Assembly: GCA_039105265.1 (NCBI GenBank)
Contig: JAPFFF010000001.1
Coordinates: 868,001 to 932,000 of the forward strand
Reading direction: 5' to 3'
Origin: Tritrichomonas musculus
Taxonomy: Eukaryota > Parabasalia > Tritrichomonadida > Tritrichomonadidae
Length of the DNA stretch: 64,000 nucleotides
Of the stretch, positions 1 through 64,000 are shown piece by piece. A model generated the notes under the pieces. The model was not told where the DNA came from, did no database searches, and saw only the letters and a program-made list of their open reading frames with translations. The position numbers and the translations under genes were made by a program. The stretch's first letter is position 1. Each line of letters opens with the position of its first letter.

Positions 1-61
1 AAATCATATTAAAATATTTTGAATTTTGAATACTGTAAATATAATTTTTAAATACTGATAA

Positions 62-148
62 TATTAACATCAACATCATCATTAGATATTAAAAGTTTAA
101 TGATATCAATATTGTCTTTTTCAACTGCTATAAGCAATGCTGTTTTAT
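62..148 (-). CDS. exon-like single ankyrin repeat, continuation of the DUF3447 gene at 203-1336, runs off the window
   Basis: On the minus strand this stretch encodes one ankyrin repeat that starts KTALLIAVEKDN and ends near DVDVNI. It is separated from the ORF at 203-1336 by a short AT-rich spacer and lies in a different frame (codon phase 146 versus 1336). It starts directly after an ATTTCAT motif, as the repeats at 5415-8878 do. I infer that it is the second coding block of the same gene and that further repeats lie beyond the left edge. No GT-AG junction could be placed. Confidence 0.55.
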
Positions 149-202
149 GAAATTATCTTTTAATTTGAAAGCTAATGCTATTAAAACAATATTTAAATGT
201 CA

Positions 203-1336
203 TTAAATATTTTTTTTAATTGTTTTTTGGTTTAAATCAAAGTTTCCATTTTTTAACAGATAGTCAACAAAAACATAATAATCATATTTGCATAAATCGA
301 AAAAAGAAGAATCATTGATCATTTCAATTTGAATAAAAGCAAAATTATAATTTTTCAAGCTATGATAAAAAACTTCACATTGTGAATAATTTGTCAATAA
401 GTAATCCACAATTTCATTATGATGACACTTGATTGATTCTTTAATGCATTCAAAATATAATCCACAATAATGATTTGGTTCAATTTTATTTTCTTGAAGG
501 ATATAAATTATTTCATTATTTTTACCATGAATTGCTAATGGCCACAAATCATTTGTCAATTTGATACCTTTAATTTGCAAATATTTGAAAATTTGAATTG
601 ATCCAAAAAAGGTAGCATATTCAATCAAAGTAAATTTTCTTTTTTCCTCATTTGATTTGACTTGATTTTTAATAAAAAAATAATTTGTTTCATAAATTGA
701 TTCTTTAATTGTTGAGTCAAGCGGATAATTTGTTTGATTAACGTAAGTAACGAATTCTTTAATCAAATCATTTTGAATGTATTTGCATATAATATTGTCA
801 TTTTCTCCAATTTTTCTTTCTTTATAAAAATAGTCAGGCAAGTCTTTCTTTAAATCTTCCATTAATTTGTCATTTTTTGTAAGCCATTTTTCATTTATGA
901 AAGGTTGAATTTCAGGGGTAAAATACTGTGGATATTTGGCCTTTATATAATAGTTATTTGTAGTTATTTTTTTAGCTATATGTTTATCCATGACAATAAT
1001 TTTTTCTTCAATTAGAAATAAAAGAATTCTTTTGTTGCTTCTAAAAATTGTGAAAATGTCAAAATTTGAAAAATATTTTTTCATGTGGTCTTTTAAAAGA
1101 GTCAAAATTTGCTCAATTTTATTGAAAAAATAGTTATTTCTGTTGTGATTATCACCGATTTTTAAAAGTAAATGTAGAAATGACCTGAGTCTATGCTGAT
1201 CATCACAAATTTTTTGATCATTAATAATGATAGTAAAATCTTTAAATTTTTTTATGTCATTGGTTTCATCTTCAAGAAAAAGGAGTAGACTTTCATGAAT
1301 CATTTTCATTGATTCCAGGTAACTCGAAGGATTCAT
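203..1336 (-). CDS. DUF3447-type ankyrin protein, N-terminal exon
   Basis: The ORF opens with ATG at 1336 and encodes 377 residues of the trichomonad DUF3447/ankyrin family N-terminus. Hallmarks include the SNKRILLFLIEE segment (about residues 100-112), the KIGENDNIICKYI segment, the LIEYATFFGSIQIFKYL segment and the CHHNEIVDYLL segment. The family is expanded in trichomonads and its function is unknown; ankyrin repeats usually mediate protein binding. The ORF closes shortly after an FDLNQK segment, exactly where the first ankyrin linker would be. The next repeat then appears in another frame at 62-148. The same break occurs in the genes at 5267-10122 and 60694-63840. No signal peptide or membrane segment is visible, so a cytoplasmic protein is likely. 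Confidence 0.75.
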   Translation of the reverse strand: MNPSSYLESMKMIHESLLLFLEDETNDIKKFKDFTIIINDQKICDDQHRLRSFLHLLLKIGDNHNRNNYFFNKIEQILTLLKDHMKKYFSNFDIFTIFRSNKRILLFLIEEKIIVMDKHIAKKITTNNYYIKAKYPQYFTPEIQPFINEKWLTKNDKLMEDLKKDLPDYFYKERKIGENDNIICKYIQNDLIKEFVTYVNQTNYPLDSTIKESIYETNYFFIKNQVKSNEEKRKFTLIEYATFFGSIQIFKYLQIKGIKLTNDLWPLAIHGKNNEIIYILQENKIEPNHYCGLYFECIKESIKCHHNEIVDYLLTNYSQCEVFYHSLKNYNFAFIQIEMINDSSFFDLCKYDYYVFVDYLLKNGNFDLNQKTIKKNI

Positions 1337-1743
1337 TATTTTTTTCTAATTTCAAAAATATGGCAAAATTTTTTACATAACATGTCCTGTATTTTGAAAA
1401 AATTTGATAGATTAGAGTATTCACCTTAAGTGATTTAACGGTCATTCATAACGTAACTATTTTTAATTGCATTTTCCTGATTAATCTGTTGAATTCATAC
1501 AGTAAAATCAATAAAATATTTTTATATTCAACCTATTAATTTAAATATTTTATCAATTATCGTAAAAAAATTGCTTCATTAATTATATCAATTCTTATTT
1601 CACTAAATTTTATCAATATTTTTACATAAAAATGACATATCTAACAATAAAAATTAATTTACTGCTATAGTGATGACCAAAAATCTGTCATTTTTAAAAA
1701 AATAGTAAGTTTTTAATCAACAAAAAAATAACTAGAGAAAATG

Positions 1744-1813
1744 ATTAATATACTGATATATGATAGTAAAATTTCTTTTTTGATTTGATTATATTATATA
1801 TCAGTATATTAAT
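1744..1813. repeat. perfect 18-bp inverted repeat (hairpin)
   Basis: ATTAATATACTGATATAT at 1744-1761 is exactly inverted at 1796-1813, with a 34-base loop. It lies upstream of the DUF3447 gene. A role is not known. Confidence 0.8.
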
Positions 1814-2257
1814 AAACATATTAGCAGATATAATTTCAATTTTATGCGGCCAATTTCGAATAAAGAGCTTTTATAAAAGTAAAAAAAAAACATTTTATAG
1901 AAAGCATTTTATATTTTTGGATTTTCCTTTTCCTCTTTTTTTGCAATTCTGAATTTTTAAAAAACCTCTCAAATATGAATTATAAATTTTTCAAATTCAC
2001 TAAGAATGATTTTGACCAAGAAGATCAACATTTGAAATAAAAAATAAAATTCAATGTAAATTTGGAGCGATATAATTGGTCAAACGAAATATGCATTCAA
2101 AATAATCAATGAAAATTGAAAGGTGTATCCAAGATTGAATTAAAGTGTCCATTTTGGCGATTTTGGATCCTCAAATTCTCTCAAAAAATAACGAACAAAA
2201 ATGAGTATCCATTGGATACTTTTTGAATACAAACTCGTTTGGACACGAAAGCCTAGT

Positions 2258-2494
2258 TTAAGGTACAAATCTAGTACGTTTAGAAACCGCAAATTTTTTT
2301 GACACTTTATTAAAACTAAAGGACATGTTATGTAAAAAAATATTTTTATCATAAAAATTTTATATAAAAAAAAATAAAGTTCAGAATTTCAAATCTGACA
2401 CGCATTCAAAATAAAACTTTTTCAATAGGGCAAGGGGTCTCAAATATATAACGTGCTTTCTCTCAATCTATAAAGTACTAGATTTGTACCTTAA
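2258..2494. repeat. 20-bp perfect inverted repeat bounding 237 bp
   Basis: TTAAGGTACAAATCTAGTAC at 2258-2277 recurs exactly inverted at 2475-2494. It contains no ORF. It may be a small non-autonomous element or its remains. Confidence 0.6.
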
Positions 2495-2507
2495 TACATT
2501 TATTATT

Positions 2508-2508
<1 letters not shown>

Positions 2509-2540
<32 letters not shown>
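2509..2540 (+). repeat. 32-base T run
   Basis: Uninterrupted T run immediately beyond the inverted repeat at 2258-2494. Confidence 0.9.
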
Positions 2541-2690
2541 CTGATATCAATGAGTTTATTAAAGTATCCAATAAAGTATTATTTGGATATTTCAACACAA
2601 ATCTTTGAATAAAATACTAAATAAAAAAGCAGTTTTATGTCCACGAAAAATGACAGCTTTTTACAAAAAGTCGAAAATGGATACAAAATA

Positions 2691-3142
2691 GGTTTGTTAT
2701 TCTGATATCAATTATCAGGTTTGGCATTTTTTTTAACTCAGATAATCGATAATAAAATTCTATCGATTGGAACTTTTAATTGATGAATTTGATTATCAAG
2801 TATGAAATGTGATACAAAAAAAATAGGATTTTGATATCGAATCTTGATTAATCGAAATTAGTACCTGAAAAAAACATTAAAAATAGTATTTTAATGGCAT
2901 AAAATAAATATATTCTAACTTATTATGTAAAAGAATAAGCTTTTATTAAATTTTATAACGGATATGTGAAGTAATCAGTTAAAAAAGTTTACAAAATTTT
3001 AATACGTTAAAAAATTTTCAATATTGATAATCGATCTTTTATTTTTATTCATTATTGATATCAGAGATTAAATTTTTGATTTGATATTGATATCAGAAAA
3101 AGGGACCAATTATCGATATCGAAAATCGTGACTTAACAAGCC
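2691..3142. mobile_element. MITE-like element, copy 1 (GGYTTGTTA ends)
   Basis: The left end reads GGTTTGTTAT and the right end, inverted, GGCTTGTTAAG; both ends are flanked by TA. The interior (452 bp) has no ORF. It is filled with GATATC, ATCGAT and GATAAT palindromic words such as ATAATCGAT. A second copy of similar length, ends and internal words lies at 52738-53200. This fits a miniature inverted-repeat element with TA target preference, as in Tc1/mariner-type elements. The family assignment is inference. Confidence 0.6.
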
Positions 3143-3589
3143 TAATACAAAAGCCTAGATTTTATGTAATTTAAATTCAATTTTTTTTCTTTTCAAAAAG
3201 TTCATTCCCCAACATTTTTAGGATGACATTTTTTTTTCGGGAATAGATCTTTAGAAAAGCATGTTTTTTATAAAAGCCTAATGGTCAATATTTTAGAACC
3301 AATTTCTTTTTTATTATTGTTATTATTAATATCGGCACAAAAATGTTAAAAATCTCCCATAAAATGTAAATTAAGAATAAATTACATTTTATCCAAAAAA
3401 AAATAATATGGAAAAAAGTAATTAATACAATAACACTTATATATTCAACAAAATCAATCAATAATCTTTTATTTATTTTTAGATATTTCAATTTTTATAT
3501 TATAAAAAAATTCTGAATAAAGGTCAAATTATAAACGCAATTACAAAGTTTGTGCCACATTAATATTTTTGATTTCTTTTTCGAATAAG

Positions 3590-4525
3590 ATGAGAGGCAG
3601 ATCAAATTCTTTGAATATTTATAAAACTCCAGTTCTGGTTTCCCCAACTCCATGCTCAGATGATGAAATAAAAGATGGTTGTGTTAATAATCATAATGAT
3701 TTAGAAATTAAATTCCAAAATAAAGAGAAAACTGAAACAAAAAAGAAAATATTAGTTCTTGATTTAGATGATACATTGATTCATACATTAAAATCCTCTT
3801 ATGACAGTCAATTACATCCAACAATATCACAAGAAAAGCCCTCAAAAATTCAATTAAAACTAAAAATAGACAATTCGCTCAGAAATATATTATCAAAGAA
3901 TCAAATTAATCCAATTCAGAACTATTTACCAGTTGTTTACGATGTAATTAATTTAAATTATTGTAATATAGATCATTATGTAATCGAACGACCGAAAGTC
4001 AGAGAATTTTTACAAAAAGTTTGTGAATTATTTGAAGTCTTCATTTATACGTCATCTGATCATAGATATGCAAAACCAATCATTGATAATCTTTGTCCAA
4101 TGATTGACGAAGGGCACAGAAAATATGGGCATTTATGTTTGGTTAAGTGTGATCGAACTTACAAAGATCTTTTCATGTTCAATTCTCTTTTTTCTGATAT
4201 TTTACTTGTGGATGACAATCGTGAGAATCTTTTCTTCTGGCCAAGAAATACAATTCTATGCAAAAAATTTTCTTTAAATTTTGAAAAATGCAATGATATG
4301 AAAGATATTTCTGATAATGAAACAAAAAACATTGTTGACAATGCTGGACTGTTAATTGATCAGAATTATTTAATGGGAGAGCTTTTGCCAGTCCTTGAAA
4401 AATGTGCTGCATCAAGTGACGTAAGAGATGTAATTCAGAAATCAAAAAGACTTCTTCATTTTGCCAATGATAGTAATGCTAATTTTGGTCTTTCCTTTAT
4501 AGAATCTCCGAAACCTTTCTTTTAA
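3590..4525 (+). CDS. FCP1/SCP-like (NIF) HAD-superfamily protein phosphatase
   Basis: The ATG at 3590 gives 311 residues; an upstream TTG codon in the same frame is not needed. The catalytic motif LDLDDTLIH lies at about residues 56-64 (DXDXT nucleophile motif). It is followed by ERPKVREFL, the FIYTSSDHRYA segment (second motif), and SDILLVDDNRENLFFW (Asp-rich third motif). Family members dephosphorylate serines, classically in the RNA polymerase II C-terminal domain. The first 50 residues are polar and probably disordered. An insertion of about 60 residues sits between motif I and the ERPKV segment. No membrane segment is seen, so a soluble nuclear or cytoplasmic enzyme is likely. A 17-T run (4573-4589) follows 48 bases after the stop. 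Confidence 0.85.
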   Translation: MRGRSNSLNIYKTPVLVSPTPCSDDEIKDGCVNNHNDLEIKFQNKEKTETKKKILVLDLDDTLIHTLKSSYDSQLHPTISQEKPSKIQLKLKIDNSLRNILSKNQINPIQNYLPVVYDVINLNYCNIDHYVIERPKVREFLQKVCELFEVFIYTSSDHRYAKPIIDNLCPMIDEGHRKYGHLCLVKCDRTYKDLFMFNSLFSDILLVDDNRENLFFWPRNTILCKKFSLNFEKCNDMKDISDNETKNIVDNAGLLIDQNYLMGELLPVLEKCAASSDVRDVIQKSKRLLHFANDSNANFGLSFIESPKPFF

Positions 4526-5266
4526 AAAATGACTAATTAAAAAGGGGAACCTCCAGGGTCAATAAGTATTTCTTTTTTTTTTTTTTTTTCCACATAACGT
4601 TTATTATTTTTTTCAAGAATTTTAATTTTATTCCATGATAACCGTTTTTTTATAATAAAATTTCGATAAGCTCATATAAAAAGTTTGTATTGTGATTTAA
4701 AATCTATGTTTTTTTCCTTACCTTTTTCATTCAACTTTTTCTTTCTAAATTATAATCCCTGTATGATTGATCGTTTTTAATTCAATTTTTGAATTATAGT
4801 TTAGTGGATAATCGGCATGGTTAAATATTAAACCATCTTAAACGGTTATCCTGGAATAAAATAAACATTCTGGAATTAAATAGCAAACGTTATAATTGTT
4901 CAAGCAGTTAAAGTAAAAAACTATAAAATATTATAAACAAGAATTTCCAGCAGTCACTTTTTGATAAAATTGAAAAGGATCTCAATTTTTCACAAGAAGT
5001 GATAATCCTCCAGAAATATGAAACAGATCTCAGCTGCCATACACTCGTAAATTTCAATAAAATGTTTTTGTTTTGTAAAATGGAATTTACAAGATCCTAC
5101 TCGTTGAAATAATTATTTCACATTTGCAAAGTATTTCATTTATTCAGTTAAAATAATTAAAATTTTAAGAGATGATTAACTATTAATAATAAAATATTCA
5201 ATATATAAAATGAATTTACTTTACTTAGTGCTAAATTAGTTGTTTTGAATTTCTTATTCAAAGAAC
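4526..5266. other. intergenic region with T17 run and a short coding remnant
   Basis: A run of 17 T lies at 4573-4589. At about 4930-5110 the plus strand has an open stretch without an ATG start whose residues look protein-like (it contains KIEKDLNFSQEVIILQKYET). It is probably the remains of a gene that I cannot identify. Nothing else is supported. Confidence 0.4.
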
Positions 5267-5344
5267 TCACTTTTCTTTGATATTATTATCCAGCAATTTT
5301 TTAATCTCTTGATTACTTGTCATGTCTATTGGCCTTCTCCATTT
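5267..5344 (-). CDS. C-terminal cap exon of the split ankyrin gene 5267-10122
   Basis: The minus strand encodes KWRRPIDMTSNQEIKKLLD, then NNIKEK and a TGA stop (5269-5267). It matches the end of the intact relative at 45240-45319 (GKTPIELVSNKKVISLL), so it is the natural end of an ankyrin protein. It lies 70 bases beyond the last ankyrin unit (5415-5503). Its intact state argues that the whole 5267-10122 locus is one gene rather than debris. The boundary with the preceding spacer is a T run followed by AAATGG. Confidence 0.6.
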   Translation of the reverse strand, partial: KWRRPIDMTSNQEIKKLLDNNIKEK

Positions 5345-5414
5345 AAAAAAATGAATGAAAATCATGAAAAAAAAATATATCAATTTCATCAAAAATCATG
5401 AAAAACATTGTCTA

Positions 5415-8400
5415 CAATATTACAATCAATATTTTTATGTGTTAATAAAATTTTAATTATGTTTATATTTCCTTTTTGAGCTGCAATATGTAGCGCTGTC
5501 TCATAAATTTTTATAAATAATTTCTTTTTTTTCATCATAAAATCAAAAAAATATAAATCTTATGAAATCAAAATATTTCTAATTTTATTAGAAATATATT
5601 ATTTTTAAACTTTAAAAAACTAGATTTTTGTTGAAACATTATTTAATGTGATAAATGAAATTTCACTAAAATATTTGTTGTTAAATATAATTAATGATAT
5701 TTTCATAAAATTGTATTTAAATATAAAACTTAAAATGTATTTTATATTAACATCAATATCTTCTTTTGTTAATAAAAGTCGAACAATTTCATCATTTCCT
5801 TCCAAGCAAGCAACATGCAATGCTGTCTTATGAAAAATAGCTTTAAAAATATAGTTAAAATTTATTATAAAAATGTAATTAGAATACATGCATAAAAATG
5901 TAATTGAAAAATAGAAATTTAAATTTCATTCAAAATTTAATATGAAATGCAATTAAATCGTATGTCATAAATATCATTAAAATATTTATAAAATTTCATT
6001 ATAACATTTATTTTTAAATCAAATAAGAATTTTCTTTATTATAAATTCCATTAATTCTTTTATTAAGGAATTTTCTTTAAATCTAAAATATAAATATGAT
6101 GAATTGAATTTATTTGAAATATGATTAAAATTGAAGATGATTAAAATTGATATAATATTAACATCAATATTGGGATATTCTAATAAAAGTTTAACAATAT
6201 CTATATAATTTTTTTCTGCTGCTATATATAATGCTGTTTTATGAAAAAAAAAATTATTAAAATTTTATGACAAAAATAAAAGTTAAATGAAATTAAAATT
6301 TGAAATTTGAAATTGGATTAAAAATAACTGAATTGAATGAAATTAAAAATATAAACGTTTAAATGTGATAAAAATAACGAATTTGAATATAATTTAAAAT
6401 AATATTTAAAATGTTATTCAAAAGAAAAAACTAAAAATAGTATTAAATAATATTTTTTTATAAATATAATTAATAAAAAAAACTTGAAATATCGTTAAAA
6501 TGATAAAATAAGAAATATTATCAATAATATTTTGATTTAAAATGTAATAAAAAAAATATAATTTGAAATTGTATTGGAAATAATCAATAAAAAATATCAT
6601 TTAATAATTTGAATTAAAATGTAATAAATAAATTATTTTTTAAATTCTATTTAAAAATGTTTTAGTTTAAATTATGTTAAAAATAATATTATTTAAGACA
6701 TAATAAAATTATTTTAAGTATAAATTGAATAAAAAAAATTTATTATTCAATTCCATTAAAAAAAGATTATTGTATAAAATACCATTAAATATATAATTTG
6801 AAATAGAATTAAAAATAAATTAATTAAAAACGTAGTTAATATAAAATATATTAAAATCCAATTAACAAATATTATATAAATTTCATTCAAAAAATCTAAT
6901 ATTTTCAATTTCATTAAAAAACTTTTTAAAATGCATATGATATTAATATCAACATTAGGAAACTTTAAAATTGACTGAACCAGTTCTAGGTCATTAGCTT
7001 GAATTGCATCAATTAATGGATTATTTAAAGAGAAAATGCTTTTATAATTGTAATTAAAAATATTGATTTTTAAATGTAATAAAAATTTATAATTTACAAT
7101 TATAATGTAATGAATGTCTAATTCAAATGCGATTTTAATTTTTAATTTTAAATTATATATAAAAAAAATTAAAACAGATTTTTTGTTAAATATCAATATT
7201 TGGATGATTTAATAATAATTTTACTATTTCGTTATTTTTTTGATTAAATGCTATATGTAAAGGTGTGTCATTAAAATAATCAAACTAAGATTATATGAGA
7301 ATTTAATTGACTGAAATACAATTATTATATTTTATTGTGAATTGGATTAAATATTTTTTAAAAAAATTGAATTAAATATATAATTACAATGTCATGAAAT
7401 AATGCTAATTATAATCGTCCAATAAATAATATAGAATTTGAACGCCATAAAAATGATAAAAATTTGAAATATGATTAAATTTTTTTTTCATTTAAAATTT
7501 CATTAAAAACCAAAAATTTTTAATGATTTCTAAATTTACATCAATATTTGGATTTTCTAGTAAAATCTGAACACATCTAACGTATTCATTTCGTATTGCC
7601 AAAGTTAACAAAGTGTTATTAAAAAATAAAATTCCATTTCATATAATTCAATGCTTTGAAACGCCATATAATATTTGCAATGAATCTTTGGGACATTATC
7701 CGTATTATAAAAACATTAATTTCAAATGATTTTTTTATTAACATCAATATTAGGTTTTTTTAATAAAAGAGAAAAAATTTCATAATATCCATATTTTACT
7801 GCTCCAAATAAGGCTGTCGTTTGAGAAAATTTTTATAAAAAAAAAAACTTTATTTAAATTAAATTGTAAAATTTCATTAATTATTTTAATAACAAATTAC
7901 ATAAATTATAATTTAAAATATTACAATAAAAAATAAAAAATTAAATTATATCATTAGCTTAAATGAAATTTCTTTCTCTATATTTTCTATACTTATGTCA
8001 ATTTCCGGATTTTCAAGCAAAAGTTTTACAATTTCAATATTATTTGATTCAACTGCAATTACTAAAGCTGTTTTATGAAATAAAAAAAAGATGAAATTTT
8101 ATTTCATTATATATGAAACTGTATGCAGATTAAAATATATATTGTAATTCCATTTTTATTAAAATCACATTTTTCAAAATTGTATTAATAATTGAATAAT
8201 AAAATTTGATTAAATAAATCATTTTCAAACTGTGTAAACTCGTATTAATAATAAAACTGATATGAAATTTATATTTATATTTGGCTTTGATAATAAAAGT
8301 TTTACTGTTTCGACAGATTTTTTTTCTACAGCAAGATATAATGGGGAAACATGAAAAATAATATTAAACTTCATTAAATTCAAAATTTTTTTATTTATAA

Positions 8401-8878
8401 TTCCATTAAATTATTTGTTGGAATTCCATGAAAAATATATGAGATCGTGAACAATATAAAAAAAGTTAATTTTCAATATTATTAATAATATATATTTGAA
8501 AATAGAGTTAATGTTAATATCAATTTTTGGCTCTGATAACAAAAATTTAACTATTTCAAAATTATTATTTTCAATTGCAATATGTAATGGTGTGACATTC
8601 AAAAAAAGTTAACAACTTCATTAAAATATTTAAATTAATTTAACACCATAAAATAACAACTAATAGAATTTCATTTGAAAAAAAATTCATTATAAACATC
8701 ATTTTTTAAAAACTAAAAATTTAAAAATGTAATGAAAAAAAAATTATTATGAATTCGATAAAACAAACAAAATTTTGAATTGATTTTAAGTTTACGTCAA
8801 TATTTTCAATTGATAATAAATATTTAACAATTTCAATATAATTGTTTTTAGCTGCAATAAATAATGGAGTGACATGAA
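5415..8878 (-). CDS. array of eleven single ankyrin-repeat blocks separated by AT-rich stop-filled spacers
   Basis: Eleven blocks each encode one ankyrin repeat (for example KTALHVACLEGNDEIVRLLL): 8780-8878, 8508-8600, 8262-8356, 7990-8078, 7732-7823, 7533-7622, 7190-7273, 6940-7030, 6154-6244, 5744-5834 and 5415-5503. Within the blocks the reading frame is almost always open. Between them lie roughly 110-700 bp full of stops, and the frame differs from block to block. Blocks begin after a T run ending CAT or AAT and end at DVNI plus three or four residues (commonly an ATT codon). Joining blocks there restores a period of about 33 residues. No GT-AG or ACTAAC signal brackets them. The blocks probably belong to the gene starting at 10122. 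Binding partners are unknown. Confidence 0.6.
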
Positions 8879-8886
8879 ATAAGAGG

Positions 8887-10122
8887 TTATATAATTTCAT
8901 CAAAAAGTTGAACTTTTTGAATATCAACAAAAAATTCAAAAAAAAATTTTATAAAAAAATCTGAATGCATAATGTCATAAAAATAAAGTTTAAAAATTTT
9001 TTTGGTGTTTGCGTTTGTTATTTTTGAATTGACATCAAATTTTTTGGTATCCAAAAGAAGCTTAACAAAACTAAAATCATTATTTTCGATTGCATTAAGC
9101 AAGTAATATTCGTTGTGATCATTCTGAAGGAAATGCATATTTTGATATTCAAATATTAAGTTAAAGAATTTTGAATCAAAATTTGAAATATCTTTTTCTG
9201 ACAAAATATTTTCTCTCAAAAAGTCGGCGATTTCATTATGATGGCATTTAATTGCCTCTTCAAAACATTCCCAATAAGAATTATCTTTTGGTTCTATATG
9301 ATTTTCTATAAGAAAATGAATTATTTCTGCATTTGAACCATGAATTGCATAAAGCCACAAAGATGGCGTTAACTCTACATTATTCATTTGTAAATATTTG
9401 AAAATTTGAATTGAACCGAAAAATGCAGCATATTCAATTAATGTTGGCTTCTTATCAAGCAAAAATTGATTGGTTTCAAATATTGAGCTCACTTCAAAAT
9501 TATTGATCGGTAAACATGTTTGACTGACATGTGAAATGAAATCATCAATTAAGTCTTCTCTAATAAGTTTGCATAAATATGAGTCATTTTCACCAATTTT
9601 GCATTTTTCTTCAAAACTTTCAATGCTTCCTTGATAGTACTGAGAAATTTCAAATTCAAGCCTCTTTCTTTTTCGTTTGCCAACGTATAATTTGAGTGCT
9701 GAATAATATAAATGGCGAAATCGTAGTTTATTTTGATCTTTCTGCTTAAAAATAGAAAGGATGGTGAAACTTTCCTCTGGAATAAGTTTGTTTTCTAGTA
9801 AGAATAAAACAATACGTCGGTTTGTTTGGAAAATATCAAAAAAATCAAATGATTGAAAATTGCTTGTAATAAAATCCGAAAAATATAGGAGAATTTTTTC
9901 AATTTTCCCAAAAAAGTCTACTCTTCTGTTATGATTTTCTGAAATATGTAGTATTAATTGAATAAAATATGTACTTTCTTTTGTATTTTTTTTAATATTT
10001 TTTAATTCTAAATATTCGATTAAATTCGCATAACTTTGACTTTCTTCCTCTTTGCTGTCAATAAAAGTAAGGAAAAGATCATAAATTTGCCTTCTTTGAT
10101 CAATGTATTCTTGAATTTCCAT
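8887..10122 (-). CDS. DUF3447-type ankyrin protein, N-terminal exon of split gene
   Basis: The start is the ATG at 10122 (MEIQEYIDQRR), which matches the MEIENYIEI start of the related gene at 41813. The longer frame to 10203 would need TTG. The domain carries the family landmarks: NHNRRVDFFGKIEKILLYF, TNRRIVLFLLENK, CKIGENDSYLCKLI, PTLIEYAAFFGSIQIFKYL and CHHNEIADFL. Homology to ankyrin stops near 9020, after FDVNSK. The remaining codons to 8887 are AT-rich and look like translated spacer, so the true exon probably ends at about 9020. The rest of the protein would come from the eleven ankyrin blocks (5415-8878) and the cap (5267-5344). Confidence 0.75.
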   Translation of the reverse strand: MEIQEYIDQRRQIYDLFLTFIDSKEEESQSYANLIEYLELKNIKKNTKESTYFIQLILHISENHNRRVDFFGKIEKILLYFSDFITSNFQSFDFFDIFQTNRRIVLFLLENKLIPEESFTILSIFKQKDQNKLRFRHLYYSALKLYVGKRKRKRLEFEISQYYQGSIESFEEKCKIGENDSYLCKLIREDLIDDFISHVSQTCLPINNFEVSSIFETNQFLLDKKPTLIEYAAFFGSIQIFKYLQMNNVELTPSLWLYAIHGSNAEIIHFLIENHIEPKDNSYWECFEEAIKCHHNEIADFLRENILSEKDISNFDSKFFNLIFEYQNMHFLQNDHNEYYLLNAIENNDFSFVKLLLDTKKFDVNSKITNANTKKIFKLYFYDIMHSDFFIKFFFEFFVDIQKVQLFDEII

Positions 10123-11387
10123 CAATAAAAAATTACAGTAAGAAAAAACTAAAGATTTTCCAACCGCTTTTTGCGCAGAAAAATTCAAACATAAACTATT
10201 CAAAATATAAAATCATGTTTTTAAATAATTTGAAATTTGATTGAATATTTTGAAAGGTCATTCAACTTAGTCCAAGACGATTTGAATAGTCCAATACGTT
10301 TTTTATTACTGTAAATGGAAATTTTCACCTTTCAAATTTTTAAAGGTTTTTTTTTTTTTTTCAATATCTCAGCATATACTTTGCGCAAAAAGTTTTTCTT
10401 ATGAATTTACAATTAGTATCACTTATATATTATTTTGTTGTGTTAAAATTTGATATTTTGGATATGTTGGTATCACAATAACTAATTACTTCTTTTTGTA
10501 AAATTCGAATATGAGTAAATATAAAATATTTGGATCTTAATTTTATAAATGAACATATTTTCCCACTTTTTTCATAGGATGTTCAGGAGATCTATTTCAT
10601 TTTTTTTTTTTTTTTTTTTTTTTCAAAACAGTTTTGTTCAATTACAAAAAATGTCGAATAATAAAGATATTTCTTATTCCATCTCTAACCTTTTAAGTCT
10701 CAATTTATTGCATCATATTTATTTTAGAAAGTATTAATTTATTTCAATTTGAATGACTTCATACATATTTAAATCACTCGAAAAAGTATTGAAATTTCAA
10801 AATGTATGTAGTCATTCAATTTGAAATATTTTCCTATTAAAATTAAGCCATAAAATATTTATTGCATATCATAAAAAGTTACCGATGTAATAAGAAATAT
10901 CTCTCTTATTCGAGTTTTTTTGTAATTGAATATTTTTTAATTGAAATTTAAGGTTGTCCTTTCAAATTTAAATTCACAAAAGTTATATGATTTGAATGAT
11001 GCCTCTCAAAAAGATAAAGCACATAAAAGTAGTGTAAAGCATGGGTATTATGATAATAACATATTCAAAAAAAACTAATTTCTTTCAATGAAACCACTTT
11101 TTGAATAAAAATAACAAGCCAAAAATTGTCAATAACTTTTTATGAGAAAAAAGTTATTCAAAAAGTGTTAATTGAAAAGAATTCCACAAAGACACAGCTT
11201 TCTGGTAATTTTTTACAACACACTTAATAGATTATGTGATCAAATAAACTAATTGACGCCATTTTTACAAACTACATGATTCAATATTTCAATTAAAAAG
11301 ATATAAATAATAATGCAGTTAAATGTTTTACTTTAAAACTACTTCCAAAATAATTTGGAAGACATGAAGTTGAATTAAAAAAAAAAG
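10123..11387. other. intergenic region without gene
   Basis: A 24-T run lies at 10600-10623. The ORF at 10549-10737 is translated T-run sequence. Apart from the inverted repeat at 10742-10826, nothing is supported. Confidence 0.6.
10742..10826. repeat. 25-bp imperfect inverted repeat (23/25)
   Basis: The 25 bases at 10742-10766 (starting TTTCAATTTGAATGAC) pair with 10802-10826, with two mismatches and a 35-base loop. It could be a hairpin or a tiny inverted-repeat element. It lies downstream of the kinase gene's 3' end. Confidence 0.65.
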
Positions 11388-14300
11388 TCATTGAAACATT
11401 GTTGAACAGAAATTCTTAGCATAGTCATTTCCTTTATCAGCGGCCATTTGGAAATATTTTTTAGACTCTTTTTTATCAATTTTGATGCCGTCACCTGTGT
11501 AGAGCATATAAGCATATCTGTTCATATAATCAACTAAGCCTTTATCAGCAGCCATTTTATAATAACGAGCTGCTTCTTTCTTATCAACTTCAACTCCATC
11601 ACCTTCAAATAGAATCGTAGCATAATTGCAAATTGCAGTTAAATTTCCTTTATCAGCAGCCGTTTTATAAAGATTTGCAGCTTCTTTTTTATCAGCTTTA
11701 ATTCCTTCACCTGAATGTAAACAATTCGCATAGCAAGTCAATGAATAATTATCACCTTTATCAGCAGCCATTTTATAATATTTAACTGCTTCTTTTTGAT
11801 CAACTTTAATTCCATCTCCTTCGTAATTCATATCAGCGTACAAGATCATTGAATCGAGATGATTTTTATCGGCTGCCATTTTGTAGTATCGTGCTGCTTC
11901 TTTCTTATCAGCAGGGATACCTTCACCATTCTTTAGCATATTGGCGTAAAAATACATAGCCAATACTTCACCTTGTTCGATTGCCATTTTATAATATCGA
12001 ACAGCTTCTTTTGAGTTAGCTTCAACACCATCACCATCACAAAGAAGGCTTGCATATATAGTCATTGAGTCAGCATTGTCTTTATCAGCAGCCATTTTAT
12101 AATATTTTGCTGCTTCTTTGTGGTCAGCTTTAATTCCATCTCCATTGTAAAGCATTTTAGCATATTCATTCATGGATTTGGAATGACCTTCTTTAATAGC
12201 CATTTTATAGTATTTGATTGCTTCTTCCTTATTAATTGGAATTCCATCATCTCCATTTCGTAGCATGTATGCATAAAAGTGCATCGACTCAGAGAAGCCT
12301 AAATCAGCTGACTTTTTAAAATATACTGCTGCTTCTTTTTTATTGATTTCTGTGTCAATACCAACAATCAATGTTGCAGCATAAATAAACATTGATAAGG
12401 TATTACCATTATCGGCTGCCATTTTAAAGTATCTCAAAGATTCTTTTTTATCAGCTGTAACTCCTTCACCATCTCTTAGCATTGTAGCGTAATTATGCAT
12501 AGAGTCGCTGTTGCCTTTATCGGCTGCCATTTTATAATATCGGGCTGCTTTTTTTTTATCAGCTGTTATTCCTTCTCCGTTATATAACATTGTAGCGTAA
12601 CTATGCATAGAGGGGCTGTGACCTTCATCAGCTGCCATTTTATAATATCGTGCTGCTTCTTTTTTATCTATTGCAACTCCATCTCCATTTTGTAACATGC
12701 TTGCAAATATGAACATTGATTCTTTTATACCTAAATTGGCGGACTTTTTCAAATATCGTGCGGCTTCCTTCTTATCAACTTCAACACCTTCACCACGAAT
12801 CAAAGAAAGAGCATAATTAAACATGGCAGTAGCATCGCCTTTATCGGCTGACATTTTATAATATCGTGCGGCTTCTTTCTTATCAACTTCAACACCTTCA
12901 CCTTTATCTAAACATAAAGCATAAATAGCCATGGAACTAACGTTTCCTTTATCAGCTGCCATTTTAAAATATCGTGCGGCTTCTTTCTTATCAACTTCAA
13001 TGCCTTCGCCTTTATCTAGCATGATACCATAATTAAGCATGGAACTTTCATTACTGTTATCAGCTGCCATTTTATAATATCGTGCTGCTTCTTTCAGATC
13101 AATTTCAACTCCGTCTCCGTTATCCAATTTTAGAGCATAGAAAAATTGTGATTCAATTTGGCCTTTATCAGCTGCATCTTTGATGTATTTAATCCCTTCT
13201 TTTTTGTCTGCTTCAACACCATCACCTTCAAATAGCATTTTACCATAAAAGTAGGATGATTTTATGTTGCCTTTATCAGCTGACATTTTAAAGTATCGAG
13301 AGGCTTCTTTTTTGTCAACATCTACACCTTCGCATCCAGTTAAAATTAGTCCGTATAAAAACATTGAATCGGTATTGCCTTTATCAGCAGACATTTTCAA
13401 GTAACGGGCTGCTTCTTGGTTATCAGTTTTCGTGTCTTTTTCAATAAGTAAATTTGCATAATAATGCATTGCTAGAACATGGCCTTTATCAGCTGCTTCT
13501 TTTAAATATCGGGATGCTTGATATTTATCCACTGGAACGTCGTTTCCTTGTAAATAATTTAAGCCTTTTTGGTAGATTTGGTCGAGATCATTCTCTTCTT
13601 CTTCGATTATTTTATCTTTGCTGTAATCTATATATTTACTAAGTAGCTTGACTTTCTTGGAGTCATCAAAGTTTGCCTTACATTCTTCTATGTAATCAAA
13701 ATATTGATAATATTGATCTTCATCAACAAGCTCTGAAATAAAACCTGAATTGTTTTTAAGTACTTGTACGATTTCGGTGAAAGATGGTCGATTTTCTGGG
13801 TTTGAGTCCCAACAACAGTCGATAAATTCTCGATATACTTCTGGAATTGATTCTGATAAATGTGGATGGGAACCTTCTAAAACTTGTGACGCAATTTGGT
13901 AAAAGCTGAGGCCTTCGAATGGAATCTCGCAAGACATGATTTCAAAAACAATCATAGCAAATGCATAAACATCACATGCTTCTGAATATTGGAAAGAAGA
14001 AATGATTTCGGGCGCCATGTAAAGGGGAGTGCCTTTTAATCCATTTGTCGATTGAACATTTAAGTTTTCTTGTTCTTGTGTGCCAATTATTTTTGAAAGT
14101 CCAAAATCTGCAACTTTTGGGTAAAAAGAATCATCCATAAGTATATTTGCCGGTTTTAAATCACGATGAATAATACCGTGCGAATGCAAAAATGCCATCG
14201 CTGAGGCAATTCCGTATATATTAATCAATTTGCGCGTATCATCCCATAAATCGGGTGCTAATGATTTTCTTACGCTATCAATAACATCAGCTAATGTTCC

Positions 14301-14645
14301 GTTTGATACTAGCTCTGTTATAATAACTGGTCTATCTTCTTGGTGATAATTTTTTGGACTAAAACCTATGAAATTGACTATGCATGGATGTTTTATCTTT
14401 GCCATTATGTTCAATTCACGGTTTAAATTTATATTTTCTTCTTTAGAATTTGAAGATAAAGGTTTATATGAAATTTTTGCAGCATACATTTCTCCAGTCC
14501 TATTATCCTTTATCTTATACACTTCACTTGATGCGCCATTGCCGATCTTATGAAGTAATTCGTAATTTTTTAGGTTAATAAGAATTTCATTTTCCAAATT
14601 GAAATTTGTTTTTTTTTTCAAGGTATATTTGTTAACAGTTTTCAA
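11388..14645 (-). CDS. TKL-like protein kinase fused to about twenty Sel1 repeats
   Basis: The open frame encodes 1085 residues. A kinase domain spans about residues 28-295: glycine loop GNGASSEVY (34-42), AAKIS lysine 57, HRDLKPANILM (160-170), DFG (180-182), GTPLYMAPE (205-213) and WDSNPENRPSF near the end. All catalytic residues are present, so it should be an active Ser/Thr kinase. From about residue 360 to the end there are roughly twenty 36-residue Sel1-type repeats with the core KKEAARYYKMAADKG. Such helical repeats form superhelical scaffolds. This kinase-Sel1 fusion is typical of trichomonads. The start is odd: no in-frame ATG precedes the glycine loop, the ORF opens with TTG at 14645 inside a TCATTG context, and an in-frame TGA lies upstream. 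The first Met is residue 53. Confidence 0.85.
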   Translation of the reverse strand: MKTVNKYTLKKKTNFNLENEILINLKNYELLHKIGNGASSEVYKIKDNRTGEMYAAKISYKPLSSNSKEENINLNRELNIMAKIKHPCIVNFIGFSPKNYHQEDRPVIITELVSNGTLADVIDSVRKSLAPDLWDDTRKLINIYGIASAMAFLHSHGIIHRDLKPANILMDDSFYPKVADFGLSKIIGTQEQENLNVQSTNGLKGTPLYMAPEIISSFQYSEACDVYAFAMIVFEIMSCEIPFEGLSFYQIASQVLEGSHPHLSESIPEVYREFIDCCWDSNPENRPSFTEIVQVLKNNSGFISELVDEDQYYQYFDYIEECKANFDDSKKVKLLSKYIDYSKDKIIEEEENDLDQIYQKGLNYLQGNDVPVDKYQASRYLKEAADKGHVLAMHYYANLLIEKDTKTDNQEAARYLKMSADKGNTDSMFLYGLILTGCEGVDVDKKEASRYFKMSADKGNIKSSYFYGKMLFEGDGVEADKKEGIKYIKDAADKGQIESQFFYALKLDNGDGVEIDLKEAARYYKMAADNSNESSMLNYGIMLDKGEGIEVDKKEAARYFKMAADKGNVSSMAIYALCLDKGEGVEVDKKEAARYYKMSADKGDATAMFNYALSLIRGEGVEVDKKEAARYLKKSANLGIKESMFIFASMLQNGDGVAIDKKEAARYYKMAADEGHSPSMHSYATMLYNGEGITADKKKAARYYKMAADKGNSDSMHNYATMLRDGEGVTADKKESLRYFKMAADNGNTLSMFIYAATLIVGIDTEINKKEAAVYFKKSADLGFSESMHFYAYMLRNGDDGIPINKEEAIKYYKMAIKEGHSKSMNEYAKMLYNGDGIKADHKEAAKYYKMAADKDNADSMTIYASLLCDGDGVEANSKEAVRYYKMAIEQGEVLAMYFYANMLKNGEGIPADKKEAARYYKMAADKNHLDSMILYADMNYEGDGIKVDQKEAVKYYKMAADKGDNYSLTCYANCLHSGEGIKADKKEAANLYKTAADKGNLTAICNYATILFEGDGVEVDKKEAARYYKMAADKGLVDYMNRYAYMLYTGDGIKIDKKESKKYFQMAADKGNDYAKNFCSTMFQ

Positions 14646-14854
14646 TGATTTAATTCAAATATCGTTTGATAGAAATTTGGAGGAAAAAAGAAAAAAGAAA
14701 ATTTTAAGCCTTAAAATGAAATGAGCATTTATGAACAAGGAGAAATTTTATTATCATAAATTTTTGAATGATAAAAAAACAATTGATTTTCGTTATTTCT
14801 GAACGAAGTTTATCTCTTTTATTCAATTTTTATCTGTATATATTAATTTGCATA
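14646..14854. promoter_or_regulatory. shared upstream region of divergent kinase and C2 genes
   Basis: The kinase-Sel1 gene runs left and the C2 gene runs right from this short gap, so it must hold both promoters. An initiator-like TCATTG lies at the kinase start on the minus strand. No clear TATA arrangement can be distinguished in such AT-rich DNA. Confidence 0.3.
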
Positions 14855-15772
14855 ATGGAAGTTCATATTCGAATTGTTGAGGCCAGAAACGTTCCTGCTG
14901 CTGATATTAACGGGAAAAGTGATCCATATATCAAAATCAAAACCAAAAGATCCAAATGCGAGTATAAAACAAAAACGCAAAAGAAAACTCTAACCCCAAA
15001 GTGGGATGAAGAAACTACATTCAATGTCAATGCTAGTGAAATTTTAGAATTCGCACTTATAGATTATGATAAAATTGGAGCTAACGATAAATTGTGCAAA
15101 TTGAATCTTCGTATTCATGATCTAAACATCGGTTTAGTTGAAGACCGTTGGTGGACCATGAATAAAACAGATAAAGGTAAAAAAGATGCCGAATTGCACC
15201 TTGTTACTCATGTTGTTTATAGAGGACAACCAAAATGGCAGCCATTTAATTTGCTGTTCATAGATTGCTACGTCAATATTGTTGAAGCCAAAAACTTGCC
15301 AAAAACCGATGGTCCATGTGGCAAATGTGATCCATATGTTAAATTGACAATTACCACTGATCAAGACCAATTCATGGAAACTAAGTACAAAAAGAATGAT
15401 TTAAATCCCAAATGGAATGAAGCATTTTTGTTTTGGGTCACTAATCCAACTGTTGATACTTTGGTCTGTAATGTTTGGGATAAAGATATAAAATACGATG
15501 ACCAAATCGGAAGCGTTCACATTCCTCTTGCTACACTTCAAGTTGGTGTTCCAAGCCTTCAATGGTATACCATCAATCCTTACAAGAATGGAAAAGATTG
15601 CGGACAACTTAGGGTTTTGGTCCTCCTTGCACCTAAAGGAACTAAATGGACTCCACCTGCTAAACTTTTCTCCAAGTATTCTTACAATCATGGTCCTAAA
15701 GGAATGCCAGAAGATGGATTTCCACCACCCAATTTTACTCCATTCCCAATGCCAGCATTACCACCATTTTAA
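14855..15772 (+). CDS. double C2-domain protein with proline-rich tail
   Basis: I prefer the ATG at 14855 (MEVHIRIVEARNVPAAD), which begins exactly at the first C2 beta strand; an in-frame ATG at 14768 would add a hydrophobic, atypical leader. The protein has 305 residues. C2A is about residues 1-105, with Asp-rich loops DINGKSDPY and IDYDKIGANDK. C2B is about 130-235, with EAKNLPKTDGPCGKCDPYV and NVWDKDIKYDDQ. These Asp residues are the usual Ca2+ ligands, so calcium-dependent membrane binding is likely. The tail is Pro/Phe-rich (GFPPPNFTPFPMPALPPF). There is no membrane segment. A 25-T run starts 61 bases after the stop. Confidence 0.85.
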   Translation: MEVHIRIVEARNVPAADINGKSDPYIKIKTKRSKCEYKTKTQKKTLTPKWDEETTFNVNASEILEFALIDYDKIGANDKLCKLNLRIHDLNIGLVEDRWWTMNKTDKGKKDAELHLVTHVVYRGQPKWQPFNLLFIDCYVNIVEAKNLPKTDGPCGKCDPYVKLTITTDQDQFMETKYKKNDLNPKWNEAFLFWVTNPTVDTLVCNVWDKDIKYDDQIGSVHIPLATLQVGVPSLQWYTINPYKNGKDCGQLRVLVLLAPKGTKWTPPAKLFSKYSYNHGPKGMPEDGFPPPNFTPFPMPALPPF

Positions 15773-15833
15773 TGCAAAATGATTTCTATTTTACCGAATG
15801 GTGCAGAAATTCTCAATTTCTAAATAAACTTAA

Positions 15834-15858
15834 TTTTTTTTTTTTTTTTTTTTTTTTT
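15834..15858 (+). repeat. 25-base T run abutting a transposon end
   Basis: Uninterrupted T run between the C2 gene and the GGG terminus of the inverted-repeat element at 15859. The other end of the element is followed by seven T, compatible with insertion into a T run and a T-only target duplication. Confidence 0.85.
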
Positions 15859-16000
15859 GGGAGATATTTTTTGCCCCCAATCTCTTTTGACCCCAACGGT
15901 TAAGGTCAATATTGACCCTGTATCGTACTTCAGAAAAAATCGGCGAGAACTTTTTTGCACTTTTGTGAAAAATACCATGAGTAGCTACTCACGCTTTTTT
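15859..16000 (+). repeat. left terminal inverted repeat of the element
   Basis: Left arm, ending in GCTTTTTT. It pairs with 16628-16769. The palindromes GGTCAATATTGACC and TGAGTAGCTACTCA could be binding sites for a transposase. Confidence 0.85.
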
Positions 16001-16169
16001 TACGAAAATTTCAAAAAAATCATTTTTAATAAAAAGCAGCTCTAGAGAAAATTTCTTCCATCCCGAGTAAGTTATACGTAATTAGTATCTCATTGTAGTA
16101 ATTATTATACCAATTTTTTCTTTTTTTGGTAAAAAAAAATTTATCAATAATATTATAGATATCTCTTTG

Positions 16170-16507
16170 TTAAGGGACCACTATCAAATTCTATGTTAAA
16201 AATTCTATGAGTTATCACAAAATTAATTGACTTAAAAAAAATTATTTCTTGAGTATTTTTGCTATATTTTGGTATATATAAATTATATAAATTGCATATC
16301 ATTTATTTCTATTCTTCTTTTAAGCCTATTCCCTTTTTTCAATTAAAATTTAAAAGTTGAAAGGAGTAAAAATTTTACAAAAATGATCGGAATGGTGAAA
16401 TTTTAAAGTTTTAAACTTTTTCCGAGAAAACAACTATTGAATTTTCTTTTCTATGAGTTTTCTCAATATTGAAATGTTTACAAAAAAATATGATAGTGGT
16501 CCCTTAA
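16170..16507. mobile_element. inner inverted-repeat element bounded by TTAA
   Basis: TTAAGGGACCACTATCA at 16170-16186 is exactly inverted at 16491-16507, enclosing 338 bp without an ORF. If TTAA is a target duplication, the repeat proper is GGGACCACTATCA and piggyBac-type insertion is possible. If only TA is duplicated, a Tc1/mariner-type element fits. It lies inside the larger element 15859-16769 and so inserted after it. Confidence 0.65.
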
Positions 16508-16627
16508 AAAATATATAAGATTTTCTTCACATATTCGTGCCTATGATGTTATATATAACAATAAATGTTTACTAATCTTTTCAAAATTATACAATTAGCA
16601 TTATTTGTAAAAAATTAAAATTTGGAG

Positions 16628-16769
16628 AAAAAAGCGTGAGTAGCTACTCATGGTATTTTTCACAAAAGTGGAAAAAAGTTCTCGCCGATTTTTTCTGAAG
16701 TACGATACAGGGTCAATATTGACCTTAACCGTTGGGGTCAAAAGAGATTGGGGCAAAAAATATCTCCCT
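16628..16769 (-). repeat. right terminal inverted repeat of the element
   Basis: Right arm, inverted copy of 15859-16000, followed by seven T and a TA microsatellite. Confidence 0.85.
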
Positions 16770-16986
16770 TTTTTTATATATATATATAATTTATTCAATT
16801 TTTTGTGTAAATATTTTTTTTTAATAAAGGTTATTCAATTTTTTGAGAGTTTTCTATATATTTTTTGATCAATTCTTCACATCAGACTATTTTTGAATAA
16901 GAAAAAATAGTGATGACAATAATGTTTATGAGTTCACTTTTCATTATAATTTTCAAACGAAAATTCAATTCCTAAGGAGTGTTTCC

Positions 16987-17355
16987 TTATGGAAATATGT
17001 TGGTTAAAAAAAACAGTTTTTTAAAACTGTTTAATGAAAATGCATGTTTCCTTTTAAAATTGTATATGTTTACAGTTTTTGGAATATCCCATTCACCAAT
17101 ACATGGCTTGGAATGAATTTTGCGCCAAGAGGAGCCACCAGCATTATTAATTCTAGATGAATTAAATCCAGTTGGTGTCTTTTTGTCAATGGGAGTTGAT
17201 TGTGCTTGTTGTTGAACGTTTCTAGCTATTGCTTCTAGCTGTGCTTGAGGTTGCCATGCTACAGTCGTTTGAATTGTTGGCTGTAAATTTTGGTTGTTTT
17301 GCTGTATTTTAAAAGCATATGAAAATTTACTCAATTTTGGCAAACATTTTGTCAC
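16987..17355 (-). CDS. unidentified glutamine-rich ORF, possibly partial
   Basis: An open frame of about 120 codons with a Gln/Asn-rich middle (QQNNQNLQPTIQTTVAW, ARNVQQQAQS) and a more ordered end (SSWRKIHSKPCIGEWDIPK). The composition looks more like protein than the surrounding AT-rich DNA. There is no ATG: the frame opens with GTG at 17355 and a stop lies a few codons upstream. It may be a downstream exon or the remains of a gene. I do not recognise a family. Confidence 0.3.
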   Translation of the reverse strand: MTKCLPKLSKFSYAFKIQQNNQNLQPTIQTTVAWQPQAQLEAIARNVQQQAQSTPIDKKTPTGFNSSRINNAGGSSWRKIHSKPCIGEWDIPKTVNIYNFKRKHAFSLNSFKKLFFLTNIFP

Positions 17356-17910
17356 AATATCTTTTTAAAAAATAAACATTTCAGAAATTGGTTTAAAATT
17401 TAATTTATATTAACTAAAAATAATGTGAGAAAAACAATTAAATTAAATAAATATACTTTTTTTTATTTCGAATCATTTTTTGATTTCATGATAATGAATC
17501 AGTATACAATGAACAAAATTGATTTGTTATATTTTCTGTGTATTAAACGTTTTAATAAAACCATCATCCTTTACATTTATCGTATATACTTTTCGAAAGT
17601 GAATTTTAATAAAAAAAAATTTGAAAAATGAATTGTATCTCGCTCAATAATTAATACTTAATCTTATAATCATTATATTTATATTATATTATTATATGAT
17701 TAATCATATATCTCATAAAATCTGTAATACACTCCACGATTGCCATGGTGAAGTTTTCTTTTTAGAAATCTTGCCAAACTTTTTCAATGAAAACTTGTTT
17801 GGAATCAAATTTCTAGAGTGAAATAAGGTTTGACTCACAAATAAGATCATTCATGAAAATAGCAAATAATGAAATATCTAAAAATAATTTTTGTGTTTAA
17901 AATGTTTATT
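17356..17910. other. intergenic region, nothing recognised
   Basis: AT-rich sequence; the ORF at 17425-17631 has low-complexity composition and no recognisable features. Confidence 0.5.
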
Positions 17911-20895
17911 TTACATATCAAACTTTTCTTTGAGGATTGGACTCGAATTAATTACTATATGTGGAATGTGTTTTTTTAAATAATATTTTAGCTTCGTATT
18001 CAATTTGAATTTAACTAATAATTCAAAAATATTTATTTTTTCTGTGTTATTTAGATTAGGATTATATAAGTTATAATAGCGATGGAAGAACACATCAAGC
18101 GGAGTTTCATTCTAGCGTGTTAGTCAAATACTAAAAATAAAATAAGCTATCACACAAATATTAAACCATTGAAAAAAAGTCTTCTCAATTTTTGAATTAC
18201 TCTCTCAAAATTTGAGAGGCTTCAGAATTTTGTGTGTCAGCTTAAAATAAATAAATCAAACCATAAAATTCTTTTTCATTAAATATGAACTCTGGTCAGA
18301 ATTATCCAAAAACAAGTTCAGTATTTCATAACAATTTTCTTTCTCGAAAATGTAATGAAAAGGATTATTTCCTCTTTTGTCAGTTGCTCCGATGTCGATG
18401 TTAGGTTCATCCAACAAGAAAGATATAAGATCAAGATTACCATTCAAAACTGCCAAATGCAAAGGCGTAAACAAATTCTTTTTTTCTTTTTCATTAATTG
18501 GAAGATTCTTATAAGCAAGCAGCATTCTTTCACCATCTTTTTTAAGCTCGTGTAAAAAAGCTAGCAAGTGCAGCATTGTCATTCCATATGCAGCTTTATC
18601 ATAAATGTTTACAGTGTCTTTGTATTTGATCAAAATGACTTTCAGAACATCATGCTCTTTGTTCAATAAGCTGCATAGAAAAGGCGTCATTTTTGTCTCA
18701 TCATTTTTTAAATTTATATCAAGATCAAACTTATCGTAAAAAGTGACAAAATCATTTTCATTCAAAATCAAAGCAGCAAAACAAGCAAACAAATCTTTTT
18801 TCTTTCCAACAATTGCTTTCTTGATCTCTTCAATTTCTTCATTTTGGCTGTCTCCCAAAAAATACTCTGTGACATTTTTAACGTACATCATTTCATCATT
18901 ATTAATAAGTGTAACAGCATCATCAGGATTTATAACTGCCGCTTCCTTAAGTGCCAAGAAAGAATACTTTCCGATCTTCTTTAATGAAGGCTGCAGTATG
19001 AGATAGTCCGCAATTTCATAGTTCTTTTCTGACAGCGCGTATTCAAAAAGATAGACATGATCGTTTGTAAACCTCTGAAATTTTTTTTCATTCAATAAAA
19101 ATTTAACAATTTCTAATTTATCGTTTATAACAGCAAATTGTAAAGGACCAACATTCAAATATGTCACATTTGATTTGAAATCCTTCTGATTAACAATAGT
19201 TTTAACAAGATCGAGTTGATTTTTGTATATGGCAATAAAAATTGGAGCTTCAAGTTCAAATTAAAAAATAGAAATTCCGTCGAGGTTGTAAAAAAAAGGA
19301 GAGAAATTCTTTTTAGTTACTTTTTTAGATGAATAATTACAATTGTAGGGTAATTTCAAAGCAAGTCTTGCGAGGTAGAAATTGTTGTAAAGCATTGATA
19401 TTGAAAACAAAGGTTGGTAGTCAATTCCAATTGAAAACAAATATGAAAGACTTTCCAAATTGTTATAACGAATTGATTGCTTCAAAAGAATATTCTCATC
19501 AATGTGAATAATTCTCCGAGTAAAGAACATTGGAAATTGGTTGAAAAAGTAATATATTGAGTTAGTTTTGAATGGCTGATAAGTTTCAACAAGCCATTCA
19601 AAAATTTCGTTATGATTGTATTGAATTGCTTTCAAAATGCAATTTCTGACTAATTCTGGGTTAAAAATGACCATTTCTGAGCATTGGTGAATTATTGATG
19701 AATTTCCACCACAAACCGCCATAAGCATCGTGTTTGATTTTATTTCAATTTTTTGGCTTTCATTCATTAAAATAAAATTGAAAATTTTTTCAGAGCCAAA
19801 GAAAGCACACAAATCAATGTATCTGATATTCATGTCAACCAGGTCGCTGCTTCTCTCATATATCGTAGTCGTAATTTTTTTTCTGTACTTTGAATTGTTC
19901 GTGTCTTCATTTGTCAGTTGTGAGAAAGAGTCCAAATCATCGTTCTTGATGCTTTGGAAGATTTTGTCAGGATTTGAGCCTTTCAATGCATACTCATTCA
20001 AAAAGTCCAACTTTTTGAATGCTTCATTTTCAATGGTTGTTCTATCATGAATGATTATATTATTTTTTTTATCCTGATTGTTAACTATATCTTCGTTTAG
20101 CTTTTCATATAGAATGTCTCTGAAAATTATAGGAATTTGATCGTCATTGTGCTTTTTTAATGAGGAAATGATCGTTTCTTCAGAAATTTCTTTGATTGAA
20201 TACAAATGACGAACAATAAATCGTATCTCGTTTAAATTGTCGTTGTCTTTAAGTTCAGACAATATTAATTTCTTGAAATATTGAAAAGTGTCACTTTTTG
20301 TTTTAATCTCAAATTCTTTCAAAAAGTTCATCAAAAGTTCAATCTTGTCGGATCTGGCCAAGCATGTCGTCAAAACGATGTTATATAGAAAATCATTATT
20401 TATTTCATCATGGCTCTCTTTGAGATAGCATAAATGGTCAATTAATTGACCATAATTATCGTTATCAATTTCAAGCATTTTTTCTATGATTTCTTTTTGA
20501 ATTGTAAAAAATGAATCCGTCGTAAAAATGTCGTAAGACTTCTCAAACATGTCAATTATGCTTTTCAACTCTTCTATTTCAAGTTCTCGCGCAAAAATTT
20601 TAAGAACTTCTTTGTTCGTAACTGTAATCTGTATAGGTATTTTATTAAAAATGTCAGAAAAATACTTGTAATCGTTTTCTGAGCATATAAATGAATTATC
20701 AAACTCTGGGATACTGATTGAAAAAAAAATGTTGGGATCTTTTTCAGTGGAATCTGGATCTGATGTTAATCGATCTATTTTCTGGCTGATTGAAGTTGCA
20801 TTATTTTGAGGAGTGGTGATTTCATGCCCATTTATGTGTATTCTCACGATATTAATTTTTTTTTTAACAGGAATATTAAAAACGAATGAGTACAT
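17911..20895 (-). CDS. BTB-like/ankyrin protein, two exons, interrupted by one in-frame TAA
   Basis: Start ATG at 20895, end TGA near 17911. Exon 1 (20895-18262) carries a BTB-like/BACK-like helical N-terminus (about residues 1-300), then DUF3447-like and ankyrin repeats (IRYIDLCAFFGSEKIFNF, GPLQFAVINDKLEIVKFLL, FTPLHLAVLNGNLDLISFL). Exon 2 (18111-17911) joins in phase 0 across the intron 18112-18261, giving NETPLDVFFHRYYNLYNP, the last ankyrin. A single TAA at 19263-19261 interrupts exon 1 between DGISIF and FELEAPIFIAIYKNQ. Both sides are in the same frame and otherwise well conserved. Either the copy has acquired a nonsense mutation or the stop is read through. Predicted cytoplasmic. An initiator-like TCATAA lies 19 bases before the ATG. 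Confidence 0.7.
18112..18261 (-). other. spliceosomal intron of trichomonad type (150 nt)
   Basis: On the minus strand the intron begins GTTTGATTT at 18261 and ends ACTAACACGCTAG at 18112. The end resembles the trichomonad fused branch-point and 3' splice motif ACTAACACACAG. Splicing joins ATG (codon 18264-18262) to AATGAAACTCCG and restores an ankyrin repeat in phase 0. The intron contains a hairpin (CTCTCAAAATTTGAGAG on the plus strand). The 5' site differs from the usual GTATGT. Confidence 0.75.
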
Positions 20896-20910
20896 AATGA
20901 AAAAAAGATT

Positions 20911-20916
20911 TTATGA
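20911..20916 (-). promoter_or_regulatory. initiator-like element TCATAA
   Basis: TCATAA with the putative +1 A at 20914, 19 bases before the ATG at 20895. It matches the TCA-pyrimidine-W initiator known from Trichomonas. Such a short motif can occur by chance. Confidence 0.3.
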
Positions 20917-21303
20917 AAAAGCTGAACTTTTTGAATACTTTATTTATACTATTTCCAAACATTCTTAATAAGTTATTTTATTTCAACAAATATGTCAGAC
21001 ACATAAAAACTGAGGCCAAAAAAAAGAAATATGGCGTAAATTTGAAAGTGGAGCTCCATTATTAAATAAAAGATTCGATGGTGGGAAATTTTTATAAAAA
21101 AATCTGGTATTGCTCGTTTAATCTGTTTATATATCTATACAAAAGATTATTCAATTAAATCTTTAGATATTTTGATTTTTAATATTTGATAAAAAGGATA
21201 AAATTTATTTTTTATTTTGGCCTTTAACTAATTGAAATATTGAAATATTCTCAAAATTCAGTTATAAACCGTTTAAATAAAAAAAATTCTAATAAAGTAT
21301 AAA

Positions 21304-21963
21304 ATGGACAATTTTCCAGCATTAATGGGACAAACTTACATTTCTGCAGCAATAGGAAATATTGTAGCACAACTTACTGTTCGTGGAGTTAACGGAACGC
21401 CAAGCCCAGTTGATTACACCGACATAGTTTTAAGTGCTCTTCAAACAGGAACAGTATTTATTTCCAACCCAATTGGATATGAAATACTAAGAAGAAATAG
21501 CCAAAGCTTCAGAGAGAAATTAGAAGACGAAAACGCTTCAAAATTATCTGTTTGGATTGAAGGTGGTATATTAGGTGCAGCAGTTGTCGCAGCAGTAAAT
21601 TATCCGATTTCTACAATCCAGAAAAAACGTAGAGGCGAAAAGCAACAATTTACATTCAAAGGCTTAGCTGGACACTTTGCAGATCAACTGGGTTCTTCTA
21701 TTGGATTTGCAATGACAAATGATACACTAAATCGAGTAATACCTTCTTCAAAAAATTCCCTAGTTAATTGGGTTAGAGGAAGTTTACAAGCCAATGTTTC
21801 AAAATTTGGAGGAAAATGTTGCGCGTTGCCAGTTCATTATTTACGACATGGAACAACACCACAAGAAATGGTAAGTGCATGCATCAAAGGTGCGGCAGGT
21901 GTCATTATTACTAGAGATGCAGCTGCTCAATTAAGGAATGTACTTGGATTTATGGTACAATAA
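21304..21963 (+). CDS. predicted small integral membrane protein, family not recognised
   Basis: The ATG at 21304 gives 219 residues, with several glycine- and alanine-rich hydrophobic stretches: about 39-62 (YTDIVLSALQTGTVFISNP), 82-105 (WIEGGILGAAVVAAVNYP), 125-145 and 190-210 (SACIKGAAGVIITRDAAAQL). A basic segment, QKKRRGEKQQ, follows the second. The pattern of short Gly-rich helices with charged connectors recalls organelle membrane proteins such as Tim17-type or carrier-like proteins. I see no diagnostic motif, and a hydrogenosomal location is only a guess. Codon use and an intact frame support a real gene. Confidence 0.65.
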   Translation: MDNFPALMGQTYISAAIGNIVAQLTVRGVNGTPSPVDYTDIVLSALQTGTVFISNPIGYEILRRNSQSFREKLEDENASKLSVWIEGGILGAAVVAAVNYPISTIQKKRRGEKQQFTFKGLAGHFADQLGSSIGFAMTNDTLNRVIPSSKNSLVNWVRGSLQANVSKFGGKCCALPVHYLRHGTTPQEMVSACIKGAAGVIITRDAAAQLRNVLGFMVQ

Positions 21964-22119
21964 TTTGTTATGGAGTAAAGTTTTACTTATAAAAATAAAA
22001 AGTTTTTGGTTTTGGGGTTCTCATCTTGAAAAATGTGCTTTAAATTGAATTGATTTAAATCGTTTTTATATTCAAAAAGTGGGTTTGTTGTTCAAAAAAG
22101 TTACAGCGAAAATTTCAAT

Positions 22120-22125
22120 TCACAT
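22120..22125 (+). promoter_or_regulatory. initiator-like element TCACAT
   Basis: TCACAT with the putative +1 A at 22122, 11 bases before the ATG at 22133. This is the same distance as for the Maf gene at 33229. It fits the trichomonad initiator TCA-Y-W. Confidence 0.4.
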
Positions 22126-22132
22126 TCCATAA

Positions 22133-22924
22133 ATGATAGTTAAAGATCAGGTTTCATTGCCAATATTATTTGAAGATGAAAATGTCAGTGCTTATAAGCT
22201 TCATGACCATCTGTGGCTATTTGAAACAAAAAAAGGTGCATCAGCATCAATATATATTCTTGAAGGTAAAGAAAAAACCCTGGTCATTGATAGTGGTCAT
22301 ATTGTTACAGATCTCCCTTCAATAGTATCTAAAGTTTCACAAAAGCCCCAAATACTTGCGCTTACTCATGGACATTTAGATCATTCTGGTTCAATTGACC
22401 AGTACGACACAATTTACATTAACAAAAATGATTTGGATTTAATCCCTAATTACAAAGGAAAAATTGTTAACATTGAAAACAGTTTTACATTTGATCTTGG
22501 TGGTATCCATGTTCAAGTTATCAACTTATTTGGTCATACGCCAGGATCTGTTGGATTTCTTGATCTAGAAGATCGATGGCTTTTTACTGGAGATGCAATT
22601 GGCTCAACTTATGTTTGGATGCAAATCACTCCATATCCATTAGAATCAATGATGGGTGCAATCAGGAACATTGAAACATGTAAAGACAAATTTGATGAGA
22701 TATTCGTTGGTCATTATCGACAGATGGATGGAATTGCAGATTTTTCTTTTGTTGAGAAAATGAGAGATGTCCTTGAAAAAGTTCTGTACACAAATGATTA
22801 CACAGCTGTTCCTTTCACAGATGGACCAGGACAAGATCAATTTTCTTTCAAGATTGATCCAGTTATTACGCATTTAAACGGTGTTGGAATTGTTTTCAAC
22901 AAAAATCGTATTCATTATGTTTAA
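22133..22924 (+). CDS. metallo-beta-lactamase superfamily hydrolase
   Basis: 263 residues from the ATG at 22133. The zinc-binding signature THGHLDH lies at residues 78-84, followed by GHTPGSVGF (third His), LFTGDAIG (bridging Asp) and VGHYRQMDG (last His). The set is complete, so an active metallo-hydrolase is expected. Fold relatives include glyoxalase II, lactonases and flavodiiron-like proteins; the substrate cannot be told from sequence. No signal peptide or added domain is visible, so it is probably cytoplasmic. Related bacterial-type enzymes are common in trichomonads, and lateral origin is possible but not shown here. Confidence 0.85.
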   Translation: MIVKDQVSLPILFEDENVSAYKLHDHLWLFETKKGASASIYILEGKEKTLVIDSGHIVTDLPSIVSKVSQKPQILALTHGHLDHSGSIDQYDTIYINKNDLDLIPNYKGKIVNIENSFTFDLGGIHVQVINLFGHTPGSVGFLDLEDRWLFTGDAIGSTYVWMQITPYPLESMMGAIRNIETCKDKFDEIFVGHYRQMDGIADFSFVEKMRDVLEKVLYTNDYTAVPFTDGPGQDQFSFKIDPVITHLNGVGIVFNKNRIHYV

Positions 22925-25849
22925 TTTAATGAATCTAAATAGTTTTAAGCTAAATATTATTTATCTTCTTTTTTTTTATTGCTTATTATTAAATTTTAAT
23001 TTTAAGTGTTTTTGCGTTTTTCGTCAACTTGGTACTGTGTTTGAGCATGCAGCTTCTGACTGTAATCCTTAAATGTATATGCAGATGTTGAGATTGATGA
23101 GTAAAAAAGAGAAAGAGGTATTCATGTTAAGTGACTTAACGTCTTTTTGAATTTTTCTAATCTCATTATTTCCATCAATATTAAGTTATATGCATTCAAA
23201 TCAATAATTTTTAATTGGTTGCTCGATATAATCATTTTAAGAATGTCTAACACTGTTAATTTTATAAAAATTTTAATCTGGTATATCTTTAATATTTCAT
23301 TCAATCTTTATGATTTTTGAAAATTCCAAATATATTTATATTAATACACATAAGATTAATTAAATTATTAGATTTTTCAAATTTTATTAGATTTATAAAC
23401 AGAAATAAAAAGAAATTAAAATTTTTTTCAGATATAAACTTATCATATCTTTTTTTTTAGCCTAGAATTTTATATAATACTTTTCCATATGATATTTTAT
23501 TATATGTATTAATGTATATGTTGGTGCTTAAGATATTCATACGCTTAATTTTGAGAAATAATGGTTTTGATTTTAATGGCTTATTTTAATGGTGTAAAAT
23601 GTCATAAAAAGGGTTTAAAAATATGTATTTCAAGAAATAAGAAAGTATTCAAGTATATATTTCACTAAACATATTTATTGTATTTTGAATATTATTGTAT
23701 TTTATTTTTTATTGTAAAAATAAAATGATTAATCAAGATTTTTTAATTGATTAGTTTAAAATATATTAATTCAATATTTATTTTATTTCATTCAATATAT
23801 AAACTAACCAAGTATTCAAAAAAATGATCGTCATTTCAATAATAAATCTTTATTCAAATTATAATTATGAATTTATCTTAATATTAAATAAAATAAACCA
23901 TATTATATATATATTAATATAATAGAAAACATTACATAAAAAATAAATAAAATAATATAAATAAAATATATTAAAATATTATATAAATAAATCAGCAGCA
24001 ATAAAAAATTAAATTATTTCAATTTTAAAATAATCCTTTGAAATAAGAGGTATTCATGTGAAGTGAAAACTCGTTATTTGATTTTTTTATTTTTACTTTA
24101 ACTGAATGAATATTTTATCTTATGAAAAAATATTAAGATTATTTACTTCTATATATCCAATAACGACATTTGCCATTATTGGTTTTAATGGATGTTGAGA
24201 TTTTAAAAACCATTTAAAAAATAATGTTTCATCTATATCTCGAGTCAAATAAATTATTTATGAATTATAAATCAATAATAATATTTTATATTTTATTTAT
24301 AAAATATATTATCTGTTATATATCCAATTTATTAGCCATATATAAATTTAAATGCAAATTTACATTAAAAAATTAAGAAAATGACTTATTTCTCAATTGA
24401 TTTACGAAATAATTATATATTAATTGTACAATATAATAATAATAAATATTTAAATAAATTTTATTATGTAAATAAGTTACTTTATACTCTCATTTTAAAG
24501 AAAAATGTAATTTTATATTTTGCATTATTTTGAATTATTTTTCATCGTATTTTGGTACGTTATTATTTTTTAGTGACGTGAGATGATTATTTTCGGTGAA
24601 GTGAAGTTAATAGTGAAGTGATTCTTGAAAAATATAAATTTCCTCATTTTCTTAAAAATATTATTAAAAATATTTTTTATAAAGTAAAATTATTATTTAC
24701 TATATTATAAAAATAACTTTAATATTTAATATATTGAAAACCAAAAAATAATCACAATACAAAGCAACATATTTTTTTAGAAATTCAATCAAAAATCATC
24801 GTTTAATTGAATTTTTCATTTTTTTTTGTTAATTTATCTATTTAATATATAATGTAAAACTTAAATATAAAATTTAAATAGTATATAAAGTATAATATAT
24901 ATTATATATATAAAATAAAATAATATATTAATAAAAATACTACTAGGATAAAAAATGTTAATTATTTCAATATAAAAAATATAATAACTGAAAAAGTTAA
25001 AAATTTATAAAAAATAAAAAAAAAATAAACAAGTGTATCTCTAGAAAATAAATATTTTTTAAACATAAAAGTATTAATAAGTTATCAATATATATATCCT
25101 ATAATAATTAATAAAACAAAATTATATATATATTTATATTTCATCAATTTTTATATAAAAAAAATTATATAGCCTCTCAATTACAAAACGATTCTTATTC
25201 AGAAAAATAAAAATAGAAATATCTCAAAAATAGGAGTATAAAATTCTTATCCATTAAAGTTCATTCTTAGTTTCAAAATAAAAATAAAGAAAATATGATC
25301 AATATTACAATATTTCGTCAATTTCTCTACATGAATACCTCTTTGAAATATTACTCCATTTTCATTGAAATATTTTCTTTCAAAAGAAACAACTTTTGTT
25401 AATGATATTCAAAATTGAGAATTTAATTTCTCTAACAAAAGTTCTCCATAGCCATTTAGTCATAGAAATATAATTTATATTAATATCTCGAAATCAAACG
25501 TATAAAACATTATATACTTTCTATTATAGCATAAATATAAAATATATAAAATAATATATAATTATCAATCGAATCTCTAGGCTAGATCTCTTCGTGAATA
25601 CCTCTAAAGAGAAGTTTTGGTTTAAGAATATATATTTTTATGATAATGTTTAGAGATGAAATTGAGATATTATAGTATGTTTATGTAGTCAAACTGAATG
25701 AATCGATTGGTTATATTTATTTGAAATCAGCTTTGAAAATATATATTAAATTTAAATTGGCCGTGTTAATTTTTACTCAGTAGAAGGTGTTGATCTAGAA
25801 TATTTAGCTAAAAAAAAAAAAAAATATAAAATAAAATGAAAAAAAACTC
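22925..25849. other. gene-poor AT-rich block with repeated AGAGGTATTCATG words
   Basis: Nearly 3 kb without a supportable gene. The 13-base word AGAGGTATTCATG occurs at 23114-23126 and 24046-24058 on the plus strand, at 25330-25342 on the minus strand, and with one mismatch at 25593-25605 (minus). The two plus copies share further similarity (TNAAGTGA). They look like termini of a repeat family. Confidence 0.5.
24046..25342. mobile_element. candidate repeat element bounded by 14-bp inverted ends
   Basis: AGAGGTATTCATGT at the left end is exactly inverted at the right end, enclosing 1.3 kb of AT-rich DNA without ORFs. Target duplication is not clear. The boundaries rest only on this word, so the call is tentative. 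Confidence 0.3.
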
Positions 25850-25983
25850 CTCCCGTGCGGCTTAAAACGTTCATTAGATCATTAGAGTAAGTATAAAATA
25901 CTAAAGAGCGAGAGTGATGATTCACTCAGAAAAAGAAGGGGTAGCCCCCTCCCAAAAAAAAAAAAAAAAAAAAAACTGCCTAA
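25850..25983 (-). repeat. conserved hairpin-rich segment, copy A
   Basis: Follows the zinc-finger ORF on the minus strand. It holds a GGGG/CCCC hairpin (GGGAGGGGGCTACCCC), a GAGTGAATCATCACTC hairpin, the block TTAGTATTTTATACTTACTC and the end CCGCACGGGAGGAG. A 22-base A run (25954-25975 on the plus strand) interrupts the start. Copy B at 30228-30352 keeps the same order of parts. One stem position differs by a compensatory change (C-G versus U-A), which hints at a selected RNA structure. Confidence 0.55.
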
Positions 25984-27293
25984 TTATTCAGCTGAGGAGT
26001 GTTGGACTCCCTCCTCATTGGTATCAGAGGCAGACTGGGCACCAAGTGCTTGGTTCCAAAGAGAGGTGGTGCCTGAGTTTTCTAGAACGACAATCTCATC
26101 GTCATTGGTTTCGGGCGAAAACCACTTGGCAGATATATTCACCTCGAATGATTGCAATCGAAGACCTTCAACGTTAGATGCTGGATGAGATCTGTTTGAA
26201 TGTTGCTTGACAGTGGCTTTGTCTTTTCCAATGAAGTCACTGCAAATTGAACACATCGAACCACGCAGATCACGAAAGACATCCCGCGTCGCAAGTAAAC
26301 ATTTGCATCTTCTAGCGTGCAGGATGTTCAATGCCCAGAAAACACCCACTTCTCTTTTGAGAGCTTCAAGTTCCTGATGAGCGGAACCGATATGGCAGCT
26401 CAACAAATTTGCCCGACTCACAAGATAGTCACAGTCACTCACAGGACAAACATAAATGGTCCGATAATGTGGAGCATCTGCCGGAAGATGAGGCGAGTCA
26501 ATCTTCCATCTTAACTTACGACCAATTATGTATTTAAAAGCCGCCTGTTCAATTGGAACCCCATTCGTTACATGCAACTACCTCAGGGGGAATGATAACG
26601 AGGCACAGGTAGGGAACGTTTTGTCGCAACAAGGGCAATAAAACTGCCCAACGCCCAACAATCTACACTTCTGATAAATCAGAGGGACGATAGGAGCATT
26701 TACATCAACAACATCAGCGAATGGAGACATGTCAATATTTCCAACCTGAAGTTGGTCGATGAGCGAGGTCAATTCTGCTTTAGAATTGATTTTGGACTGC
26801 TCATCCACAATCCATTCAATTGACATCCTATCGTCCCTTGACGGTGAAGAACCTCTATCATTACCACCGTTGCGATCATCATCAGAGTGATCAGTGTGTT
26901 CTGATTGAGAACGCACCTCGGAGAAGTCTTTTGCACCACTAATAGTACTACTCGTACTAGTGGATGAAGTTTGGGTGCCTAAGGAATTGTTTCGAAAGTA
27001 AGAAGATGAATTGAATGATGAGTGATCCCCTGCGAGAGTAAATAAGGGGACCACCTTCTCATTGAACTCGAAGACGAACTTAGGAACCTCGATGAAGGAA
27101 GTGACGACTTTCTCCTTCGTGACAATCTGATGATGATCGATTTCAGCAATTGACGTGACAACCCGGTTGTCAACGTCAACTCTGTGATGATCGACTACAG
27201 CGGATTACGCGACAGTCCGATTGTCGACGTCAACAGTAGTATATACTAGTCGGTTTCCGCTGGGGCTGGCTCCCCACGCGTCAACACGAACTA
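25984..27293 (-). pseudogene. C2H2 zinc-finger ORF of a retroelement-like unit, 5' truncated, with two in-frame stops
   Basis: A single minus-strand frame runs from about 27293 to the TAA near 25984, broken by TAA (27207-27205) and TAG (26580-26578). The upstream part has a Ser-rich acidic region and a short internal repeat (VDVDNR, DHH). Three C2H2 fingers follow. The first, YCPCCDKTFPTCASLSF, has lost its first His (Pro instead) next to the TAG. The others are CPVSDCDYLVSRANLLSCH and CSICSDFIGKDKATVKQH. No ATG opens the frame. Base composition is clearly GC-richer than the surroundings. C2H2 fingers ahead of a reverse transcriptase are known in R2/NeSL-type retrotransposons. No reverse transcriptase is visible here, so the assignment is inference. 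Confidence 0.55.
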
Positions 27294-27365
27294 GTTAAAA
27301 AAAAAAAAAATAATAATAAAAAAATAAAAAATAAAAAAAAAATTTCTTCTTCTTATTTTCTTGTT

Positions 27366-27530
27366 ATCCCACCCACCCACCTCAATACTCACCATCTATG
27401 AAACGGCACAGGGCTCACCCCAATGCTCACCATCTATGAAACGTCTTAAGTATCCCACCCACCCACCTCAATGCCAACCATTTATGAAACGGCACAGGTA
27501 CCCCACCCCACTACCGCCCATCTATGAACA
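27366..27530. repeat. C-rich tandem repeats (CCATCTATGAAACGG family)
   Basis: Four imperfect units share CACCATCTATGAAACGG and, in two of them, CCCACCCACCCACCTCAATG. The block is far more C-rich than the surroundings and lies between the zinc-finger remnant and the 54-bp repeats. Confidence 0.7.
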
Positions 27531-27870
27531 GTAGAATAAACAGTATCAAATTTCGGAGTAACTTCATGCGCTTGAACTAAAGGAGAAGAATTAACAGTGT
27601 CAGATTTCGGTGTAACTTCATGTGCTTGAACTAAAGGAGAAGAATTAACGGTGTCAAATTTCGGTGTAACTTCATGTGCTTGAACTACAGGAGAAGAATA
27701 AACAGTGTCATTAATAAAAAAAATCATCAGTGTTAAATTTCTGTCTTAAATCAAGTACCTGATCATTCGGAGTAGAATAAACAATATCACTATTATCATT
27801 ATTATCTAAATCCTTAGTAACATTAGAAAAATTAAAATCAACATCTGAAAGAGTAGATGGAAAATTGAAA
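27482..27870 (-). pseudogene. broken ORF with three 18-residue tandem repeats
   Basis: The minus strand encodes three copies of SSPLVQAHEVTPKFDTV-like repeats (54 bp each, about 27520-27700). Upstream, another frame reads STLSDVDFNFSNVTKDLDN and then VYSTPNDQVLDLRQKF. The two meet in an eight-base A/T run (27716-27723), where the frame shifts by one. No start codon is clear. The product is unknown; it may belong to the same GC-richer unit as the zinc-finger ORF. Confidence 0.4.
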
Positions 27871-29705
27871 TAAAAATATTTCAGAATTTTAAAATAGATG
27901 AATTTAAAGTTCAGTAAGAAACTAACATATTGAAATGATCAAATTAAAGAAATTAGTACCACACGACTGGGAAATGATGTGAAAAGTTATAAAATAAAAC
28001 TTTCATAATTCGACGAATAAAGATATTATGTAATTTTAACTTAAATAAATTATTATCTTTTTTGATGGTATAATATTATATTATATTTAAATTGATATGT
28101 AGTAAGATAAGTTTAGATATTATAAGAAAAATAGTAATTTCGTTCATTTCACTTTAGAGAGAAAAATATCGTACAAAACGCCCGGTGTTGAGATATTTTA
28201 AACATAGCATTGTTATTTGATATTAATAATATGAGTATACATTAAAATGAAATTTTATCTATATTGGCCAAGAAATCTATCAAATAAAATTTTATGTATG
28301 TTTGAAATTTTTTGAAAAAAGTGAAAAATATAATCATACTTAAAAGATCCATACAGACTAATATGACTAAAGAATATTTTAGATCATTAATTGTTTTTGG
28401 ACTCATTTAATTTACAAAAAAACAGTTGACTAATTAAGATATATTCTTTTTAATACAAAAAAAACATATTTGCCAATAAAAGTTAAAAAGAACAGATGCA
28501 TCAAAAAATTAATAAATATTTCTAAAATATCATATTAATATGCAAATATAGATATATTACAAATATCACAAATTTGTATATTCATGAAGAAAAAATAATA
28601 TCAAAATAAAACTATTCAAAAAAAATTAAAAAAAAAGTTTATTTTAGAAATATATGAAAATTGTGCTGAAAATTTTTTCATTTTACATTATTAATATAAT
28701 AATAAAATTTATTTTCTATTTTAAAATACTATTTATAAATAAATTTCCTCGCTCAATTTTATTATATTTAAGAATTTATATTTGAATGCATTTAAAACGC
28801 CTATAAAATCTATTCAAAATATTATTTTTGAAAGATGTTTTCAAAATTTCTATGAATAACATATGTAAAATATTTCAGCATTATTTTAATTAATTAAAAT
28901 CTTAAAAAACATAAAAATATGTCATTGACTTAAAATAAAAAGTGCTTATTCATATAATCAAAAGAAGTTAACTTATAAATGAATTTTTTAATATTTAAAA
29001 TTGATACCAAAATCCCAAATGGAAAATATATTCATAAAAAATCATTAAATTTATATATGCATAGATAAATATCAGAAAAAACTACAAAATAAGGCAATTA
29101 GGTTGCAAATCTCATTTCATTTAATATGATAGCATTTATAATAGGAATTATAATTATATTTTTCCATTTTTCTTCCTTAAAAAGCAAAAACAAAAGAATT
29201 TATGAAAAATAATTTGGTTTATTCTTCCAAAATGAAATTGATGCCATATTTATTGAATTTTGAAAGCTTTTTAATCGTTTTTTCATATTGAAAAAAAAAT
29301 AAATCATCTTTTTTTTAAGAAATAAAAAATGTATAAATCTTAAAATTTTAACATAAATATATTCACACAATGCTAAAGATAATATGTTAAAATAAAAGGA
29401 CCGGGCGGAATAGAAAAAAAGTTATAAGCCATTTATTTCATAAAATCCAAAAAAAAAATAAATATTTTCTATTTTTTTGTGAAATGCTCCTGATTTAATT
29501 TAAAATATCAAGTGAAAAATAATAATCATATGATATTATGAATGATTGTGCTTATTAGAAATAAAATTTCATAGGTTTTAATGAAATCACATATTATAAT
29601 GATTACATTATAACTTTCTTTTGGGCGAGCCAAAATTGACAAAAAACTAAATTTCTGTTAGTTATCAATTAATTAATCTATAGACAAAAAATTATTAAAA
29701 AACTT
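27871..29705. other. AT-rich region without gene
   Basis: Long AT-rich stretch with only short, low-complexity ORFs. Nothing is supported. Confidence 0.6.
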
Positions 29706-30242
29706 TCAGCCAATTCTTTTTCTATCTACTCTCATCTGAATCACATATAGCATCAAATTCTGAACCTGAATAATTGTAGAAAAAATTATCTTTAACGTGT
29801 TTAGAACTATTAGAAAATAAGTCTGAGGTCCAACTGGCGGATGCCGCAGCCTGTTCTGATCAATAAAACATTCGTTAGCAACTTCTGTACGGGGAGAGCT
29901 TTGAGGTAATTTTCTTTCAGGATTTTTAAAATTGACATATTTGAGAGGCGAATCTTCCCTAAAGATTTCAAATTTTGAGATCTCATGAGAATATGATAAA
30001 TCATCTTTCGACTGAGGCTTGAGAATAGTACTATCTTTGAGAGCGACCTTTGATTTATAAGTATCCCAAGTTTCGTGGCGCCAGGCCGACATTTTGGTCG
30101 GCATATTCTGATAATTCTGAAAATATTCTTCAAATTCGTCGGGACTAGTATTAAACAAATCAGCGTCGAATGCTGATTCCGAATATCTATTTCTCACATC
30201 GAATAACATCATTTTTACAAAATAATAATAATAAAAACTCAT
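29706..30242 (-). CDS. unidentified ORF downstream of the conserved hairpin segment (possible second ORF of the retroelement-like unit)
   Basis: 178 codons from ATG at 30242, or from ATGs at 30212 and 30209. The residues are protein-like over about the first 130 (NTSPDEFEEYFQNYQ, MSAWRHETWDTYKSK, SYSHEISKFEIFREDSPL), after which the sequence becomes AT-rich and hydrophobic, as if truncated. The upstream ATG overlaps the end of the conserved hairpin segment (CCGCACGGGATGAG). No known domain is recognised; the N-terminus of a pol-type ORF is one possibility. Confidence 0.4.
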   Translation of the reverse strand: MSFYYYYFVKMMLFDVRNRYSESAFDADLFNTSPDEFEEYFQNYQNMPTKMSAWRHETWDTYKSKVALKDSTILKPQSKDDLSYSHEISKFEIFREDSPLKYVNFKNPERKLPQSSPRTEVANECFIDQNRLRHPPVGPQTYFLIVLNTLKIIFSTIIQVQNLMLYVIQMRVDRKRIG

Positions 30243-30352
30243 CCCGTGCGGTAAATTCGTTTATTAATCATTAGAGTAAGTATAAAATACTAATAAACGC
30301 GAGTGATGATTCACTCACAAATAAGTGGGGTGGTCCCCAATAAAAAATCTGC
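30228..30352 (-). repeat. conserved hairpin-rich segment, copy B
   Basis: Same order of parts as copy A: GGGGACCACCCC hairpin, GAGTGAATCATCACTC hairpin, TTAGTATTTTATACTTACTC, a nine-pair stem (CGTTTATTA with TAATAAACG) and the end CCGCACGGGATGAG. It lies between the stop of a zinc-finger ORF remnant and the next ORF, so it may be an intercistronic or 3' region. Confidence 0.55.
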
Positions 30353-30498
30353 CTAAAATTCAGAAGAGGAGTGTTGGACTCCCTCTTCGGTAGCGGAGGC
30401 AGGAACGGCGCCACGTGCATGGCTCCAAAGAGGTGTGGTGCCGGGGTTTTCCAATATGTCAATTTCTTCACTGTCTGTAACAGAACGAGAGGACAAAC
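30353..30498 (-). pseudogene. C-terminal remnant of the zinc-finger ORF, copy B
   Basis: The minus strand encodes a tail very similar to the end of the ORF at 25984-27293. It reads EEIDILENPGTTPLW and EEGVQHSSSEF followed by TAG, against DEIVVLENSGTTSLW and EEGVQHSSAE. Homology begins abruptly near 30498, as expected for a 5'-truncated insertion. Confidence 0.6.
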
Positions 30499-30689
30499 TT
30501 AACAAGATCAAGCCATTCAATTTAAAATATAATTTTTATTTAAGATCTATGAAATGTAATATAAAAATTAATATATATTAATTAGTGCAGCAAAATAATA
30601 CAGATGAAAACTATCAAACTTTTCTAAATATCTTAGTTGATTAATAAATTATAGATTACATATAATAATTTAAATTAACATCAAATTTA

Positions 30690-31380
30690 ATTATTCATAT
30701 ATCCAACAATATACATCACAACCCCACTTTTTTGACAACATTAACCAAATATTACGATTTTTGAAGAATCAAATTTCAAAAAGAATGTCAAATTCAGAAA
30801 TTTTCACAATTTTCAAGAGCAACAAACGACTTCTTCTATTTTTAATCGAAGAAGAAATCATAAAGTTTGATGAATACATTATGAAGGATTTACCAGCACA
30901 TGTAAAGCTGACGATAAAATGTTTGGAGATCCTGAGTGTATTGAATATATATTGAAAGAACTACCTGAATACTTCAATGAAAAACGAAAACAAGCAGAAA
31001 ATGGCTCACTTACTTGCACATTTGATTCGCGAAGACAATGTTATTGAATTTATTAAATATATCACACCAATAGACATCACTTTTAATAGTTTAATTTCGC
31101 ATTCAATATTTGAAACCAATTCTTTTTTTGAATACATAGTGCTCATATAAAGGTGGAATATGCTGCACTAATGATAATTTTCTTCTAAATGATGCACAAC
31201 TTTTATTTGGAACATCTGATGCGTTGATATTTCTCATATTGAAGAAGGAAACGTTGATATTTCTCATATGAATCTTTTTGTAATGGGGAATATAGTGTTC
31301 TTGCTGGAACATATGGCATTTCTTATGGAATTGATTTTCAAAATGATAATTTATCACACACTGCTAAAATTAAGGATTAA
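30690..31380 (+). pseudogene. degenerate DUF3447/ankyrin gene
   Basis: The clearest part is NINQILRFLKNQISKRM followed by SNSEIFTIFKSNKRLLLFLI and EEEIIKFDEYI, matching the N-terminal domain of the gene at 203-1336. Further on, in other frames, come KELPEYFNEKRK, LIREDNVIEFIKYI, HSIFETNSFF and VEYAALM. Several frameshifts and the lack of a start show that it is dead. It begins about 190 bases from the truncated retroelement-like copy, which may have cut it. Confidence 0.7.
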
Positions 31381-31424
31381 GATAATCTTTAAAAAAGAAA
31401 GAAATAGAGAGAGAGAAAATGTTT

Positions 31425-32990
31425 TTAACATTTGTATTTGACTGTGACAGACCCATTGCTTTTGTTGAATCCATCTGTTCCAATTGCATTGGCATCAAGA
31501 CTCCAGCTAGTGGCTTGTCCTACATTTGATCCTTGACACCATCCTCCGCCTGGCACAAAACCGTTATAAGCTGATCCACCGCATCCATAACCGCCACGTG
31601 AAATTCCATTTCCGTTTTCACAAAACGTGCCTTTCCCATCATATTCAATAAATTGTGGAATACATTTGACGCGTGAGTCGGAATCACTTAATTGGTCACT
31701 GCTTGAATATTTTGAATATTCTGTGAAATTGTAGGGCGATTTGTAATTGGATGCTTCACCATCATGTCCAGTGCTATTCCGACCACAATTGCTACTGTCA
31801 TCGCTACCAGAGCCTCCTGCAGCAACAAGCAACGTTTCATATTTGATGTCGCCTTTCGTGAATTGGAATCTCTCATCAGTCACTTTTTCAATTCGCTTGA
31901 AAATAAACGTTCCTCCACCACCGCCACCTGATGTGCCTTCTTTCTGTGTTGCCTGCTTTGATGTTCCAATTCCGCCAACAACGATGTCGATCACTTCGCC
32001 TTTTTTGAATGGAAAACTAGCCACAATTTTTGCGCCTTTTCCTCCCTTACTCGTGAAATTCGTGCCGTACGTGTTACCTCCAGATCCTGCAGCACCGATC
32101 GCCTCAATTTCGTAGTTTCCGTCATTTGGAATTATAAGTGTTTGCAGTGATCCTGTGTAATCAAATTTGAAATTATAAATTTTTTTCTCTTTTTCATGGA
32201 AGTACTTCTTGGCGATTTCAGCGAGTATCGCTGTCTCTTTGGATGCAATTTCACCATCGATGTGATTGATAATGTACTCGATCATATCGTTATTAAGGCT
32301 TTTTTCATCGATTTGAAGCAGAAAGTGCATCAGAAAAAGTGGTTCCTCGTTGTCTTTGAAAACATTGAATATTTGTTCGTATTCATCTGATTTCTCTGAA
32401 ATATTTTGTTCTTCGTTTTGACGGATATAAAAATCAATGACGTCGAAAATGATTTCTTCTTCGATTTTTTGAAACATGCCACTTTTTAAGAATCCAACGA
32501 AATGTTCAGATAAAAATTTTACTGCTTCTAAATGGAACGATGTTGATAATAATGAAATTGCTTCTTCAATCGTACTAATAAATTTGGTAAACTCAAATGA
32601 CACATGATCGTCTTTTTCTTGATAATCAATTGATCTCAAAAGTAATGTTAAAAGAAATACTTCTTCTTCTGAAACTGTTATTGGTTTACTACTCGATTCA
32701 ATAATTTTTTGAAAAATATTTTCGATTTTTTCTTTAATTTGCGTTTGATCTTTCAAAAGTTTTAAATGAAACGGAATATTAATTTCAATCGATTGAATCG
32801 TTGGGTCAGCTTGATAAGATGTATTGACTTTTCGTGAGATAATACGCGCTTTGTTAAGTGTTGTTTTGATTTCAATTTGCTGTATCTTTTGTTCTTGCTG
32901 GTATGTAATAACAAATGAAAAATCACTGCTGTCATCATTCTGAATTAATCGACAGAATGATTGATATGATGGTTGAATTGCTGGTGGCAT
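31425..32990 (-). CDS. BTB-like N-terminus plus C-terminal glycine-rich (ALK/LTK-type) domain protein
   Basis: The ATG at 32990 (MPPAIQPSYQSFCRLI) gives 521 residues; the longer frame needs TTG. The N-terminal 270 residues are helical and resemble the BTB/BACK-like region of the proteins at 17911-20895 and 34166-35815. From about residue 280 a glycine-rich domain follows: FDYTGSLQTLIIPNDGNYEI, AIGAAGSGGNTYG, GGKGAKIVASF, DIVVGGIGTS, GGGGGGTFIF, LLVAAGGSG and a Cys-containing end (CGGSAYNG, GGGWCQGS). This resembles the glycine-rich domain of ALK/LTK receptors (Gly_rich family), found in many trichomonad proteins. Without a signal peptide it should be intracellular. The function is unknown. 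Confidence 0.8.
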   Translation of the reverse strand: MPPAIQPSYQSFCRLIQNDDSSDFSFVITYQQEQKIQQIEIKTTLNKARIISRKVNTSYQADPTIQSIEINIPFHLKLLKDQTQIKEKIENIFQKIIESSSKPITVSEEEVFLLTLLLRSIDYQEKDDHVSFEFTKFISTIEEAISLLSTSFHLEAVKFLSEHFVGFLKSGMFQKIEEEIIFDVIDFYIRQNEEQNISEKSDEYEQIFNVFKDNEEPLFLMHFLLQIDEKSLNNDMIEYIINHIDGEIASKETAILAEIAKKYFHEKEKKIYNFKFDYTGSLQTLIIPNDGNYEIEAIGAAGSGGNTYGTNFTSKGGKGAKIVASFPFKKGEVIDIVVGGIGTSKQATQKEGTSGGGGGGTFIFKRIEKVTDERFQFTKGDIKYETLLVAAGGSGSDDSSNCGRNSTGHDGEASNYKSPYNFTEYSKYSSSDQLSDSDSRVKCIPQFIEYDGKGTFCENGNGISRGGYGCGGSAYNGFVPGGGWCQGSNVGQATSWSLDANAIGTDGFNKSNGSVTVKYKC

Positions 32991-33215
32991 TATTGGCTTG
33001 TTTTTCCTCAATAAAAATTTTCATTAAATTTTTATGATGAAACTCAGAATTTTAAGAACCTTTTTATTTAAAAATATTTCGATTTTAAATATTAAAAATG
33101 CATTAAATTTATAATTTATGAAATATATTTAATATATTGAACTAGTAAATATCAAAAATCATTATTAAAATATATTTTATTATCTGAATTATATATATAA
33201 AATAATTGAATGGTT

Positions 33216-33221
33216 TCACAA
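33216..33221 (+). promoter_or_regulatory. initiator-like element TCACAA
   Basis: TCACAA with the putative +1 A at 33218, 11 bases before the Maf ATG, matching the spacing seen at 22120-22125. Confidence 0.4.
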
Positions 33222-33228
33222 AAATTGA

Positions 33229-33867
33229 ATGAACTTTCAATCTTATTTTGGCTCTTCAAGAATGCTTGCTCCTTTTAGAGAGCAACTTGATCAAATGAAG
33301 ATTGTTCTTGGTTCATCAAGCCCACGTAGGCGTGAGATATTTGGAAAAGAATGCAAGTTTGAAGTTATTCCATCATTATTTGATGAATCAACGATTAATT
33401 CATCAATGTTTTCAGATCCTTCAGAATTTGTCCGCGTCCAAGCACAGAAAAAATGTGAAGAAATTATGACCAGAGTTAAAGACGCTGACATAATCATTAC
33501 AGCAGACACAATTAATTATATTGATAATCAAATTCTCGGGAAGCCAGGCACTCATGAAAAAGCATACGAAATGCTAAAAATGCTTAATAATAGATCCCAT
33601 TTGGTTGAAACAGGCGTTTATATAGCGATGCCAAAGAAAGGAAAATATTCATCTTTTTCATGTTCTACGAAAATTTACTTTGATGATCTCCCAGAATCAG
33701 TTATTCGTGCTTATGCTTATTCAGACGATCCTCTTGACAAATCTGGCGGTTATGGCTATTCTAGCAAGGGAACATCACTAGTCAAAAAAATTGACGGAGA
33801 TTTTGGCAACTCTGTCGGTTTTCCACTGAATGAAATCTGCAAACATATAGCACAAATGCTTCAATAA
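33229..33867 (+). CDS. Maf-like nucleoside triphosphate pyrophosphatase
   Basis: 212 residues from the ATG at 33229. The Maf signature GSSSPRRREIF lies at 28-38. It is followed by VRVQAQKKCEEI, ITADTINYIDNQILGKPG (catalytic Asp region), NRSHLVETGVYIA and SGGYGYSSKGTSLVKKIDGD. These are the conserved blocks of the Maf/HAM1-like house-cleaning enzymes that hydrolyse non-canonical or methylated NTPs to the monophosphate. The length is usual. The gene stands alone, transcribed divergently from the glycine-rich gene. A 23-A run lies 56 bases after the stop. Confidence 0.9.
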   Translation: MNFQSYFGSSRMLAPFREQLDQMKIVLGSSSPRRREIFGKECKFEVIPSLFDESTINSSMFSDPSEFVRVQAQKKCEEIMTRVKDADIIITADTINYIDNQILGKPGTHEKAYEMLKMLNNRSHLVETGVYIAMPKKGKYSSFSCSTKIYFDDLPESVIRAYAYSDDPLDKSGGYGYSSKGTSLVKKIDGDFGNSVGFPLNEICKHIAQMLQ

Positions 33868-34165
33868 TTACATTTTTATTTTATTTTAACAAATTATGAA
33901 TCATCATTTGAATCATCATACCTAAAAAAAAAAAAAAAAAAAAAAATTCGAAAATAAAGAATCATGAAGTAGATAATTATATATAATTGTTATTTATTTA
34001 TATTTGCAGTATTCAAATTCCTATAATTATCAATCGTAGATAATCTTTTGAATTTCAAAAAAATACTTTTTAACTTGTACGAGTTCATTATATCCAGTTT
34101 GTTTGAATTTTAAATGCGTGATATAATTATCTTTCAATTTTAAAATTTACTTTCTAAGTTAACAA

Positions 34166-35815
34166 TTAGCAGAGTTGCCCATAGAATTCTACTTTCAATA
34201 AACCGAAATGATAATTTTCAGAACTATAATGCGAACGACCTCTTTGATAAATTCTCACGTACCTGCATGGCGTGTCAATTGGATTTTTCGCTTTAAATAC
34301 GTGATGCTTCAAAGGACCATGAAGATGCTCATCATTCGTTATTCTATCAATTACAAACCAGTCATTTTTGTCATTCGAACATTCAACTGTCCAGTTCTTA
34401 GGATAACCGTTATCTTTACCTGAATCAGGAGTCTCAAATTCATAATCAGTGATGATAACTTTCTTGTCTTTGAAATCAAACTCAAAGAATCCATTAAGCT
34501 GGTTATCAATCCATACATTTTTTATGCGAGTATTATAATCTGTCAAATTAGTCGCTGCATTACCTTGCACTTTTGAGCATGTAACATTAATGACACCTTC
34601 CTCACTGCAGTTACCTCCGCATTTCTTGTTCAGTGAATTAATTATTCCATCGAAATTCGCTGAGTATTTGTATTCAGTTCCTTGCATTTGAGTCTTTTCC
34701 AACAATTTCTGGCACTGACTCTGATACTCGTCTCTCTGCTTGTTCGATGCCTTTATTTCATTTTGAAGCTGATTCAATTGCGAAATGAGCTGTTTGTTGT
34801 CAGCCACTGCTTTGTCTTGCTGAATTTGCAGGTTCTTGTTGATTTCTGCCACTCTTTTCACCTCATCTTCAAGCGATTCCTGACTTGTTTTGAAATGATT
34901 GAGTTGAGACTGGAGCTGGCTGTTATCATTCACTGCTTTATCTTTCTGGCTTTGAATGTTCTCATTGATTTCTCTCAATTCTTTGATTTCATTTTCAAGC
35001 GATTTCTGCCTATCTTTGAAGTCTTTGAAGAAGCGCAAATTGGTCGGAAGGAACTGAAAATAAATTTTCGATTCTGGATCATTTTGAGAGACGTATAGCT
35101 CATACATTTCATCAAACTTATCATTAGAAAGCTTTTGAAGGTCAATGAAACGAAATAAAACATGACGGTTTTTAATTGATTTTGAAATGAATTCATATAA
35201 CATGTCATGATTAATTTTTTCAGGTGAACTTTTTTCAAAGATACGATAGATAATTGAAATTGGCAATTTTTGGAATTTGTCATTTTGAATACATTTGTTT
35301 ATGTTTTCACTTAAACATGCTTCCATTTCTGAAGATATTTGGTCGTAAAAAATAAATGAATCATTTTTTTCTTTATTGCTTTCATTTTGCTTAAGTATTA
35401 AACTTATAATAAAATCAATGTTTTCTGAGTGACGCCGAGCATATTTTTTGAGAAAATTTATAAGAGAATTGACTTTAAATATTTCGGATAATTTGAAAAG
35501 ATCAAAATATTGATCATTGGTAATTTTTACATTTTCTTCTTTAAGTATTTTTAAAAAAATAGTTATGCTTTCTTCTTTGATATTTTCGGCAATTTGATAT
35601 TTCTGCAATTTCTCCTTAAAACAATTGATAACCTCATCTTTATGTAATTCTTCGCGTATTAACTGAGAATATTTGTATAATTGAAGAAAAGAAAGATTAA
35701 TATTAATTGATGAGAATTGAAAATTAACTTGATCATCATCTTCATTGGCGAGAAAATCTGAAGAAATGTTAATAGTCTCAGATCCAAAATCATTTTGATT
35801 ATCAAATAAATTCAT
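34166..35815 (-). CDS. BTB-like, coiled-coil, F5/8-type C (discoidin) domain protein
   Basis: 549 residues from the ATG at 35815. Residues about 1-250 form a BTB/BACK-like helical region. About 265-385 is a coiled coil with two near-repeats (SLENEIKELREINENIQ and SLEDEVKRVAEINKNLQ, each followed by QDKAV). The C-terminal 150 residues look like a discoidin fold: CSEEGVINVTCSKVQG, GFFEFDFKDKKVIITDYE, KNWTVECSNDKNDWFVIDR, CRYVRIYQRG and LKVEFYGQL. The family usually binds carbohydrates or lipids. With no signal peptide it is probably cytoplasmic. This architecture recurs in trichomonads; the function is unknown. Confidence 0.8.
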   Translation of the reverse strand: MNLFDNQNDFGSETINISSDFLANEDDDQVNFQFSSININLSFLQLYKYSQLIREELHKDEVINCFKEKLQKYQIAENIKEESITIFLKILKEENVKITNDQYFDLFKLSEIFKVNSLINFLKKYARRHSENIDFIISLILKQNESNKEKNDSFIFYDQISSEMEACLSENINKCIQNDKFQKLPISIIYRIFEKSSPEKINHDMLYEFISKSIKNRHVLFRFIDLQKLSNDKFDEMYELYVSQNDPESKIYFQFLPTNLRFFKDFKDRQKSLENEIKELREINENIQSQKDKAVNDNSQLQSQLNHFKTSQESLEDEVKRVAEINKNLQIQQDKAVADNKQLISQLNQLQNEIKASNKQRDEYQSQCQKLLEKTQMQGTEYKYSANFDGIINSLNKKCGGNCSEEGVINVTCSKVQGNAATNLTDYNTRIKNVWIDNQLNGFFEFDFKDKKVIITDYEFETPDSGKDNGYPKNWTVECSNDKNDWFVIDRITNDEHLHGPLKHHVFKAKNPIDTPCRYVRIYQRGRSHYSSENYHFGLLKVEFYGQLC

Positions 35816-35889
35816 TTTTGTAAAATCTTATGATTAAAAAATTTGGCAAATCTTTTATTCAAAATTTACCTAAAAATTAAGAGAAAAAG

Positions 35890-36240
35890 ATAGCGTCGGG
35901 TACTCTAGAAATTCGCCCAAAAATAAATATTTCAATTGATGTGACATTAATGTCAAATAAACCAGAAGATGTTAATTTTGCTCTTTACGCAACTAATTCA
36001 ATCCAATGAATGTTTACAGTTTTGATTAATAATGATGAATCAATTGTTAGAAATTTAAGTATTCAGTTTTAGAGAGCATTATTTTACTGTAATATAGTTA
36101 TTTATAGGAGTATGATTGATTATAAACATTCTCCTCTGGAGATTCCCCTTAATTCTGATATTAAATCGTAGTTAGACAGTTTCGAAGCAAAAAGCAAAGC
36201 TAAAAAACGTCAAGATTTAAAATAAATAACTCTCTGATAA
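35890..36240 (+). pseudogene. decayed coding sequence of unknown family
   Basis: One plus frame stays protein-like over about 110 codons (LEIRPKINISIDVTLMSNKP, MFTVLINNDESIV, HSPLEIPLNSDIKS) but is broken by TGA and TAG codons. Two of these would be single-base changes from TGG. There is no ATG at the start. The family was not recognised. Confidence 0.45.
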
Positions 36241-36976
36241 TATTAAAAACCCAGAAAATATTAATGTTGTAATAGTATTATGTTTTTTACATAGTTTCAA
36301 AAAGTCAAATACAAAGCAGGCAATAATAAACCATGACTAGCAATTTGTTCGGCCTGCGCCTGATATGTATATCTGGAGTATAATTAAAGAAAAAAAATTT
36401 TTGATTGATATATCAATATCATTGTTCGATAATTAGATCTAATTTGTATTCCAATAAAGCAAATATATATTTCAAAAATATTAAGATACTTTCATAATCT
36501 GAGGAAAAATCCATTGAATTTTTTGTTTATTTAAATTCAGAATTATATTTGAATGATCTCATAGAATCTGACACACTAAGGTATAGAAATATAGGAATCA
36601 ATAAATTATTTTTATTTTCTAAAATTTATTATTGATACTAAATAATTAATTTGAAAATGATTATAATGACAAATAAGCAAATCAATAAAAAATAAATTAA
36701 AATGGTTTATATGAAAGAATTAAAACAAATAAAGGCAGTTATTTTGGGAAAAATATCCATTCAAAAAATTTTTGAGGTTAAAAAAACCGTAATATAATAT
36801 TTATCAAAATACCAAAAACAAACTAGTAAAAGTATACTTTAATCAAATATTTATTATATAAAATATTAATAAAATTATAAATAAATATCATAATATATAA
36901 AAATAATTTATTACAAAGATAGATGCATTAATATATTATTTTTTGGTGGTTATTTACTTCATCTTTTTTTTGCTTA
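36241..36976. other. intergenic, nothing recognised
   Basis: AT-rich sequence ahead of the BspA-like gene. An initiator-like TCATCT lies about 20 bases before its ATG. Confidence 0.5.
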
Positions 36977-39900
36977 ATGACTGACGGTAGTATCATTAGT
37001 AATATCCAAAAATTGCTTGCAAAACCCAAAAATAAAGTTATAGCTAGTACTTCCATCCGATATCTTAGCCAAAATCTTGAGCAAGCGATTACTCATGCTG
37101 ACTTTTTTCAGATTGATCTTGAAAGTTATGGAGAACGAATAATACAATCTTCAGATTTACCGGACGATAGAAAAGAAGAGATACGCCAAATGTTTTCAAA
37201 CCCACCGCAAGTTGCTGATAATAAATCTTCTTCAAGTAGTTCTAATAAGTTTGAAAAAATTAGGGCTTCATATGCGCAACCACAACCACAACCGGCTCCA
37301 ATACAAAAGACACCAGCAACTCAACCTAAACCTAATTATGCTAAACCCAAAGCTCCTGCAAGCATTCCAGCTAAAGTAATTGACGTAGATGAAAAGAATC
37401 CTACTATTGAAGCTTTTAATAGTCTTCCAATCAAGAGGCAACAATCAATTGTTTCCAATTTCATTCAAGATAATCGCAACGAATTTACTCAAATCAATAA
37501 TCTTTTACTTTATTTAATTGGGCTCGAAAAATTATCTGAGACAAATCCAAGCTTTGCCATTTCCTCTAATAATCCGAAAAATCTCTTACTTGAATCCAAT
37601 CTTGATTCAATTACAATACTTCCCGAAGCTCTTGAAGTCCTTGTTCAAAACAATATCCTTGATTCCAAAAACATGGTTGATCAAATGAAACAATTTGTAG
37701 ATACCTCATTCCAAATCCAATATCCCCAAAAATTCTCAAGAATTACACCCGAAGTACTCTCACGCACTCAATGTTACAAAGCAGCCAAAACCAAAATCGA
37801 GTTATTTATCACTGGTGTTGAAGAAACCAATAAGCAATATCAAAATAACAAATTCATCAACTACATCAAACTAGACGACCAAGTCACAACCATTTCAGAC
37901 TCTGCCTTTACCCGATGTGTTTCGTTAACCCGCATCACCTTTTCTCCTCATACTACAGTAATTGGCAAATATGCATTTAATGGCTGCTCGTCCTTAGAAA
38001 AAGTTGAACTTCCATCTTCACTCAAAGAAATAGGCAACAATGCATTCTGCTCTTGTCCCAAGCTCACTGAAATATCCATACCTTCCACATTAGGATCCCT
38101 TGGTGAAGGCGTCTTCTCAAATACAGGATTAACCGAAATTACGCTTCCAACGATCGTTAAAGCGATACCCAATTCATTATTTGACGGTTGCTCTCAATTG
38201 ACCAAAGTAACGGCTGTTTCAGCAATTACTTCCGTTGGCAAGAACTCTTTCAAGGGCTGCAAGTCACTCGAGCTAATCTCAGCACCAGAGATACCTGAAA
38301 CATTGAATGCAAAGGAGCTTCTGATACCGACACTGACCTCTCTAACTGAAGGAAGCTTCACTGGCTGTTCATCCTTTGAAAAAGTGACAATTCCAGCGGG
38401 TATAACGGTCGTTCCAAAGTCGTGCTTCAAGGGCTGCTCTGGAATGAAAGAAGTTGACATTCCCGAGTCTGTGGCGACCATTGAAACAGAGGCATTCAAA
38501 GATTGCTCACAGCTTTCTGAAGTCCAGATAAAGAGCGCTTTGAATGAGCTCGGAGTTAGCTCGTTTGAGGGCTGCAAGGCACTTGTTCAGTTTGACTTTG
38601 ACTACAGCAAAGAAATGCTTAACGATGCCGTCTTTAAGGACTGCTCGTCATTGAGCAAAATCAAGATTCCGCTCTCTGTTAACCAGATCGGAAACGAGAC
38701 ATTCTATGGATGCACTTCTCTCTGCGACCTTGACTTTTCAACGCCAATTTCAAACCTCGGAAAAGGAACGTTTAAGGGATGCTACAAATTGAAAGAGTAC
38801 CCATCAACATCGCCACTCGAGTCAATTGGCGCTGACTGCTTCAGTGGCTGCTCATCTTTGGAGAGGCTGACAATGGCATCGTCAACGTCCATTGGTGAGA
38901 ATGCCTTCCTCAACTGCTCCTCTTTGACTGAAGTAACAATCCCATCTGCCTTGAAAGGCATCTCAAAGCTTCTTCTCAGGGGCTGCACCAACCTCAGGAG
39001 GATCATCATTGCTGAAGGCGCCGAGTTCATTCCAGAGAACGCCTTTGAAAACATGTTCTCATTGAGAGAAATTGTCGTTCCTCAGACAATCACATCGATT
39101 GGCGAGAAGGCATTCAAAGGCTGCTCAAACCTTGAACAAATTGACATTCCTGCAGCGGTTACCTCTATCGGTTTCCAAGCCTTCAAGAACTGCAAGAATT
39201 TGAAGAAGATTTTGCTCAATGATTGTCAAATGACTGAGATACAAGATGACACTTTTTCATACTGTGAATCATTGCAAGAAATCAGCTTTCCTTCTGGACT
39301 TACAACGATAGGTGCACGTGCATTTGGCAACTGTACTTCCTTACAAAAAGTTGAGCTGCCATCATCAATTACCAAGCTATGTGATTCATCCTTCCAAAAG
39401 TGCACGGCATTGACCGAAATAACATTGCCTGACTCTCTTGAAACAATCGAAAACGAAGTGTTCTCTGGTTGTCTTAAATTGGCAAACGTGCAGCTTCCTT
39501 CATCTATTACAATCATCAACAACAAAGTCTTCGAGAGTTGTGATTCACTGACTGAAATAGCAATTCCTTCTGAAGTGACATTCATTGGCGAAGGCGCCTT
39601 TTCATACTGCTCCTCACTTGCTCATATTGAAATTCCTTCTTCAGTCACAAAGATCTGTAACTCGGCATTCAAAAAGTGCTCTTCACTCACTGAAGTCTCC
39701 ATTCCTTCTTCAGTCTCAGAGATTGAAGATTTCACCTTTGAAGGCTGCAGCTCGTTGACACATGTTGAGCTTCCATCAACAATCACAAAGATTAACAGTT
39801 ATGCCTTCAATAACTGCCAAGCATTGGCTGATTTTGCAATCCCTTCATCTGTTACAGAGATTGGCATATCAGCGTTCAGAAACTGCAGTTCACTCACTGA

Positions 39901-40873
39901 AATAACCGTTCCTGAGTCGATTACAATATTGAACAATTCAGTATTCAAAGAGTGCCCATCATTAAAGCAGGTCAATCTTCCATCCGGACTATCAAAGATC
40001 TGCGCAAATTGCTTCGAAGGCTGCACGTCTCTCTCTGAGTTGTCGATTCCAGACACAGTCATGGCGCTTGAGAACGAAGTCTTCTATGGCTGTTCATCGC
40101 TTACTGAGATGAAGTTGTCATCCGTAGAAGTCATTGGAAACGGAACATTCATGAAATGCAGTTCAATGACACAAATTGAAATTCCAGATTGTGTCAAGCA
40201 AATTGGAAAGAGCGCCTTCAGTGGCTGCACAATGCTGACTGAGATCAATTTACCTTCTATTTTGACAGCTATTCATGATACAACATTCGATGATTGTTCA
40301 TCAATCAAAAAACTCGTTATTCCTGAGAATGTCATTAGAATTCATCAATGCGCATTCAGGTTTTGCACCTCACTTGAAGAGATTGAGTTGCCTGAAAGTC
40401 TAATGACAATTGAACGTAATGCTTTCGAAGGCTGTTCTTCATTGACGCACATAACAATTCCTTCTCAAGTGTCTGAATTGTCTGAGTTCATCTTCTTCGG
40501 CTGCATTTCTTTGAGAGATATCACTTTCAATGGAAAAATTAAGGTCATTGGAAACCACGCTTTCAAGAGTTGCGAAGGACTCGAAAGCATCAATATTCCA
40601 TGCAACTTCACGACAATCGAAGAGAAGGCATTCAGTGGCTGCGTGTCACTCAGCAAGGTTACTTCTTCAGGCGGCACCGAAAACTTAATTAGGGCAATCA
40701 AGAGAAACGCTTTCGAAGATACTTCTTCACTCCAAGAAGCTGTCTTTGGCGTAGTTGATGAAATTGAAGTGGAAGCTTTCAATAACTCTTCTTGCCAGAA
40801 GATTCAGTTGAAAGAATACAAAGGAAAGAAATTTGAGTTATATAACTCAATTGAATATTTGGATTGTGAATAA
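36977..40873 (+). CDS. large BspA-like leucine-rich repeat protein (1298 aa)
   Basis: The ATG at 36977 follows a TCATCT word. Residues 1-300 are not LRR: a helical start, a Ser run (SSSSSS), a Gln/Pro-rich linker (QPQPQPAPIQ) and a second helical part. From about residue 300 to the end there are around forty 23-residue repeats of the Treponema/BspA type (LTEITLPDSLETIENEVFSGC; core IPSSVTxIGxxAFxxCSSL). BspA-like proteins are the largest surface-protein family claimed in trichomonads and are thought to bind host or matrix proteins. This one has no signal peptide and no membrane segment, so surface location is doubtful. The repeat part is GC-richer and more codon-biased than the neighbours. 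The frame is intact throughout. Confidence 0.9.
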   Translation: MTDGSIISNIQKLLAKPKNKVIASTSIRYLSQNLEQAITHADFFQIDLESYGERIIQSSDLPDDRKEEIRQMFSNPPQVADNKSSSSSSNKFEKIRASYAQPQPQPAPIQKTPATQPKPNYAKPKAPASIPAKVIDVDEKNPTIEAFNSLPIKRQQSIVSNFIQDNRNEFTQINNLLLYLIGLEKLSETNPSFAISSNNPKNLLLESNLDSITILPEALEVLVQNNILDSKNMVDQMKQFVDTSFQIQYPQKFSRITPEVLSRTQCYKAAKTKIELFITGVEETNKQYQNNKFINYIKLDDQVTTISDSAFTRCVSLTRITFSPHTTVIGKYAFNGCSSLEKVELPSSLKEIGNNAFCSCPKLTEISIPSTLGSLGEGVFSNTGLTEITLPTIVKAIPNSLFDGCSQLTKVTAVSAITSVGKNSFKGCKSLELISAPEIPETLNAKELLIPTLTSLTEGSFTGCSSFEKVTIPAGITVVPKSCFKGCSGMKEVDIPESVATIETEAFKDCSQLSEVQIKSALNELGVSSFEGCKALVQFDFDYSKEMLNDAVFKDCSSLSKIKIPLSVNQIGNETFYGCTSLCDLDFSTPISNLGKGTFKGCYKLKEYPSTSPLESIGADCFSGCSSLERLTMASSTSIGENAFLNCSSLTEVTIPSALKGISKLLLRGCTNLRRIIIAEGAEFIPENAFENMFSLREIVVPQTITSIGEKAFKGCSNLEQIDIPAAVTSIGFQAFKNCKNLKKILLNDCQMTEIQDDTFSYCESLQEISFPSGLTTIGARAFGNCTSLQKVELPSSITKLCDSSFQKCTALTEITLPDSLETIENEVFSGCLKLANVQLPSSITIINNKVFESCDSLTEIAIPSEVTFIGEGAFSYCSSLAHIEIPSSVTKICNSAFKKCSSLTEVSIPSSVSEIEDFTFEGCSSLTHVELPSTITKINSYAFNNCQALADFAIPSSVTEIGISAFRNCSSLTEITVPESITILNNSVFKECPSLKQVNLPSGLSKICANCFEGCTSLSELSIPDTVMALENEVFYGCSSLTEMKLSSVEVIGNGTFMKCSSMTQIEIPDCVKQIGKSAFSGCTMLTEINLPSILTAIHDTTFDDCSSIKKLVIPENVIRIHQCAFRFCTSLEEIELPESLMTIERNAFEGCSSLTHITIPSQVSELSEFIFFGCISLRDITFNGKIKVIGNHAFKSCEGLESINIPCNFTTIEEKAFSGCVSLSKVTSSGGTENLIRAIKRNAFEDTSSLQEAVFGVVDEIEVEAFNNSSCQKIQLKEYKGKKFELYNSIEYLDCE

Positions 40874-41044
40874 TTTTTATTAATAATTCTTTCTATTTAA
40901 AAAAAATAAGTTATCCTAATTGTATTGATTTTTTTATTAATGCCAATTTAAAGACCATATTTGACCTTTTATATGTCAATTTTAAATATTTTTCTAAACA
41001 AAGAAAATTTTAAATAGTGATTTAAAACATTAAAAAAACGAATA

Positions 41045-41115
41045 GTCCGAGTAATTCAATGGCTAGAATGGAATGTTAACACCTTTCTTACGGCGGTTCG
41101 ATTCCGTCCTTGGAC
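41045..41115 (+). tRNA. tRNA-Val (AAC)
   Basis: The acceptor stem GTCCGAG pairs with CTTGGAC. The D arm is ATTC/GAAT around AATGGCTA. The anticodon loop TTAACAC gives AAC, and its stem has one T-T mismatch. The T arm GGCGG-TTCGATT-CCGTC is complete. There is no intron. A run of seven T (41117-41123) right after the gene serves as the RNA polymerase III terminator. Confidence 0.9.
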
Positions 41116-41812
41116 ATTTTTTTGATTAATTCTTATAAATGATTAATTAAACTTCATTTTATTTTTGCAAATCATTTTCTCAGTGTTATTCAAGCAATAA
41201 AATACTTTTTCTTGAAGGAACTTAAATCAATTTTGTTTTGATTGATTTTTATCTTTGATTCATAATTCATGGTAATACTCTTGTTTTTAAGTATTTTATC
41301 TTTATCTCGATGACAAAACATAGAATAACTAAATATTCATCTTGAAATTTGGTTTCTCATAGTGAGAATTATCTTAATTACATAATTTTTTTAAAATTTA
41401 TATTCAAACAAAATAGGTTTAAAAAGACTGGTATATTCTCAAGATGATTGGTATACTCAAAATGATGTATTTATGAAATAGAGAATATATCTCTAAATGT
41501 ATATAAAGTAATTATCTAATTGCCACACTATCTTGAATACTGGGCATAAATTACAGAACAAAAAGCTTTTTTAAAGCTCCGAACAATCTTACATGGATTT
41601 TTATTTTTATTCCTGCATAGATCCTTATTGTGTGAGGCACCATAGCTCATTTAATGTATATTATAGTCAAATAAAGTCTAATTAATATCCTGACTTTTGA
41701 AATCAAGAAATTTTTTTTTTATTTTTTTTTATTTTAAAATTTTCAGAAAAATTTTGATTGCCAGTTGAAAATTTGAGATAAAATATTCAATTTTATTTTT
41801 TATAAAATCTCC
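41116..41812. other. intergenic, nothing recognised
   Basis: AT-rich sequence between tRNA-Val and the ankyrin gene; no gene or repeat is supported beyond the terminator T run. Confidence 0.5.
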
Positions 41813-44800
41813 ATGGAGATTGAAAATTACATTGAGATAATAAAAAAAAATCAATTTAATATATTATCGTTTTTAAACAGTAATGAAAGCATGGAAGAAA
41901 ATTACCAAAATATAACCAATTTTTTTGATGATCAACAAATTCGAAATAACAAATATGAAATGAAATTATTTTTAAGGTTAATTGTTCATTTATCCAATTA
42001 TCATCACCGATCAACTAATTTTTACCACAAAATTGAAATGATTTTACTTTACTTCAAAGACGAATTCCACAAATATTTTACGAATTCCGAAATCTTCGAA
42101 ATTTTTGAAAGCAACAAAAGAATTCTTTTATTTCTAATTGAACAAAAAATCATCTTGTTTGATGAATCAATTTATAAATCTATTTCAAGAATAAAAAATT
42201 ATTTTTTATATTTCGAAAATGAAATTAAATCATTTGAAAAAAATAGAAATCAAAAAGGCAAGCAAGAAAACAAAAAAGAAAATGATAGTGATAAATTTTC
42301 AGAGGGATTGGTTCTTTTTAAGTTCAATCATGAAGAAGAAATAGATGATCAAAAGAAATTTTTATTTAATGAAAAAAGAAAAGTTGGTGAAAATGACAAT
42401 GAAATATGTAAATTGATTAGAAATGATTCTGTTGAAGAATTTGATAAATACATCACAGATAATAATATATCGCTTAATTCAAAAGTTAATGAATCAATAT
42501 TTGAAACAAATACTATTTTAACGAATAAAAAAGCATCATTAATTGAATATGCATCTTTCTTTGGATCCATCAAAATATTCAATTTTTTGCATTCACATAA
42601 AGCGTCTTTAACTCCGTCTTTGTGGATCTATGGTGTTCATGGATGTAATGAAGAAATATTAAATATTCTTGAGAGTAATAATATTAAGCCTGAAGATGAA
42701 ACATATTCAAAGTGTTTTGAAGAAGCAATCAAGTCTCATCATAACGATATTGCATATTATATTGGATACACTTTTTTACAAGTAAATTCAGATATCATTA
42801 TTGAAAACAACAAATATTGTCATCAATATTATAATTTTATGCTGTTTGAAAATTTGTTAATTAATAAATATGTTGTAAAATTGGTTGAATATGATTATTA
42901 CACATTAGTGAAGCTTCTTTTACCATCGTTCAACGTAAACAAAAAAATAGAAATGTCTGACAGTTTTTTAAAAAAATTTGATCAATTTAGATGGTCCAAA
43001 AAAACGGTTGAAAAACCGATATTGGCTTTTGCGATTGAAAAAGGAAATGTTGACATCGTTAAACTTATTTTATCTAGTCCACAAATTGATTTTAATATAA
43101 AATTGGTAGAGAAAACTAATTGGTATCGAATAAACGATGATGCTGAAAGTTTAAAAGAAAATTGGATAGTTGAGAAAACAATGCTACAAGTTGCTTTTGA
43201 GAATAAAACCAAAAATTTTCAATTAATTGAGACCTTATTATCAACAACTTCTATTAATATCAATGATACAATTACAATTCAAATGAATACCAATGATGAA
43301 ATCGTCAAAACAAAGAAGACAATTTTGCATTTGGCTGTTGAAGAAGGAAATTTAAAAATACTTCGTCTTTTGTTATCACATCCCAAAATTAATGTTAACA
43401 GCAAATACTTAGTAACTGAAAATGATTCAACAATATTAAAAAATATTACTGCGTTGCAAATTGCAGTTGATACTGAAAATATAGAAATTTGTAAACTATT
43501 AATATCGCATCCAAAGATTGATAACAATTTTGTTTCAAAAGATTCAAAATCGAATGAAACTCTGTTAAGTAGTGCAGTTCAAAATAAAAATATAGAAATT
43601 GTAAAATTGTTATTATCAAAATTTAATATTAACATTAATGCAATTGTTGAAGCAAACGTTATTCGTATCAATAAAAGTGGGCGAGGTAAAAATTTAGTAA
43701 AAATAAAAAGAACAGCATTATGCATTGCAATTGAGAATAATGATATAGATATTACTAAAGCACTGTTATCGTATCCAAATATTAATGTAAATATTGCATC
43801 AATTGAGACATCAGCAAAATTCACTACTGAAGAAACGCCATTATTTATAGCAGTTCATAATAATTGTATAGATATTGCTAAACTTCTTTTGGCAAATCCA
43901 AGGATTAATGTTAATGCGAAATCAACAATGATATCCCAAAAATACAAAATAGAAATTCCTTTGTTATATAGAGCTGTTGAAATAAAATCTATTGATATTG
44001 TCAAATTATTATTATCAAATCCGAATATATTTATTAATGATACTTTTAATAAAGAATACGAATATAAAAATACAATAAGTAAAAAAACTGCTATACAGTT
44101 AGCTATTGAAATGGATCAATCTAAAATTGCACAAGTTTTATTATCAAATCCAAACATTGATGTTAATTGTAAATACACTGTTGTTAAAAACAATTCAATA
44201 AATTTGGTAAATTTGGCATTATTGAAAACTGCTGTTGAAAATAGTAACATTGAAATCGTTAAACTTTTATTATCAAAACCAAAAATTGACCTTAATTTCG
44301 TATCGACTAATTATCAATCAAAAATGAATGATGAGATTGATAGCGATTATGATGAAGAAAAAGACAGAACAATAAAAGAAACAGTACTAGGTATTGCGGT
44401 TAAATTACATGATACTAAAATTGTTAAACTTTTATTATCATACCAAAGTATTGATGTGAATATTCAGGTTATTGAAGAATCAAAAGAATCGACATCTGAA
44501 AAAACACCATTATTTATTGCAATTGAAAATGAATATGATGACATTGTTAAACTTTTATTATCTAATCCGAATATAAATGTTAATATGAAATCATCAGAAA
44601 TACGGATATTAGCATCATATAAAGCACAAAAAACTCCATTATACAAAGCTGTTGAAAACAAATCTACCGAAATTGTGAAATTATTACTGTCAAATCCAAA
44701 TATTGATGTTAATGATCTATCAATTGAGTCAACAATAAAAATGACATTAAAGCAAACAGCTCTATATTATGCGGTTGAAAAAAAATTAACTTCAATTATT

Positions 44801-45319
44801 GCTCTATTATTATCAAATACTAATACTAATCCTAATATTAAATCAGAAGAAATTCTTCCTGATAGCACATTAAAATCTGAAAAAACACCATTATTTAAAG
44901 CCATTCAAGATCGATCTCTGCTTATAATTGAATTTTTAGTGAAATATCCATCTATAGATGTCAATGTAAAATCACTTGAGACGAAAAATTCATCTTGTGG
45001 AATAATGAGGTGTGAAAAGACTCCCTTATATCTGGCAGTTGAAAATATACAACAAGAAATTATACAAACTTTATTAAAAAATCGAAAAATTGATGTTAAT
45101 CTTCTATCTTGTAAAACAATTAATATTGATGGCGAGAATTTTATCAAAACAGATTCTCCTTTGCATATTGCTGCATTATCAGAAAAATTAGATATTATTA
45201 ATCTTTTATTAAAAAATAAAAAAATTGATGTTAATGTTAAAGATGAGCATGGAAAAACGCCAATTGAATTGGTAAGTAATAAAAAAGTAATTTCATTGTT
45301 GAAACAAAAAATTGAATAA
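41813..45319 (+). CDS. intact DUF3447/ankyrin repeat protein (1168 aa)
   Basis: The ATG at 41813 opens an uninterrupted frame. The N-terminal domain (about 1-380) carries HHRSTNFYHKIEMILLYF, ESNKRILLFLIEQK, RKVGENDNEICKLI, ASLIEYASFFGSIKIFNF and SHHNDIAYYI. It is followed by about sixteen ankyrin repeats (TPLFIAIENEYDDIVKLLLS). Between repeats there are extra linkers of 5-20 residues, longer than in canonical ankyrins. The protein ends with the cap GKTPIELVSNKKVISLLKQK. It is the same family as the split genes at 5267-10122 and 60694-63840, but here the linkers are coding and in frame. It gives a direct comparison for the spacers in those genes. It is predicted to be soluble. Confidence 0.9.
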   Translation: MEIENYIEIIKKNQFNILSFLNSNESMEENYQNITNFFDDQQIRNNKYEMKLFLRLIVHLSNYHHRSTNFYHKIEMILLYFKDEFHKYFTNSEIFEIFESNKRILLFLIEQKIILFDESIYKSISRIKNYFLYFENEIKSFEKNRNQKGKQENKKENDSDKFSEGLVLFKFNHEEEIDDQKKFLFNEKRKVGENDNEICKLIRNDSVEEFDKYITDNNISLNSKVNESIFETNTILTNKKASLIEYASFFGSIKIFNFLHSHKASLTPSLWIYGVHGCNEEILNILESNNIKPEDETYSKCFEEAIKSHHNDIAYYIGYTFLQVNSDIIIENNKYCHQYYNFMLFENLLINKYVVKLVEYDYYTLVKLLLPSFNVNKKIEMSDSFLKKFDQFRWSKKTVEKPILAFAIEKGNVDIVKLILSSPQIDFNIKLVEKTNWYRINDDAESLKENWIVEKTMLQVAFENKTKNFQLIETLLSTTSININDTITIQMNTNDEIVKTKKTILHLAVEEGNLKILRLLLSHPKINVNSKYLVTENDSTILKNITALQIAVDTENIEICKLLISHPKIDNNFVSKDSKSNETLLSSAVQNKNIEIVKLLLSKFNININAIVEANVIRINKSGRGKNLVKIKRTALCIAIENNDIDITKALLSYPNINVNIASIETSAKFTTEETPLFIAVHNNCIDIAKLLLANPRINVNAKSTMISQKYKIEIPLLYRAVEIKSIDIVKLLLSNPNIFINDTFNKEYEYKNTISKKTAIQLAIEMDQSKIAQVLLSNPNIDVNCKYTVVKNNSINLVNLALLKTAVENSNIEIVKLLLSKPKIDLNFVSTNYQSKMNDEIDSDYDEEKDRTIKETVLGIAVKLHDTKIVKLLLSYQSIDVNIQVIEESKESTSEKTPLFIAIENEYDDIVKLLLSNPNINVNMKSSEIRILASYKAQKTPLYKAVENKSTEIVKLLLSNPNIDVNDLSIESTIKMTLKQTALYYAVEKKLTSIIALLLSNTNTNPNIKSEEILPDSTLKSEKTPLFKAIQDRSLLIIEFLVKYPSIDVNVKSLETKNSSCGIMRCEKTPLYLAVENIQQEIIQTLLKNRKIDVNLLSCKTINIDGENFIKTDSPLHIAALSEKLDIINLLLKNKKIDVNVKDEHGKTPIELVSNKKVISLLKQKIE

Positions 45320-45549
45320 ATTTTATAATATTAAATTAAATAACATAAAATTCATTCCTCATTTTCCCATATTGTATCATCATAATTACCACACTTTTTA
45401 TAATATAAAAAACTTTTTTTTTTAAATTTTCAAATTTTAATGGGGAAAATTTTTGTTGAATCTCTCAAAATAGTTTGAAACCAAAACCCAAATATTTATA
45501 AAAAGCATATTTGATTTATTTATTGCAGACCAGAAATATTTGCTTTCAA

Positions 45550-45552
<3 letters not shown>
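45320..45552. other. short intergenic before T run
   Basis: No gene seen. The few codons before the T run (GRPEIFAFN in one frame) may or may not be the remains of the SecA-like gene. Confidence 0.3.

Positions 45553-45603
<51 letters not shown>
45553..45603 (+). repeat. 51-base T run
   Basis: The longest homopolymer in the window. It lies exactly where homology of the SecA-like gene starts. The Phe-rich N-terminus that a translation would give is an artefact of this run. Confidence 0.9.
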
Positions 45604-45604
<1 letters not shown>

Positions 45605-45609
45605 TATTC

Positions 45610-47450
45610 CATATTCTCTTTTGAACTCAATTCTTGCCTTTTTCCAAGACTTGAAAGAAATAGAAACAGTTGCTTACATGTTACATAAATGTGGCATTAA
45701 ATACATCGACATCTTCAATGGAAAAGATGAAATCCTTCGTCCTGATAGAATTGCGGGTTTAGAAGGAGCTGTTTCATTAGGAACAAATGTTTGTGGTCGT
45801 GGAACAGACATTATTCAAAGATCATCAAAGCATTTATATGTAATTGTATCAAATTTCTCATCTAATACTCGTGTAATGCATCAGGCTTACAGAAGAACAG
45901 CTCATCAAGGAAACAAAGGAACTTTTCGTGTTATTTGTGTCTCTGATCAATATCCAGCTCAACCTGAATCCTATGATGATACAGAAATGGAATCCGTTAT
46001 TAATGATTTCAAGATCAAAAATGACGAACAAAGAAGTTTTATTGATCACTTCAAGCAAAATCGTTCTTGGATATTCTCAGGCGATATTGGAAGTCAACAT
46101 TTATGTAGACAAGATATAGCAAACATGAGAGAAGCAAAAATTAATGTCAATCGAATTGTTGCTTATAATTACAAATTCCCTTAATGTATGAAAGTTGACA
46201 CTTTTTTGAATATTCAAGCACATAGAATCTTTTCTATTTACAATTGTCCAAACTCGGAATATACTTGCATTTTATTCCAACGTTATGTTAGAGAAATGGT
46301 CCTTGAGTCATGGTCTTTAATGATCAATAAAATTGATCGGCAAAACGTCTACAACAGTGGCTCTGGTCAATATGCTGAAATTCTCAGGAAAGAGAAAGAA
46401 GAATTAATTAAAAAGCTTGAAAAATATCTACCTAAATCAATCATTCCTTCTGATTACGACATTGTTCCGACATTCATGCATATTCATAACATTGTTGTTT
46501 CAAATTATCAAGATAAAGTATTAAATTGTTTCAATAAAATGCCAATGGCTTTTGCACAGATTGGTACTTTACGTTTTGCTTCATTGCAAATTGGTTTTAA
46601 GCCTTATTCATTAAAGACAAAGTCTGGAGCAAGAATCACTTATGGAAATGTTGATGAAATGAACTATATAATTGATCCTGAATTAAGATATTTGCAGAAA
46701 GAACCAGAAGAAAAATACCTTAGAATTACATTGTTAAGTATTACGCAAAGAATTGATAACATTTTCAACAAGATTTGTCAGAAGATTAACGAAGCAATTG
46801 GTGAGAAGATCTTCTTGAAATTCTTCTTAAGAAGAACTTTGGGTGGCTGTGAATTTGGTGTTTGTTTTGATATAAAATTGAATAATTTAGATAATGAGAT
46901 TCTTAAAGATTATAATTTGTTGATTGATAAAGATCCATTATTTGTTTTTACAATTAGTGTTAAAAGCATGTTTCCTATTCTAGCTAGTATTTTAATCATT
47001 GTTCTTGTTTATGTGGCTTCAATTGCTAAAGAAGTAATTGCATGGATAACATCATTCCATATCAAGTTATCTGGAGAATTGGTTAAGAAAGGTGTTGTTA
47101 CTGTTATTAAATTAATCGCACCTAAAGTAATGGAATCAATCTTAGAAAATTTCATTGATTATTTAAAGGATGCTTTAGAAAGGCAAGTTCAAGTGATGCA
47201 TACTTATTGTCCTGAATTTGCAAATGTTGTTGAAAACGTTCTTCCAATCTTTACAACTCCTAATTATGAATCCTTTGGTGAAATGATTTCTGAAAAATTT
47301 GGTGACTTCATTAAAGTGAAAACTAAATTTGGTAACCTTTTGAAAGAATCAACTGATACTGGTCTTTTAGTGAAGATTGGAATTCTTCTTCTTCTTTGCT
47401 TGGGCACTTTTATGGCAAACTTTAAACATGACAAACAAGAAAGATTCTAA
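45610..47450 (+). pseudogene. SecA-like helicase/membrane protein, 5' truncated, one in-frame stop
   Basis: Homology begins just after the T run (SILAFFQDLKEIETVAYML). SecA-type helicase motifs follow: LGTNVCGRGTDI (motif V) and MHQAYRRTAHQGNKGTFRVI (motif VI). The frame meets TAA at 46185-46187 and continues in the same frame (MKVDTFLNIQAHR), so one codon has become a stop. The second half has a SecA-like helical region, then membrane segments: ILASILIIVLVYVASIA and, at the end, ILLLLCLGTFM. Trichomonads carry many such SecA-related genes without a bacterial translocon; their role is unknown. The ATP-binding half is missing, so the copy cannot be functional as a helicase. Confidence 0.7.
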
Positions 47451-48528
47451 AGACTATGACAGCAACTACAAAGATGAAAAGAAAGCTGACAGTTTGCAAG
47501 AGAAAAATAAAAACAAAGCTAATCTTGACTCAATTTCGCCAAATAACGAAATCATCGACAAGAAGATTAAAGATTCATTTGACAAAGTGTCTAACACATA
47601 TCGTTATCAAATGGAAATCTGTGATAAAAACGTATTCATACGAAATCCAACTGAATTTGCTGATGATGCATCAAGCAAGCATTCAAGACGTTATTACAAC
47701 GGAATAGCTGATATTTCTTACTTGATTTACAAGACAAATCCGCCTAAAAATTGTCTCCAGTTGCAGTATGGAAACACGCTTGCTTTTAGTCGTGCTGTCA
47801 TTTTCCATGCGACTTTGAATCACCCGGCTATTGTGCCTTTCATCGGCTGGTATTCCTCCAGTAAAGATGATAGAATCTATGTCGAAAACAAGAAAATATT
47901 TTTAGATGATATCATATATGAAATAAAATTTGACAACTTTACATATAAGTTGATCATTGCATATGGAATTGCATGTGCCATGGAACTGTTTCATTTCAAT
48001 CGCATTGTGCACGGAGATTTGAAACCTGCTAATATTTTGGTCGATGCCATTTTACACCCCTACATTTATGAGTTCTTTTCAGCTCGCCAAATTGACTTAG
48101 AAAACACTTTCTAGAATTCTGTAGTGAACCAAGAAACGATTAGATTCTTGCCTCCCGAATATGACGAAGAACCTGCAAAATGCTGCAATTCATTCAAGCT
48201 AGATGTCTCCATGTACGGAATGATTCTTTTCAATTAGGCTTCAAATAAAAATCCGTTTATAAATTTGAATGAAAGCGACCAAATAATTCTAGCGGTTTGC
48301 TCTGGACAGAGGCCTGACTTCCCAGACTTTGTACCTGGTCATTGGAGGGAGTTGATATGCAAATGTTGGAGTCAGAATCCAGAAGAAAGACCTGAATTTA
48401 AGGATATCTGTGACAAATTGGAATCTGCTGAATTTGCGAATTCAATATCTACTGAAAAGTTCGATAAGTATAAAAATATGGTTAAAATGCACAGACCTTC
48501 TGAAAAAGTTGATAAAACTGATCTATGA
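47428..48528 (+). pseudogene. pseudokinase gene with two in-frame TAG codons
   Basis: The ATG at 47428 overlaps the end of the SecA-like frame by 23 bases. The kinase fold is recognisable: HPAIVPFIGWYSS, LIIAYGIACAMELFHFN, IVHGDLKPANILVD, FLPPEYDEEPAK, SMYGMILFN and CWSQNPEERPEFKDIC. HRD has become HGD and DFG is replaced (YEFFSARQ), so even the intact ancestor was probably catalytically weak. TAG codons at 48112-48114 and 48235-48237 break the frame; the second stands where a Trp or Glu would be expected. Either this was a separate gene or the C-terminal part of a SecA-kinase fusion joined by a frameshift near 47430. Confidence 0.7.
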
Positions 48529-49203
48529 TTCATTTAAAAAAAAAAAATAAGAATTTGTTTTTATCTTTTTTAATGTTATATATTACTAAATCTTATCTTT
48601 GCTAATATTATATATTTCACTGTTTAAGTTTCAGATCTGTAAGCTGTGCTTGAGAAAATTTTTATCGAGTTAATGAAATTGCGAAAATGTTCAGGAACTC
48701 ACAAGCTAAACCTTCAAGATATGTACTGGAAACATTCCTGTATAAGGGGTTCAATATCTAAGTCCTTGAATTCGAGAATAAAAAGACGCAAGATTATAAT
48801 ATTTATCGTTTTAATTGAACAATTATATCCTCAAAAAGTTATTTGGTTTTCTATGCTCTTCCCCAAATTAAAACTTTTTCTGAAAAACTAACTTTTTGAG
48901 CCATAAAATAATTTTATCGAAAAAACTTCTGTAAATTTCATAAAATTAATTGAAAAAAATTCTAAAGTTCCCTTAGTGAAAAGTTTGGGTTGATTTTATT
49001 TTGTTTTTTCAGTTGATTAATTTGACTAAAAAATGTATTATATGTATTAAATGTATTATATGTATTAAATGTATTATATGTATTATAATACATATAATAA
49101 TAACGGATTTTAACTTTCAAAAAAAAAGAAAAATTAAGAAGATGAATGAAAGGCGATTCAATTTTGAATAAACTGAGATAAAAAATTGTTTTATTTTAGT
49201 TCG
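48529..49203. other. intergenic with decayed coding traces
   Basis: At about 48660-48895 one plus frame reads EIAKMFRNSQAKPSRYVLET and continues with stops (LPQIKTFSEKL). It is a remnant of unknown family. The rest is AT-rich with the microsatellite below. Confidence 0.35.
49033..49098. repeat. 18-bp tandem repeat ATGTATTATATGTATTAA
   Basis: Three consecutive copies, followed by an inverted half unit (TAATACATAT) that lets the array fold back. Confidence 0.85.
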
Positions 49204-50457
49204 ATGACAAATCATGAAGAAAAGTTGATATTTCCTCACCATGGATCATTAAATTTTCCAGAATTTGTGGCTTGCTTTCTTAATTCTATGATTGGTACTG
49301 GAGTCTTGCGGTTAGGAAGTGCATTTAATTCAGGAATAATATTCACACATATATTAAATATTTTTATTGCAGTGATTAGCTTTTATTCTCTCAAGCTTTT
49401 TGTTCTTGCTGCTTCATGCTATCATGAAAGTACTTTTGAAGAAGTTTGGTCTGTAGCTTTTACAAGGAAATTAATGTTTATTCCAGCTATATGCTCAATC
49501 CTCTCATCATTTTCAAATATTATGAGTTATCTTGGATACCTTCAAAGTTCTCTGGTACAAATTATATCTTATATTATATTATTAGTCAATAAAGATGGTC
49601 AAGATATTATTAGGAGCATGGAGCAATATAGTATATTGTTTGGACTCGTGATTTTTATTGTTTTATGCGTTCCAGCTAGTATATCAACTGATCTCAAATT
49701 TGTTGTTATTACATCTTTCATATCACTCGCCTTTTTCTTTTGCCTTTTAATTTATGTAATAGTAAGATTTTGTGTAATGGTTTCACGAGACGGTTTTGAT
49801 CCTAATCATCGATTTAAATTATTTGATGTTAAAGATAATATTTCATCCGGCATTTCATCCTTAACCTACGCTTACTTATTTTACCCATTTGCATGGCCAG
49901 GTCTAAGGCATGCAAGAAACTCTACTGTCAAGGGCCTTACAAACATGTTTGCTGCTACAATCATTATTGCATTTATTTTATACTCGATAATGGGAACTTT
50001 CAGCTATCTATCGTTTTTCAATGAAAACACAGGTGGTATCATTCTTGATTATTATCCATCGGATACAACAACAAATGAAATATTATTAATAATTGGTCAT
50101 ATTTTTACTTTTGTTTACATATTGCTTACAGTTCCTGTAGTTCTAAATCCAGCTAGATACATTCTTTTAAATTGTATAAATAAGAGGGACTCTTTTCCAA
50201 CCGAAATTTGGGCGCTCATCGGAATTACACTTTCTTTAATTAGTCTTTTTCTCGCTAATACACCAGACCGTATTTCAGATATCATTTTTATTATAACTGA
50301 TTTATTGACTCTTATTTTATTATTCATTTTCCCTCCGATTTTCTATTTAAGAGGATTTGGAACAAAGAACAAGTTACACTTTGTTGGTGCTATTTTTGAA
50401 ATCTTGATTGGATTGGCATTGATATCTTTCATGATTTATCTTGATTGCACTTCATAA
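49204..50457 (+). CDS. amino acid/auxin permease (AAAP, SLC38-like) transporter
   Basis: The ATG at 49204 (MTNHEEKLIFPHHG) gives 417 residues; an upstream TTG frame is not needed. About eleven hydrophobic segments are visible, starting with NFPEFVACFLNSMIGTGVLR, the usual first helix with its unwound GTG-type motif. The last helices are SDIIFIITDLLTLILLFIFP and AIFEILIGLALISFMIYL. The fold belongs to the APC superfamily; family members move neutral amino acids with H+ or Na+. Length and topology are typical for the AAAP family, which is expanded in trichomonads. It is located in the plasma or a lysosomal membrane; the substrate cannot be read from the sequence. Confidence 0.85.
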   Translation: MTNHEEKLIFPHHGSLNFPEFVACFLNSMIGTGVLRLGSAFNSGIIFTHILNIFIAVISFYSLKLFVLAASCYHESTFEEVWSVAFTRKLMFIPAICSILSSFSNIMSYLGYLQSSLVQIISYIILLVNKDGQDIIRSMEQYSILFGLVIFIVLCVPASISTDLKFVVITSFISLAFFFCLLIYVIVRFCVMVSRDGFDPNHRFKLFDVKDNISSGISSLTYAYLFYPFAWPGLRHARNSTVKGLTNMFAATIIIAFILYSIMGTFSYLSFFNENTGGIILDYYPSDTTTNEILLIIGHIFTFVYILLTVPVVLNPARYILLNCINKRDSFPTEIWALIGITLSLISLFLANTPDRISDIIFIITDLLTLILLFIFPPIFYLRGFGTKNKLHFVGAIFEILIGLALISFMIYLDCTS

Positions 50458-50559
50458 TATGTTTTGTTAAATAAAAATTAGTATCTAAATTTTTATTTTC
50501 TTTGCTCTCCATAAAAGGTTTAGTTTACTGTGCTAGCAAGTAACAAAAAGAATGATTTA

Positions 50560-51070
50560 TAATATTAAATTTTTTTTGGGGATTGCAAAAGAGTGCCAAA
50601 AAGGTTCCAAGAATTTATTTTCTGAAGAACGATAGAAGCAAAATTTGACCTTAAATTGTAGCAAAAAATAAAAAAGAAATTTATATGTTTTTTACTCCAT
50701 AATATGCCAATTTCAAATTTCAATGAAAATTCTTCTTTGCAAAAATCATGATGAATTTCTGTAATAAATATTTTATTTAGGAATAAAATTTTGCAATACC
50801 AAAAATGTATTGCTTCTGCAACAATTTTTTATTTTGAATTAGATTTTTTAAATATTATCAAATGTAGTTTAATTGCTGATAAAAGATTTTGTTGTGGCTT
50901 TCTCAAAGATTCTTTGACAAAAGAATGGCAACATAAGAAATGACAAAGGATTACACTTAATGATAAAATATTAGTTTATATGTTACCTTTATTTTTTGTA
51001 ATTACTGAATAACTGCATAATCAAAGACAAAAAAACTGCATTCGTTAATAAAATAGAAGTTTATTAAACC
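50560..51070 (+). pseudogene. decayed coding sequence of unknown family
   Basis: Protein-like pieces in one frame (IAKECQKGSKNLFSEER; then IADKRFCCGFLKDSLTKEWQ and ITLNDKILVYMLPLFFVI) are separated by stops and frame changes. No family was recognised. Confidence 0.35.
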
Positions 51071-51089
51071 TTTTTCTCGGTGATTATGT

Positions 51090-52510
51090 CATCATTTGAA
51101 AGTTATAGCTTATAATGTATTTCCTGTAGTAAATGATAAAGGTGATTCAGCATTTCATGTTTTTACCTCCATATGTGCTGTAGATATATTAGTGGAAGCT
51201 ATGCTCTACGAACTCAGCTCACTCCCCTACTCATGCACCATAAAGCTGTGGCACAGTCTCCTATATATGGACGTCCATTTGTGCCGTCAATAGGGTTATG
51301 TTCATTTTGTAAACACATGAAGAAACTGCTCCAAACGAGTAATGTGAGTACAAAAAACACAGATGAGAACCCAAAACAAACATCACTACTGAATTATTTA
51401 TGTACTAATAATGGAGCTTTTAAAGATATTAAGTTAGCATTCGATAGCAATGTTCGAGTGGTTATAACTATTTATCACACAGTATCCAGATGTTTAGGTA
51501 GTATTATTGAGTTTATACATTGATCTTTACTTAACAAGTATCGTCTATATTGGTATTTGACAATGTTTTAATCTCGAGTACGATCCAAGCTGGACAATAC
51601 ATTAATGATAATGTCTTACATGTTCATATAAACACTACTCGCTAATTATTCATCAGTTGAGTAATTTATTGGACGAAACTGTTCCAAAAAAAGCATAACG
51701 CACTTATTTCTTAGTATAGATGGACCCACCATTAAAGCATTAAATAGTGATCTAAGAGATAAATACTATAATCGATTACAAGATACTCGAGATTAAAACA
51801 TTGTCAAATACCAATATAGATAAATAAAGAAAATATATAAAGTGATGCTTTGATGAATAGTTTAAACAATCCAGATAATGAGAAACACATAGAAGTATAT
51901 AACAACGAATTGTATAACAATAATATATATAATAGAAAGCAACTCGATATAAAAATTTAAAGGTAAGAAAGAGTTATACAACTTCTATGGAGTGAAGATA
52001 TTCCAGCATCCTTAAGAGATTGTTATGAACAAGGAAGTATGTGAAGATGGTAAACGAGCACGTATGTATAGATACGAAATGCCTTCTAGTTGAAATCTAC
52101 GATTAGAGTAATCCATTGATACTTCACTTCCAAATGGTGAATCGAATGAATCACTCGATATTATATAAGAATTTAATAGTAAACCATTCAACATCGAATT
52201 TGGTGGATTAAGAGATTTGTATAGATATTACAGAACTAATTCATTTCCAAACACACTTAAGATTAAATAAAGTAAAGCAGCTATTAATGATAAACATGTG
52301 GGAAAATACAAACAATTAACACTCTTTTTCGTCGTAATCACAATGCTAGTAATTTCGATACTCGAACACTTAATGAAGATATACAACAAGAAACAAAACG
52401 ATTCACCAAATGTAATGGAAAACTCTGTAATTTATCTAGAACAGTTCAATGAAAGAATACAGGACCAGAACAGAGTGATATATATACATTTAAATCCAGA
52501 TATATAAATC
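51090..52510 (+). pseudogene. heavily decayed gene or element, unknown family
   Basis: Coding traces appear in changing frames: HHKAVAQSPIYGRPFVPSIG then LCSFCKHMKKLLQ; SIDGPTIKALNSDLRDKYY; LWSEDIPASLRDCYEQGS; NSKPFNIEFGGLRDLYRYY; RRNHNASNFDTRTLNEDIQQ. The base composition is less AT-rich than the flanks. The fragments follow one direction and may be a single large ORF that has decayed, perhaps from a mobile element. I cannot name the family. Confidence 0.4.
51544..51820. repeat. perfect 37-bp inverted repeat bounding 277 bp
   Basis: Bases 51544-51580 are exactly inverted at 51784-51820 (tip TCTATATTGGTATTTGACAA). The repeat lies within the decayed coding region 51090-52510, and the segment inside still reads SIDGPTIKALNSDLRDKYY. 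It is thus more likely a local fold-back duplication than a clean transposon. Confidence 0.75.
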
Positions 52511-52737
52511 ATTTTTAATTAACACATCATTAACTGTTTGGTTATCAATGCAAGGAATGTTAAGTAGTTATAGAAGGTGAATGATACGTATTTTCAGTAA
52601 CTACCTTTAACATTACAACTATCATCATTTTATTGTCTTATTTTATTTGAAACAATTAATTGTCAGTTGATAATAATGCAGTAATTTCATGTTCACTTTT
52701 TTAAATAACAAAGAGCTTTAATTTTCGATTGAACAAA

Positions 52738-53200
52738 GGCTTGTTATATCTCGATAATCGATATCAATTATCAGTACGTTTTTTGGTATTGATAACAAAG
52801 TTATTAATTTAATAATCGATATCGATATCAAATATCGAGAAAAATTTTGATATCAAGAAAAAAAATTTCGAAAGTATTCAAATTTTTTAGAAATGAAAAA
52901 TTCAAATAAATTTGTTTATAATAAATGTAAACTTATAAAAAAACAGAACATATGTTTTATATAAGTTATATATTATTTTACAAATAAACAAATAACATCT
53001 AATCATTTTTAGCAAGTGAAAAAAGTCTGATAATAATTGGCAATCAATAACCGTTATCAAATTTACAATATTTTTCATATAACATTTCTTATTTGGTTAA
53101 CGATTTCCTGAGAATATTGATATCAGGTTTACAGACTGATAATGAATTATCAAGATTAAAAAAGTGTCAATTCTGATATCGATTCTCAAAATAACATGCC
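52738..53200. mobile_element. MITE-like element, copy 2 (GGYTTGTTA ends)
   Basis: The left end reads GGCTTGTTATATC and the right end, inverted, GGCATGTTATTTTG, with TA following the right end. The interior (463 bp) is rich in ATCGATATC and GATAAT words, as in copy 1 at 2691-3142. It contains no ORF. The left flank is AA instead of TA. Confidence 0.6.
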
Positions 53201-53489
53201 TAATTGAACAAAAATAGTAAATATTGAATACTTATTTGGCTTAAAAATTTAAAATATAACAAGCTTCAGATTTTTTTAAACCCAACAGCAGCTTTTATAA
53301 TGTTAAAAGCTTTTTTTGATTATTTATCTACGACCAAATAAAAAACGGTTTTTGATTATTTGTATTTTGTTTTTAGTTTATTGACTTTGCTTTTAATCAT
53401 AATGATAATAAATTAAGTATTCTAAAAAATAATAGTAAAAAGATTCCATTTTATATTTTATATAACCTAAGATTAAATACTATATATAT

Positions 53490-55811
53490 TTATAAATGCA
53501 TCCATCTTCTCATTGCATTAATAATTTCACTATCTCTATGAACATAAGTGTATCCTCTTCCAGAGTAAGCTTGAGCATTTTCTTGATAAGCCTGGATCTT
53601 TGCTCTTCCTTTACATCCGTTGCAAGTTTCCTTGCATATTGCAGCACAGTCAGACAAACCGTCGGGAATAGACATGATATCATTTTCGAAATAATAAGAA
53701 GAGAGGACCATTCTAATTGGGTAGTCATTGTCATTATCTCTTGCACCAGGCGGACTATTAAACAGCATCATTTCATAATTACGATGCGAGCTAGGTGAAC
53801 ATCCTTTAACAAGGACACAGCCACTGTCGTGCATATCTCTTGATGATGATCCCGGATTCTGTTGATCATGATCGTCGTTTTGGATGACTTTTCTTCTTCT
53901 ATCAATTGATCCTTGGTCGTTATCAGGCTCAGTTGGATAACCGCACCACCAAATCTTTATCTTTAGGATATCATCAGCCGACAATCCTTGCTCTTTCAAC
54001 TTGTTCTCGAAGTAAGTTGTAAAGCTATATTGCGAACCACTTTGCACCAAAAGATAAGCTTCACCACCAGTGAGAACTTCGAGCCACGTGAACCAATCAT
54101 CAGGATAAGAACCGCCCATGCTTTCCTTGAACTTGGCGAAGATCACAGCGAGGTCATCAGGATGAATATGCTTAGCAGCATCGACTCTAAATCCACTAAA
54201 ACCAATTGACAAAAGATCAACGAAATAGTCACAAATACGCTGTCTTACATATTCAGAAGAAGTGTCGAGATCAGATAATCCGCTCAACCAGCCAGTGCTC
54301 AAAATATCGGGGTCATTCCAACTATTGACTCCTTTGTTGCAGTGGAAGTCCATTGGCCCATACGGCACACCTGGGAATTCAAGAACATTATCGGGCTCAC
54401 CTCTGTGGTTCGTTGCGTAAGTCCAACTTGGCGTGTAATAAGGAGAATTATGTGTCTCATTGATTGACGAGTATTTCCAGTTTCCGTCCCATTTGCTGCA
54501 TCCTGCCTGCGGATTACGATGCTTGAGGACGTCGTTACCACCGCCAGTCATGTGGTTAACAACAGCATCCGCATAGACACGAACTCCGTAAGATCTGCAC
54601 GTTTTGATCATCTTTCGAAGTTGTTCACGTGTTCCCATTCGGCCTTGGAGACGATATGAAACAGGCTGATACATGAAGTACCATGGATTAATGAGATTAT
54701 TGTCCGGTTGGAAGCTCATAACTTGCTCTTGGTGTGGGAAAAGCTTGACACCTAAATAACCAGCTTCTGCAATGTGTTTGCATTCTTTTTCTATGTCTTC
54801 ATCTGGCCAGCCAAACATTTCAACAACTGCACCTTTTTGGCCGTTTCTGTAGTCCCCATTTCTGGCTTTAATTGGCTCGTTATTCCAAATGAAGTCTATT
54901 TCGTCCAATTCTAAAGATTCACCTGTTGAGGCAACAATTTTGACCTTCAAAAGTCCGTTGTAAGATGTGTCGTAATCTTTTGTGTTGGATGACTGACCAA
55001 CACCATCAAAATAGTAAGTAAGCGACATTGGATTTTTGGTCCTCGTGATGATGTTGACAGTGCAGCCTTGTCTTCCTGATTTGTACTTGAGTTGCGCATA
55101 TCCAGTAAGGACACTCATATCTTGGTAACCAGGCCTCCACCTGTCAGCATTACGGGATGGCGTGTGGAATGTATGATTGGCATAGATTGAATTCATTTTG
55201 GAGCCGCCGCCAGAACATTCCATCGCAGAATAGATTTGGCAATCTGGAAGTTCAGGTGGTTGTGATGGAGATTGCGTTGGAGACATTGATGGCGATGGCG
55301 ATTGAGATGCTGTGGCTGTTGGCGATCTTGAAGCAAATGGCGATCTTGAAGGTGAAAGTGACTGGGAGGCCGTTGGCGATTGAGAGGGTGATGGAGACTG
55401 TGATGGTGATCGCGAACGTGTCGGTGGATCGGTTGGAACAGCCGGTTTAGTAGGTGGTTTGGTAGGATATGGCGATATTCCAATTGTTGTGGATGGTAAG
55501 TCGCTAGGTGTGGGTGATGAACCTCCAGGGGGAAGAGTTGGAGTATTGGGAGATTGCGTATTAGGTGGTGAAGGAGATCTTGTATTATAATCTGGTGGCT
55601 GACTTGGAGAAATATCTCTTGAAACAGGATCTTTATTAGAAGTAAGACCAACAGCTAAACCAACAATTAATATGATTAATGCAGTGATACCAATTGCAAT
55701 TAGTGATATCGTAAAACATGATGGTTTCTTGCATTTTGGTTCTTCAGCTATTGTTGAAACATTAAGTTCATCATTTAAAAGCGGTTCTTCATCAATGGCT
55801 TCAAATGACAT
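53490..55811 (-). CDS. membrane-anchored alpha-amylase (GH13)
   Basis: 773 residues from the ATG at 55811. A cytoplasmic start (1-32) is followed by one membrane helix (about 33-56, CFTISLIAIGITALIILIVG), making a type II membrane protein. A Pro/Ser/Thr stalk lies at 64-187 with SPSPSQSP repeats. A beta-rich module (about 190-312) may bind carbohydrate. The catalytic barrel follows: region I VYADAVVNH (412-420), region II GFRVDAAKH with nucleophile Asp544, the acid region WLEVLTGGE (Glu578 or Glu584) and region IV NDDHDQ (His648, Asp649). The enzyme cleaves alpha-1,4-glucan bonds, probably outside the cell or in a vacuole. An initiator-like TCATAA lies 23 bases before the ATG. Confidence 0.9.
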   Translation of the reverse strand: MSFEAIDEEPLLNDELNVSTIAEEPKCKKPSCFTISLIAIGITALIILIVGLAVGLTSNKDPVSRDISPSQPPDYNTRSPSPPNTQSPNTPTLPPGGSSPTPSDLPSTTIGISPYPTKPPTKPAVPTDPPTRSRSPSQSPSPSQSPTASQSLSPSRSPFASRSPTATASQSPSPSMSPTQSPSQPPELPDCQIYSAMECSGGGSKMNSIYANHTFHTPSRNADRWRPGYQDMSVLTGYAQLKYKSGRQGCTVNIITRTKNPMSLTYYFDGVGQSSNTKDYDTSYNGLLKVKIVASTGESLELDEIDFIWNNEPIKARNGDYRNGQKGAVVEMFGWPDEDIEKECKHIAEAGYLGVKLFPHQEQVMSFQPDNNLINPWYFMYQPVSYRLQGRMGTREQLRKMIKTCRSYGVRVYADAVVNHMTGGGNDVLKHRNPQAGCSKWDGNWKYSSINETHNSPYYTPSWTYATNHRGEPDNVLEFPGVPYGPMDFHCNKGVNSWNDPDILSTGWLSGLSDLDTSSEYVRQRICDYFVDLLSIGFSGFRVDAAKHIHPDDLAVIFAKFKESMGGSYPDDWFTWLEVLTGGEAYLLVQSGSQYSFTTYFENKLKEQGLSADDILKIKIWWCGYPTEPDNDQGSIDRRRKVIQNDDHDQQNPGSSSRDMHDSGCVLVKGCSPSSHRNYEMMLFNSPPGARDNDNDYPIRMVLSSYYFENDIMSIPDGLSDCAAICKETCNGCKGRAKIQAYQENAQAYSGRGYTYVHRDSEIINAMRRWMHL

Positions 55812-55830
55812 TAGAGGAACAAGAAAAAAT

Positions 55831-55836
55831 TTATGA
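55831..55836 (-). promoter_or_regulatory. initiator-like element TCATAA
   Basis: TCATAA with the putative +1 A at 55834, 23 bases before the amylase ATG. It matches the TCA-Y-W-W initiator, but the motif is short. Confidence 0.3.
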
Positions 55837-56204
55837 AAATCAAATTTGAATTATATTGAGATGATCATTTCAATTCACTAATAGACTTTTAACAAATATT
55901 TGAATAGATTCAGAAATCATTATAGAACTCTTCAGAATTTTTTTATCTTTTTATTCAAAAAGAGTTCCAGCAATTGAATAAAATTGAAAAATCAAATTTG
56001 TGTTTTATCTTGAATATTTCATTAGAAATATTCTTAATTCTTTATTTCAAAATAATATATTTTCTAATATATAATAAATAATGCTAAATAAAAAAATAAC
56101 AATTTATATGTATTTAGCATCTTAATAAAATTTTGAGGAATTCATGCAAATTTGGTTAATTGTGAATGATTTACTTGTTAATTACATTTATTGAACATTT
56201 TATG

Positions 56205-57613
56205 CAAGTAGATACCAGAATCTTCATCACAAGAAGAACCACCTGTACCAGAAGAACCAATAGATGAAAATTGCTCTCCAAAACCAGACAGCTTTACAAA
56301 GGATGACTTTTATGCATGCAAATTAGTAATAAAAGGTCTAGTTTCATCAAAAGGCCAGATTCTTAATGACCAATGCAATTTTCCCAATTTCAAAAGCTCT
56401 TCTGTTAACATTACTGAATATAAAGGTGGTTCTGAAGGAAGCATCATCATTGATAGATGCAATTTTGTATCTTGCCAAAAAGGAGCACTTAATATAAACA
56501 ATGCAGAACCTAAAAAATTGAAAATATCAAGGTGCTTTTTTATATTTTGTGCTACCACAGATGAAGCAAGTGTTATAAAATTCACTTCAAAAAGAGGAAT
56601 AATCGAAAAGTGCAAGTTTTATTACAAAACAGTTCAAAAAAATGGCAACTGGTGTAATTGACTTTGTCTCATTAAGGCAAATGGAGAACCATCTAAAACC
56701 ACATCATGTAAAAGTAAAAATGGAGGTGCTATTTACTATAAATATCAAGCCACTTCATCTTCTGGAACATAAAGCTTTATGTGCTAACAAATGCACATTT
56801 TCGTATAATTCTAACAATGTATTTTCAGATGTTGAGAATAGTGGCTCTATTTTTATATCAACAAAGAACAGTGAATTTACTCGATTAATTGAAATCAATG
56901 GAAGTTCGTTCAAAAACAGCAAAGCACAAAAAGGAGGTTCAATATATTATTCATTAGAATCATCATCATCAACACAGACAAATGATAGTATAAATCTTCT
57001 TAAAATTTATGGTTCTACCTTTTCTTCTGGTGATGGATTATTAGGAAGCGCTCTTTACTTGAAGTCATCTGAGAATTCTCGTTTATTTGATATCCATCAG
57101 TGCCCATTTGATTCTAATTCAGTAATGAACACAAAAGAAAATTCATTATGCGGTGGTGGAATTTATATACAATCATGCTTTAAACTTACAAAATGCATTT
57201 TTAATGGCAATAAAGCAAATGAGGGAGCTGCTGTTTACTACATTTCTGATGAATAATCATCACTATCAAAGTCTCTTTTGGATACAAATGGCGAAAAGAA
57301 TAATTTGGCTTTTTACTTTGATAATTGCCAATTCAAATCCAATTCTGCAATTGAGAGTGGAGGCGCCTTTTACATATCAATTAAAAATCTTAAATCACCA
57401 AAGCCTTTTGAAATCAATAATTGCAGATATACTCTTAATTCTGCTGTAGAACCAGAATTTGGCAGTGAAACTGATTACGACGAATATGGTGGCGCGATAT
57501 ATTATTCTTTTGATTCATCATTAGCAGGAGCAACAGCAGATGAAAGCAGCTATATTTTCCGTGTTGTTGATTACCATTATAAAGAAGAAATACTCACAAG
57601 AAGAAAAAGCTGA
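56205..57613 (+). pseudogene. Pmp-like (polymorphic outer membrane protein-type) beta-helix protein, broken
   Basis: Three successive frames carry one protein. The first (from about 56213, without ATG) reads SEGSIIIDRCNFVSCQKGAL. The second (from about 56780) reads KAQKGGSIYYSLESS and SLCGGGIYIQS with CIFNGNKANEGAAVYYIS. The third, after TAA at about 57254, reads NCQFKSNSAIESGGAFYIS and YGGAIYYSF. The GGA(I/F) plus CxFxxN motifs are typical of the Pmp repeat family, a surface beta-helix expanded in trichomonads. Two frame breaks, a stop and a missing start show that it is a pseudogene. It lies upstream of, and divergent from, the amylase. Confidence 0.7.
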
Positions 57614-57661
57614 TAACATAAGTGACAACGTCATTGAATTGAATGCAGCTGAATTGTGATT

Positions 57662-58290
57662 ATTAAAGGATTTTTTTTTTTCAGAATATGAAACATAACA
57701 AAGATAAGTAAATTAATAAAAAAATAAGGTATTATGACCACCTAATTATGATCATTTACTGTATGTTAATCCATTAATTGAGAATTAATTCTATTTATAA
57801 TATCTGAAACAATAATAATTTCAATTTTTTTTTTTTTTTGTCATTTTCCAAAAAAATACATTCATGAATAAATTGAGATTTCGTCTGACAAGGTTAAAAG
57901 TGCTTGAGTGGCAGAATTGATAATTGAACCATCACTCAATGAAATCATATTAAATACAAATTATATAAATTCTGAAAGTATTTGGCCACAAGCTTTGAAA
58001 AAGTCATTTTGATAAAAATTTGATCAAGAAAGATGAATAATTATATGCATATTGAATAGCGACAATAATATACCTTTTTATGCATGTGGCTTCATTTGTT
58101 AATTGGCATAATGTTTTTATCAAATCTAAATTGATATTAATTTTGAAACATCAGACAATATTCATCAAAATTCATATATCACCCCATCTCTAGTATATGC
58201 AATTGAAAAATAACCAATATGCAAAATTATTGAAACAGCAAGGATTTGATGAAAATCATTAATCAATGAATATTAAAAAAGCAAAAAAAT
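57662..58290. other. intergenic, nothing recognised
   Basis: AT-rich sequence with T runs; no gene supported. Confidence 0.5.
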
Positions 58291-58361
58291 TCTCTTGGGA
58301 GGAGTCGAACCTCCATCCCGGGATTCAGAGTCCCATATGATAACCGCTACACCACAAGAGA
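58291..58361 (-). tRNA. tRNA-Gln (CTG)
   Basis: Minus strand: the acceptor TCTCTTG pairs with CAAGAGA. The D arm is GTGTAGCGGTTATC. The anticodon stem TGGGA/TCCCG holds the loop CTCTGAA with anticodon CTG. The T arm GGAGG-TTCGACT-CCTCC is complete. The sequence closely follows eukaryotic tRNA-Gln. A T run follows on the minus strand as polymerase III terminator. Confidence 0.92.
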
Positions 58362-58609
58362 TAACTATTTATAAAAATAATTATTTTCTGATCATTTTAA
58401 ACACCATTACATTAATTATTTTGGATGATATTTAATATTATTAATGAAAATATTATATATAATGATTAAAACAATTTTTTGAAATAAAATGATAAATATA
58501 AATCCTTAAATTATGATTCTATATGAATTTTATTTTATTACATTTCAAGATATAAAAAAATAAAAAAAAAAAAAAATTGAATTCTCAGAAATTTTTTCAA
58601 ATTAAAAAA

Positions 58610-60124
58610 ATGATAGTTTTCACCATTTTATCATCAATGATTATTGATATCAACAAAAAATACCAAACAATGGAAGGATTTGCGGCATCCGATGCATGGT
58701 TTCCTAACAACGTTGGCAAATTTTGGAACGAAAGTGAAAAAGAAGATATCGCACGACTTCTTTTTTCCACCGAAATCAAAGACCACCAGCCGCTAGGCAT
58801 TGGACTGACTATGTGGCGCTTTAATGTTGGTGGTTGTACAGCAGAACAAGGCGATTCAAGCGACATTACCGATTTTAACCATCGAGCGGAAGGATTCATG
58901 AGCGACCGTTTACAATACGATTTTGAGACGAAACAAACCGGCCAGAAATATTTCCTAGAAAAAGCATATCAATACGGATGTCGTAGTTTTGTCTTGTTCA
59001 GCAATTCTCCGCCTGTTTACTACACGAAGAACGGAAAAGGCCATCCGAATGGCGGCGTCACATCAAATCTAAAGCCGGAATATTACCAGTCGTTTGCGCA
59101 ATACTTGACGGACACTGCCTACTACTTTGAGAAGGTCAAAGGCATTCCAATTGATTACATCAGCCCAGTTAACGAGCCACAGTGGAATTGGGACGATTCG
59201 AAGCAAGAAGGATCGCCGTGGCAAAACGAAGAAGTCGCCAAAATCGTTCGTGTTCTTGACGCTGAACTCGAAAGCAGAAAGCTAAGCAGCACGAAGATTC
59301 TTATTGCCGAGACGGCAGACTGGACTTACACGTATGATGGCAGTGGTGACAAGAACAGGAGAGACGTCATTGAAAGCTTTTTCAATCCGAAAAAGAGTGA
59401 CACATATGTCGGCGATTTGAAGCATGTTCCAAAGCTGATTGGCGCGCACAGCTATTGGACGGATGTCAGCTGGAGCACGTTGACTTCAACGCGAGAAAAA
59501 GTTCATAATAAAGCTGAAGAGTTTGGCTTGAAGGTCTTCCAAACAGAGTGGAGCATGCTGAGCAGCAATTACGATAAGGAAGAATTCCCTGGATTTGACA
59601 AGGCAGAGGAAATTGACATTGCTTTGTATATGACTAAAGTGATACACATCGATTTGACTGTGGCAAACGCTGCTTCTTGGAGTTATTGGACATCACTCGA
59701 TCATGCTGACGATAAAGGAAGATACCATCTCATTAGACTCTTCTACGATGAATCTGGAGATGTTCACATTTCTGGCTCTCACGAAGCTTCGAAAACTTTA
59801 TGGTCTTTGGGACAGTTTTCGAGATTTGTTCTTCCTGGATATAAAAGAGTCGATGCGCAATTGGATGACTCAAATAAGCATTTCTTTGGAAGTGCATACA
59901 CAAGCCAGGACGAAAATAAAATTGTCGCAATTTTGACGAATTGCAAAGATGAAAGTGTGAATGTCGATTTCAAGTTTGTCGGAATTGATACAAATAAAAT
60001 TAAAAATGTGAAAAGTTACACAACATCAAATTCTGATAATCTTTTTGAAAGAAATGTTGAGAATATTGATGAAGTTACTCTTCAAGGAAAGTCAGTCACT
60101 ACACTCGTATTCGATCTTGAATAA
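58610..60124 (+). CDS. glycoside hydrolase family 30 (glucosylceramidase-like) enzyme
   Basis: The ATG at 58610 gives 504 residues; an upstream TTG frame would start within the A run. A short hydrophobic start (MIVFTILSSMII) may act as a signal peptide. GH30 landmarks: KYQTMEGFAASDAWF (18-31), LTMWRFNVGG, SFVLFSNSPPVYYTKNG, ISPVNEPQWNW with acid/base Glu189, and KVFQTEWSML with nucleophile Glu313. A beta-sandwich domain closes the chain (KIVAILTNCKDESVNVDF). GH30 enzymes cleave beta-glucosides, glucosylceramide, beta-1,6-glucans or xylans; the substrate is open. Codon use is GC-richer than in neighbouring ankyrin genes. A 31-T run starts 16 bases after the stop. Confidence 0.9.
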   Translation: MIVFTILSSMIIDINKKYQTMEGFAASDAWFPNNVGKFWNESEKEDIARLLFSTEIKDHQPLGIGLTMWRFNVGGCTAEQGDSSDITDFNHRAEGFMSDRLQYDFETKQTGQKYFLEKAYQYGCRSFVLFSNSPPVYYTKNGKGHPNGGVTSNLKPEYYQSFAQYLTDTAYYFEKVKGIPIDYISPVNEPQWNWDDSKQEGSPWQNEEVAKIVRVLDAELESRKLSSTKILIAETADWTYTYDGSGDKNRRDVIESFFNPKKSDTYVGDLKHVPKLIGAHSYWTDVSWSTLTSTREKVHNKAEEFGLKVFQTEWSMLSSNYDKEEFPGFDKAEEIDIALYMTKVIHIDLTVANAASWSYWTSLDHADDKGRYHLIRLFYDESGDVHISGSHEASKTLWSLGQFSRFVLPGYKRVDAQLDDSNKHFFGSAYTSQDENKIVAILTNCKDESVNVDFKFVGIDTNKIKNVKSYTTSNSDNLFERNVENIDEVTLQGKSVTTLVFDLE

Positions 60125-60137
60125 AAGTTCTCCTAAT

Positions 60138-60139
<2 letters not shown>

Positions 60140-60170
<31 letters not shown>
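60140..60170 (+). repeat. 31-base T run after the GH30 gene
   Basis: Uninterrupted T run directly after the stop codon region. Confidence 0.9.
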
Positions 60171-60175
<5 letters not shown>

Positions 60176-60693
60176 AGAGCCGTATTTTAAAAATATGGGC
60201 TGATAAAGGAAATAGTAATATCCAATTATGCACTCATATTTGATGAAGGCGATGGAATTCTAACCAACAAAATTGGCTCTACATATATTTAAACAATTAT
60301 AATTAACTTTTGCAATAAAAAATAGTCATTCTTTGTATTTGCCAAATCTTAAAGATCACCAGCCACTGTATGAAGAAGATATGTTTGCCCCAAATAAGTC
60401 CATACGCAATTTTGTAATCCTCATACTATTTGCTCATCTAGCATATTTGGTCCGGATAATGCAGCTGGCTGGAGTACCTTTCTGCGCCTGTATGTTTGAT
60501 ATGGCTGACTGATGATGAGCGAGAGGGTGACCATTAGTTTGATCAGCAAAGAATCAAGCATCAGAATCTCGATCTCATGCAACCAGAAGAATATAACATT
60601 ACACGTCATGGCTCATGGATATTATTCTATGATGGATGGCAATCGAATTAACATTTATAAATGTTTAAAAATAAAAATAAAAATAAAAATTAG
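60171..60693. other. intergenic with possible coding remnants
   Basis: The stretch 60430-60650 is less AT-rich and keeps open frames (IFGPDNAAGWSTFLRLYV on plus), but no family or start is recognisable. It is probably a gene remnant. Confidence 0.3.
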
Positions 60694-62526
60694 TTAATTA
60701 TTTGATTTAATTATTTTTGCGTTTGGCGGAAAAGCTCCTTTTCCGATTGATTTCAAATTTTCAGGAATTATTATTTCTTTTAATGAAAAGCAGTCTCCAA
60801 ATGCATTTTGACCAATACATTTTACAGAAGAAGGAATCGAAATTTGTTTCAATGAAGAGCATTTATAGAATGCATTTGATTTAATCGAAGTCACGGAAGA
60901 AGGTATTGATATTTGCTCTAGTGAAATACAACCTCCAAAAACGTCAGGATTAATTGTAGATAAAGAAGAAGGAAGTGATATTTGCTTAAGTGAAGTACAA
61001 TCAAGGAAAGCACAAGACTCAATTGATTCCACTGATGATGGAATCTCTATTTTCTTTAATGAAGAACATTTATGAAATGCATAATTTCCAATATATGTTA
61101 CAGATGATGGAAGTGTTATTTCTTCTAATAATGTGCATTGATTAAACAGATAATCTGGAATTGATTTCATATCACCTGAAATATTAATTGATGTAATTTC
61201 TTTGAAAATGTCTTTTCCAAAATACGTTATTGAAGATGGAATTGTTATATTTGTTAATGATTTACATCCGTAAAAAATTCTATTTCCGATATATGTTACA
61301 GATGATGGAATTATGATTTGTTTCAACGAAGTGCAAAATTGGAAAGTTTTGTCTTGTATCTTTGTTATAGATGCCAATATATTTATTTGTTTCAGCATTG
61401 AACAATCGCCGAAAGCACATTGACCTATCGATTCCACTGAGGAAGGAATTGTTATTTCTTCTAAAGATGAGCATTGATTGAAGGCAAGGTTACCAATTTC
61501 AATTACAGATGATGGGATTATTAAATGTTTAAGAAATTCACAATTTTCGAATGCATTGTCTTCAATTACAGTTACCGAAGAAGGAATCGATATTTCTATT
61601 AATGAATAACAATTCTTAAAAACGGACTCTTTGATCGATTTTACTAAAGGTGGAATTGTTATTCGTGTAAGAAGTTGACAATCTTCAAATGATTTTGCTT
61701 CAATTGAAGTTACTGAATCAGGAATTTCTACTTGGTTTAATACTTGACATCCTTCAAAGCATGAGCTTTCTAATTTTGTTACAGTATTTGGAATTGAAAT
61801 TTTTTTCAAGGATTTACACTGTAATAGCAAACTTTCATTGATTATAGTTATATTAGAAGGAAATGATATTTCTTTCAAATTGGATTCAGCGAAAGCATGA
61901 CTTTTAATTGATGTTAATGTGGATGGAAGCGATATTTCAATTAATGGGCATTTGTAGAAAGCATATTGCCCAATAGTAACCAATGATGAAGAAAGAGAAA
62001 CTTTTCTTAATGATGAACACCTGCAAAAAGCATTATCCCCAATTGAAGTTACTGATGAAGGAAGTGATATTTCAACTAAAGACGAATTGTTTGAAAATAA
62101 TCCATCTGGAATAAACTCCATATTGCCTAATATATTAACTGATGTCAATCCTTTGAATGCATCGGCACCAAATGATTTCAAAGAAGAAGGAATCGTTATT
62201 TCATTTAATGATGAACATCCATAAAAAGACCTGTTTCCAATTGATGTCACTGTCAATGGAATTGATATTTTAGCTAATGAAGAACATCCATAAAAAGCTT
62301 CATCTTTGATTGAAATTAATGCTGGAGGAAGCGTTACTTCGGTCAATGACGAACATCCTTTGAATGCGCTTTTTACTATAATTTTTATATATGGAGGAAT
62401 AGTAATTTTAGTTAATTTGGAGCAATTCGTGAATAAATTTATGTATTTGATACCTTTCTGAGAGAGCAATAATTGAATGATTTCTTGATGATTGTTCTGA
62501 GCTGCTGCATACAATGGAGTTATATA
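60694..62526 (-). CDS. ankyrin plus BspA-like LRR coding block of a split gene
   Basis: The open frame lacks an ATG. It begins with one ankyrin repeat (TPLYAAAQNNHQEIIQLLL) and passes directly into about twenty-four BspA-type 23-residue repeats (LTEVTLPPALISIKDEAF; core IPSSVTSIGNxAF). It ends with TAA near 60694. The repeats are intact, with no stop. The block must continue from the DUF3447 exon at 62647-63840, the next coding sequence upstream on the same strand. About 120 bp of AT-rich DNA with stops separates them. The result would be a DUF3447-ankyrin-BspA fusion protein without signal peptide. Confidence 0.7.
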   Translation of the reverse strand, partial: YITPLYAAAQNNHQEIIQLLLSQKGIKYINLFTNCSKLTKITIPPYIKIIVKSAFKGCSSLTEVTLPPALISIKDEAFYGCSSLAKISIPLTVTSIGNRSFYGCSSLNEITIPSSLKSFGADAFKGLTSVNILGNMEFIPDGLFSNNSSLVEISLPSSVTSIGDNAFCRCSSLRKVSLSSSLVTIGQYAFYKCPLIEISLPSTLTSIKSHAFAESNLKEISFPSNITIINESLLLQCKSLKKISIPNTVTKLESSCFEGCQVLNQVEIPDSVTSIEAKSFEDCQLLTRITIPPLVKSIKESVFKNCYSLIEISIPSSVTVIEDNAFENCEFLKHLIIPSSVIEIGNLAFNQCSSLEEITIPSSVESIGQCAFGDCSMLKQINILASITKIQDKTFQFCTSLKQIIIPSSVTYIGNRIFYGCKSLTNITIPSSITYFGKDIFKEITSINISGDMKSIPDYLFNQCTLLEEITLPSSVTYIGNYAFHKCSSLKKIEIPSSVESIESCAFLDCTSLKQISLPSSLSTINPDVFGGCISLEQISIPSSVTSIKSNAFYKCSSLKQISIPSSVKCIGQNAFGDCFSLKEIIIPENLKSIGKGAFPPNAKIIKSNN

Positions 62527-62646
62527 AATATTTTAATAATAAAAACTTTATATAATTTTCCAATGATGAATGTCATTTAAATCTTTATAAATGAAATTTT
62601 ATTCAAACATTTTCACCAAAATGCGATTCAATCATAAACCATAAAA
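62527..62646 (-). other. AT-rich spacer between the two coding blocks of the split gene
   Basis: Minus strand: T-rich words and stop codons; it ends in TATTTATATAACTCC before the ankyrin block. The upstream exon ends at about NINFE, the usual linker position. No ACTAAC motif or convincing GT-AG pair was seen. The coding blocks on either side happen to be in the same frame. Confidence 0.45.
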
Positions 62647-63840
62647 CTATATTAAAAGAGATTCAATATTTGAAATTTTATAAATACATAAATAGATCAG
62701 AATTAACTCGAAATTGATATTAATTGCTTCATTTTCTATAAAAAGTTTAACAAGCTTGACGTAATTATATTTGCACATGTAAATAAATACTCTTTTATCA
62801 TTAAAATAATCTGGAATGAAATCATAATTATGATAATGAAAACAATATGAGACTATATTTTCATTTATGCTATTTTTTATTTGAAAAACCGCATCTGATT
62901 CATTTATATAGTTATTAATGAAATAATTAGCAATGCTATTGTGATGACACTTGATGCTTTCTTTAAGAAGTTTCAAATAAAAACTATCAGGCAATTCGAT
63001 ATGACATTCCTCAAGAAGATGGATTAATTCAGCTTTATTACTGTGAATCGCATAAAACCAAAGTGACGATTCTAATTCAACTTTGTTTAATCGTAAATAT
63101 TGAAAAATCTTAATTGATCCAAAAAATGCAGCATATTCAATCAATGTTGCCTTTTTGTTGATTAAAAATGAATTTGTTTCAAATATCGATGGTTCTATCT
63201 GACTATTGAGCGGAATGTTTGCTTGATTTACAAAAGTAACAAATTGCTCAATTGAATCAGTACGAATTAATTCACACAAATATTCATTATTTTCTCCTAT
63301 TTTACGTTTTTCTTCAAATTCATTCATAGATTTTACACGTTGTAAAATTGCCTCTTTAATTGAGTTTTCTTCTTTTTCGGAAAGAAGATTTTTGACTTCA
63401 TAGTAAAAAAAGATTTCTTCTTTTCGTTTGATCAAAATTTTCAAAATATTTTCATCAACAGAAATGATTTCGTGTTCAAAAAGTGAAAGAAGAAGAAGTT
63501 TATCTTTTTTGAAAAAATTGAATATTTCGAAATTTGAAAAGCTTTGTTTGATTTGCTCTGAATAATGCGTCAAAATTTTCATGATTTTGGTGGCCAAATT
63601 CCCACTTCTATTATAATTTTGTGAAACACATGAAATTGCTTGAAGCAATTCACCTAATTCATCACGGTTTTGGTCAATTTTTTGTAATTCAATTTGATTA
63701 TAAAATTGACATAATAAATCGGAATATTCGTTGTCAGGTTCACATTCAATGATCCTTAAAAGGGACTCATAAATTTTCTTTTCTTGGGAAACATAATCTT
63801 GGACAGACATTTCTCCGAAAATTTTTGAATTTAATGACAT
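62647..63840 (-). CDS. DUF3447-type N-terminal exon of the split ankyrin-BspA gene
   Basis: Start ATG at 63840, or 63810 (MSVQDYVSQEKK), which aligns better with MEIQEYIDQRR of the gene at 10122. An initiator-like TCACAT overlaps the first ATG and would favour the second. Family landmarks are all present: NYNRSGNLATKIMKIL, KDKLLLLSLFEHE, RKIGENNEYLCELI, ATLIEYAAFFGSIKIFQYL and CHHNSIANYF. Homology ends at AININFE (about 62700). The remaining codons are probably spacer. Confidence 0.75.
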   Translation of the reverse strand: MSLNSKIFGEMSVQDYVSQEKKIYESLLRIIECEPDNEYSDLLCQFYNQIELQKIDQNRDELGELLQAISCVSQNYNRSGNLATKIMKILTHYSEQIKQSFSNFEIFNFFKKDKLLLLSLFEHEIISVDENILKILIKRKEEIFFYYEVKNLLSEKEENSIKEAILQRVKSMNEFEEKRKIGENNEYLCELIRTDSIEQFVTFVNQANIPLNSQIEPSIFETNSFLINKKATLIEYAAFFGSIKIFQYLRLNKVELESSLWFYAIHSNKAELIHLLEECHIELPDSFYLKLLKESIKCHHNSIANYFINNYINESDAVFQIKNSINENIVSYCFHYHNYDFIPDYFNDKRVFIYMCKYNYVKLVKLFIENEAININFELILIYLCIYKISNIESLLI

Positions 63841-64000
63841 GTGATATGAAAACTATTTTTTAAAGTTTCTAAAGAACTGATTCAAAAGTTAAAAAATAGT
63901 TTTTTTGATTTTTCGCTCATAAAAAAAGATTGTTGAGATAGTATTGAATATAATGACAAGAAAACATTAATTTTTATTTACTTGGACTTGAGAAAAAAGA

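What the first reader, a model, noticed from the sequence alone, without database searches (positions are those of the whole stretch)
5267..10122. Ankyrin gene split into one-repeat coding blocks by spacers without recognisable intron signals
An N-terminal exon, eleven single ankyrin repeats and a C-terminal cap lie in order on one strand. Each block is open and well conserved, while the intervening DNA is full of stops and often changes the frame. Joining the blocks near DVNI(x)SI and F(H/N)KT restores about 33-residue ankyrin periodicity and an intact end. Trichomonad introns are few and carry a GTATGT-like start and an ACTAACACACAG-like end. The window itself shows such an end at 18112. Here no ACTAAC occurs. 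After the block at 6154-6244 there is no GT at all on the minus strand for about 150 bases (6159 to 6005). Either an unusual RNA or DNA removal process acts, or the gene is being dismantled with strikingly even conservation of its repeats.
Basis: partly seen in the sequence, partly recalled or inferred. Interest (0 to 1): 0.85.

Follow-up and report, generated by a model that had tools for sequence, protein, structure and literature searches.

The report
Ankyrin genes cut at repeat joints
In a gut protist related to Tritrichomonas, genes for ankyrin-repeat proteins are cut at the joints between repeats by stop-filled DNA that lacks the usual signals for removal, although most of the coding pieces stay well preserved, so the cell may remove this DNA in a way not yet known in this group.

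Summary
On the minus strand at 5267-10122 lie an intact 411-residue N-terminal ORF, eleven single ankyrin cores of 28 codons each, and a C-terminal cap. Twelve AT-rich spacers (13% GC; intergenic stretches 22.5%) separate them. Ten of eleven cores score 33.7-55.9 bits against 10.0 for the best of 50 shuffles. Two exceptions: core 7 ends in a stop after a one-base frame change, and core 8 is weak (9.9 bits).

It is not a single odd gene. Two more genes in the window are cut at the same joint. Of 120 listed relatives of the N-terminal ORF, 112 are short. In the 108 that could be measured, no stop falls in the four codons after D-x-N, but 13 stop at the fifth. The canonical trichomonad acceptor is absent, and for 8 of 14 spacers no GT...AG excision that leaves both cores whole can keep the frame.

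My best explanation is an old class of intron-like sequences at ankyrin joints, removed from RNA by a process that does not use GT-AG signals. Removal is inferred; no transcript was available. The main rival is a functional short protein followed by recent relics. The whole-genome search did not complete.

The parts
8887..10122 (-). N-terminal ORF, 411 aa: helical domain plus ankyrin repeat 1; tail after D-V-N is spacer-derived
8874..9027 (-). spacer N-B1, 154 nt
8790..8873 (-). ankyrin core B1 (28 codons)
8597..8789 (-). spacer B1-B2, 193 nt; no AG that opens into B2
8513..8596 (-). ankyrin core B2
8351..8512 (-). spacer B2-B3, 162 nt
8267..8350 (-). ankyrin core B3
8075..8266 (-). spacer B3-B4, 192 nt; no AG that opens into B4
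7991..8074 (-). ankyrin core B4
7821..7990 (-). spacer B4-B5, 170 nt; neither usable GT nor AG
7737..7820 (-). ankyrin core B5
7618..7736 (-). spacer B5-B6, 119 nt; neither usable GT nor AG
7534..7617 (-). ankyrin core B6
7270..7533 (-). spacer B6-B7, 264 nt
7186..7269 (-). ankyrin core B7; last codon is a stop after a one-base frame change
7026..7185 (-). spacer B7-B8, 160 nt
6942..7025 (-). ankyrin core B8, the weakest (9.9 bits, within shuffle range)
6241..6941 (-). spacer B8-B9, 701 nt, with degenerate tandem repeats; no AG that opens into B9
6157..6240 (-). ankyrin core B9
5830..6156 (-). spacer B9-B10, 327 nt; first GT 152 nt in, beyond the first in-frame stop
5746..5829 (-). ankyrin core B10
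5503..5745 (-). spacer B10-B11, 243 nt
5419..5502 (-). ankyrin core B11
5333..5418 (-). spacer B11-cap, 86 nt (3' limit set by eye at the PID motif)
5267..5332 (-). C-terminal ankyrin cap (PIDMTSNQEIKKLLDNNIKEK) and stop
   Evidence: by eye against the end of the intact paralog; no Pfam match
203..1336 (-). second split gene: N-terminal ORF, 377 aa
147..229 (-). its first spacer, 83 nt; neither usable GT nor AG
63..146 (-). its first downstream ankyrin core (49.4 bits); anything further lies outside the window
62647..63840 (-). third split gene: N-terminal ORF, 397 aa (no Pfam match; 42% to P0072)
62524..62712 (-). its spacer, 189 nt; no AG that opens into the next piece
60697..62532 (-). its second piece: 612 open codons, ankyrin repeat then BspA-type LRR, with no ATG in the first 137 codons
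41813..45319 (+). unsplit paralog, 1168 aa: same N domain and many repeats with long polar coding linkers at the same joint

Best explanation
The spacers are intron-like intervening sequences. They sit at the loop between ankyrin repeats, between the fourth codon after D-x-N and the hydrophobic-polar pair that precedes K/V-T-x-L. They are probably taken out of the RNA so that repeats join with about six linker residues, the length of the linker before the cap in the unsplit paralog. The process does not use the GT donor and fused ACTAAC...AG acceptor of trichomonads; the edges look instead like [A/G]TTTTA at the 5' side and a T-rich TTT(C/A/T)AT at the 3' side. Shown: the pieces, their conservation, the fixed boundary in the relatives measured, the edge bias, and the absence of canonical signals. 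Inferred: that removal happens, that it acts on RNA, and where exactly the edges lie.
For: (1) Cores are well kept: 10 of 11 score 33.7-55.9 bits; the 16 repeats of the unsplit paralog found in the same scan score 18.0-52.2. GC by codon position in the eleven cores is .403/.214/.114, like ten repeats of that paralog (.389/.232/.129), while the twelve spacers are at .133 and 19 stretches taken as intergenic at .225 overall, range .143-.313. (2) The boundary is fixed: of 112 short listed relatives, 108 show the D-x-N column; stops are 0 of 432 codons at +1 to +4 and 13 of 108 at +5. Position +4 is I or V in 70% of 110 rows, two of them window ORFs; in 44 long relatives it is K, E, N or D in 26 and I in 5. 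(3) The state looks old: end branches over all 161 rows of the tree have a median of 0.54 changes per column, and the short class clusters. By eye and with one pattern I saw one short listed relative, P0078, that runs on to a second repeat. (4) Two more genes in the window are cut at the same joint; one is followed by 612 open codons whose first 137 have no ATG, and relative P0072 carries both halves in one frame. (5) The N-terminal ORF is under constraint in the split state: against P0001, 2 of 369 residues differ up to +4 but 5 of 42 in the tail (Fisher P = 1.6e-4). (6) Edge bias over 13 joints: +4 [AG]T. in 11 of 13, -1 codon .AT in 11 of 13 (P about 1e-6 and 3e-7 against spacer background, but the patterns were chosen after seeing the ends). 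(7) Single-repeat ORFs with similar edges occur in other contigs, unnamed in the listing (P0191, P0192, P0193, P0199, P0200, P0204).
Against: No transcript or peptide spanning a joint was seen. Named T. musculus models among the relatives (such as P0005, P0009) stop inside the spacer-like tail although RNA-seq supported that annotation (the longest contig has the same length in both, 11,419,247); this may only reflect tools that expect GT-AG. Core 7 ends in a stop after a one-base frame change and core 8 scores no better than the best shuffle. Among the four short relatives without a measurable D-x-N, P0029 and P0119 end before repeat 1. In the two near-copies of block ORFs, P0188 and P0189, the single difference lies in the core, not the flanks. 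pN/pS among cores (.352/.526) is slightly less constrained than in the unsplit paralog (.325/.557). Spacer pairs with z over 2 are 12 of 66 on the same strand and 11 of 66 on opposite strands, so block and spacer were not shown to duplicate together. No common structure joins the spacer ends.
Confidence: 0.52

Rival explanations
1. The working product is the short protein (N-terminal domain plus one ankyrin repeat) with an arbitrary tail. The downstream blocks are relics of longer genes, broken recently by growth of AT-rich DNA at T-runs in the loop DNA. The boundary is fixed because each loop carries the same slippage-prone seed.
For: Named models end in the spacer-like tail. Core 7 is damaged and core 8 weak. 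Degenerate tandem repeats fill much of the longest spacer. About 46% of a large T. vaginalis family, the TMAC cyclases, are pseudogenes (PMC2914791 abstract).
Against: Relics old enough to explain 108 relatives stopping beyond one joint should be decayed, yet 10 of 11 cores score well above shuffles. Spacers are more AT-rich than intergenic stretches taken together. The 612-codon second piece of the third gene is open throughout, including 137 codons before its first ATG. The model of the short protein ends in an uncapped repeat and a low-confidence tail.
Confidence: 0.28
2. Ordinary GT-AG spliceosomal introns with weak or shifted sites, giving extra linker residues as in the unsplit paralogs.
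For: An acceptor-like end of the trichomonad kind occurs elsewhere in the window near 18112, and T. musculus is annotated with 2,500 intron-bearing genes (PMC11978803). Long linkers are tolerated in unsplit relatives: median 18.5 residues over the 68 linkers that my pattern caught. Six of 14 spacers do hold a GT and an AG in open frames (phases not matched).
Against: 8 of 14 spacers have no GT before the first in-frame stop, no AG with an open frame into the next core, or neither; sites inside the cores were not counted. In 18 of 108 relatives no GT can be coded from +4 to the stop. No acceptor-like motif above shuffles.
Confidence: 0.06
3. Spacers stay in the RNA and ribosomes hop over them, or the spacers are removed from DNA in some cells.
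For: Only that edges are short, AT-rich and lack splice signals.
Against: Twelve hops of 86-701 nt per gene would be needed. Nothing here supports DNA removal: near-copies P0188 and P0189 from other sources keep spacer-derived flanks. Hopping and ciliate-type removal are known elsewhere (recalled).
Confidence: 0.04
4. The blocks are a silent archive that supplies repeats to expressed family members by gene conversion.
For: Two relative pairs are mosaics with one part identical and the other diverged (P0020/P0099, P0009/P0090).
Against: The mosaics break in the N-terminal ORF, not at blocks, and short-read assembly could create them. Blocks lie in order with a cap, as in one gene.
Confidence: 0.05

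Closest known systems
Spliceosomal introns of Trichomonas vaginalis and T. stableri (PMC12316389; passages seen)
   Same: Intervening sequences in protein genes of a parabasalid; a similar acceptor-like end occurs in this window near 18112
   Different: Those are GT...AG with an extended 5' motif and an ACTAA branch site fused to the acceptor, 63 active introns in T. vaginalis. Here neither signal is met, twelve spacers occur in one gene, and they sit at repeat joints
Nonconventional introns of euglenids and diplonemids (PMC4770533, PMC6221363, PMC12621601; starts of abstracts in search listing)
   Same: Borders without GT-AG; for euglenids the mechanism of removal is called unknown
   Different: Those form RNA structure that brings the ends together; not found here as a common feature. 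Different eukaryotic lineage
Non-canonical introns and introner elements of Amoebophrya (PMC7789003; passages seen)
   Same: More than 60% of introns without GT-AG, for which classical mappers and gene finders were unfit
   Different: About 11% and 30% of those (two strains) carry 8-20 nt inverted repeats and 3-5 nt direct repeats at the borders; the spacers here show no more of either than swapped pairings do
Pseudogene-rich trichomonad gene families (TMAC, PMC2914791; abstract seen)
   Same: Large duplicated family with stops and frame shifts
   Different: In the gene here lesions are nearly confined to the joints, and 108 measured relatives break off beyond the same joint

Membership tests
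Trichomonad spliceosomal introns | GT donor that leaves an open frame | tested here: not met
   4 of 14 spacers have no GT between core and first in-frame stop; 10 of 14 have one
Trichomonad spliceosomal introns | Branch site fused with AG acceptor (ACTAACACACAG-like) | tested here: not met
   No ACTAAC on the minus strand of the gene; best match 7 of 12, best of shuffles averages 8.07
Trichomonad spliceosomal introns | GT...AG excision that keeps the frame | tested here: not met
   Impossible for 8 of 14 spacers with both cores left whole; not excluded for 6
Euglenid-type nonconventional introns | RNA structure bringing both ends together | tested here: not met
   Of 14 spacers, ends meet in one (B1-B2) and come nearer than in shuffles in B10-B11 and the 62 kb spacer among others; 3 of 14 fold with z below -2; no excess of end pairing over swapped ends, 13 spacers
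Euglenid-type nonconventional introns | Precise removal from RNA | not testable with these tools
   No RNA data on hand
Amoebophrya introner elements | Inverted repeats between the ends | tested here: not met
   Longest pairing averages 7.08 for own ends against 7.11 for swapped ends, 13 spacers
Amoebophrya introner elements | Short direct repeats at the borders | tested here: not met
   4.08 own against 4.21 swapped, 13 spacers, exact borders unknown
Self-splicing or other known RNA families | Match to an Rfam model at its gathering score | tested here: not met
   Only two tRNAs in the window
DUF3447/ankyrin proteins | N-terminal relatives and ankyrin repeats | tested here: met
   Ank_2 3.4e-8; DUF3447 1.5e-5, 25.3 bits against a cut-off of 26.9; 1148 relatives, 120 listed
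Pseudogene | Stops and frame shifts spread over conserved parts | tested here: inconclusive
   One frame change in 11 cores (B7), one weak core (B8); none in the N-terminal ORF

The most novel reading that the evidence does not exclude
Parabasalids of the Tritrichomonas kind carry a class of non-GT-AG intervening sequences, one at each ankyrin joint in a large gene family, recognised by short AT-rich edges and removed by machinery not yet described. Database models of these genes would then end at the first joint and miss most of the proteins.
Probability: 0.42. Interest if true: 0.92.

Novelty: new variant of a known kind. Interest (0 to 1): 0.74.

Why it matters
If the spacers are removed, a parabasalid has many introns that break the GT-AG rule, and a large gene family of a gut protist is mis-annotated as short proteins. 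If they are not removed, the family is a striking case in which about a hundred relatives break off beyond one joint while, in the gene at hand, the pieces stay largely intact. Either way the question can be settled with RNA data; PMC11978803 reports RNA-seq of purified T. musculus. My searches for Tritrichomonas foetus with ankyrin (9 of 9 papers listed), trichomonas with intron, splicing and ankyrin (15 of 16), tritrichomonas with introns (15 of 31), trichomonas ankyrin and pseudogene families (12 of 50) and parabasalid non-canonical splice sites (4 of 4) showed no title or abstract beginning that describes this; the library is open-licence papers only.

Tried and rejected
Canonical GT-AG introns: rejected for 8 of 14 spacers by frame and signal and by absence of the fused acceptor; six spacers do hold a GT and an AG in open frames. 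End-pairing structure, inverted and direct terminal repeats: no common signal. Known RNA families: only tRNAs. Unit duplication of block plus spacer: spacer alignments not strand-specific, though three of 66 pairs have z above 3. Read-through or another code: lengths differ modulo 3, so reading stops as residues would not hold one frame.

Searches for more DNA found no relative: viral contigs and genome contigs. Structure prediction gave a confident model up to about residue 360 and a poor tail; the PDB fold search gave no match at E <= 0.001. A first script for a repeat profile failed for a wrong pattern and was rerun.
Full report
What is there. The minus strand of 5267-10122 reads as one ankyrin gene in pieces. 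A 411-codon ORF (8887-10122) holds an N-terminal helical domain and the first ankyrin repeat. Eleven further repeats follow in order, each a core of 28 codons from K/V-T-x-L to D-x-N, then a C-terminal cap and a stop (the cap by eye). A profile made from 154 distinct repeats of other, unsplit relatives scores ten of the eleven cores at 33.7-55.9 bits. Core B8 reaches only 9.9, and the best fragment of 50 dinucleotide shuffles of the region reaches 10.0. The sixteen repeats of the unsplit paralog at 41813-45319 found in the same scan score 18.0-52.2, so the split cores are not degraded by comparison. Two blemishes count against an intact gene: core B7 ends in a stop after a one-base frame change, and B8 is weak.

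The spacers. The twelve spacers are 86-701 nt long, at 13.3% GC against 22.5% for 19 stretches taken as intergenic, which range from 14.3% to 31.3%. They hold stops and differ in length modulo 3. GC by codon position in the eleven cores (.403/.214/.114) matches ten repeats of the unsplit paralog (.389/.232/.129), with third positions near spacer level. Among all words tested some are over-represented in spacers, such as AATGAAATT (7 seen, 0.29 expected) and AATGGAATT (5 seen, 0.13 expected), and the longest spacer holds degenerate tandem repeats.

The same cut elsewhere. At the left edge of the window, ORF 203-1336(-) has a spacer of 83 nt and then an ankyrin core at 63-146 (49.4 bits). At 60694-63840(-) a 397-residue N-terminal ORF is followed by a 189-nt spacer and then 612 open codons encoding an ankyrin repeat and BspA-type leucine-rich repeats. 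The first ATG of that second piece comes after 137 codons. Relative P0072 carries both halves in one frame: residues 1-359 match the first ORF at 42%, residues 367-489 match the second piece at 48%. So at least one family member exists without the cut.

The family. The first ORF has 1148 relatives at E <= 0.001, of which 120 were listed. Named ones in the list are from Tritrichomonas musculus; most are unnamed proteins from several sources, so this is not a gene count for one genome. Of the 120, 112 are shorter than 480 residues and eight are longer, carrying BspA-type repeats. In 108 of the 112 the D-x-N column could be located; in P0013, P0029, P0101 and P0119 it could not, and P0029 and P0119 end before repeat 1. 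No stop falls at +1 to +4 (0 of 432 codons), 13 of 108 stop at +5, and between +6 and +30 stops run at about 1-16% per codon. Over 110 rows, two of them window ORFs, position +3 is I in 55% and +4 is I or V in 70%. In 44 long relatives +4 is K, E, N or D in 26 and I in 5. Tails are rich in F, I, K, L and N, with FNEI-like words above shuffles (12 against a mean of 1.8, highest 6). The search for long relatives gave 65 hits but scored only the candidates sharing most words, so it does not estimate how many unsplit genes exist. On a quick tree of 161 N domains, 110 short, 38 long and 13 BspA-type or similar, the short class is clustered (22 changes against 43.3 shuffled, none of 500 as low); end branches over all rows have a median of 0.54, and 86 of 158 inner branches are drawn open for low support. 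Seventeen rows were dropped for partial domain matches, and the 'split' label rests on ORF length, not on visible DNA, except for the window genes. The left-edge gene groups with two long relatives (SH-aLRT 95), and starred branches force at least two changes, so the state was probably gained or lost more than once.

Constraint while split. Window and P0001 share the 411-residue length. They differ at 2 of 369 residues up to +4 and at 5 of 42 beyond. The N-terminal ORF is thus conserved while its tail drifts. For the cores the evidence is thinner. Two near-copies of block ORFs (P0188, P0189) each differ by one residue, and both changes lie in the core. Other contigs hold single-repeat ORFs with similar edges (P0191, P0192, P0193, P0199, P0200, P0204).

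Edges and signals. Over 13 joints (the cap joint left out), the +4 codon fits [AG]T. in 11, the codon before the core fits .AT in 11, and the codon before that is TTT in 8; these patterns were picked after looking at the ends. Joining at these edges would give about six linker residues, as before the cap of the unsplit paralog ('VKDEHG'); I did not build or fold such a joined sequence. Four of 14 spacers have no GT before the first in-frame stop, seven have no AG that opens into the next core, and together eight cannot be removed by a GT...AG excision that keeps the frame and both cores; the other six were not checked for matching phase. No trichomonad acceptor is present, while one acceptor-like end occurs near 18112. 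Tests for end-pairing, inverted repeats and direct repeats showed no common signal; three of 14 spacers fold more stably than shuffles (z below -2) and the ends meet in one.

Reading. A recent random break does not explain why 108 diverged relatives all break off beyond one joint. An old break without function does not explain ten good cores and a 612-codon second piece. Removal at fixed edges explains both, which is why I put it first at 0.52. The main rival, at 0.28, is that T-runs in loop DNA are expansion hot spots, that the short protein is the working product, and that the pieces are recent relics. RNA would decide and none was available. The named T. musculus models that stop in spacer-like tails (such as P0005) count mildly against removal, since that annotation had RNA-seq support (PMC11978803, first of four parts read and passages searched); that they come from this assembly is inferred from the equal longest-contig length.

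Literature. PMC12316389 (passages) gives the trichomonad intron signals. PMC7789003 (passages) and the euglenid and diplonemid papers (listing) give known introns without GT-AG. PMC2914791 (abstract) shows how common pseudogenes are in a trichomonad family. PMC12428144 (passages) has no ankyrin in its main text.

Noticed in passing
19263 (-), within 17900-20895: A single in-frame TAA beside an ankyrin-like repeat divides 544 open codons from 334 more in the same frame, in a DUF3447-type gene that may also hold a canonical intron ending near 18112 (donor not tested). It could be an early stage of the same process.
   Followed up: partly
P0020/P0099 and P0009/P0090: Relative pairs are mosaics: one part identical, the rest strongly diverged, with breakpoints at well-conserved motifs. 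Gene conversion or chimeric assembly.
   Followed up: no
25900-27800: GC-rich island (42-47% in 26001-27500) in an AT-rich window with cysteine/histidine-bearing open frames and 48-54 bp tandem repeats; may be a mobile-element remnant.
   Followed up: partly
listed relatives P0016, P0021, P0028, P0051, P0069, P0072, P0077, P0102, P0172, P0174-P0176: The same N-terminal domain is joined to BspA-type leucine-rich repeats instead of ankyrin arrays, in P0072 and P0172 through an ankyrin-like repeat.
   Followed up: partly
1740-1830: Inverted repeat around TTAATATACTGATATAT, seen by eye.
   Followed up: no
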